Source: a virus
IMG/VR virus record: IMGVR_UViG_3300020595_000080
Coordinates: 1 to 38,538 of that record
Direction: 5' to 3' (one strand)
Length of the DNA: 38,538 nt
Position numbers and translations under genes: made by a program. Positions 1 to 38,538 of this stretch are shown piece after piece (position 1 is the stretch's first letter; every line of letters starts with the position of its first letter). The notes under the pieces were generated by a model. That model was not told where the DNA came from. It saw only the letters and a program-made list of their open reading frames with translations, and did not search any database.

Positions 1-760
1 TACGATAGTCGTTGTGATTCTTTTTTGCTAATATGCTTATTTCAGTATCGTTGAACGACTTGACGATATCAACATCAAACGAGTTATACAATATGTACGG
101 TATTTCAAAATCAGTAACTGATTCTGTAAAATTTTGTAGCATGTGTATTGCTATACTAAATGCGTAGTCGTTTCTAAATTTAGCTGACGACAGTCCGTAT
201 AGATTCTTGTACCATAGCCAATTATTGTGAATATGCTGCACAGTGTCAAATACAGTTTGCGCTACCGTTGACTTAGTAAAGTACATTACTGTTGCCCAAT
301 ACATAGGCACACTGTTTAGTGATATTTTTGCTACGCTTGGGTCTTCGCATATATGAGAAAACTGCTTATAGTGCTTTGTAGCTGAGAACTGTTTGTTTGA
401 ATTAAACAGTTGATGTAGGTTATTATTACATAGCACAACATCAGTGTCTAACACTAACGTTTGCTCATACGGGGAAAGTTCGTACGCAAGGAAGCGATTA
501 GTATTAAACCATTTATCTCTTACACTATCAGTACTACTACGAAAAGTTCTAAAGTTGTGCTGATTCTCTACTTCTTGATATACAATGTTTTCAATGTATT
601 TGTTAATATCAAATGGGAAGGAAGCAACTGACTGTTTATCAGTAACCAACGTAACTGGTAGATTAAGAAATCGCTTTACACGTTTTGCGCAGAACACTGC
701 CTGTTGTACATAATCTACTGTATCATTGTTGTGAGCAAATAGCAGTACACCTTTAGACAC
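1..760 (-). CDS. Glycosyltransferase-like protein (C-terminus beyond window)
   Basis: Open frame of 253 codons read leftward from a GTG at 760 and leaving the window at base 1, so the C-terminus is missing. The GTG start is supported by an AAGGA ribosome site about six bases upstream, and the reading frame overlaps the end of the preceding gene by eight bases, as in a coupled operon. The N-terminus (VLLFAHNN) looks like the first strand of a nucleotide-sugar-binding fold, and residues 103-110 read VLDTDVVL, a DxD motif (D105, D107) that in GT-A glycosyltransferases binds the metal and the sugar nucleotide. Hydrophobic strands on both sides fit that fold. Such enzymes are common in T4-like marine phages and may modify virion proteins, DNA or host surface sugars; the acceptor cannot be told. 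Fold call is moderately sure, substrate unknown. Confidence 0.6.
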   Translation of the reverse strand, partial: MSKGVLLFAHNNDTVDYVQQAVFCAKRVKRFLNLPVTLVTDKQSVASFPFDINKYIENIVYQEVENQHNFRTFRSSTDSVRDKWFNTNRFLAYELSPYEQTLVLDTDVVLCNNNLHQLFNSNKQFSATKHYKQFSHICEDPSVAKISLNSVPMYWATVMYFTKSTVAQTVFDTVQHIHNNWLWYKNLYGLSSAKFRNDYAFSIAIHMLQNFTESVTDFEIPYILYNSFDVDIVKSFNDTEISILAKKNHNDYR

Positions 761-1079
761 TGTTATTCCTTATTTGACTAGTTACATGATTGTAACGATC
801 AAGATACTCGTTAGTTGCGTGTTGATAATGCTTCTTGACTTTGCTACTGAACTCTAATATGTCAGTTAGTCGTACAGGCATATTATCTTCATCAATAACA
901 ATCGAACCCATTTCAAGTTGATGTAGCAATGCCATGAGATTACCAGTTGCTATAAAGCGGCCGCCGGCATAGTAAAAAGTAGCATCTTCAACATATTGCT
1001 CGAGCAAAAGCTTTTTATGTCGATTAATAGAGTCAAGTGTTTTGCCCACTTCTAGGGCGTTTAAAAGTTTCTCATCCAT
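753..1079 (-). CDS. Hypothetical 108-residue phage protein
   Basis: Small soluble, mixed-charge protein without signal peptide or membrane segment. It begins with a helical, lysine-rich stretch, followed by YYAGGRFIATGNLMALLHQL, then SIVIDEDNMPVRL and a C-terminal helix. I recall a similar layout (short strand, YxGGxF, helix, then 'DNxP') in small uncharacterised proteins next to structural genes of cyanophages, but I cannot name a function. It could be a fibre chaperone or a regulator. It has its own sigma-70-like promoter directly upstream, with the -10 box only seven bases from the ATG, so the mRNA may be leaderless; no Shine-Dalgarno sequence is visible. Its stop overlaps the next gene's start region, so the two are probably co-transcribed. 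Confidence 0.6.
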   Translation of the reverse strand: MDEKLLNALEVGKTLDSINRHKKLLLEQYVEDATFYYAGGRFIATGNLMALLHQLEMGSIVIDEDNMPVRLTDILEFSSKVKKHYQHATNEYLDRYNHVTSQIRNNSV

Positions 1080-1086
1080 ACTACTA

Positions 1087-1114
1087 ATTATACAGACTTT
1101 TACAGTAGTGTCAA
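1087..1114 (-). promoter_or_regulatory. Sigma-70-like promoter with perfect boxes
   Basis: On the minus strand TTGACA (1109-1114) and TATAAT (1087-1092) are separated by 16 bases. Both hexamers match the bacterial consensus exactly. The expected transcription start is at 1079-1080, on or next to the ATG of the 108-residue gene. This is an early/host-polymerase type promoter lying in a region otherwise read from late promoters. Confidence 0.75.
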
Positions 1115-1119
1115 GAAAA

Positions 1120-2067
1120 TTATGCCCAGCCGCCTGAACTAAATGTCGGTGCTGCTACACTAACAGCGGTACTGTTAGGTGTTAGTACAGTAATAGTGCC
1201 AGTGACATCTACTGTAATGTCCTCGTCTACTGCTGGTCCTGTGCCTGTTTGGTCACCTGTGTCCGCATCAACAACCTGTAACTGAAATGTCATTTGTGTA
1301 TCACTTACATGATACGCTGTAACTGTCATAAAGTTTTCGTCATACTGAGAATAAGATGGATTGACATCTGCTAAAGACATTGTAATTAATGTACGAATAG
1401 TACTAGCATCAGAATTACCAAATAGATAATAGGCATCGCTTGTAGTATTCACTGTACTAGCCGGTCCAGTAGTACTAACGTTTGTAGCTGTAAGATCAGC
1501 AGTACCAAATCCGTTAAGCGCACCGAGCCAATCTTGATCCTTATTACCTGCCCCTGCGTTTGCTCCGCTGAACGAAATTCTTAGTTTTCCGCCTGCGTTC
1601 CAAAATTGAAGCTTGTGATCTCGACTAGTCCAGGTTGCCGTTACTGACAGTGTTTTCGTGTCGTTCCAGGTTGCTGTTAGCGTTGCTGTTAAGCCTGTTG
1701 AACTTGTAAGATGCGTGCTATGAGCTGTAAATCTATTAGCATAGTTAAATGTGCTAATAGTTTCCATATTGTTGTACTGCGTGGCTGTGATTTGATCGCC
1801 TGCTGTTAAGGTAGCAATAGCGGGAGAAGTTGTAGTAGAATTTGCTATGTGGTCATAAGTGTTTACGATATCAGTACGTAAATTGTTCCAGTCAGAAGCA
1901 GTTACTTTGTCACCCACAGCTACGTTAGCACTTGCTAGTGTTGTGTTCCATCCATACGCATTTGTGTCATTAGTGACATTTACTGGGGTTCCTAAAATAT
2001 TAGAAACTTCAGTGTACAATGTTGCGTATTCTGCTTGTCCAATTTTATCGCCTACGCTCTTAGCCAT
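1120..2067 (-). CDS. Virion structural/fibre-like protein, paralogue of the upstream gene
   Basis: 315 residues, Thr/Ser/Asn-rich and almost free of lysine clusters, as in beta-rich phage fibre or decoration proteins. The N-terminal ~115 residues hold three short repeats of the form 'I/VTAxxYNxL' (GQAEYATL, TASDWNNL, TATQYNNM). The rest contains landmarks shared with the next gene upstream: WNDTKTLSVTATW, a WNAGGKLRISFSG segment, KDQDWLGALNGFG, and YDENFMTVTAYHV. The two proteins are therefore tandem paralogues. Exact function is unknown; a host-contact or virion decoration role is inferred from composition and from position after the fibre genes. The start is supported by a TTAGGAT ribosome site. 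It lies eight bases after the preceding gene and is probably co-transcribed with it. Confidence 0.75.
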   Translation of the reverse strand: MAKSVGDKIGQAEYATLYTEVSNILGTPVNVTNDTNAYGWNTTLASANVAVGDKVTASDWNNLRTDIVNTYDHIANSTTTSPAIATLTAGDQITATQYNNMETISTFNYANRFTAHSTHLTSSTGLTATLTATWNDTKTLSVTATWTSRDHKLQFWNAGGKLRISFSGANAGAGNKDQDWLGALNGFGTADLTATNVSTTGPASTVNTTSDAYYLFGNSDASTIRTLITMSLADVNPSYSQYDENFMTVTAYHVSDTQMTFQLQVVDADTGDQTGTGPAVDEDITVDVTGTITVLTPNSTAVSVAAPTFSSGGWA

Positions 2068-2075
2068 ATACTATC

Positions 2076-3041
2076 CTAACTATAATTAAATGTATTAGTA
2101 GGTGTTTTCTCAGCAAATGTAGGTGTTGCTAGGGCAACATTTGCGCCGCTGGCTGTGAATACTTGTACTAGACTGTTGATATCAGTTTCAACATTATCAT
2201 CGGCTCCCTCAGCGCCGCCGCCGACGTCAGCATCATTTACAATAACCTGAAACTCGTACTGTGTACTCGAACGCTTAATAACTTTAATTTCATAAAAGTT
2301 CTCATCGTATTCGGTATAATTAGGCTGATCAGCACCAGATGTAGCATATATAGTTTGTTCTGTATTTAGAGAAAGACTATCTATATACCACCAGCCGTTA
2401 TACGACGGTCCTGCTTGACTTATCTGAAGCGTGCCGTCGCCGGTTTCGGTCATACTCATATTATTAATATCAATAATTCCTACGCCGCCGATAATGTTAA
2501 CCCAATCTTGGCTCTTAGTCTGCGAACCCGAGTAAGAAGCACTAGCACTGAATCGTAGTGTTCCGCCAGCGTTAATCCAGCCTTCTTTATGAGCTTCGTT
2601 ATTCCATGTTACAGTGAACGCATGTTTTTGAACACCATTCCAGGTACTAGTTAAAGAAGCAACTGTTGCTGTTGCTAAACTACGCTGAGTCGAAGCCACT
2701 GTGTTTCTGTTTGTAACATTGAAATCAGCTATAGCTTCATATGCGTTATATGTATCAGCTGTGATTAGTTCATCTGTTGCTACTTCGTCTATAGAAGGTT
2801 CAGATCCTACTATATGAAAATAGCAACGTGAAATGTCACTATGAAGTTTGTTCCAGTCAGCGGCTGTAATTAAATCAGCTGGCAGCTTGATAGGAGCATC
2901 TGGGTTTTGGTCATAGCCTGCTACTGTGCCAATCGACGCTGTTGACCATGAACCCGAAGGTTGCCCTAACACTCTTGCTGCTTTGCCACGCAAGTCTTCA
3001 TACTGCGCTGCTGTGATATCTTCGTTAATGCCTACTGTCAT
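2076..3041 (-). CDS. Virion structural/fibre-like protein, tandem paralogue
   Basis: 321 residues with the same plan as the downstream 315-residue protein: three N-terminal micro-repeats (DITAAQYEDL, LITAADWNKL, LITADTYNAY), then WNGVQKHAFTVTW, WINAGGTLRFSASA, KSQDWVNIIGGVG and YDENFYEIKVIKR. Identity between the two copies looks moderate and is spread over the whole length, so the duplication is old. No enzymatic motif is seen. It is preceded at 3083-3090 by an exact T4 late promoter TATAAATA lying inside the end of the neighbouring fibre gene, so this gene and the next probably form a late transcript of their own. The ribosome site (GGTG) is weak. Confidence 0.75.
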   Translation of the reverse strand: MTVGINEDITAAQYEDLRGKAARVLGQPSGSWSTASIGTVAGYDQNPDAPIKLPADLITAADWNKLHSDISRCYFHIVGSEPSIDEVATDELITADTYNAYEAIADFNVTNRNTVASTQRSLATATVASLTSTWNGVQKHAFTVTWNNEAHKEGWINAGGTLRFSASASYSGSQTKSQDWVNIIGGVGIIDINNMSMTETGDGTLQISQAGPSYNGWWYIDSLSLNTEQTIYATSGADQPNYTEYDENFYEIKVIKRSSTQYEFQVIVNDADVGGGAEGADDNVETDINSLVQVFTASGANVALATPTFAEKTPTNTFNYS

Positions 3042-3044
3042 TCT

Positions 3045-4529
3045 TTACACCATTAAGAAGCATTCTACAAGCTTCTCATCAGTATTTATATTACTCTCTA
3101 GTGCTATACCTACTAAATGGAATTTCTGCTCAGTACTAGCACACCCGTTGTCGTGTGCCCAAACTCGATCACCTTTGTTTACAGCTCCAACAACTCTAAC
3201 CGGAACACGCCCTTTAAGTGCTATTGGCTGGCCTTCTGCTTCTGCGTTCATCAAGTAAGCAGGCTTCTCGGATATAACGCCAATTGCTGCGAAAGAAGCA
3301 GCCATGTAAGCGCTTGCTTCGTGATCTTCGTGTGCGCAAATAGTCATTACAGTGCCAACGCCGTGTTCTTGATCAGTTGAGTATACCTCTGCTAAGTCAG
3401 CATAACGAGCTTGCGTAGCAGTGCCCTGGAATAATGTTGCGTTAAGATTACCTGCTGCATCTCTAACAGCAATAGTATTAGCGGTGCCTGCGCCTGCTGT
3501 GTCAACACTAGCAGTTCTGTCAGTGCCGCCAACTCTAATAGCGCTGGAAGATTGAGCTAAGCCGTAAAAGTTGTTAGCGTAAACATCAGCAAACTTAGAT
3601 GCGTTAGCACCAATGTTAACACTTTCGCCGTTTCCAGGTAGTACTTCGCCTGACTTAACTTGTAATACGTCATCGCTACCGATTCTGTGTACTACTTTAT
3701 CGCCTTGGTCATTAGTAATAACTGCGTCGCTGCCGTTTTCAATAATAAGCTTTAGGTCTTGACCTGCACCAACTGTTAACCCGTTATCATTACCAATTGC
3801 CACTGCTTCGTTAAGAGAAGTAGTAGTATTTGATATTTCTTTAATGTAGAAAGAAGCAAGGAACCCGCCTAGCATTTCTGCGTTACGTGTTGTGCCGTAG
3901 AACATATGATCAGTAGTTGTAACACCGTTTGTACTAGACTGTGTATTACGCTGTGTAACACCCGGCTTCACTACGTCGAAGTTAGGAATGGCATTGTTTT
4001 CTGCTGTTTGATCAATTGTGTACTCAGCATCATCACTAAACACATAAACAATAACATCGTTAATAATAGCAACAATAGCTTTATGTAGTGTGCCTACTGT
4101 GTCTTTAATAAGACGACTCTGCATTTGAGTTACGCCTGAACCAGCGTCTTGCGGGCCTACAAGGATAAATTCGCTACCGGTGTAAACGTGTAACTGTAGA
4201 TCGTCACTGTCCCACCATAAATCGCCTTCGCTTAGCCCTGCTGGTGCTTCAGTAGCAACTTCAGTGCCGCCTGTGTTACGCCAGCGTGTGCCGTTGTAGT
4301 ATTTAATTTTGCCTACGCTAGAGTCGTACCAAATTTGTCCAGTAAGTGCTCTAGGTGGTTGATTGTTTCCTGCGAAATTCTCAAGCAAGAAAACAAAGTT
4401 TTCATTTTGAATCTCACCGTAACCTGCAAAGTTACGGCCTACAAGTTTTAGGTCTGTAGCTTGATCTACAGTTCCGTCTTCTACTACACTTAAAACGTTA
4501 GTATTGTAGGTGTTAATTGTATATGCCAT
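3045..4529 (-). CDS. Tail fibre-like protein A with shared N-terminal module and 'DLAEVY' C-terminal domain
   Basis: 494 residues. Residues 1-130 are a module shared with the proteins at 7177-8592 and 8592-10682: MAYTIN start, LKLVGRNFAGYGE, LLENFA, GQIWYDSSVGKIKYYNGTRW, then a second W-rich repeat ending EFILVGPQ. This is presumably the virion-attachment end. The middle is beta-rich fibre sequence with QARYADLAEVY near residue 376. The last ~115 residues (GVGTVMTI, IGVISEKPAYLMN, ALKGRVPVRVVG, KGDRVWAHDNG) form a compact domain that I recall at the C-terminus of many phage and bacterial fibre-like proteins; it could be an intramolecular chaperone or an autoprocessing domain like Peptidase_G2, but this is not proven. 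A late promoter lies 25 bases upstream and the start has a GAGAGG ribosome site. Confidence 0.8.
   Translation of the reverse strand: MAYTINTYNTNVLSVVEDGTVDQATDLKLVGRNFAGYGEIQNENFVFLLENFAGNNQPPRALTGQIWYDSSVGKIKYYNGTRWRNTGGTEVATEAPAGLSEGDLWWDSDDLQLHVYTGSEFILVGPQDAGSGVTQMQSRLIKDTVGTLHKAIVAIINDVIVYVFSDDAEYTIDQTAENNAIPNFDVVKPGVTQRNTQSSTNGVTTTDHMFYGTTRNAEMLGGFLASFYIKEISNTTTSLNEAVAIGNDNGLTVGAGQDLKLIIENGSDAVITNDQGDKVVHRIGSDDVLQVKSGEVLPGNGESVNIGANASKFADVYANNFYGLAQSSSAIRVGGTDRTASVDTAGAGTANTIAVRDAAGNLNATLFQGTATQARYADLAEVYSTDQEHGVGTVMTICAHEDHEASAYMAASFAAIGVISEKPAYLMNAEAEGQPIALKGRVPVRVVGAVNKGDRVWAHDNGCASTEQKFHLVGIALESNINTDEKLVECFLMV
3083..3090 (-). promoter_or_regulatory. T4-type late promoter (exact TATAAATA)
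   Basis: The minus strand reads TATAAATA, identical to the T4 late consensus recognised by gp55-bound polymerase. It lies 41 bases upstream of the ATG at 3041 and inside the 3' end of the preceding coding region. Confidence 0.65.
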
Positions 4530-4554
4530 TAGTGCTTAACCTCTCAATTACTAT

Positions 4555-4562
4555 TATTTATC
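4555..4562 (-). promoter_or_regulatory. T4-type late promoter (GATAAATA)
   Basis: The minus strand reads GATAAATA, one base off the T4 late consensus, 25 bases upstream of the ATG at 4529. It sits in the 45-base gap after the preceding gene. Confidence 0.65.
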
Positions 4563-4574
4563 CGTATTATAATT

Positions 4575-4958
4575 TTACAACCAACGCCTTGTTGGTGTCA
4601 CTGGTGATACTCCGTAAGTAGTATCAATCGTCTCGGCTTCCGTTCGCATATAATCCCCACAAATACGTAGGTTGATGTGCCAACTATTAATCGGTGCCAT
4701 CTCAGGGTGCTCGTTACCTTCGTCGTCGGTTAGCATGTTGCCGGTGGCTGTGTAAATTAGGCCCACAATGTCGAAGCTATGATTGTGACTATTCATGACG
4801 AGGTAGGCATCGCCGTCGGGCGTCTCAACGGTTTCCCCAGTCTCTTCGTCAACAGACGTTGTAACGGGCTGGCAGTAAAACGGCTGGAGGGCCGTAGCTG
4901 CTGCCGCTTCGTCGGCGAAGGTGTAGTAGAAGTCTTGCTTTTTGATGTAGTCAGTCAT
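4575..4958 (-). CDS. Small hypothetical protein (127 residues) coupled to the carbohydrate-binding-like protein
   Basis: Start chosen at the ATG ending at 4956 (first base 4958), because it overlaps the upstream stop as ATGA and is preceded by a strong GAGGAGG ribosome site. A longer frame from 5006 would add 16 Arg-rich residues that are the upstream gene read out of frame. The protein begins MTDYIKKQDFYYTF and has an acidic middle (DEETGETVETPDGDAYLVMN), followed by HSFDIVGLIYTATG and INSWHINLRICG. It has no membrane segment or signal peptide. Base composition is GC-rich like the gene before it, so the two probably arrived together. The family is not recognised. Its place directly after a long adhesin-like gene would fit a small capping protein or fibre chaperone, which is inference only. 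Confidence 0.65.
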   Translation of the reverse strand: MTDYIKKQDFYYTFADEAAAATALQPFYCQPVTTSVDEETGETVETPDGDAYLVMNSHNHSFDIVGLIYTATGNMLTDDEGNEHPEMAPINSWHINLRICGDYMRTEAETIDTTYGVSPVTPTRRWL

Positions 4959-7177
4959 CAGTTTGTTGCCTCCTCGATGCCGGTTTCGTCGATGTCTTTG
5001 TCCCACTGCCGGAACTGCCTGATGGTGCCCATAAAGTCGGTCCCAAGTGTCATGTCAGCGGCAGACAAGTCTACCACACCATTGTTTGGGGTTCCGGTGG
5101 TTGATATTGCCGAGCCAGAAGATGCAGCTTGAAGGGTAGACGACGTGTGTCGCCAAGCGATGCTGTACGGAGAGAGTACGCCATCAGAGACAGAATGAAA
5201 TCCAACACCTTCTTCTGCCTTGTAAGGACTAGGGCCGTTATAGCTTAGGACTACGACGTTGCCTTGATATGACCCGTTCCATCTTATTGCCGTGTCTATT
5301 CGTTGAGTGTTCGTCTCTTTCCACTGTGAGAGCGTCATAATATCTTCAGCATCATCACTGGCAGTTATTCGGCCTTCGATGGCGAGGGATATTGCCACCG
5401 GGTTGACTTCACGGACTGACACATCAGTTACTTTAGCTGTGGCATTTAAAGTGTTAAGGCTAAGGCCGATTATCGGATCAGTTACAGTAGCTTCAAATAT
5501 CAGTGTTTGTATACCTGTAGAACTACTATCAGTATTCTCACGAAGAATACTATACGAATTGTCAAACACAACAATATTAAAATTATCTGAAAGCTCAACA
5601 ACATTAACACCGACTCTATACGTTTTGCCAATTGTTAAACCTGATAAAGCTATCGTAGCTACTCGGTGACCTGATTGTGTTGTGCTACCGTTTCTGTCAA
5701 TAAACAATTGGTCTTCAGGTAGAATAGAAATAACCGAAGTGCCGTCGTTCGACCAACTATTAATATCAGTCAAGCTATTGAAATCACCAACATAGTTGCC
5801 ATTATTGTCAACTACTAACTCGGATCCGATATACTCAACGTCTGGCCAGCTGAACTGCGCAGGTGGTATATCAAGTGTTTGTGTCGCTCTTGTTACAGTA
5901 GCGCCCGAAGTGGGAATGTAGCTGGACGGGGTGGAGGCGATTTCAAGTTGAACGCCCCAGACGTGGGCGGTTTTCGTTGTGCCATCCAGTTTAACTTGCC
6001 AATAATGGAACTCGTTCGTTTGTGTCGCCGTGCACCCCAATCGGACCCATCCGTTTCCGTAGTGTTCAACGTGCCCCGTAGCGTCGGTGGGTGTGGTAAT
6101 ACTGTCGGTTGCAAATGTGTAGGTTACTGACTTACCAAACAAGCCTAGAGTGACTGAGGTTGCGTCCTCAGCCTTAATCCAGAAAGAGTACGTCTGCACC
6201 GTTTCGTCGTAAGACCCGTAGGTATTATTATAGTTGTCCCAAGCGTTATCGGCGGCGGTGCCAGTGGCGGTTAGGAGAACGGCGTCGGTGCTACCGTCTG
6301 GGGCTGTTTCAGTAGACGACGTGGACGTTGCGTTAACCCGATAGGCATTGGTGCTGTCAGGAACCGTTGAGTATGTCCGCAAGTTCGTACGGGCTTCACT
6401 CTCAAGGAGCAGCCCCTCGTTAACCCACGTGGAAGTGGTCGTATCGTACACGTGATGCCCAACCCGAGGGAGGTACTCCACCGAGCCGTTGGTGGGGACG
6501 TAGGTTTCTAGGCCGGTTGCAGCACCGGGTACAGGAGCCATGCCGCCAAGGTCGGAGCGGTAGACGTGTGCGCCCCATACGGACACAACGTCGGCACTGT
6601 TTGACCGGTTAATGATACGAACCCGGCCCGTCGTTGGATTATCGTTCGATATTGTTTCGAGCTGCCAACTGCCTGTAAACGTGATTTCGTTTTCTGCCGC
6701 ACCGTTGGTGTCTAGCTCCAGTTCGATCGTTTCTCCCGCAGTACCCTTTAGCCAGATGGCAAAAGTACACTTGAAATTCCTAGCCGCTGTGAAAACCTCA
6801 GAGAGGCGACTGTTCGTGCCTACCGAGAACCCCGAATAAGTGGAGGCGGTGGACCCGCCTAATGGGTCGGTCGCCGTTGAGCTGTCTAGTGTAACACCAA
6901 CGTTGCCAGACCACTGCGAAAAGTCCTCACTGTAATCCGCCAAATTGTGTGGTGCCCAGACGAGGTCGCCTGCCGAGTTGACCATCGTGGAGTTACCGGT
7001 AGTACTGTAGGTAAGATCGGGACTGCTTCCAATGAAGGCGTCAGCGAAGGTCACAGGCTGATCAGCAAGTCTGTACTGCTGATTTACAAAATCAATGCCT
7101 ACAGCCGCTTCGACATTATTAACAGCAAATTTCGTTAAACTGGTTGCTCCGGAACCAAACTGAAAGCTGTTAAACAT
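4958..7177 (-). CDS. Adhesin-like structural protein with tandem carbohydrate-binding-like domains
   Basis: 739 residues. The N-terminal 20 residues (MFNSFQFGSGATSL) look like a short virion-attachment tip. Two related jelly-roll-like domains follow at about 75-225 (NLADYSEDFSQWSG, FAIWLKGTAGETIELEL, VSVWGAHVYR) and 270-440 (NLRTYS, YSFWIKAEDATSVTLGL, GNGWVRLGCTAT, HVWGVQLE, SSYIPTSGATVTRA); this pattern is typical of phage tail proteins with CBM-like folds. A third such domain lies at about 450-595, and a LamG/concanavalin-like segment at 610-730 (RIDTAIRWNG, GTIRQFRQWDKDI). No catalytic motif is evident, so host-surface sugar binding is inferred. Base composition is unlike the neighbours: 65% GC at 6241-6300 against 28% at 5521-5580 within the same gene, a sign of mosaic acquisition. 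The start overlaps the upstream stop as TAATG. Confidence 0.75.
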   Translation of the reverse strand: MFNSFQFGSGATSLTKFAVNNVEAAVGIDFVNQQYRLADQPVTFADAFIGSSPDLTYSTTGNSTMVNSAGDLVWAPHNLADYSEDFSQWSGNVGVTLDSSTATDPLGGSTASTYSGFSVGTNSRLSEVFTAARNFKCTFAIWLKGTAGETIELELDTNGAAENEITFTGSWQLETISNDNPTTGRVRIINRSNSADVVSVWGAHVYRSDLGGMAPVPGAATGLETYVPTNGSVEYLPRVGHHVYDTTTSTWVNEGLLLESEARTNLRTYSTVPDSTNAYRVNATSTSSTETAPDGSTDAVLLTATGTAADNAWDNYNNTYGSYDETVQTYSFWIKAEDATSVTLGLFGKSVTYTFATDSITTPTDATGHVEHYGNGWVRLGCTATQTNEFHYWQVKLDGTTKTAHVWGVQLEIASTPSSYIPTSGATVTRATQTLDIPPAQFSWPDVEYIGSELVVDNNGNYVGDFNSLTDINSWSNDGTSVISILPEDQLFIDRNGSTTQSGHRVATIALSGLTIGKTYRVGVNVVELSDNFNIVVFDNSYSILRENTDSSSTGIQTLIFEATVTDPIIGLSLNTLNATAKVTDVSVREVNPVAISLAIEGRITASDDAEDIMTLSQWKETNTQRIDTAIRWNGSYQGNVVVLSYNGPSPYKAEEGVGFHSVSDGVLSPYSIAWRHTSSTLQAASSGSAISTTGTPNNGVVDLSAADMTLGTDFMGTIRQFRQWDKDIDETGIEEATN

Positions 7178-8592
7178 TAACGTACCACCACGTCTGAAAC
7201 TGCTATCAACGATGTAGCAGCATCAAGTACAATCATAGATATTACCATATATTCACCTGCTGCTCCGTTAAGCGCAGGCGCTGTTCCTGAAGTGTGCTTA
7301 AAAGTTGCGCCTGCTAATGACAGTGATGCGCTTACTGCGTCTTCTACAATAAGCGTAAGCGGAGTGCCGTCGGCAATATCAGTTACGTTTGATAATGTTA
7401 CTGTAGTTGCGCCAGATGCTGTTACTTTAGTCATCTGCTTTGCTGACACGTCCCAGCTATTTGTTAAATTTAACGACGGTGTTGATATTCCAGTAACTGT
7501 AATATTATCAACTGTAGCAGTCGTTACATCTAAAGAATCAACATTTAGCCTTGGACCTATAATTAGCTCCGAACTGTCTGTAGTTTCAATTCTGCTAGTA
7601 TATACTATTCCGCTTACAGTAACATCACCAGTTACGTCTAAAGTTGTGCTAGGCGAATCATTAAAAACACCTACTCTACGTTCACTTGAGTCAACTGTAA
7701 TTGCTTCAATTTTAGCACTACCTTCGGTAATCCTAATACTAAAGTCATGATTTTGTCTTTCAACATCTATATGACTTTTAGTTGTAGCACCGTCTGTTTT
7801 TAGTGTAGCATACTTAGAATCTTGATAGCCTACACTTACTCCGCTTGGTCCTTTAACAAACAACCCTGCTTCGATGTTTTGATCGACTAAATTGTTACCG
7901 CTATCACGCTGATTAACTCTAACAAAACTTGCCGGAGTATAAGTATCTGTGCCATCTACAAACGAGCCTGCTTGTGTAGCAGTACCGTGAAACTTGTAAT
8001 TAGCAGTGTCAACTGGATTAAATCCTATTTCAATTTGTGTGCCTGCTGTCCAACCCGCTGGAGTAGTTGCTGTATTTGGTGTAAATTGTACAGTACTCCA
8101 TAAGCCTTTTAGTACGCCCGCAACATAATGTCCTTGTACTACTCTGTTAACACCTGTAGTGTCGACAATACTAATTGCTTCGTCGCCTGTTTTGCCCTGT
8201 GCTTTTGTATAGTTTGGTCCTACAGTTACAAAGGAAGTGCCGTTGTAAAACTTTAGCTGATCTACGCTTGTATCTACAAACAAATCACCTGTGTCTACAT
8301 TAGACGCAACATCACCAACTACAGTGCCAGTAGCACTAACAAACGAATCACCGTCGTATACTTTAAGTCTGTTTTCAGAAGCATCATACCAAAGCTGGCC
8401 TTTAATAGCATTTTCTGGTGCTGATGTTGACGAAAAGTTTTCAAGTAACTTTACTAAGTTCTCGTTTAGTGCTTCGCCAAAACCAGCATAGTTACGGCCA
8501 ATAAGTGAAATATCAACAGTAGTAGTATCAAGGGTGCCATCTACTAAGTCAGTTAATATTGTACCATCTGTTTTGTTTATTCTATATGCCAT
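7177..8592 (-). CDS. Tail fibre-like protein B with shared N-terminal module
   Basis: 471 residues. Residues 1-130 repeat the module of the other two fibres: MAYRIN start, ISLIGRNYAGFGE, LLENFSS, GQLWYDASENRLKVYDGDSF, and a second repeat ending FVTVGPNY. The middle is beta-rich with a fibre-shaft motif RRVGVFNDSPSTTLDVTGDV around residues 310-330. The C-terminus (from about 385: SWDVSAKQMTKVTASG) is a different ~85-residue domain ending DAATSLIAVSDVVVR, with neither the collar domain nor the DLAEVY domain. It is coupled to both neighbours by one-base TAATG overlaps and has an AGGAG ribosome site. Role inferred: one of three alternative or co-assembled fibres that contact the host. Confidence 0.8.
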   Translation of the reverse strand: MAYRINKTDGTILTDLVDGTLDTTTVDISLIGRNYAGFGEALNENLVKLLENFSSTSAPENAIKGQLWYDASENRLKVYDGDSFVSATGTVVGDVASNVDTGDLFVDTSVDQLKFYNGTSFVTVGPNYTKAQGKTGDEAISIVDTTGVNRVVQGHYVAGVLKGLWSTVQFTPNTATTPAGWTAGTQIEIGFNPVDTANYKFHGTATQAGSFVDGTDTYTPASFVRVNQRDSGNNLVDQNIEAGLFVKGPSGVSVGYQDSKYATLKTDGATTKSHIDVERQNHDFSIRITEGSAKIEAITVDSSERRVGVFNDSPSTTLDVTGDVTVSGIVYTSRIETTDSSELIIGPRLNVDSLDVTTATVDNITVTGISTPSLNLTNSWDVSAKQMTKVTASGATTVTLSNVTDIADGTPLTLIVEDAVSASLSLAGATFKHTSGTAPALNGAAGEYMVISMIVLDAATSLIAVSDVVVR

Positions 8593-10682
8593 TAATTAAC
8601 TCCTGTGTAGATAATGTAATTCATCGCCAAGTAAGGGTTAGTAACATCAAGAGCTTCGCCAAGTGAAGTGCTATTTACTCCGCCGCTTGTTGGAATTTTC
8701 TCACTTGTTTCAGAACCAATTTCAAAATCACCCGACAGTACACCTGACGGAAGCGACGCTTCTTTGGTTTCTCTAAATGCGTAAAACTGCTGACCAGTTT
8801 CAGAACGCATATCGTGCTCGTGTTCTGGCAGATTAGATACACCTATTGTAGTGTCTTCGCTACCGCCTACAGCACCTAGTGTACTTGCTGCTGTGTCTGT
8901 TACTCTATTATCAGTCGAAGCAGGTGTTGTGCTGCCCATGTTGTAAAGCCCTAATGGGAATCTACCACGTAGATCAGGTAGCGCAAACTTGCCAGTGCTT
9001 GGTGTTGGATCATAAGTGTACCCCAAAATATCAAACAACGCAGCATAAATCGCAACTTCTAGCTCTTGTCCGTTACAGAATTTCCATCCTGTTGGTTCTG
9101 CTGCGCTTGGCCAAATCATCATGCCGCCAACTGGGCTAATGCCTGGAATATTTTCAAACAGTGTTTGCTTGGTTACCTTACGAAGACCTACGTCTGCGCC
9201 GTCGGTTCTGTCAATAAGTATTAGATCGCTATCTAAGCTGTTTGTAGCCTGTGTTTTAGATGTAATAAAAGCAGGTGCTACAGTAAGATCAAACTGTTTG
9301 GTGCCGCCTGCTCCGTTAAACTCTTGAGAAACAGTTTCAACGTCGCCTGTCAGTTGGAATGTTGTAGAGTTTGCTAGTCGTGTAGCAGTGCCTGCGTTTC
9401 CGGAAACAGACCCGGATACTGTTCCTTCGAGATTACCTACAAACTTACTAGCATATACGTGCTTCCAACGCTTGATAGAGTTACCAATATTTCTTGCGTT
9501 GTCTAAGTCAGGTACAATAACATCACTTGGTAAGTTTGCTGTTCTAGCATGTGCATCCGGAGCTGTTGCTAAATCAAGGTTACCAATTTCGATTGCTTCT
9601 TTAAATGTTGCTCCGCCGCCTACGTTAAGATCTAACGCAACGCCGATGCCGCCTTTTGCTACAATGGAGCCAGTACCAAAAGTACTAGACGCTGTAGTAT
9701 CTGTTATTTCTAGTGCGCCGGATGCTTTAACATCACCTACTACTTCAAGAGCAGCGTCGGGCACTGTTGTATTAATACCAACTTTTTGGTTACTACCTAC
9801 AGATAGTACTGTATTAGTCGTGCCGCCTTCTTTAGTTTTCAGCTCAATATTACCACCTGCGTTATTATGACGAATAACACCAGTAGTAGACGACATGCTA
9901 ATTGAAAGTTCTCTGTTAGCACCGATCTTAATGCCGTCAGCATTTTGAATATTTAACGGGCTTGACGATGTAGACTCAGTATCGCCTCTTAAGAAGTTAC
10001 TTGCTGATACTACTTTGTCACTAACAATAAGGCTTTCTGCTTTTTCAGCAACGCCAAAATACTTAACATTGTTAGCATTATCATTGTCTGTGTCTCTAGA
10101 TGCCAAGTTAAAACCAGGCTTAATAGTTTGACCAGCAAAGCCGTTAATAAACAACTTAGGTGTAAATGTATTAAAAGCAATAATAGCAACAGTGCTAGCA
10201 TTTACTTCCATTTTAATAACATTGTAAGTGTTATCATCAGTACCTACTAGCTGCTCAACGTTAACTCCAGTTGTTAAACCTTCACTAAACTGCGGACCTA
10301 CTAGGATCCATTCAGTGCCAGAGAACAAATATAGCTGCTGTTTTTCTTTGTCAACCCATAAGTCGCCAGTTACGCTATCTGCTACTGCTGGTATCGCTGC
10401 TGCTTTCTGTAGGCCGCCGGCACTTGTAAATTGTGTGCCGTCATAAATTTTAAGTTGTCCGTTAACGTTATCGTACCACAATTGACCTTCTACAGGATTC
10501 GCAGGCTCTAACGGAGACGCAAAGTTTTCAAGTAACCGAACTAGGTCTTCGGCAATAACTTGACCGTATCCTAAAGAGTTTTTACCCGGAAGCTTTAAAC
10601 TTGTCTCGGTATTAATTGTGTTGTCTTCAACAGTAATCGGATTCTTTGCACCGCTGTCTGCATAGTCAATAGTGTACGCCAT
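8592..10682 (-). CDS. Tail fibre-like protein C with phage tail-collar domain
   Basis: 696 residues, the longest of the three fibres. Residues 1-130 are the shared module (LKLPGKNSLGYGQ, LLENFASP, GQLWYDNVNGQLKIYDGTQF, then WILVGPQF). The shaft region carries the motif KVGINTTVPDAALEVVGDVK near residue 305, and RNIGNSIKRWKHVYASKF near 400. Residues about 518-585 form a phage tail-collar domain (family PF07484, as in T4 gp12 and MdpB-like proteins): PVGGMMIWPS, EPTGWKFCNGQELEV, FALPDLRGRFPLGL. The C-terminus has the usual LPEHEHDM segment and ends NYIIYTGVN. The function is host-receptor contact in the tail. The start is supported by GAGGATTAAAA before the ATG. It follows the 203-residue gene with a two-base gap. 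Confidence 0.88.
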   Translation of the reverse strand: MAYTIDYADSGAKNPITVEDNTINTETSLKLPGKNSLGYGQVIAEDLVRLLENFASPLEPANPVEGQLWYDNVNGQLKIYDGTQFTSAGGLQKAAAIPAVADSVTGDLWVDKEKQQLYLFSGTEWILVGPQFSEGLTTGVNVEQLVGTDDNTYNVIKMEVNASTVAIIAFNTFTPKLFINGFAGQTIKPGFNLASRDTDNDNANNVKYFGVAEKAESLIVSDKVVSASNFLRGDTESTSSSPLNIQNADGIKIGANRELSISMSSTTGVIRHNNAGGNIELKTKEGGTTNTVLSVGSNQKVGINTTVPDAALEVVGDVKASGALEITDTTASSTFGTGSIVAKGGIGVALDLNVGGGATFKEAIEIGNLDLATAPDAHARTANLPSDVIVPDLDNARNIGNSIKRWKHVYASKFVGNLEGTVSGSVSGNAGTATRLANSTTFQLTGDVETVSQEFNGAGGTKQFDLTVAPAFITSKTQATNSLDSDLILIDRTDGADVGLRKVTKQTLFENIPGISPVGGMMIWPSAAEPTGWKFCNGQELEVAIYAALFDILGYTYDPTPSTGKFALPDLRGRFPLGLYNMGSTTPASTDNRVTDTAASTLGAVGGSEDTTIGVSNLPEHEHDMRSETGQQFYAFRETKEASLPSGVLSGDFEIGSETSEKIPTSGGVNSTSLGEALDVTNPYLAMNYIIYTGVN

Positions 10683-10684
10683 TT

Positions 10685-11296
10685 TTAATCCTCGCTAAAG
10701 CCAGTTAGACTCTGTACTCTTACTGTGTAATCAATTTGAATTAATCTGTTCAAGCTTTTCTGTACAGGGTGGAAAATTACATGTGTTAGTAGTCTACCGG
10801 TTCCGTCCGGGCTGTATGCTCTAAGACCTAATTCGTCAAAGATAAAAGCGCTTTCTGTATTAGAAGCATTATCAAAAGCATCTTGGCCTTCTGGCTCACC
10901 GTAGTCTAATAAACAAGTAACTAATACGTCAGTGTAGTTTGTGCCACTAACGTGTCTTGTTTCTATTTTGTTTCTAAACGGATCAGTGTTATTGGCACTT
11001 CTATCATCTACAATCTTAGCATAAGTTTGATTGTATAAATTAGCATTAGTGCCAGTGCTGTTTGGCGTTAGGTATGTAATAATACCAGTTGGGTCAACAC
11101 TTGTGCCGCCGTTGCCAAATGCCATTTGGTATATAAAACCACTGCCGTTATTTCCTAAGCTTTCAGCTAGCGAGATACTCATGTTCTCATAGTGAATAGC
11201 ATTTCTTTTATTAATTAAAACATCGCCTGTAGCAGGGTCATGAATCTTAATATGACCTTCTAGTAGCACGCCGTTTAAGTCGTTGAATGTGTTCAT
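10685..11296 (-). CDS. Phage structural protein, 203 residues, probably baseplate/fibre linked
   Basis: Soluble, beta-rich protein. Visible landmarks are GHIKIHDPATGDVLINKRNA, YENMSISLAESLG, IYQMAFGNGGTSVDPTG, TCLLDYGEP, SAFIFDELGLRAY and VIFHPVQKSLNRLIQIDYTV. The glycine/asparagine turns and the absence of enzymatic motifs fit a virion protein. I recall proteins of this type next to the large structural protein in cyanophages and pelagiphages, but no T4 counterpart is recognised; a T4 gp9/gp11-like connector role is possible from position between baseplate and fibre genes. It is the first gene of a late transcript, with a GATAAATA promoter 20 bases upstream that overlaps the stop of the giant gene. 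The ribosome site is AGGAAC. Confidence 0.7.
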   Translation of the reverse strand: MNTFNDLNGVLLEGHIKIHDPATGDVLINKRNAIHYENMSISLAESLGNNGSGFIYQMAFGNGGTSVDPTGIITYLTPNSTGTNANLYNQTYAKIVDDRSANNTDPFRNKIETRHVSGTNYTDVLVTCLLDYGEPEGQDAFDNASNTESAFIFDELGLRAYSPDGTGRLLTHVIFHPVQKSLNRLIQIDYTVRVQSLTGFSED

Positions 11297-11316
11297 AATT
11301 GTGTTCCTATTAACTA

Positions 11317-11324
11317 TATTTATC
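11317..11324 (-). promoter_or_regulatory. T4-type late promoter (GATAAATA)
   Basis: The minus strand reads TTTACCCTGATAAATATAG, with the GATAAATA core 20 bases upstream of the ATG at 11296. The core overlaps the TGA stop of the giant gene. The preceding TTTACCCT resembles the sequence before the gp6 promoter (TTTATCCTG). Confidence 0.7.
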
Positions 11325-14300
11325 AGGGTAAATCCACTGGCGTCGAACGAAGAAACTTAGCTATGTCTGTTTCACTGTCTGCTAGCGTTTTATTTGGATC
11401 ACTCCAGGTTCTGCCTTTCTTTCTAACTACAACAACCGTTGTATTTTCTATAGGCGCTGTTGTCAACGACAATATATTGTTGGTTACTGTAAACTCTGCC
11501 GGTAGTGTAATGTCGCCTTCTGGTGAATCCATAGCATTGTCAACTTGGTAAGATTCTAGCGTTGTCTTACGCATTCTCTTACCTGCGACAAATACATCAA
11601 ACTCGTTAACACTGTCGGGTGTAAAGTCTAGTGTGTAATCTGTAGAAGTTCCATCAGCTGTAAACTTAGTTGTGTAAACTTCGTCCTTGTAAGGAATGTT
11701 GTTCTTACCGCTGAGCTCCATACCAACTGTACTTTCAGCATATACATCTTTAATGCCTGTGCCAAGTGTACCACGACGTAGATTCTTTAGAGAGTTGCCA
11801 TCTTTAATAAAGTATTCAATTCTCTCGCCTTCAATCCAAACAACGCCTGGGATGCCGTTAACACTTGGTGTTGTTAGCGCACTAGCATCACTTACTACAA
11901 TTTCTTTATCGTACCAGTTAAGAGCGTTACTTAGAGTAAATCTCTTGTCAACGTCAAAGTTCTGATAATGCGTTCTGTTAAGAATGTCTTTAAACTGCTG
12001 CCACCCAAAGGACTTAATCAACGGATCAGCAGCAAAGTGTACAACAATGAACTCGTCGTCTGGTGCTACAGCGTTAGCAAGTGTTATGATTTGCTTGCTA
12101 TTGTCTAAGTAGTAATCACCGTTAGGTACTAGTAGTACACCATTTTTACTAACCCAAACATACTGCGAATCATAAGCAGGTGAATCAAGTTCAATCTTGC
12201 CTCGCTGTATATTAGATAGTCTAGCGTATTCAGCAGTGCCTTCAGTTAAGTCTCTATCCTTAACTTGTATACGCTGCCATTCGATGTTTTTATGATCGTG
12301 GTTTGTAAATGTAACTACTTTAATGTCTGTGCTAGCAGCATATGTATTACTAAACGTAATAGCTGTGTTGTCAGCTACAAAGTCATTGCCTGTATCAAAG
12401 CTACCAAAAGAATAGTCGCTGTTGTATCTCACATACACTTCTAGTTCAGTGTCAGCAGTTAATGTTACAGAACTAGCTAGGACAACTGTGCCCGTTGACG
12501 GTTCCCAAGTAAACTGTGTAGTTGGTTCTAGTTCAACACCGTTGAGTACAACTTGTAGCATGTAGCCAGCGATATTAGTAATATCCAGAAGCAAGTTATC
12601 AAGTACATATGCGCTAGTGCTAGCGCTAACTGTGAACCGCTGAACATAGCCAGGGTCTAGCAGTCTGTTGTTGGCAATAACAACAGTGTTCCATTCATAC
12701 GGTACTGTGCTTTCCGGCTTAGTTGTTAGATCGTATGCTACTGAACTTCCGTCTGCTACTAGGCTTTCGACTGTTACTTTGCTGTAGTTCTTGTCAGTGT
12801 TAGCACTAAACACAGTGTATTCAATCTTTTCGTTAGCAGTAGCTGGATCACCAAGTACAATAGTAGCTTTGTTGTTTTCTTCAACAATTACATGATCAAC
12901 GCTTTGACCGTTTACAGATACAATGCTTTGTAAATCGTCTTCGTATGTAGCACTCGTTAGTACATTAATCGTGCTTCCGTCACTTGTAAATGTGTCAGAA
13001 TCTAGTATGTTTGCGCCCGATGTCCCAAAGTTATTAATACTAATTACTGCTCTATCTGTTGGTGCGCTAGTAAACTTAACTAACTTAGTCTCAAAATCAA
13101 CAGTAAAGTCAGTATTGTAAACTTGTAATTCGTCATTAACTTTAACAATTACTTGTGTCATGTCAACTATAGCAGCATCAACAGCAAAGTCAGTAGCTGT
13201 GCCGTTTCCGTAGTGTATGTTTGTTGATATGTCACTGTTGGTTCCGAACGGTAATTCGTATACTTTGATGTTAACTGTATCAAGTACATGACCAGGTACA
13301 TGCTCTTCAACACTGCCGCTGTTAATTGGTGTTACGAATCCTTCACCGTCTATAGTAATATCTTCAGCAAGAATACCTCTAGCATTTCCGTATGCTAAGT
13401 TGCCGCCGGATAGCTCAGTATCAATTGAGTTTGGATTCAGTGCGTAAGATCCATCACTAGTAGACTTACGAATTACCAGCTTGTCGCTGCTATCGTAATT
13501 AATAACAACACCAGTGTTGTTGCCGTCTGCTTGAATTGTTTCTAGCTTAAAGTCATCTAAGTAGAAAGTATCAGTTACGCCATCGCCTGTAAGTGTGCGC
13601 ATTATTGCGTTTGGATTTTCAATAACTGTGCTACCGTCGAAGTTTGGATCATCTAGTCTTACGTTGTTCAAGTATACGTTGTACTGAATACCAGTTTCCA
13701 ACGGAGTTGACAACGTAAGTTCTACAGTTGACTCATCAAAGGAGAACACTTCGTCATCATTTGTATCGTCATACGCATCCCACTCTGAAGTGTACCAAGC
13801 ATCGTTATCCCAGCCTTGGATTTGATCAAAGCCTACGCCCTTAACTTCTACGCCGCCGTAATCTACGCCGGTCATAAGCTGAGTAAGATCATTGTCAAGT
13901 TGACCAGTAGTAGGAGCATAAAACTTGCCAATTCTATCCGGTGCGTTGAGTATGTCAATAGCCTTCTTGTAAGAAACTACAACAGTAGTGCCTTGCTCTA
14001 GTCTTTGGGTTGTAGTAATTCTGCCAAGCTCTCTTTTGTAGCTCTTATCTGTGTTTACTACATTTTCAAAAGTGTACTCGCTGCGTAGAAGTTCCACGCC
14101 GTTAGCAGTTATAGTAATGTCACTGTTGTAAAGCTGCATTGGCCACTTTAGATCGTACTCAAAATTACTACCGCTAGCAGTAAACGTTTCTTGAGCATCA
14201 ATGTTAGTAATAGTAAACTTCTTAGCTGTTCTGTCAAACTTCATAGCAGTTTTAAGAGATCTAACCAAGCCGTTGCCTACTTCAATACTAATGCTCGCAG

Positions 14301-17300
14301 GAGTTCCGCCTTCTTTTAGGTTATTGTTAAGTGTTATAGTAGGTGCGCTTGTGTAACCGGATCCTGCGTTTACAATCTCCACCTTGTTTACTTTACCACT
14401 TGTGCCAATGTACGCTTTAAGTTCAGCGCCGCTTCCGCCGCCGCCGGATATAGTAATAACCGGAGCAGTGTAATAGCCTGTACCCGCATCATTAATATGA
14501 GCTGCTGTTAGTTCGTAACCTGCGTTATCGTACCAATGCTTGTTAGGATAGTCTTGAACAAACTCATTAAGTATTTCGATTTCGTTGTTACGAATCTTCG
14601 AAGTAGGATGCTGTAGTGTACCAGTTGTGTTATCGTACACTGGTGTTAGATCAAAGTCAGTAACAAACGAGCGTGTCGGCTCAAGACGTTCGTAAGAACT
14701 TAGGTATTCTCTAATTTTACTCTTGAACGGCTTGACTTCCTTAATGTAGTCTTCGTAATCCGCTAGGTTGTCGTTGTTAAATGTAACATCTTTTCTAAGC
14801 TGTCCTACATTGTGCTTGGCTTTTACAAAACTTGTCTTGAATACCCAGTCAACATTAACTTGTTCACTTAGCACGTAACGCAAACTAGCAAAGAATAATT
14901 TATTAAACTCTTCAAGCAGGTCGTCAACAAAAATGCTATCTTTGATTTCGTTAAGGATAACTCTTAATTCAACAGTTGGCAGGAAGTCATAGTTTCTAAT
15001 ATCAAAGCTATTACTGTCATAACCAAACGCTGGTGGTAAGTACAAGTTACTGGAGAATTGGATTGTACCATTTTCCCTACCAATTGTTTCGTAATCAACA
15101 GTATAATCTAAGCTGTTAGTTGTGTTCACTCGTCTTAGCAGCAACCAACCGCCTGTGCCAATGTTGTTGATCTTTACAACTTCGTTGCGACTAATGTTAG
15201 CGTTTACTAACTGGTTAGATCTTTCAACAATATGATCAATACGAGTGTTATTGTTGTAACCAGTAGCATACCAATCAGTGTAATCCCAGTAAAGTGTAGT
15301 ATCGTAGCTCTGCTTCTTTGTTCTATTCCAAACTTTAGCAGTATTGTCTCTTTCGTATATAGACCACTTGCCGCCGATAGTGTTGTCGTTGTTTACTAAT
15401 ACACTGAACTTTCTAACACTTAAAATTGTGTCAGTAGTTCTGTAGTTTGCGCCTTTGTTAACAACTGTTGCCGTAGCTACTTTACCGAGCGAGTTAATAG
15501 TAACTTCGATTTCAGCATCAGTACCAATACCAAATACTTCTATCTTCGGTGCTACTTTGTAACCTCTGCCTGCGTCTGTAATTTCTACACGTTCAATTTT
15601 GCCGTTTTCAACTACTGGCGTTAGCTTAGCAGGTGATACTTTTTCAACTTGTATATCATTAAGATCATCTAGATCATCTACTGCTTGGTCGTATAAGCCT
15701 TCGCTAATTGACGCAGGAAGATCTGCGTCGAACAGCGCAGTAAGTGACTTGTCGTCAACAATTAAGTTGTCAACGAGCACATAGTTAACACGTTCAATAA
15801 GCTGCTTTAGCGCTTCGAGTCGGTTAACAAACCAGCTCTGTCTTGGTTTAGACAGTGTGCCGTAGCGATACTTAGTTGGGATAGTTGGATCCGGAACTGG
15901 GAATTTATTAATATCGTACCCGATCAAGCTATCAAACCATTTGTTAACAATATCGTCAGTAGGTTGACTTGTTTCTAAACCTTCTGAAACAATTTTATAT
16001 TGAGTGTGAACGTTGGTTCTTTGATCACTTGCTGTGTAAAACTGTACGTTAAGCGCAACGTCGTTGCCTACAAGGTGCTTGTTAACATTGTTAAGTACAA
16101 ACCTATCCGATGATAGGAAGGAAATTGTTTCTAGGTTGTTGCTAACCGGATTAGCAATGTAGCTAGCAATTTGCTTAACGTTTATATTTCTACTCATAGT
16201 AGCTGGCACTGTGTCCTTGTTCTTGACCCAGAAGTAGTACTTTATAGAGAACGTTTTAGAAATACTGTCGTACACTCGCTTAGTTACGTAAGCACTATCA
16301 CTGTATTTAGATGTACCGGTAATACTGTTTCGCACTGCTTCTCTATTATTAGCCAACGACAACTTGTCGTATGCCGAAGGAGTGTAGTCACTTTCAATCC
16401 ATTCGTAAACATCAATTGTACTACCTTCAAATAACGTGTTCCAAGTTTGCGAGCTGTATACAATATCATTTTGGTATGCGTTAATGAATCTAGCGTTAGA
16501 AAGATCCCACCATACTTTACCAACTTGCTCTGGTCCCCACGGTGACTTAGGATCAAGGATAATAGTTCTTGATAGTGCTAAATCATCAGTGACTAGTGTG
16601 CCTGTTGCTACAGAGTACATTGCCGGGTCGTCGTTTGTCTTGTAACTAATTTCTTGATCAGCAGCACCGGCAATCTTACCTTGGAATGGATCTAGGTAAT
16701 CTAGGCTAGTAATCTTCTGATTAGTTTTTGTGTTGTACAAGTAAACTTCTTTAATTTTGTTGACATCAACTGTTGGCTGGATTGCTCTCTTAACTGACCA
16801 TATCGGACTGCCAACTGTGTTAATCTTAAAGCTGTAAATTTCACCCATGTACGTTGTAGCATCAGTTTGCGGCTTAATTGGAATGCCAACAAAAATGTTG
16901 TTATTAGTTAAACGTATGTGCTTTCCAAAGTTAACAAGGTCTTGAGCAGCAACGTCGATCTTCTGTGCTAGCAAGAATTCATCATCAACTTTTTCGTATA
17001 GATAAACTATACCCTGGTATTCGTTAGTGTAACTAAACTTAGTAAAGTTATTATCAAAAGTTGTACTGTTTGAATCAAGTGTAGTAGGTACAATCGCATT
17101 ACCGTTTCTTGACGATATAGCTAACTTATCTCCGTTAAAGTCTAAGTTGTATCCAAATTCTTCGCCACTAGAGTAAGATAAGTTTTCAAGTGTTCTGTGT
17201 AACTCAAACTGTCCGCTTACTTGCTTGTATATAAACACCTGACCTTCGTTATAATGGTAAGTGTCAGCAAGTGGCGCACTTATAGCAATGTACATACCGT

Positions 17301-20300
17301 CTTGACTAATTCCAAGGCTATTTGCTAGACCAAAAGTAGTGTTGTCTAATGCTGTGCTTGAATCATCGCCTGTTACAACAGTTTGACTTAACTGGTAGTT
17401 TTCTTGTACATTACGATATACAACTACTGCTGTTGGCTTGTTATTGTATGTTACTTTTACAACTACAACGTCACCGTTTTTAGAAACGTCAAACTCAGAA
17501 GCAAATGTTTCCATTTGCTCGTCATCTAGAGAGCCAATATAACTACTACTGTCATTAATGACAACCATGTTAGTGCTGTTTGGAATGAAGCCTACGTAAT
17601 CAATGTAGTCTTCTTGTAATGACCAGTTGTTGACATCAAACGCACCCGGTGTTAGGTTAGTTCTAGCTTTGTAAAGTTGATCTCTGTCGCCTGATACAAA
17701 TACAACGTCGCCTGTTCTGTAGTTTAAAGTTTCGTCAAAGCCGCCTTTGTACGCTTTAAACTTTGAGAACTCCCAAGTATACTCAACATTGTTAAACGTG
17801 CCGTTGTTTACAAAGTATAGCTTACCAGGCAAGCTTGTAGCGCCGCTGCCTGCTGCGCCAATAAATGCTTTATAAGTATCGCCGTTCTTACGAACTTTAA
17901 CATTAGATCCAAGGTGTAAGTTAGTTTGCGTATCAATAGTTACATAAGAACCTTGCTCTGCGAAGCTAGATCCCTTAAATTCATAAACAGAATACATACC
18001 TTGATTAGTATAAGCACTTGCTGTTCCGTCTGCGTCAGCTGGAATGTTGTAAACTTGTTCCCAGTTGCTGTTTAGAATGCTCGGAGCATCGTTGGAAACT
18101 GGTTCACCTGTTACTTGTCTATTTGTGTAGAACCAATATTCTGCGTCTACAAGTTCAGTAACACTTGTGTCAGTCGGTAGCGCAATATTAGTGCTAGTAT
18201 CAATTACAATAAGTTTACCGATGCCGTTTGCTACAGAACCAATACTTACTGCTTGTATATCACCAATTAGTCTGTCTGCTTGGTATACTGGGTTAGTGCT
18301 GCCAGATACTGCTAAGAATTCAAGCTCAGACGTATCGCTAAACAACTCGCCCTTGCTCCAAGCGCCTGCTGTATTAGATACAAACAGTGTAATATCAACG
18401 CCGTCTCTTTCGTAGAACTGAACTGTTGCTGTTGCGCCTGTTGTAACATCACGCACTACCTGTCCTACTAGTGGCTCAAATGGTTGACCACTAGTGTCAA
18501 ACTGTGTAAATCGTACTTTAATGTAACCATCCCATAAAGCGTCAACAGTTACTTCAGTGTTTGTATCAGTAGTTGTTAAACCAATAGTTGTTAAGTCTTT
18601 AAACTCGCCAGTTGTGTAGTTGGCTAACTGATTTACGTAAATGTTTACAGTGTCAGTAGCAGACAGTGTATCTGTAAGTGCTTTAGGAGCTCTTATTACC
18701 CAACGACTATCAAGCTTGGCGCCAGACACATCGTCTGCGTTTGGATAACCTTCGCTTGACAGTGTTCTAATAAACGAGTTAATGTTATTTTCACTATCTA
18801 CAGTTACGGTGTTTGTGTCAAGTACATTGTAGTAGTAATTACCAAATGTACTATCATTGCTCATGTCTACAAATACTAAACCTTTGCCCGTGTCAGACAA
18901 TGTAGATGTTAGTGTTGGTGTGTAGCTTGGTGTAGAAATCATCCAGAACCCGCTGTACACTGTGCCATCTGTATCTAGCTGCTTAACAAAATCACCAACA
19001 AATTCGCCAGTTGTTCTAAACATTGAATCTGTAGAGTTAAATGTGCCAGAAACTTTATTTAGGTATATCACATGCTTGTTTTCGTCATTAACGTGAACAT
19101 ACGCAACTACGCCAGCGCCAGTAGCAGTCTGTAATGTTTCGCCTATTTCTGGAGTAACGTTAGTGTTGTCAAAGAACACTACTATGTCAACACTGTTAAT
19201 AATACCGTGAGTGCCGCTAATAAAGCTGTCGTTGATGCCAGCAAACGTTCCGCCGAATGGCTGCTTGGCTGCTAGTGTTTCTTGATTTTGATTTCCGTAT
19301 GTAAGTGTATTCCACTGTAGCGACACTTGCCAATCGTTATCACTTGTAATAGTGTTATCGTACAATGCTTTAGGAGCACGTACAAGAATGTGATCAACTT
19401 GGTCAGTAAACGCAGACAAGTTAGTGTCTGTACGTATCGCATAGTTACCTATTGCCATTGCCGGTGTATTGTATCCTGCGTTACTTTGTTCGCCGAGGGT
19501 ATATACACCCTGTACTACACTCGAGAATGTATTAAAGTTTGCTCCTGCTGTCACTGACGGTAAATCAAACTTTGCTTTCCAAATTCTATCTTTGTAAGAA
19601 ACAATATCATCTTTATCGTAGTCCGTTGATAGCGAGAACGCACTCTTGTAGTTTGTCTTTACATTAGACGCATTCGGCGAACCTACTAATAACCATTTAC
19701 CGTCTTCACTCAAATCTACCGAAGCGCCAAACTTTTGATTATCAGCAGCATACGCCGCTGGTTCAATAACTTGAATCATTTTGTAGCCGACTCTACTACT
19801 GTTTCTCTTGTAAACAAAAAGGCGTCCGTTACTGTTATCTGGATCTCCGGCAATAATAACATTGCCAGAACGATTAGAAGCTATAACACTAGCAAATGTC
19901 TTAGAGTATTCAAAATCCGGATCATCTTCTGTATCAGGTCCTGTAATTTCCGAATCAACACTAAACAGGTTATTGTTTTCAAGTACTTTCCACTCGTCGG
20001 TGCCTACGTTGTCAAGCCATATAGTTGTATTCTCACGGAAGTACTGCTGTAGGTTAGTGTTAGCAGCATTTACGTCAGCGTGTCTAGCAGATTCGAATCT
20101 AGTTAATTCACCGTTAACATCTTCAGTGCCGTCAAAGTTACCACTTTCTCTAAGTGTTTTAAATTCTTCAGTATCGGGCATTTCTACTGTTACAATGTTA
20201 TGAGTTACGCCAGTTACCTTAGTTAAGAAGCTAAACTGCTCATAGTTTGTAACAGTATCTAGTGTCTTAGTGCTGTCAGCAAGGACCACGTCACTTGCTT

Positions 20301-23300
20301 CCATTCTCCATACAGAGTGTATTCCAATAACATCACCAACAGCAATATCTTCAATTTCGTGACTTGCTGTTATTTCAATGCTGTTAGCAGTTAGAATAAT
20401 GTTAGTGATTCTAGTATTAGTATCAACGTGTCTTAGAACGTTCCAGTTGCTGTTCTCGTTACCGACCCAGATAAACTCACCTTCGGGAACTTTGGAAATA
20501 TCAACACCGACAACATCGTCTAGTGTTGGAACAATAAGACTTACATCATCTTTATGTACATAACCAGCAGTGTTAACATAACTGTCAACAACAGTTTTTG
20601 CTGGGAATGGACTGTTGTTGTAGTTCTCAGTTTGTACTGAAACTTCGTATGGTCTAATTCTGTAAACTGTATCAGTTGGTGCTACAGGCACATCGCTTGT
20701 TAGCAAAATAGGCTGAGGATTTACAAGTATCTTAGATTCGTCAATGTTTATTTCAAGTTCGTCAAACGAGTCAACAGCGCCGTACTGGCCATCTCTAATT
20801 GCCCACTCTTCGTGGAACTCTAAACTGTCTTTTTCACTGCTTGCTAATACGTCAAACAGTTTGGATAAAGAGTTTACTGTTCCTTTTTCAAGGATCATGC
20901 CTTGGTAGAACTTGTACTGACTTACACTGTTATTAATGATATTCTCTAAGTAATTACGCTTTTGATAACCAATTAAGTGCTGAGCAAAACGCTGCTGCTC
21001 AGTATCAAGGTTATCACTATCAAGATCGTAAAAATCAGTAAACTGATTTACTTTGTATTCAAAGTTAGGTAGTAGTCCCTGGCGTGGCTTTTCGTCCAGC
21101 TTGACCCACTGACTTTCTACAAACTCATTGCTGCCTGCGATCTTTTCATCAGCAACATAGTAGAACTGCTTGAACTTAACAAGGCTGCCAATTGAGTATG
21201 CTTTAAACTGCTCCCATTCAGTAGCAGTAGCATCGTCGTATATAAACCCTGGAATATTTTTACTACCTGTCCATTCGTCAGTTCGGTATCCAAGTAGCTT
21301 AATGCGCTCTTGTCTGTACCCCGGCGTTTGATCGTAAATTACATCGTTGAACACAGTTTCGTTATCTAATAAAACAACGTGCTCAGTTTGGGTCATCGGT
21401 AATTCAACGTAAAATACCCCGGCGCCTGTGACGTCTGGATTTACGTAAAGAATAAAGTCATTATCTCGACGATTAATTGTTGTGTTATCAAGCTCTAAGT
21501 AAGTACCGTTAGCTTGTAACAAAGTATAATCATTTGGTCCTGTTGTAATATTAGACACAATAGAATAATTACTAGCTAATTGTAAGTACGAAGCACCTGG
21601 ACTTAAAGAAATAACTGCTCCGTCACTAAGTTCGTATAATGTCCAGAACATAAATTCACGAATAGTGTGGTCCCAATCTAATACTTTACCAATGTCTTGA
21701 TCAAAGAAATCAAACACAAAGCCCTTACTGGTCAAGTAAGATTCATAACTTAAAATAAAGTCTACTACTTCTTGTATTGTCGCAAACAGTGTACCGTACG
21801 GAACTTCAGTAACTGTACTTGTATCAAAGTTTGTTCTAATAACAGCGTCACGACCACCTGTAACAGGCAGATTAGGCAACTTAGCAAAGTTATTAAGATT
21901 AAACTCAATTTCTTGATTGTCCACTACGGTTCTATAGTAACTGTTGTTATTTCTAACTACAGTGCCCTTAGCATAAAAGTTACCACTTACCCATTCTACA
22001 AATTCTTCACTAACGCCGCCGACGTTAATTGTGCTGTCGCTTCCTCTCGAAGCAACTTTATGAGTTAAGAAGAAGCTGCGTGACTCACTGTATCCTTTAA
22101 CTAGGAAGCCTTCGGCCCGGCGCTCGATAATTACGCCGCTGTAGTTAATTAAATCAGTCGGAGAGCTTTCGTTAATAATAATTTGATAGTTTTCTTCAGG
22201 TACAAAAACGTTGCCCTTGTTTAGCGGAGTACGACTGTCAAGAATTAGCTTTAGCTTAGACTGGTCAGTAAAGCCTGCTAGTTTAAATCCTAACTGGTTC
22301 TTGATCGACGACAATGTAGTTTTATAATTTTTGTAAGAATTAGATACACTAGTTTTAGTAAATTCAGCAATGTAATTAACTATGCCACTAGTATGTAAAT
22401 CGGTTGTATCGGTAGTGTCTTGAGGGAAAGCAATATCCGCTAGGCGCAATCGAAGACCAGTCGGCTTGTATATTAAGTTGCCTGCCTTGTTTCTAATCTG
22501 GTTTACACGGTCAAAGCCAGCAGCAAACAATCTGCCCGGCTTGTTAAGGGCAAACGCAATAAGCATAGAGAACGGAAATTCGCTATGTCTGCGCCAAGCT
22601 GCTTCAACTGGACCGCCGTCGCCAAACACCCAAGGACGTTCGATGAGCTCCGAGCTGTAGTTAAACACTAGACCAATTTCAAGCGGAGAAACTAAATCGC
22701 CGCAATCGTCAACAGGAACAATGTTTATCAATCCTGGGCGCTTATAGTTGTCTCTATATTCAATTCTACGATCTTGATGGCGTAAGATACCTGCTTCGAT
22801 ATCTTCCCACATCAAGTAGTTTTCACTAGTATACGGAGCTTCGCCGTATGTTTCTTCCCACCATGTTGGCTTGATTGTTTCGCCTAGCATTTCCCATGGA
22901 TGAGTATGTGGACGATCAGTGTCGTAGTAGTATTTGTAAATTTCACGCCAAAAGCCAGGCAGTGCTACATTGTTATCGTCAAAGCTTGAACGATAGTTGT
23001 AGGTAAATCTGTTGTCTCTGTTAAATGTTTGACGAGTGTAATCAACTGTTACAAGTTTTGTCCACTGGAAAAAGTCTGCTAGCAGAGTCTTGTCAATATT
23101 GCTTCTGCTAATATTGTTCGGACGATAATAACTTGGACGTACTTCTAAAATGTCAAACTCAGTAGAGTCATACGCAACTTTAAGGTTGTTGTAAATTCTC
23201 TTTTCAAGCTCAAGTAATAGGTCATCACGGTAGTCGTCGTATGCTGTTACAATAGATCCGTCGTGCCCTTGAATGACATTTACTGGAGTTAAGTAAGTAT

Positions 23301-26300
23301 TGTCCGTAAACTTTGCTGGTTCGAACGCAGGATATAGTCCAAGCTTAGTCGGAGTTGGAGCAATGTAGTTACCTTTTGTACTGTCGTATTCATAAATGGT
23401 AATTACATCCTGCGGCTGCTTGGTTGCTGTTACTACCGCATAGCCTTCATCGTTGAAGGTATAGTCTTTACCGTGGATAAGCTGTACATCATTTAGGTAC
23501 ACCAATGATGCTTTGTAGCTCGGAGTAGAAAGATCAAAGTTTTCACCAAGTGGGAAATAAATCTCATCTGAATCTTCTACAGTATGCTCGGTCATAATAG
23601 CGCCGCTGTACGGAACCATGTCACTGAAGTAGAACACATCAGAAACTGATTTGCTTTTGTTAAGCTCTTGTAGAATTCTGTCAACGTGATTCTTTTGTGA
23701 ACCATCAAAGCCTAGGTTTTCAGCAACAGTCAAAAACTCTCGCTTGAATCTGCTGTACTCAGTTTTAGCAAACTTAATACTCTTTACTAAGTTAACTTCT
23801 CTTTCAGTTGTATGGTACAACGGCAAGTTCATCGGCGCACTGTGCTGTAAGAATCTACGACCGTTAGCTGTTACGTTGCCCAGGTCACGTAGGTTACTTG
23901 TGCCAGGGTATTTGCCGTTAAATCCTGTAGTGTGTTCAACGATAGTCGAAACGTGATCGTTAATTTCACCAAGTGTAAAATCATCTAGCTGATCGTTATT
24001 TGGATTTCTTTCCATGCTATACGGAAACTCGTAGTACCCGGTATTGGTTTTAAGTTGACTGCTATTTGTTTTAAGTAAAATTACATCGTCTTTTTCAAGA
24101 TCTTTTACAAATACAATTTTAGCAAAGTTAGCAGGGTGTTGTTCAATTGTGTAGTCAACATCTTTAACTTGGAAGTCATTATTTCTGTAAACAATAATAT
24201 CCATAGATTCAACATAATCGTAACTGTCAACATAGCTATCAATTAGAATGTCAGTAAAAGTATTGTCGTAAACATACTGTCGTATTACAAACTGTCTACT
24301 CGAATCAACTTTAGTCCAGCCAGTTTGCTGTGTGTAAGAATCAATGTCTGTGTACAAGTGTAAATAACCAAGCACTGTGGTTTGTGTTTTTACATCTTGA
24401 TTTTCAACATAGGTAAACGTGTCAGTCGAAAGATCCGACTGGAAGACAATGTCGCCTACATTAGTAATGTTTTTGTAAGATAACGGAAAGCCTAATTCAT
24501 TGTCGTTTGATCCGGTTCCTTCCTTGTAACTAAACATCTTAGTACCAGTAAAAGTAGTCGACGGATAAATTGTTGCGTCAGCAAAGCTGTAACCGTTTTC
24601 GTCAAATACGTCAAACAGCGGAGCTTGGTTCACTGCTGTTTTCTTTTGTGTGTTTATCCAAGCGCTGTTTTTGTAATGTAAAGTAGTGCCTTTGAATTTG
24701 TTGCCGCTTTTAATCAATACAGTTTCGCCCTCTGCAGGAACACTGTCACTTTCTTCTACAAGTGTTATCTGTCTTTGGCCACTGACATTAGCATCATCAA
24801 CAACAGTTCCGTCGTAAGTAAAGTATTTTACTCTAAAGATTCTATTCTTTACTAATGGATCAGGATCGTTAGTAAACATTACTCGCTGACCATTAGCAAG
24901 CTCTACACCATCTACAAAGTAACCTAAGCTGCCTTCAATAGTAGAAAATACGTCAGCGGTAAAATCGTCAACTAAGTCGACGCTTGTTTTAGCCTGTGTA
25001 CCGAAGTTAGAAAGCTTAATGCCACTATTAAATTCAATAATTGGGCGACTTGCTTGTGCTGTAGCATCAACACTTACAGGTTGATTGTTAGCAGCAGCGC
25101 TCGCTTCAATAACACTCTTATGGAACCAACGGTTATGTCTTGTCCATAAATTACCATCATTTGCCGAACGATTAATTGTGATGTAATCTTTGTCTTGCGA
25201 GTAGCCTAGTGCTTTACTGTATGGTAAATTGTCAAAGCCTAGTGTGTCAAAATTCACTGTAATTTCTTCAGTGAACTCAGTAGCAACATCTAGTGAATCT
25301 TCAGCTATCAGTTTAATGCTCGATCCTACGCCTTCTACATAAAACTCTTTGTTAGCGTAAGAAGCCGGTGTAACGTCGCCGATGAACTGAATTTTCATTC
25401 CGTTGCTAAGCGCTACGCCGTTGCCGGAAGTGTATGTTTTCATCCCAACAATCTCACTGCTTACATCAATAGCAGAAGCATCTTGAAGATCCTTAACTTC
25501 AATCTTACCATGAATATTAACATCGTTAGCAGCAACATACCAAATGTTGTCTGGAGCAGAAGTACTCAGCTCAATAGTTACTATGCCTTTTTCTAATCCT
25601 TGGACATCTACACCTTCGTACAATAGAATAGAAGAGCTATCAAGATCAAACTCAGTTTCAGTTGTAAGCTTAGACTTAAACGTAATCGGAAAGTCTGGAA
25701 GGTTTACGTCAAACTTATACTTTACGCCCCTGTATAAAGTTAGTGACGGATTAGGTGTTTCGCCGTCCGGCGTGAATATGTAGCTGTACGAGTCTAAGTT
25801 ATCACTCAGTCGTACTGTAAATGTGCTTTCAACTTCGGTGCTTTGGCCAGCAATACTAATAGTCTGCGGTCCGGTTGGTAACCAAAAGTACTCTCTAAAG
25901 TTAGTAAATTTGTCCCAATCGATATACGGGTTCCAAGCATAGAATTCTTGCTCGTTTACTACGTTATGGTCTTGGATCGATCTGTTGTAGTTTTTAAGAC
26001 TATTCATGTAATCGTTGTAGTCTCTATAAAGAAGAACGTTACCTAACTCGTCTTTGGCTACGGCTGCTGACTCAAGTTGATAATCCTCACGGGAAGTGCT
26101 TACGTCTTGAACATATACGTCATCTGCTGTAAATGCTTTAGCAGTTTTACGCCCTACATAACCATTGAGCTTGTTAACAACACCAGGTTGTATCATCTGG
26201 TCTAAGGTAGAACTAAGAAACTTCGAGTTAGAAGGTGTTCTAAAAATACGTGGTAAGTGCTCTTCACTTCTACGTTTTGACTTTCCTTTTACCGGAAGCT

Positions 26301-26331
26301 TTGGTTCGTCTTGAAAATTATCGTAAGCCAT
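11323..26331 (-). CDS. Giant modular baseplate/tail structural protein (5002 residues)
   Basis: One uninterrupted frame of 15 kb, far longer than the genes 7 and 8 that follow gene 6 in T4. The N-terminal ~170 residues (PRIFRTPSNSKFL, LDQMIQPGVVNKLNGYVGR, FYAWNPYIDWDKFTNFREYF) and a Trp-rich core at about 1128-1300 (GFWREIYKYYYD, PTWWEETYG, WVFGDGGPVEAAWRRHSEFP) resemble the large structural proteins of cyanophages. Further modules are: four CBM5/12-like segments (about 1440-1488, 1704-1750, 2229-2270, 2858-2910), FG-GAP-like propeller blades (2145-2225 and 2943-3165), a duplicated pair of segments around 2317 and 2545, 'GxGYxxAPxI' repeats (3573-3635, 3941-4024) and beta-sandwich repeats from about 4190 to the end. 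No signal peptide or catalytic motif is evident. It starts two bases after gp6 with a strong AGGAGGT. Likely role: baseplate periphery linking wedges to fibres, and glycan contact (inferred). Confidence 0.85.
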   Translation of the reverse strand: MAYDNFQDEPKLPVKGKSKRRSEEHLPRIFRTPSNSKFLSSTLDQMIQPGVVNKLNGYVGRKTAKAFTADDVYVQDVSTSREDYQLESAAVAKDELGNVLLYRDYNDYMNSLKNYNRSIQDHNVVNEQEFYAWNPYIDWDKFTNFREYFWLPTGPQTISIAGQSTEVESTFTVRLSDNLDSYSYIFTPDGETPNPSLTLYRGVKYKFDVNLPDFPITFKSKLTTETEFDLDSSSILLYEGVDVQGLEKGIVTIELSTSAPDNIWYVAANDVNIHGKIEVKDLQDASAIDVSSEIVGMKTYTSGNGVALSNGMKIQFIGDVTPASYANKEFYVEGVGSSIKLIAEDSLDVATEFTEEITVNFDTLGFDNLPYSKALGYSQDKDYITINRSANDGNLWTRHNRWFHKSVIEASAAANNQPVSVDATAQASRPIIEFNSGIKLSNFGTQAKTSVDLVDDFTADVFSTIEGSLGYFVDGVELANGQRVMFTNDPDPLVKNRIFRVKYFTYDGTVVDDANVSGQRQITLVEESDSVPAEGETVLIKSGNKFKGTTLHYKNSAWINTQKKTAVNQAPLFDVFDENGYSFADATIYPSTTFTGTKMFSYKEGTGSNDNELGFPLSYKNITNVGDIVFQSDLSTDTFTYVENQDVKTQTTVLGYLHLYTDIDSYTQQTGWTKVDSSRQFVIRQYVYDNTFTDILIDSYVDSYDYVESMDIIVYRNNDFQVKDVDYTIEQHPANFAKIVFVKDLEKDDVILLKTNSSQLKTNTGYYEFPYSMERNPNNDQLDDFTLGEINDHVSTIVEHTTGFNGKYPGTSNLRDLGNVTANGRRFLQHSAPMNLPLYHTTEREVNLVKSIKFAKTEYSRFKREFLTVAENLGFDGSQKNHVDRILQELNKSKSVSDVFYFSDMVPYSGAIMTEHTVEDSDEIYFPLGENFDLSTPSYKASLVYLNDVQLIHGKDYTFNDEGYAVVTATKQPQDVITIYEYDSTKGNYIAPTPTKLGLYPAFEPAKFTDNTYLTPVNVIQGHDGSIVTAYDDYRDDLLLELEKRIYNNLKVAYDSTEFDILEVRPSYYRPNNISRSNIDKTLLADFFQWTKLVTVDYTRQTFNRDNRFTYNYRSSFDDNNVALPGFWREIYKYYYDTDRPHTHPWEMLGETIKPTWWEETYGEAPYTSENYLMWEDIEAGILRHQDRRIEYRDNYKRPGLINIVPVDDCGDLVSPLEIGLVFNYSSELIERPWVFGDGGPVEAAWRRHSEFPFSMLIAFALNKPGRLFAAGFDRVNQIRNKAGNLIYKPTGLRLRLADIAFPQDTTDTTDLHTSGIVNYIAEFTKTSVSNSYKNYKTTLSSIKNQLGFKLAGFTDQSKLKLILDSRTPLNKGNVFVPEENYQIIINESSPTDLINYSGVIIERRAEGFLVKGYSESRSFFLTHKVASRGSDSTINVGGVSEEFVEWVSGNFYAKGTVVRNNNSYYRTVVDNQEIEFNLNNFAKLPNLPVTGGRDAVIRTNFDTSTVTEVPYGTLFATIQEVVDFILSYESYLTSKGFVFDFFDQDIGKVLDWDHTIREFMFWTLYELSDGAVISLSPGASYLQLASNYSIVSNITTGPNDYTLLQANGTYLELDNTTINRRDNDFILYVNPDVTGAGVFYVELPMTQTEHVVLLDNETVFNDVIYDQTPGYRQERIKLLGYRTDEWTGSKNIPGFIYDDATATEWEQFKAYSIGSLVKFKQFYYVADEKIAGSNEFVESQWVKLDEKPRQGLLPNFEYKVNQFTDFYDLDSDNLDTEQQRFAQHLIGYQKRNYLENIINNSVSQYKFYQGMILEKGTVNSLSKLFDVLASSEKDSLEFHEEWAIRDGQYGAVDSFDELEINIDESKILVNPQPILLTSDVPVAPTDTVYRIRPYEVSVQTENYNNSPFPAKTVVDSYVNTAGYVHKDDVSLIVPTLDDVVGVDISKVPEGEFIWVGNENSNWNVLRHVDTNTRITNIILTANSIEITASHEIEDIAVGDVIGIHSVWRMEASDVVLADSTKTLDTVTNYEQFSFLTKVTGVTHNIVTVEMPDTEEFKTLRESGNFDGTEDVNGELTRFESARHADVNAANTNLQQYFRENTTIWLDNVGTDEWKVLENNNLFSVDSEITGPDTEDDPDFEYSKTFASVIASNRSGNVIIAGDPDNSNGRLFVYKRNSSRVGYKMIQVIEPAAYAADNQKFGASVDLSEDGKWLLVGSPNASNVKTNYKSAFSLSTDYDKDDIVSYKDRIWKAKFDLPSVTAGANFNTFSSVVQGVYTLGEQSNAGYNTPAMAIGNYAIRTDTNLSAFTDQVDHILVRAPKALYDNTITSDNDWQVSLQWNTLTYGNQNQETLAAKQPFGGTFAGINDSFISGTHGIINSVDIVVFFDNTNVTPEIGETLQTATGAGVVAYVHVNDENKHVIYLNKVSGTFNSTDSMFRTTGEFVGDFVKQLDTDGTVYSGFWMISTPSYTPTLTSTLSDTGKGLVFVDMSNDSTFGNYYYNVLDTNTVTVDSENNINSFIRTLSSEGYPNADDVSGAKLDSRWVIRAPKALTDTLSATDTVNIYVNQLANYTTGEFKDLTTIGLTTTDTNTEVTVDALWDGYIKVRFTQFDTSGQPFEPLVGQVVRDVTTGATATVQFYERDGVDITLFVSNTAGAWSKGELFSDTSELEFLAVSGSTNPVYQADRLIGDIQAVSIGSVANGIGKLIVIDTSTNIALPTDTSVTELVDAEYWFYTNRQVTGEPVSNDAPSILNSNWEQVYNIPADADGTASAYTNQGMYSVYEFKGSSFAEQGSYVTIDTQTNLHLGSNVKVRKNGDTYKAFIGAAGSGATSLPGKLYFVNNGTFNNVEYTWEFSKFKAYKGGFDETLNYRTGDVVFVSGDRDQLYKARTNLTPGAFDVNNWSLQEDYIDYVGFIPNSTNMVVINDSSSYIGSLDDEQMETFASEFDVSKNGDVVVVKVTYNNKPTAVVVYRNVQENYQLSQTVVTGDDSSTALDNTTFGLANSLGISQDGMYIAISAPLADTYHYNEGQVFIYKQVSGQFELHRTLENLSYSSGEEFGYNLDFNGDKLAISSRNGNAIVPTTLDSNSTTFDNNFTKFSYTNEYQGIVYLYEKVDDEFLLAQKIDVAAQDLVNFGKHIRLTNNNIFVGIPIKPQTDATTYMGEIYSFKINTVGSPIWSVKRAIQPTVDVNKIKEVYLYNTKTNQKITSLDYLDPFQGKIAGAADQEISYKTNDDPAMYSVATGTLVTDDLALSRTIILDPKSPWGPEQVGKVWWDLSNARFINAYQNDIVYSSQTWNTLFEGSTIDVYEWIESDYTPSAYDKLSLANNREAVRNSITGTSKYSDSAYVTKRVYDSISKTFSIKYYFWVKNKDTVPATMSRNINVKQIASYIANPVSNNLETISFLSSDRFVLNNVNKHLVGNDVALNVQFYTASDQRTNVHTQYKIVSEGLETSQPTDDIVNKWFDSLIGYDINKFPVPDPTIPTKYRYGTLSKPRQSWFVNRLEALKQLIERVNYVLVDNLIVDDKSLTALFDADLPASISEGLYDQAVDDLDDLNDIQVEKVSPAKLTPVVENGKIERVEITDAGRGYKVAPKIEVFGIGTDAEIEVTINSLGKVATATVVNKGANYRTTDTILSVRKFSVLVNNDNTIGGKWSIYERDNTAKVWNRTKKQSYDTTLYWDYTDWYATGYNNNTRIDHIVERSNQLVNANISRNEVVKINNIGTGGWLLLRRVNTTNSLDYTVDYETIGRENGTIQFSSNLYLPPAFGYDSNSFDIRNYDFLPTVELRVILNEIKDSIFVDDLLEEFNKLFFASLRYVLSEQVNVDWVFKTSFVKAKHNVGQLRKDVTFNNDNLADYEDYIKEVKPFKSKIREYLSSYERLEPTRSFVTDFDLTPVYDNTTGTLQHPTSKIRNNEIEILNEFVQDYPNKHWYDNAGYELTAAHINDAGTGYYTAPVITISGGGGSGAELKAYIGTSGKVNKVEIVNAGSGYTSAPTITLNNNLKEGGTPASISIEVGNGLVRSLKTAMKFDRTAKKFTITNIDAQETFTASGSNFEYDLKWPMQLYNSDITITANGVELLRSEYTFENVVNTDKSYKRELGRITTTQRLEQGTTVVVSYKKAIDILNAPDRIGKFYAPTTGQLDNDLTQLMTGVDYGGVEVKGVGFDQIQGWDNDAWYTSEWDAYDDTNDDEVFSFDESTVELTLSTPLETGIQYNVYLNNVRLDDPNFDGSTVIENPNAIMRTLTGDGVTDTFYLDDFKLETIQADGNNTGVVINYDSSDKLVIRKSTSDGSYALNPNSIDTELSGGNLAYGNARGILAEDITIDGEGFVTPINSGSVEEHVPGHVLDTVNIKVYELPFGTNSDISTNIHYGNGTATDFAVDAAIVDMTQVIVKVNDELQVYNTDFTVDFETKLVKFTSAPTDRAVISINNFGTSGANILDSDTFTSDGSTINVLTSATYEDDLQSIVSVNGQSVDHVIVEENNKATIVLGDPATANEKIEYTVFSANTDKNYSKVTVESLVADGSSVAYDLTTKPESTVPYEWNTVVIANNRLLDPGYVQRFTVSASTSAYVLDNLLLDITNIAGYMLQVVLNGVELEPTTQFTWEPSTGTVVLASSVTLTADTELEVYVRYNSDYSFGSFDTGNDFVADNTAITFSNTYAASTDIKVVTFTNHDHKNIEWQRIQVKDRDLTEGTAEYARLSNIQRGKIELDSPAYDSQYVWVSKNGVLLVPNGDYYLDNSKQIITLANAVAPDDEFIVVHFAADPLIKSFGWQQFKDILNRTHYQNFDVDKRFTLSNALNWYDKEIVVSDASALTTPSVNGIPGVVWIEGERIEYFIKDGNSLKNLRRGTLGTGIKDVYAESTVGMELSGKNNIPYKDEVYTTKFTADGTSTDYTLDFTPDSVNEFDVFVAGKRMRKTTLESYQVDNAMDSPEGDITLPAEFTVTNNILSLTTAPIENTTVVVVRKKGRTWSDPNKTLADSETDIAKFLRSTPVDLP

Positions 26332-26333
26332 TG

Positions 26334-29300
26334 TTAATAGCTACCTCCTGTTGTCGAACTTGTACTTGTACTTGTTACATTCAAGCTCGTGCTCTGAATA
26401 CCTGTGTTTACTGCGGTAGTACTTGTGGAAATATTGCCACTTGTCTGTAGTTTAGTAGCAGTTACTTCGTCAATAATTTCAATATCACTAACTCGTGCGC
26501 CACTAATGAATATTTCGTCTGCTTCTGCTTTTACTTCAAACAAACTACCAAATACGTCTAATGAACTGTTTGGTACAACTACAAATGTTACTAAGTTCGG
26601 ACTTAGTTGCTGTAATACATATGCTGTTAGTTCCGAGAAGTAGAACGTGTCGCCAAAGTCCCAATTTTCCAAAGCAAAGAATTGGTTAATAGCCGCTAGT
26701 GTCTGTGCTATTAAATCATTATCGTTAATAACTACTTCTGGATTCTTTACAATTTTAAATGTTGCCTGCAAGTTAGAGTCTGCTTTATTGCCAAATAGTA
26801 TCTTATACTTAACCGGATGGTAAACAATTTCATCACTAATTGACTTAATTTTGTTAAGCTCTGTACTGTAATTCAAGTACAGTTGATCACTACTTGACGG
26901 AAGCGGATAAGTTGCTTGATCCTGTAGGTAAAGTCTAAACTGGGTGTCATAAGAAGCAGTTAGCATGTAAACGTCAATTATATTACTTGCGCTTGGATCT
27001 AAACGTCTGTCTTTATCCGCAGCGTGAACATAGTGGAATTTAATGTTGTCTCTGCCTTTGTGTCCTACGTAATCTGCTGTAGTTAACAATTGGCTTGTTT
27101 CTTTGTTTAATACTTGGAATAGATTTTCTTGTATAAAGTAGAAAATTTGTCCATCATCATAAACACTAGTAACTTGTAAATCACTACGCTTAGCAAATAT
27201 AACAATAGCATCATTTGAATTATCAAAGTAAGTGTATGTCTCAGTACCGTCGATATTTGTTTGCTTTTTCCTAAACACTACTTTACTAGTTTCGTTTACG
27301 TCTTCAGCAACTACTTGTTCGAACAAGTTAGGGTCGTCTACTACACCATCTTCGTCGCTGTCAAAGAACGTAATTTCAATTTTACTACTATCAACATAAC
27401 CGTCAGAGTCCCTAACAGTTGCTACTATTTCCCAATCGAAATCAGTAGTAAAAGATTCTAAGCTATCGGGCTTTGTATTAATACTCAATACTGAAATTTT
27501 ATCCTTGATAACTTTACCAGAACTAGTTTCAAATACCTTATCCGAAGAGTCAAAGAAGAATCTAATCTCACTAGGGCTTTCAAACACGTATCGACTTGTA
27601 CGATATGTAATGTTATACTTTTTTCCAACTGGCTCAAACAACAATATCCAGCTTGAGTCAACTTGCTCACTTGAAGTGTTGCCTGCTTTTGTTAGCGAGA
27701 AGTTACTAATTAAATCCAAGTTGTCCAGTGTAATTACTTTCCACTCCTGGCTAGTACTATCAAATCGTAATCCAAATGTGTTATTAGAAAAACATTGATC
27801 TATAATTTGGACTTTTATGTCGTCGGTAATAATATTTGCTAACTTAGGAATAACCCTGTCAAGTTTAGCACCAGTTGGAATACTGTCAGTAAGCTTAACA
27901 GCGCCGGAGCTGTCTGTGCCTGTATCGGTGCCATCACCTTGTACGCTTATTATCTTAGACCAAATATATGTCTTAGCGCCTATATGGTCAGCAGCGCCTG
28001 CCATTAAGGTGTTGTCATCCATAAAGTGGAAGCCGTCTGGTGCTGTAAATTTTACAAGTGTGTTTGGTACTAACAAACTAAGTGAAGACTTAGAAAAGCT
28101 TCCTAGTGGAACATTCTCGCCACTTGTGTCAGTTACAAATCCTGTATTTTGATTAGTTTTAGTTGTTTTGCTATCCCAAGTATAGTTGTTATCAACAACA
28201 GACAGAACCGGATACTCGTTATAGTAAAAATTACGTATGTTGTAATCTTTAAGTAACGGCTGAATTGTGTTTTCTATAGCACCTTCGATATCAGTTTTAG
28301 TTTCGTAAGTAAAGTTAGTTTTACTAGTGCTGTCTTCTTTGTAAATAATACCGTCGTTGCCGAACAAATTAGTTTTGCTGTATCTTCCGGTACTGTCGAT
28401 TAAATCAAAATACCTACTAATACCACTGCTAGTACGGTTTACGCTTTTTACTTTTACAACTTCTTGATTGCGTGTTAGCGGAGCTACTTGATAATCTTCA
28501 GCTGTAATCATTCTGTTCTGAGTGTAGTAGTTACTAGGCGCATTATTTTTAATATTTTCATTTGATTCAGAAGCTGCGCCGTTGTCAATTGCCGTCTTTA
28601 GCTGTAGCGTAAGCGACAACGTTTCTAGTTTATTTGTATGACTAATGTACGGCATTGTTACTGTTATAGTACCTAAGTTGTTAGGTGTAATAATAGTAGT
28701 AGAAGAGTCGCTTATTCTGTAATAAACTTTGAAATTACCTTTCGGTACATTGCCAAATACACCGTCGCCGAACACCAAGCTCATTCTATCTTCAATACGT
28801 GTTTGTACACTGTAAATGTTCTTAACGCCTTTTTCAACACTGTTGTAAATTACGTTGTTACCTTCAGTAGCACTAACCTTTGTCCATAGCTCAGCTTCCC
28901 TGCCAGCGTCGTCGAGGGAGTAAAGCCAAACATCAGTTTCGTTAATGTTTATATCATCAATAGCAACTACTTGATTAGTAGTTGGATTAGATAAGAAGAA
29001 CGTACCGTCTACAAGCTCACCTTGTCTAAAGTGTGTAAAGTAACCGTTAGAATCACTAGCTTTGCCTTTGCCGTCATCTTGGTAGATAAAGGAAAACTTG
29101 TTTCCTAGGAATGGATCCTCTTCTTGGATCATGCCTTCGGAAACTTTTGTACTAACAACTTCGAACTTTTTGTTTACACCATTTACAGCTCGAGTAAACG
29201 GAAACAACGGTAAGTCTTCGTTGTTAGAATTAACACGGTACTGCTCAGTGTACACACCATTTACTGTGTCTTTAGCAATTGGATTTCCAATACCAGCATT

Positions 29301-29798
29301 TACAGGCAGAGCAGCGTTGAGGATTTTTGTAATTTGCTCATGACTGTTAGCATTTGTTAGATCGTTCCAAACAACTTGTGTACCAGCTAGGTTTAACCCG
29401 CTGCTGTCAAAAATACGTTCAGATGTAGCAACACTGTGTAGCTTTAGTAAGCCGTTCGCAGACTGGTTACGCTTAGCATGATAACTTAGCAGTCTAGCTA
29501 GGCGTAGTACGCTTTCTCTTCTTTCTGCTGTTTCAAGAAAGTTTTCTCTAGCGTTTAGATCTGTTCTAAACGAAAAGCTTTGCCCCAAGTACGCAATAAG
29601 ATCAACAAGCGCCATGTACTCACTAGATTCAATGTAGTCGTTAAAGTCCTCAGGGTAATTAGTCCTAAGGTATGTAACCATTGTACGGCGTAAGTTATCA
29701 AAGTCATATGATAAGAACTCAGCGTTTCTAAAGCTTTGATAAATGCGCTTCCAGTCTTCAGCAACTAAAAGTCTATTCTGTCTGTCTGTTGTTGACAT
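26334..29798 (-). CDS. 6: Baseplate wedge protein gp6
   Basis: 1154 residues. The N-terminus (RIYQSFRNAEFLSYDFDNLR, YLRTNYPEDFNDYIESSEY, LVDLIAYLGQSFSFRTDLNA, ETAERRESVLRLARLL) is the hallmark of T4-type gp6. A baseplate-J-like core lies at about 335-460: LVFGDGVFGNVPKGNFKVYY, then the SNENIKNNAPSNYYTQNRMI segment and ITAEDYQVAPL. gp6 forms the iris ring of the baseplate wedges in T4. The protein is much longer than T4 gp6 (660 residues), with an extended beta-rich C-terminal half and a Ser/Thr-rich tail of about 40 residues. It is the first gene of a late transcript, with the promoter 21 bases upstream and a GAGGATAACGAA ribosome site. It is followed at once by the giant gene, matching the gene 6-7 order of T4. 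Confidence 0.93.
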   Translation of the reverse strand: MSTTDRQNRLLVAEDWKRIYQSFRNAEFLSYDFDNLRRTMVTYLRTNYPEDFNDYIESSEYMALVDLIAYLGQSFSFRTDLNARENFLETAERRESVLRLARLLSYHAKRNQSANGLLKLHSVATSERIFDSSGLNLAGTQVVWNDLTNANSHEQITKILNAALPVNAGIGNPIAKDTVNGVYTEQYRVNSNNEDLPLFPFTRAVNGVNKKFEVVSTKVSEGMIQEEDPFLGNKFSFIYQDDGKGKASDSNGYFTHFRQGELVDGTFFLSNPTTNQVVAIDDININETDVWLYSLDDAGREAELWTKVSATEGNNVIYNSVEKGVKNIYSVQTRIEDRMSLVFGDGVFGNVPKGNFKVYYRISDSSTTIITPNNLGTITVTMPYISHTNKLETLSLTLQLKTAIDNGAASESNENIKNNAPSNYYTQNRMITAEDYQVAPLTRNQEVVKVKSVNRTSSGISRYFDLIDSTGRYSKTNLFGNDGIIYKEDSTSKTNFTYETKTDIEGAIENTIQPLLKDYNIRNFYYNEYPVLSVVDNNYTWDSKTTKTNQNTGFVTDTSGENVPLGSFSKSSLSLLVPNTLVKFTAPDGFHFMDDNTLMAGAADHIGAKTYIWSKIISVQGDGTDTGTDSSGAVKLTDSIPTGAKLDRVIPKLANIITDDIKVQIIDQCFSNNTFGLRFDSTSQEWKVITLDNLDLISNFSLTKAGNTSSEQVDSSWILLFEPVGKKYNITYRTSRYVFESPSEIRFFFDSSDKVFETSSGKVIKDKISVLSINTKPDSLESFTTDFDWEIVATVRDSDGYVDSSKIEITFFDSDEDGVVDDPNLFEQVVAEDVNETSKVVFRKKQTNIDGTETYTYFDNSNDAIVIFAKRSDLQVTSVYDDGQIFYFIQENLFQVLNKETSQLLTTADYVGHKGRDNIKFHYVHAADKDRRLDPSASNIIDVYMLTASYDTQFRLYLQDQATYPLPSSSDQLYLNYSTELNKIKSISDEIVYHPVKYKILFGNKADSNLQATFKIVKNPEVVINDNDLIAQTLAAINQFFALENWDFGDTFYFSELTAYVLQQLSPNLVTFVVVPNSSLDVFGSLFEVKAEADEIFISGARVSDIEIIDEVTATKLQTSGNISTSTTAVNTGIQSTSLNVTSTSTSSTTGGSY

Positions 29799-29819
29799 TT
29801 CGTTATCCTCGTAATATAA

Positions 29820-29827
29820 TATTTATC
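29820..29827 (-). promoter_or_regulatory. T4-type late promoter for gp6 (GATAAATA)
   Basis: The minus strand reads GATAAATA, 21 bases upstream of the gp6 ATG, in the 49-base gap after gp25. It is part of a perfect 7-base inverted repeat (29822-29836). Confidence 0.72.
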
Positions 29828-29836
29828 CAGGATAAA
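29822..29836. repeat. Perfect inverted repeat overlapping the gp6 late promoter
   Basis: TTTATCC, one central base, then GGATAAA. The one-base centre does not allow a full RNA hairpin (only the outer five A/U-rich pairs could form), so a DNA-level role or coincidence with the promoter is more likely than a terminator. Confidence 0.5.
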
Positions 29837-29847
29837 ACTAGTGTTTT

Positions 29848-30348
29848 TTAAGACAGGTTGGCTCCGAACGGTACTGAGCTTCTTTGGATATTCTGCGTTG
29901 TAGGTAGCAAGAACCCGGCTCTTTGATCGAACCTAAGCTGCATATATTCTGTCAAATTGTATGGTCTGTACAGTATGCTAGCTTCAATTTGCACGCCGTG
30001 ATCGTACTGATCAACTGTGATCTTATCAACTGCTACTCGAGGATCAAAATTACAGATTTCAGTAACGTTTTTTGTAATAGCTTCTTTAAGTGTGTCTGTT
30101 AACGGCTCAAATAGTACGTCCCAAATAATAGTACCAAAAGTAGGATCACCTAGCTTTTCGCCTTGACGTATATGGAAGTGATTTATAATATCTTGCTTAA
30201 TACATTCAAAGTCATATACTGTTACACCTTTACGGGTTGGGTCAGTAGTAGAAAAGCCAACATATGTTCTGCCGGGTAATCCGTAATCAAAAGATCTACG
30301 TGACGGTACTACTACTTCCTTATAAAGTTTTTTCTCTAATTTAGCCAT
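29848..30348 (-). CDS. 25: Baseplate wedge protein gp25
   Basis: 166 residues with the gp25-like fold (family PF04965, shared with type VI secretion TssE). Visible conserved parts are YGLPGRTYVGFSTTDP, VYDFECIKQDIINHFHIRQG, EKLGDPTFGTIIWDVLFEP and the C-terminal strands QIEASILYRPYN. The motif around residues 55-75 (RQGEKLGDPTFGT) corresponds to the segment that contacts the sheath-initiating wedge in the family. T4 gp25 is 132 residues; the extra length is at the two ends. The ATG overlaps the gp5 stop as TAATG, with a strong GAGGAGG ribosome site, so it is translated from the same late message as gp5. Confidence 0.93.
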   Translation of the reverse strand: MAKLEKKLYKEVVVPSRRSFDYGLPGRTYVGFSTTDPTRKGVTVYDFECIKQDIINHFHIRQGEKLGDPTFGTIIWDVLFEPLTDTLKEAITKNVTEICNFDPRVAVDKITVDQYDHGVQIEASILYRPYNLTEYMQLRFDQRAGFLLPTTQNIQRSSVPFGANLS

Positions 30349-32093
30349 TAGTAGCCTCCTCTATCTTCATGTACTTTTACGTTTGCGTTACCTGTATCCG
30401 AGTGCCACGTATTTTTAGCATACACCGGTTCTGCGTCTTCTGTTTTCTCTACGCCATACAGGATTTTCTCAGGGGTGTATTTTGTAGGATCTAAGTTTTC
30501 AGTTTGTTTCCAAGGTTGCTTTCTTGGTACACGCCTCAATGGTGTTTTTAGTGTTTCGGTTACATCGGAATATTTTGCTTTTTCTTTGTCGAGCATTTCA
30601 AAACTTGCTGGTAATTCTTGAATCATTTCTGGCATTTGATCGTACTGCATTTCTTGATCACTTGAAGGTATCTCTCCAACTTCGGTAGGCTCTACCTCGT
30701 GTTCGCTACTACGCAGGTTGCCAGAAACTTTAAAGTTACCTTTAATTAATATGTCTTGATCAGTGGTTGTAAGTTGTGTTTTTCTTGTAGGTTTAAATTC
30801 AAGTTCGTCAGTTTCTCGATTATACTTTAATTTAAAAGTAGTTTCGCCAGACGCAAACTCATCTTTGTTTCTGATATCAATGCCTTTAGTAGCTTGTACA
30901 TCAAACTTACCGTCATTAACTCTCAACGCAAAAATTGGGTCTGCGTCGGGATCTGGTCTTTGTTCAATGTTAATAGAAGTTTTAGCTGAAATGTTTAGTT
31001 CGTCTACATCAATGTTAAGTTGATGTGCATGAAAGTTTATTCCTGCTTTTTCGTCTTTCTCAGTAGCCATGCTAATGCCACCACGTGAGTAAACGTCAAT
31101 CTTACCGTTAGCTGTGAATTCCATCCAGCTATCACCGTTAGAATGAATTATACTAATAAAATCTTCACTGTTGTGCATAATAATTTTATGCCCTGTGCGG
31201 GTTTCAATTCTAAACTGCTCGCTGTGAGGTATAGTATCCTCACCAGCCGGCGCAGGTACATATTCACGCTTGCCGTCTTTGGCGAGAGCAGTACGCTGGA
31301 GACCCGGGTTGCCGTCGTCCATTACTATGTTAGTACCGCCAAGTCTTGAGAATGGCCTTTCACCGACCATCTTGCCTTCTTCGTGAGCAGTTCTATTCAT
31401 CATAGGGCCGGAATACTTCGGAGGTCCTGCGCTTGACAGCCCTAATACGTTTGAAGGAATTTCTCGTCTTGGACTTGAAGTTTGCGGTCCGCGGTCTGGA
31501 TCAGCCCAAAGACCGTTAACTTTTTCTAGCTTAACTCTATTGTCATATAACGGCGCACTAGGGGAGCTGTTTCCTTTAAACGGGCCCGCTTCGTTGAGCT
31601 GTCTTTCGTTACTACTTGGGTCATTAGTTACCGCAGGTCTTGCTCTTTTATTATATTCAGCTTCGAAGTTAGTAAACATATTAGCGTTCATATACGGATC
31701 AGGAATAAATCCTACGTAGTATGCTTCGCCATCTCCGCCCTCTGTAACAAGTACTAATACAAAAGTACCTACATCCGGTGGTGTTGCCCATAGACCGTAA
31801 CTTTGTTGGTTGTTATCATATGCGTCTGTTTTAGTAAGACCAGCTGCTGATAGTTGGCCTCCGAACGGTGTTGTACGTTTAGCAACTACTACAGTGCCTT
31901 TGTCACCAGGGATACTCGAACCTGCTTTACCAGAAGCAAATAAGCTAACTTCGACCTGTCCCATTCGTCCCGGGTCAAGATTGTTTTCTACTCGGCCAAC
32001 ATATATGCCTGGGTTTACACGAACGCCGGTTGCTAACGAAGTATGTTTAGAAGTAGTACTAAAATCTTCCTGTTTTGCTGCTACGTCTACCAT
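30348..32093 (-). CDS. 5: Baseplate hub/spike protein gp5-like
   Basis: 581 residues. Residues about 25-150 form the OB-fold typical of the gp5/VgrG family (VNPGIYVGRVENNLDPGRMG, VEVSLFAS, YGLWATPPDVGTFVLVLV, EAYYVGFIPDPYMN). Residues about 290-430 are the start of a spike-like beta-prism (FRIETRTGHKIIMHNSED, FISIIHSNGDSWMEFTANG, KIDVYSRGGISM, LNIDVDELNISAKTSINIEQ). Between these, where T4 gp5 carries its lysozyme domain, I see a Pro/Asn-rich linker and no E-D-T lysozyme catalytic pattern, so this version probably does not digest peptidoglycan. The C-terminal ~150 residues are charged and proline-rich. gp5 is the trimeric puncturing spike of the tail. It lies directly after the hub-like gene (TAAATG) and overlaps gp25 by one base. 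Confidence 0.85.
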   Translation of the reverse strand: MVDVAAKQEDFSTTSKHTSLATGVRVNPGIYVGRVENNLDPGRMGQVEVSLFASGKAGSSIPGDKGTVVVAKRTTPFGGQLSAAGLTKTDAYDNNQQSYGLWATPPDVGTFVLVLVTEGGDGEAYYVGFIPDPYMNANMFTNFEAEYNKRARPAVTNDPSSNERQLNEAGPFKGNSSPSAPLYDNRVKLEKVNGLWADPDRGPQTSSPRREIPSNVLGLSSAGPPKYSGPMMNRTAHEEGKMVGERPFSRLGGTNIVMDDGNPGLQRTALAKDGKREYVPAPAGEDTIPHSEQFRIETRTGHKIIMHNSEDFISIIHSNGDSWMEFTANGKIDVYSRGGISMATEKDEKAGINFHAHQLNIDVDELNISAKTSINIEQRPDPDADPIFALRVNDGKFDVQATKGIDIRNKDEFASGETTFKLKYNRETDELEFKPTRKTQLTTTDQDILIKGNFKVSGNLRSSEHEVEPTEVGEIPSSDQEMQYDQMPEMIQELPASFEMLDKEKAKYSDVTETLKTPLRRVPRKQPWKQTENLDPTKYTPEKILYGVEKTEDAEPVYAKNTWHSDTGNANVKVHEDRGGY

Positions 32094-34343
32094 TTACACT
32101 GTTCCTTTAAAGTTTGTTCCAGGTTCAACCAAGGTTACCGAATTGCCAATGTCGCCTTCTTCAATCGGTGCAGAAGCTGTGCCAGCGCCTTGATTTCTAT
32201 GTCTGATACAATTTAGTACCTGCGTAAAGCCTTCACGACTAAAAGTACTATCAATAGTTAACACTTGATACATGCCTGTGAACTTATACTGTTCCATCTT
32301 GTACCACGGTGTTCCCATATCAAAAGGCGTTTCAAAATTAATTTGAATATCGGCTTCGCTTTGTATGTATTCTATCTGTTCGTCTTTAGTAACGTTGCCG
32401 GCGCCCTCGGCAATATAGTTGCCGCAGCCGCTACTAGTTAAGTAATACGGGTCACCGTGGATCTTCATCTTTATGCTAAGTAGATCTACTTTTGAATTCA
32501 TAAGAATCTCATGCCAATTTCTATTACTTTGTGTCTCAGGATGCTGTACTAATTGAGCGCCTGTTGTTTTAGAAGGGTTAGTAACAGGTTTGCCTGTCTG
32601 AGCAACGCTGTCCTCATCTCCAAACGTGTCTGGTCTAGTAGCAACCTTAGGAACCATATTAGGATCAGAATCAGTTTGCCCTGCTGGTAAACCTTCAGTG
32701 GTTGATCGTTCAAGCTGTCCGATATCGTTGCCAATCGGAACGTAAAACGAATAGTTAAAATCTAAGTCAAGATCAAGAATATCATTGTTCTTACCTGTAT
32801 AGATGTAATCGTAAATCCTATGAGGGTTAGTACCGCCGATGCCTTTTGATCCAGGCGCAGCAAATCTGTTCATTGATGCTTGATACGGAATAACACGATA
32901 GATATAGATTTTTCCTGTGCGCCCTGATTGCGTTTCTTTAGGGCCGTCAGTTGCTAGTACATAACACTGTAACTTAAACCAAGGGCACTTACCCGGGGAC
33001 TCTGCACCTGGCTTCCACATTCCGTACTCTCGGCCGTATTTACTAGCAAGAATAACTTCTTCAATAACGTTAATTAACTTCTGTCCGGCGTATATTTGTA
33101 CACTTCTTGAATCACCAGGAAGCAATGAGTTGCTTGGATTATTACGCATACGGTCTTCGTCGGCTGCTGCGTTATCTTCGCTGGTGTTTACGTGCGCTTC
33201 TCTATCTTCAGGCTGCTTGATAATCTCAGACTTTCCAATTACATTCATATTGCTCTTGTAAGAGCTGTAAATTTGAGATCCTAAATCGTGTGAACTTTTG
33301 CTTGTTCCAAGCTGGTATGTGTTAATATCGTTTTCAAAATTATCTAAACTATTTTTCCCGTCATCGCCTGGTGACCCGGTGCCTTTTAAAGACTCAAAGA
33401 GCTGCTGGTAGTCGACTGGTAGATCAGTAAGCCCTGCTGAAGGTACGCCAAGTATCGATGCTTCTTCAGCACTTGTTTTAGTTTCTGGGAATACAATATA
33501 GAATTGATCACCTTCTTCTTGCGCACCAACATCTGTTGATTTGTTTTCTATGTTGTTCATTGCTGCGGATAAACTGTTAGCGCCCGTCATTAACATTTCT
33601 TCAACTGTTCTGCCCGACAGCGTGGCATTTTGTTTAATAGTTGCCACTTCGTCGTTCCACGCTTGATCATTCCACGCTACTGCTAAGCACTTGTAAACTG
33701 TGCCTGCTTCGGTGACTGTAAACTTAGCTTGAACTATTTTAACTGTAAAATTATACGGGCCAACAGTAGTAGCGTTTCCGCTGTCATCAAAACCGTCAAA
33801 TTTTACAGCCAGCATCATACCGGCATCAGCATAGTTTCTAAAGCCTTGTGCTTTTGACGCTTTGTCTAGATCTTTAAGAAAGTTACCCATGCTGTACGGT
33901 TCAACAATATCAAACGCAAATGTCAAAGAGTGAGCACCACGTATCCCAGTGGTTGCTGAAATAAGGCTTCTAACATTAACATTATCAAAATGATAATCCG
34001 ACTTGCCCATATCTTCGGCAACTGTTATGCCATTTTTAAATTTTCCTATTAACGGATCAGGAAAGTTTGTTTGTGATTTATTTAGAACCGACAAGGACCA
34101 CATCCAACTATAGGTAGCAAACTTATGTAGGGGATTTTCTTTAGGCCCTCCGCTTGCTGCTGCTCCGCCTCCTGATGACGGCAAAGTGTTTCCGCCCGAT
34201 CCTTGAAACTCTCTATTCTGCCTTAAGTAGAAAAAGTCCTCTGGTGTTTCATGCGTCCAGGTTCTCCAACTGTCGTCGGCTGTTGCTTGAGGTGTACTTT
34301 CACCGCCTTCGTTTCTGCTAGCATCGGTTCTAATCACTCCCAT
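32094..34343 (-). CDS. Probable baseplate hub protein (gp27-like role)
   Basis: 749 residues. After a disordered Gly/Ser-rich N-terminus (about 45-68) come structural segments: HKFATYSWMWSLSVLNKSQ, SLTFAFDIVEPYSMGNFLKD, AGMMLAVKFDGFDD, and YKCLAVAWNDQAWND. The C-terminus has LLSIKMKIHGDPYYLTSSG, PWYKMEQYKFTGMYQVLTID and SREGFTQVLNCIRHRNQG, a pattern I associate with hub proteins of T4-like phages that bridge tail tube and spike. The middle (about 270-420) is low-complexity and charged. No catalytic motif is seen. It lies between gp53 and gp5, and its ATG overlaps the gp53 stop, so it is translationally coupled. The hub assignment is from position and C-terminal pattern and is moderately sure; structural status is safer. 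Confidence 0.7.
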   Translation of the reverse strand: MGVIRTDASRNEGGESTPQATADDSWRTWTHETPEDFFYLRQNREFQGSGGNTLPSSGGGAAASGGPKENPLHKFATYSWMWSLSVLNKSQTNFPDPLIGKFKNGITVAEDMGKSDYHFDNVNVRSLISATTGIRGAHSLTFAFDIVEPYSMGNFLKDLDKASKAQGFRNYADAGMMLAVKFDGFDDSGNATTVGPYNFTVKIVQAKFTVTEAGTVYKCLAVAWNDQAWNDEVATIKQNATLSGRTVEEMLMTGANSLSAAMNNIENKSTDVGAQEEGDQFYIVFPETKTSAEEASILGVPSAGLTDLPVDYQQLFESLKGTGSPGDDGKNSLDNFENDINTYQLGTSKSSHDLGSQIYSSYKSNMNVIGKSEIIKQPEDREAHVNTSEDNAAADEDRMRNNPSNSLLPGDSRSVQIYAGQKLINVIEEVILASKYGREYGMWKPGAESPGKCPWFKLQCYVLATDGPKETQSGRTGKIYIYRVIPYQASMNRFAAPGSKGIGGTNPHRIYDYIYTGKNNDILDLDLDFNYSFYVPIGNDIGQLERSTTEGLPAGQTDSDPNMVPKVATRPDTFGDEDSVAQTGKPVTNPSKTTGAQLVQHPETQSNRNWHEILMNSKVDLLSIKMKIHGDPYYLTSSGCGNYIAEGAGNVTKDEQIEYIQSEADIQINFETPFDMGTPWYKMEQYKFTGMYQVLTIDSTFSREGFTQVLNCIRHRNQGAGTASAPIEEGDIGNSVTLVEPGTNFKGTV

Positions 34344-34669
34344 TAGTTAACTCCGAGTGTTTCTCTTAGTAACTCAGACTGTGGCAGGAATATTTCTACC
34401 CCTGCTTCGAAATCATAAATTGGATCTCTAATGGTGTCTAAATTACGTTGAGCAAATACCCACCACAAGTCAGGTGTTTGATATAAGTCAAACGCTAACA
34501 AGTCAGGACGGTGTGTGTACTGAGATTCAATTGTATAAAGTATATCGTTCGAACGAGCAGGAACAGGACGTATAGTAAGATAGCTTAAATATAAACCGTT
34601 TTTAACTTCGGTGTTGAAGTAAGGACTAGCTTTATGATAATTAATTTTATCAAATCCAAGAATACTCAT
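34343..34669 (-). CDS. 53: Baseplate wedge protein gp53
   Basis: 108 residues. The conserved core is YTHRPDLLAFDLYQTPDLWW followed by VFAQRNLDTIRDPIYDFEAG and a final FLPQSELL, the gp53/LysM-like signature: a Trp-Trp pair, then 'RN', 'DPI' and 'aG'. In T4 gp53 (196 residues) clamps neighbouring baseplate wedges together. Here only the core fold is present, as in the short versions of marine T4-like phages. It overlaps both neighbours by a base, in the order cap-like protein, gp53, hub-like protein, gp5, gp25, so the set is one translationally coupled late message. Confidence 0.85.
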   Translation of the reverse strand: MSILGFDKINYHKASPYFNTEVKNGLYLSYLTIRPVPARSNDILYTIESQYTHRPDLLAFDLYQTPDLWWVFAQRNLDTIRDPIYDFEAGVEIFLPQSELLRETLGVN

Positions 34670-35487
34670 TACATAAATCCTCCGCCTTTGCCAGCAGCAA
34701 AGCTTTGTAGACTAAATGTCTGTGTCTTACTTCTGCTGTATGCTACTTTTAACGAGCAACTAATTTCACACTTAGTCGGAGCATATGTACCTGTTGCTGC
34801 TTGAATGTAATCAGGGTCGGACGGTAAGTTTATACTCCAGCTAGAAACTACTACTGGCACATCTTGAAACATATACTGACCGTATCCGTTTAGAAATACA
34901 ATCGGCGGTGGTGAACCTTGATTAGCACTGCCGGCATACGCACTTTTAGTCATTGTACTAAAATAGTGTTGTGCCGCAATAATATAAGTTGCCTCGTCTT
35001 CGTTCTGACAAGTAAATGTTCCACTAATAGAAATGTCAGTAACTCTTGAGTTTTGATACACAACATAAGGATACAGCGCATGAGTTGGTGTCATTTCTGA
35101 ATAGTCTGCGCCAGTACCATAACTAATATTCGGAGTGTACGGGAACATCAAGCCGCCGGTGCGTGCTAAACTTCCGTGTAATGGTCCGAAGCTGATACCC
35201 GACGGTATGGTTAACTTTACTCGCCAGTCCGGGGCGCCTGACGCTTTCCACCTTGCTGTTACAAAAGGCAGCGGTGTTGGGTTTGCTCCGTTTGGTAAGT
35301 TACGCTTTCTTAGATTACTAACATAGTTTTCAGTATCGTATATTTCGTTAGCTGCGTCTGCGTTTTGAGTATTGTTATCTCCATATATAATAGAGCTACC
35401 AGACACGTTTTCCGAAGTAGACTTAGGGGATTGCGACGATCTACTTTGTGCTTCTGCTGTTGGATTTTCTATAAACTCTAGAGCCAT
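34669..35487 (-). CDS. Tail tube cap/baseplate protein, gp48/gp54-like
   Basis: 272 residues. The N-terminal ~75 residues are polar and probably disordered. The core has PDWRVKLTIPSGI, GLMFPYTPNISYG, YQNSRVTDISISGTFTCQNE, YIIAAQHYFSTMTKSAY, PPPIVFLNGYGQYMFQDVPV and VSSWSINLPSDPDYI. This is the pattern of small tail-tube-fold proteins of T4-like phages that cap the baseplate and start tube assembly. I cannot separate gp48 from gp54 by eye, so no symbol is given. It is the first gene of the leftmost-reading late operon, with a late-promoter-like element 22 bases upstream and an AGAGGA ribosome site before the ATG. Confidence 0.65.
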   Translation of the reverse strand: MALEFIENPTAEAQSRSSQSPKSTSENVSGSSIIYGDNNTQNADAANEIYDTENYVSNLRKRNLPNGANPTPLPFVTARWKASGAPDWRVKLTIPSGISFGPLHGSLARTGGLMFPYTPNISYGTGADYSEMTPTHALYPYVVYQNSRVTDISISGTFTCQNEDEATYIIAAQHYFSTMTKSAYAGSANQGSPPPIVFLNGYGQYMFQDVPVVVSSWSINLPSDPDYIQAATGTYAPTKCEISCSLKVAYSRSKTQTFSLQSFAAGKGGGFM

Positions 35488-35509
35488 TTTTTTATCCTCT
35501 TTGATAACT

Positions 35510-35517
35510 TATTTAGT
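35510..35517 (-). promoter_or_regulatory. Late-promoter-like element (ACTAAATA)
   Basis: The minus strand reads ACTAAATA. The TAAATA core matches the other late promoters in the window and the distance to the ATG (22 bases) is the same, but the first two bases differ. It shares base 35517 with the -35 box of the divergent gp55 promoter. Confidence 0.5.
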
Positions 35518-35545
35518 TGACAATATCGTACGTATATTATATTAT
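35517..35545 (+). promoter_or_regulatory. Sigma-70-like promoter for gp55
   Basis: TTGACA at 35517-35522 and TATTAT at 35540-35545 with 17-base spacing, in an AT-rich control region of 104 bases. The predicted start is near 35552, giving a leader of about 40 bases with a weak TTAGGA ribosome site. Confidence 0.55.
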
Positions 35546-35591
35546 AAGTAATATAGAATTTTAATAATATTCTATTTAGGATTTAAAATAA

Positions 35592-36434
35592 ATGAGAAAA
35601 CATAACTACCTAAATAATAAAGATATACTATCAGAAATACACAAGTCTAAAACTAATTTCTGTAGCTATACCGAAGATACATATAATCAGTTTGATTTGA
35701 TCATATCGTTACAAGGCCCACACGGTACCCTCGAACAAGGCCTTGCTAAAATAAATCGAAACACTATCGCTGAAGCAAAAAGAAATAAAGCAAAGCGACT
35801 ACAAACTAGAATGTTTGACGAGAGAAAAGCAGCCGGCGAAAAAATAAAGTTAGCCGAATGCGAGCATGATCCAAAGAAGATAAAAAAGGACGAGCTCATC
35901 TTCAGAGTCATGACGTTTGATCACATTCCTGAAGAACCAGGAAGAAAGAAAACTCCAAAGACACTTGCTGATACAAAAATCAAACTAAACTTCCCTGCGT
36001 TCCAGCACTACAAGTTTAATGAGAATGATGAATTAGTGTGTGTTGGCAAAAGTCACTGGACCGGTGGAATGGAAAACGGCTACTTCAGCAAGGATCATGG
36101 CAAGGTCACAAACAAACTTGCTCATATGTGGATAAAGCTATGCGAACGCTATGCTACTCGTGGTAATGTAAGAGGATATACTTACAACGACGAAATGCGT
36201 GGACAAGCAATTCTACAGTTAACACAGATTGGTTTACAGTTTGACGAGTCTAAGTCAGCTAACCCGTTTGCTTATTACACTGCTGCTGTTACTAACAGTT
36301 TTGTAAGAGTTATTAACTTAGAAAAACGTAATCAAGCTATTCGCGATGACATTCTTGAAATGAACGATATGACACCAAGTTACACTCGTCAAGCATCACG
36401 TGAATGGGAAGCAAATAATCCTGAGAAAAAATAA
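35592..36434 (+). CDS. 55: Late-transcription sigma factor gp55
   Basis: 280 residues. The N-terminus YLNNKDILSEIHKSK and the C-terminal core at about 172-255 (LAHMWIKLCERYATRGNVRG, YTYNDEMRGQAILQL, FDESKSANPFAYYTAAVTNS, RVINLEKRNQAIRDDILEMN) identify a T4 gp55-type sigma factor; the core corresponds to sigma region 2, which contacts the polymerase and the -10-like late element. T4 gp55 is 185 residues, so about 100 residues are additional, including RVMTFDHIPEEPGRKKTPKT at 105-124. I recall this longer form in alphaproteobacterial T4-like phages. It should direct host polymerase to the TATAAATA-type promoters seen to its left. Divergent from the structural operon and followed by gp47, as in T4. 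Confidence 0.9.
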   Translation: MRKHNYLNNKDILSEIHKSKTNFCSYTEDTYNQFDLIISLQGPHGTLEQGLAKINRNTIAEAKRNKAKRLQTRMFDERKAAGEKIKLAECEHDPKKIKKDELIFRVMTFDHIPEEPGRKKTPKTLADTKIKLNFPAFQHYKFNENDELVCVGKSHWTGGMENGYFSKDHGKVTNKLAHMWIKLCERYATRGNVRGYTYNDEMRGQAILQLTQIGLQFDESKSANPFAYYTAAVTNSFVRVINLEKRNQAIRDDILEMNDMTPSYTRQASREWEANNPEKK

Positions 36435-36442
36435 AATTTGTC

Positions 36443-36472
36443 TTGACAATATGGCCTGATATATACTATTAT
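36443..36472 (+). promoter_or_regulatory. Sigma-70-like promoter for the gp47-gp46 operon
   Basis: TTGACA at 36443-36448 and TATTAT at 36467-36472 with 18-base spacing, between the gp55 stop and the gp47 start. Downstream at 36475-36482 lies TATAAATG, one base off the T4 late consensus, so a second, late start is possible. Confidence 0.6.
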
Positions 36473-36479
36473 AGTATAA

Positions 36480-36512
36480 ATGAGAATCCATACACGAGGA
36501 CAATTTGTTTAA
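36480..36512 (+). CDS. Possible 10-residue leader peptide overlapping the gp47 start
   Basis: ATG at 36480 reads MRIHTRGQFV and stops at 36510-36512, in a different frame from gp47, whose TTG start lies at 36505 inside it. The ATG is seven bases after the -10 box, so translation from this ATG would be leaderless. It may be chance; it could also couple translation into gp47. Confidence 0.2.
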   Translation: MRIHTRGQFV

Positions 36513-37515
36513 ACGAGCTGCCATTTTTACCGATATCCACTTCGGTATGAAAAGTAATAGTAAAGTTCATAACGCCGACTGCGAAGAATTCGTTGATTGG
36601 TATATTGAACAAGCAAAAGCAAATAATTGCGAAACAGGAATCTTCTGTGGAGATTGGCATCACAACCGTAGTAGTGTCAATCTTTCCACACTTGATTCAA
36701 CAATTCGATCATTAGAAAAGCTTGGTAAAGCCTTCGACAACTTTTATATGTTCGACGGTAATCACGACTTGTTCTATAAAGATCGTCGAGACATTAGTTC
36801 TACAAAATTTGCGAGACACATTCCGGGCATTACCCTAGTTGACGAGTATACTGAATTTGATGATGTAGCACTTGTTCCGTGGCTAGTAGGCGACGAATGG
36901 AAGAACATCGAAAAGTCTAAGAGCAAATATATGTTCGGACACTTTGAGCTTCCTACATTCCTTATGAACGCTCACGTTCAGATGCCGGAACACGGCGACT
37001 TACGTGCTACGCACTTTGTAAATCAGAAGTATGTGTTTTCAGGGCACTTCCACAAGCGCCAAGTAAAAGGCAATATCCATTATATCGGTAATGCTTTCCC
37101 GCACAACTATTCAGATGCGTGGGATGACAAGCGTGGCATGGTTGTGCTCGATCGTGAGAACGACGGTGAGCCTCAATACATTGACTGGGATAACTGTCCA
37201 AAGTACCGTACAGTAAAACTATCCGAACTGCTTGACCCTGATAACACTATTATCAAAGACAAGATGTACTTACGAGTAGCTATCGACATTCCAATTAGTT
37301 ACGAAGAAGCAAGCTTCATTAAAGAAACATATATCAAGCAACACGACTGTAGAGAAATCACGCTTATACCTCAAAAGCAAATCGACGAGATTTCCACCGA
37401 GCTTGACATTAGCAAGTTTGAAAGTGTTGATGAAATTGTTTCTCGTGAAATTGTTGCGATCGAATCAGATTCTTTTAATCAAAAAACGTTGTTGGACATT
37501 TATTTAAATCTATGA
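36505..37515 (+). CDS. 47: Recombination endonuclease subunit gp47 (Mre11/SbcD-like)
   Basis: 336 residues, against 339 in T4. The five phosphoesterase motifs are all present: DIH at 10-12, GDWHHN at 49-54, GNHD at 85-88, GHFE at 145-148 and GHFHK at 180-184. These residues hold the two catalytic metals. With gp46 it forms the nuclease that processes DNA ends for recombination-dependent replication and host DNA breakdown. The start is a TTG at 36505, chosen because it follows a GAGGA ribosome site by four bases and no in-frame ATG precedes the DIH motif. Its own sigma-70-like promoter is upstream. The 3' end overlaps the next gene as ATGA. Confidence 0.93.
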   Translation: MFKRAAIFTDIHFGMKSNSKVHNADCEEFVDWYIEQAKANNCETGIFCGDWHHNRSSVNLSTLDSTIRSLEKLGKAFDNFYMFDGNHDLFYKDRRDISSTKFARHIPGITLVDEYTEFDDVALVPWLVGDEWKNIEKSKSKYMFGHFELPTFLMNAHVQMPEHGDLRATHFVNQKYVFSGHFHKRQVKGNIHYIGNAFPHNYSDAWDDKRGMVVLDRENDGEPQYIDWDNCPKYRTVKLSELLDPDNTIIKDKMYLRVAIDIPISYEEASFIKETYIKQHDCREITLIPQKQIDEISTELDISKFESVDEIVSREIVAIESDSFNQKTLLDIYLNL

Positions 37516-38054
37516 TACTAATATCCGGTAATAAAAACTTTGGGTTAGCTAAAGAATTACACAAATTATACCCTGACGCTTATTTTGCGTCACGTGAAAC
37601 CGGGTATGACCTAGCTAAGAGCGACGAACAAGATGCGTTTGCTCAGTACGTAACACACTATAATACTATTATTATCAATAGTGCGCTATGGAAATTTAAT
37701 CAAACTGTGCTACTTGACAAAGTTTACAAAAAATGTGTAGCAGAAAAGCATAGGCCGCATATCATTGCTATCGGTAGTACTACCGATCGTGTTAAAAATG
37801 GTAAGCCTTGGTTGTACAACGCTGAAAAGAAAGCACTGCGTGATTATTCTAATACGTTAGCACTAGGCGGCGTATGGGGCGAAGGTCCGAAGATTACCTA
37901 TATTAGTTTCGGTACACTTTCAAACAATCAAGAAAAGCACCCTGACAGGAAATGTCTTGACATTTCTCGAGCAGCCGTGTATATTAAATGGATAATAGAT
38001 CAACCTGAAGATATATGTATTAACGAAATCAGTATTGATCCAAAACAAGTGTAA
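37512..38054 (+). CDS. SDR-like (short-chain dehydrogenase fold) protein between gp47 and gp46
   Basis: 180 residues. The order of landmarks is that of a short-chain dehydrogenase/reductase: an N-terminal ILISGNKNFGLAKEL in place of the TGxxxGIG nucleotide loop, a strand IIINSALW in place of NNAG, IIAIGSTTD with S89/T90, YNAEK at 102-106 matching the catalytic YxxxK, and ITYISFGTL in place of the 'PG' motif. At 180 residues it is shorter than a typical SDR (about 250), and the glycine-rich loop is altered, so cofactor binding is uncertain. It overlaps gp47 by four bases and precedes gp46 by three bases, so it is made with the nuclease. No T4 counterpart is known to me at this place. Enzyme fold is probable, substrate unknown. 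Confidence 0.65.
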   Translation: MILISGNKNFGLAKELHKLYPDAYFASRETGYDLAKSDEQDAFAQYVTHYNTIIINSALWKFNQTVLLDKVYKKCVAEKHRPHIIAIGSTTDRVKNGKPWLYNAEKKALRDYSNTLALGGVWGEGPKITYISFGTLSNNQEKHPDRKCLDISRAAVYIKWIIDQPEDICINEISIDPKQV

Positions 38055-38057
38055 CCT

Positions 38058-38538
38058 ATGACAATTCTATTAAAAGATTTAACAGTTAAAAACTTTATGA
38101 GCGTCGGCAATCAAACCCAGGCAGTTCGGTTTGATCAAGAACAGCTCACCCTAGTGCTTGGTGAAAACTTAGATCAAGGAGGTGACGACTCAGGCTCACG
38201 AAACGGGACCGGCAAAACGACAATCATCAACGGATTGTCCTACGCCCTCTACGGCCAAGCACTAACTAACATCAAACGAAACAACCTTATTAACAAAACA
38301 AATGGCAAACATATGTTAGTAACGTTGAATTTTGAGAAAAACAACGTTCAGTATCGCATTGAGCGTGGCAGATCGCCTACGTTTACAAAATTTTATGTAA
38401 ATGACCAAGAGCAAGAGATGACTGACGAGTCTCAAGGCGACAGTCGTAAGACACAAGAAACTATTAACACCCTATTAGGCATGAGTCATGATATGTTTAA
38501 GCATATTGTAGCACTTAACACCTACTCAGAACCGTTCT
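38058..38538 (+). CDS. 46: Recombination endonuclease subunit gp46 (Rad50/SbcC-like), N-terminal part
   Basis: The first 160 codons of gp46, cut off by the window end. Residues 6-13 (KDLTVKNF) and 14-17 (MSVG) are the usual start of the family. The Walker A motif is GSRNGTGKT at 46-54, with K53 binding the nucleotide phosphate; the inserted acidic loop before it (DQGGDDSG) is typical of T4-like gp46. The RYRIERGRSP-like segment here reads VQYRIERGRSPTF. The Q-loop and coiled coil lie further downstream, at or beyond the window edge. It forms the ATPase partner of gp47. Start ATG at 38058 is three bases after the upstream stop; no strong ribosome site is seen, so coupling with the upstream gene is likely. 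Confidence 0.93.
   Translation, partial: MTILLKDLTVKNFMSVGNQTQAVRFDQEQLTLVLGENLDQGGDDSGSRNGTGKTTIINGLSYALYGQALTNIKRNNLINKTNGKHMLVTLNFEKNNVQYRIERGRSPTFTKFYVNDQEQEMTDESQGDSRKTQETINTLLGMSHDMFKHIVALNTYSEPF

Follow-up and report, generated by a model that had tools for sequence, protein, structure and literature searches.

Annotated genomes of RaK2-like and PA5oct-like phages, of Atu_ph07 and of cyanophages already contain giant proteins of 3.3-5.2 thousand residues encoded in the gp7 slot, so that the novelty implied by an earlier note on this DNA finds no support. PHROG 10938 includes RaK2 ORF070 (3,326 aa), PBECO4 gp538 (3,333 aa), PA5oct gp355 (3,857 aa), Atu_ph07 gp180 (4,449 aa) and SCTP-2 ORF140 (3,807 aa) as well as the giants of Phosso (4,555 aa) and Vibrio 2.275.O (3,771 aa), and XacN1 ORF325 (3,313 aa), which lies in the same slot, was aligned with them here. 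Presence in the virion is known for relatives: the record of PA5oct gp355 carries an ESI-MS/MS virion note, and phAPEC6 gp245 is probably a further case. The latter is a 381.88-kDa virion protein identified with 17 unique peptides, and the entry just before it in the list is gp244, 'baseplate wedge' (PMC7247149). Neither gp7 nor gp8 can be recognised in RaK2-, PA5oct- and 121Q-like jumbo phages. In T4, as the earlier note correctly stated, gp7 has 1,032 aa and its gene follows gp6; gp8 is kept as a separate gene. In P2, the 176-aa gpI (Tail_P2_I) follows gpJ, the gp6 counterpart. The cyanophages P-SSM2 (PSSM2_111, 5,195 aa) and S-SSM7 (3,007 aa) likewise encode giants directly after gp6 that are annotated gp7, with a recognisable, N-terminal core, and in P-SSM2 a separate 533-aa gp8 comes next. 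VrlC apparently substitutes T4 Gp7, absent in pelagimyophages and cyanomyophages (PMC7029224).

The window analysed here, a 38.5-kb virus fragment, contains an ORF of 5,002 codons with an ATG start and zero internal stops, and hence one intact phage gene of ~15 kb that takes up 38.9% of the window (Table 1); the five alternative frames across it hold 219-703 stops each. Only 2 nt separate the gp6 stop codon from its ATG, in agreement with the single frame right after gp6, covering 39% of the window, that had been described before. The ORF is no assembly accident, because a contig from a different metagenome (L010) covers residues 1-4333 with a 99.95% match, L031 is a full-length relative of 5,001 aa with 92.4% identity, and further marine relatives of 4,739-5,207 aa are each encoded in a single frame. 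Comparison with L031 yielded a dN of 0.041, a dS of 0.606 and a dN/dS of 0.068, with values of 0.034-0.105 in all 500-codon blocks: the gene is under strong purifying selection. A near-identity search of phage isolates with positions 1-24000 of the window returned zero matches, and the T4 late-promoter octamer TATAAATA, with 1 site observed versus 3.5 expected, was uninformative.

Table 1. Features of the giant gene and its neighbours, in window coordinates; residues are those of the giant protein.
Feature	Position	Strand	Basis
Giant baseplate protein, PHROG 10938 member, 5,002 aa, complete ORF including stop	11323..26331	-	ORF, HMM and relatives
Ribosome-binding site AGGAGG, 12 nt 5' of the giant's ATG	26344..26349	-	Direct reading
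Conserved N-terminal domain, residues 1-160 (LPxxFRT...KFLxxTLDQ; YxWxPxIDxDKFxNFxxYYW)	25852..26331	-	Alignment, 19 giants
Conserved core, residues 380-1990, common to all jumbo relatives	20362..25194	-	Family alignment
Aromatic signature WRxxYxxxxDTDRPHTHPWEMLGFxxxPxWW, residues 1130-1180	22792..22944	-	Alignment
CBM5/12-like module 1, residues 1446-1480	21892..21996	-	Sequence and model superposition
CBM5/12-like module 2, residues 1705-1740	21112..21219	-	Sequence
Candidate gp7/gpI-type core, residues 1770-1855 (FYQGMIxxKGT 1808-1818 ... EEWA 1841-1844)	20767..21024	-	Profile comparison and alignment
Lineage-specific fast-evolving block, residues 2000-3170, FG-GAP propeller-like repeats and CBM5/12 modules	16822..20334	-	Alignment and Pfam
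FG-GAP repeat, residues 2195-2231	19639..19749	-	Pfam FG-GAP_2
CBM5/12-like module 3, residues 2230-2267	19531..19644	-	Sequence
CBM5/12-like module 4, residues 2860-2897	17641..17754	-	Sequence
Additional FG-GAP-like repeats, residues 3007-3022 and 3057-3086	17074..17313	-	Sequence
Second conserved block, residues 3190-4030	14242..16764	-	Family alignment
GxGY module(s), residues 3560-3636	15424..15654	-	Sequence/profile comparison
GxGY module, residues 3946-3999	14335..14496	-	Sequence/profile comparison
Variable C-terminal string of beta modules, residues 4040-5002	11326..14214	-	Alignment
T7 tail-fibre N-terminal-like module, residues 4374-4455	12967..13212	-	Pfam PF03906
Module ...GERIEYF...LRRGTLGTG, residues 4804-4859; a cyanophage-containing gp7 profile also aligns	11755..11922	-	Sequence and profile
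PHROG 11259 protein, 203 aa	10685..11296	-	PHROG match
gp6 baseplate wedge subunit, 1,154 aa, immediately upstream of the giant	26334..29798	-	phrog_10646, E 3.8e-287
gp25-like wedge subunit, 166 aa	29848..30348	-	phrog_261
PHROG 7145 wedge subunit, read as gp53-like, 108 aa	34343..34669	-	PHROG match; gp53 name via a relative's annotation

The giant is a large new relative of a family present in many cultured jumbo phages, as the phrog_10938 HMM matches along residues ~18-3530 (E down to 1e-134) and tblastn links it to Atu_ph07 (E 2e-82). Homology to the jumbo-phage giants covers residues ~1-1990 and 3190-4030; the window protein exceeds them in length and has an additional FG-GAP/CBM5/12 block (2000-3170). 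The division into conserved and variable blocks is based on an alignment of 19 giants, in which, together with module searches, three earlier observations proved real: the N-terminus is conserved, the core contains Trp, and there are several types of beta module. The order gp25-gp6-giant is shared by the window, PA5oct, PBECO4, Vibrio 2.275.O, Atu_ph07 and Phosso, and in RaK2 and XacN1 the giant also lies directly behind gp6. Salicola phage SCTP-2 is the one exception among the relatives examined, its gp6 being ~80-90 kb away, and adjacency to gp6 is thus not universal. Fibre-type genes follow the giant downstream. The PHROG 11259 protein is present in one copy per jumbo relative searched and missing from T4 and P-SSM2; it was rejected as a hidden gp8 or gp7, since profile comparison gave no signal. 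The likeness to P-SSM2 gp7 extends to GxGY modules, but no overall alignment of the window protein with the cyanophage giants was found.

As the window is a fragment, the absence of gp7 and gp8 was judged in complete relatives rather than in the rest of the source genome. Separate gp7 or gp8 orthologues, which the earlier note had named as grounds for abandoning its reading, were not detectable in eight complete jumbo relatives (phrog_964 and PF09215 silent), while both profiles detected their targets in T4 and P-SSM2. A gp8 part within the chain, also envisaged there, found no support: T4-type gp8 profiles scored at null level (T4-cyanophage gp8 control, E 9e-12), with no T4 gp8 match (PF09215, phrog_438) outside the GxGY module, and we rejected a gp7+gp8 fusion. 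Cyanophage gp8 profiles matched mainly this promiscuous module; in the 2401-3000 block their matches were short and weaker.

The link to gp7 is faint. T4 gp7 HMMs (phrog_964 and the Pfam Gp7 domains) and PF09684 itself found no match in the giant, and neither gp7 nor P2-gpI HMMs reached threshold anywhere in its family. Nevertheless, T4 gp7 and P2 gpI profiles both point weakly, above shuffled controls, to the KGT...EEW motif at residues 1816-1843, the likeness to T4 gp7 being confined to the slot after gp6 and a short KG motif region. In a blind scan of the whole giant P2 gpI, whose own motif reads KGT...EW and which gave the best profile score, ranked this site first (26.5, against 20.4 for the best of 196 shuffled slices and 18.0 for the best of 31 slices of other baseplate proteins); gp7 cores scored 24.9 there (nulls 18.0 and 17.5). 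With either profile the site exceeds the accepted gp7-gpI pair (17.7 by the same scoring), and all eight giants in one alignment, the seven others being 22-65% identical to the window protein, keep its K, G and T without exception. The match spans 15-25 columns with single-comparison E values of 0.002-0.006 and is not individually significant; a rival site in slice 801-1000 reached 25.2 with the gpI profile, and slice 4801-5000 outscored the motif with the gp7 profile (26.1), probably through a module that it shares with the cyanophage gp7 sequences included there. Scanning viral contigs with P2 gpI recovered near-identical copies only, and diverse gpI sequences were therefore chosen by hand. 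An hhalign score of 134 across 11 columns was treated as a numerical artefact and set aside.

The N-terminal 1,000 aa found nothing in a PDB sequence search and the conserved blocks had no sequence match among solved baseplate proteins; from the PDB, the profile of residues 985-1990 retrieved only chitin-binding domains, weakly, and that of 3150-4040 only a tailspike, aligned along the GxGY stretch. AlphaFold models of these two regions were weak (mean pLDDT 47 and 62), so their folds could not be compared; neither had a significant match among PDB folds, and BFVD matches were family members or module-level. Part of the model for 985-1990 can be superposed on the chitin-binding domains of chitinases at 1.9 A.

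Pfam FG-GAP_2 repeats were detected in 11/11 aligned relatives (best E 2.2e-15), with the window giant's own score of 21.3 bits just under the 23-bit cut-off. CBM_5_12 was found in 9/11 aligned members (best E 5.8e-10), the window giant again falling under the curated cut-off, and PF03906 in 4/10 relatives (best E 5.9e-7). The block that holds most adhesion-type modules is among the fastest evolving in the giant, and residues 2000-3170 had zero tblastn matches in a phage-isolate collection. This block and the C-terminus vary and, going by domain names, the FG-GAP, CBM5/12 and T7-fibre-N modules suggest parts for surface binding or fibre docking. New here are the weak tie to the standard gp7/gpI wedge protein and the additional, rapidly changing block, whose make-up suggests binding of sugars or cell surfaces.

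We consider it likely that the giant is the gp7-replacing baseplate wedge subunit of a contractile jumbo phage of the RaK2/PA5oct/Atu_ph07 type, with a gp7/gpI-type core plus adhesion modules. The conserved core (~1-1990) would carry the gp7/P2-gpI-type element near residue 1816, which would bind gp6 and the gp25/gp53-like subunits to form the wedge, and the second conserved block would extend the wedge outward. The periphery would be the place of the FG-GAP/CBM5/12 block and of the C-terminal T7-fibre-N-like modules, which may touch cell-surface glycans and/or dock the fibres encoded just downstream, so that one chain would do the work for which T4 uses gp7 and perhaps a number of peripheral proteins. 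Of the wedge, connector and receptor-binding roles that the earlier note had tentatively joined, a wedge protein is very probable, while the modules only suggest receptor binding; the place in the gp7 slot of a baseplate operon, next to gp6/gpJ, is borne out, and homology to gp7 has weak support from one short motif. That motif is where a different ancestry has to be weighed: the giant may have taken the same wedge place without descending from gp7/gpI, as proposed for VrlC, the reported gp7 stand-in of pelagimyophages and cyanomyophages (PMC7029224). The marginal gp7 homology and HMMs below threshold family-wide fit this reading, which we regard as a serious but lesser possibility, as gp7 and gpI profiles pick the same site above shuffled and real-protein controls, and better than they match each other.

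Adhesion modules, fibre-type genes behind the giant and a module-rich block without tblastn match in isolates could also mark a protein mainly for adsorption, or a fibre base attached to the baseplate, rather than a wedge building block. We find this improbable, as >2,500 residues are alignable among phages of unrelated hosts (RaK2, Atu_ph07, PA5oct), unlike host-specific fibres, the place after gp6 is near-fixed, and complete relatives offer no other gp7 candidate. Its length and the variable block between two conserved ones might instead betray a polyprotein from which gp7-, gp8- and pin-like proteins are released by cleavage; this is very improbable, given the absent gp8 signal, the lack of a recognised processing site and the listing of phAPEC6 gp245 at full predicted mass with its 17 peptides, although the latter does not exclude cutting (PMC7247149). 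A bolder form of the wedge reading, which we hold to be rather unlikely, is that the ~550-kDa chain (mass estimated from length) unites a gp7/gpI wedge core, an adhesion cassette that can be exchanged (FG-GAP propeller, CBM5/12) and modules for docking fibres, so that neither gp8 nor separate peripheral baseplate proteins would be needed. If so, host range could shift when a segment within a wedge protein is exchanged instead of a fibre tip. More generally, the FG-GAP/CBM block is a candidate cassette for host recognition inside a wedge protein. The family alignment, the candidate KGT...EEW core and the sharp separation of conserved from variable parts amount to a concrete model that can be tested with one baseplate structure.

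A further giant, predicted in an uncultured Caudovirales phage (A0A6J5L0K2), is annotated YHYH, for which the window protein has no match, but aligns at 41% identity with 895 columns of its second conserved block.

The 15-kb gene described in the earlier note holds up as genuine and intact, with constraint over its whole length, and its placement directly after gp6, in the gp7 slot, proved correct: a single minus-strand open frame of 5,002 codons, its ATG 2 nt from the gp6 stop and with AGGAGG located 12 nt before it, runs through a stretch in which the remaining five frames hold 219-703 stops. Residues 1-4333 of the giant recur at 99.95% identity in a contig of an independent metagenome (L010), and a full-length relative (L031, 5,001 aa) is 92.4% identical, with a dN/dS of 0.068 and no relaxed block. 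Single-frame relatives on viral contigs, probably marine judging by the sequences among which they occur, span 4,739-5,207 aa; the window is one entire 38.5-kb virus contig, itself a genome fragment.

The giant belongs to PHROG 10938 ("virion structural protein"), and tblastn with its first 1,000 residues matched 57 phage records, including Atu_ph07, Phosso, PA5oct-like, 121Q/PBECO4-like and RaK2-like phages, Vibrio 2.275.O and SCTP-2. In annotated genomes the homologue (3,326-4,555 aa) is the gene directly after gp6; a 3,313-aa protein occupies this slot in XacN1, and Salicola phage SCTP-2 (MF360958.1) keeps the giant, preceded by a 3,096-aa protein, with gp6 ~80-90 kb away, showing that the gp6-giant pair can be separated. 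The PA5oct homologue is annotated with the note ESI-MS/MS, and in the published proteome of phAPEC6 virions the gp244 baseplate wedge is followed immediately by gp245 (381.88 kDa, 17 unique peptides; PMC7247149); judged by size and neighbour, gp245 should be the homologue. Cyanophage P-SSM2 has an annotated gp7 of 5,195 aa after gp6, and in cyano- and pelagimyophages VrlC apparently stands in place of gp7 (PMC7029224). The size and slot of the giant are therefore precedented, and the jumbo-phage family of which it is a large representative was already known.

Alignment of 19 giants delimited conserved blocks (residues 1-160, 380-1990 and 3190-4030) and variable ones (about 150-370, 2000-3170 and 4250-5002). 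Within the central one of these variable blocks, FG-GAP repeats occur in 11/11 aligned members (best E 2.2e-15), and nine of 11 also have CBM5/12 modules there (best 5.8e-10). Iterated HMM placed four CBM5/12-like modules in the giant. The central block had no counterpart in the phage-isolate collection searched, and a Pfam search of the equivalent stretches of Atu_ph07, PA5oct and SCTP-2 returned no domain. T7-fibre-N-like modules lie at the C-terminus (4/10 aligned members, best 5.9e-7), and in a weak structural model of residues 985-1990 one stretch superposes on chitinase chitin-binding domains.

A gp7 HMM search of the giant gave no match, while profile-profile scans, run blind along its whole length with a profile of P2 gpI and one of 85 gp7-like cores, were suggestive of kinship. 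Residues 1814-1843, a site holding FYQGMIxxKGT...EEWA, ranked top with gpI (26.5) and scored 24.9 with the gp7 cores. Only one slice, at the C-terminus, scored higher with the cores (26.1), probably because it shares a module with cyanophage gp7 sequences within that profile. Maxima were 20.4 (gpI) and 18.0 (gp7 cores) for column-shuffled slices (196 per profile) and 18.0 and 17.5 for slices of other baseplate proteins (n=31); the accepted gp7-gpI pair scores 17.7. The K, G and T of KGT are invariant across eight aligned giants, the other seven being 22-65% identical to the window's. Counting against kinship, the match is short, its single-comparison E is 0.002-0.006, and slice 801-1000 also reaches 25.2 with gpI. 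On balance, these sequence comparisons tilt towards a gp7/gpI ancestry.

A gp7-gp8 fusion found no support, as T4-type gp8 profiles scored 24.9 against a null of 22.9, with T4 gp8 recovering cyanophage gp8 at E 9e-12 as positive control. Profiles including cyanophage gp8 gave their strongest match at the GxGY module; the matches that they gave in the 2401-3000 block were short and weaker (33-36). Nor was a separate gp8 orthologue found: PF09215, detected in T4 and P-SSM2, was silent in eight complete jumbo relatives, leaving gp8 with no detectable counterpart in these or in the giant. The PHROG 11259 protein, present as one copy in 8/8 of these relatives and absent from T4 and P-SSM2, is a candidate for a missing peripheral wedge role; it showed no link to gp7, gpI or gp8 profiles. 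The only clear gp10-like C-terminus is that of PA5oct gp358; further matches, in the rest of PA5oct and in Vibrio 2.275.O, are weaker and partial.

Position, conservation, family, modules and the presence of relatives in virions are established for the giant. Of the roles that the earlier note thought might be joined in one chain, wedge is likely from slot and family, and receptor binding, predicted from the FG-GAP, CBM5/12 and T7-fibre-N-like modules, is plausible. The core would bind gp6/gp25/gp53 in the manner of gp7, and the variable blocks would lie on the outside, where they would bind surfaces or dock fibres; structure prediction is too weak to bear on this proposal.

Features of the window, in minus-strand reading order, and modules of the giant
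Feature	Position	Strand	Remark
Structural protein	34669-35487	minus	
Wedge subunit, PHROG 7145		minus	read as gp53-like
Structural protein	32094-34343	minus	
gp5-type hub	30348-32093	minus	581 aa
gp25		minus	
gp6		minus	
Giant	11323-26331	minus	5,002 aa
GxGY modules	residues 3560-3636, 3946-3999		in giant
PHROG 11259 protein	10685-11296	minus	203 aa
Fibre-type genes, three	8592-10682, 7177-8592, 3045-4529	minus	common N-terminal domain (GxGE/GYG...LLENFA...GQLWYD)
gp55 (late sigma), gp47, gp46		plus	

This gene order, divergent gp55-gp47-gp46 included, agrees with the PA5oct and PBECO4/RaK2 neighbourhoods. Unlike the 886-aa hub of RaK2, that of the window has no recognisable lysozyme, a Pfam search finding no domain, and wall-degrading activity is not evident within the window. 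In the baseplate operon of Xanthomonas phage XacN1 (AP018399.1), a gene for an M23-family peptidase immediately precedes the wedge gene at the gp25 position. The first fibre-type gene contains a tail-collar domain, and the last a weak C-terminal match to Peptidase_G2 (autoproteolytic chaperone). Minus-strand frames 4575-5006 and 4958-7177 overlap by 49 nt, the GTG start of the 143-aa frame being uncertain. Two neighbouring look-alike proteins without PHROG match (1120-2067 and 2076-3041, minus strand; 315 and 321 aa) probably represent a tandem duplication.
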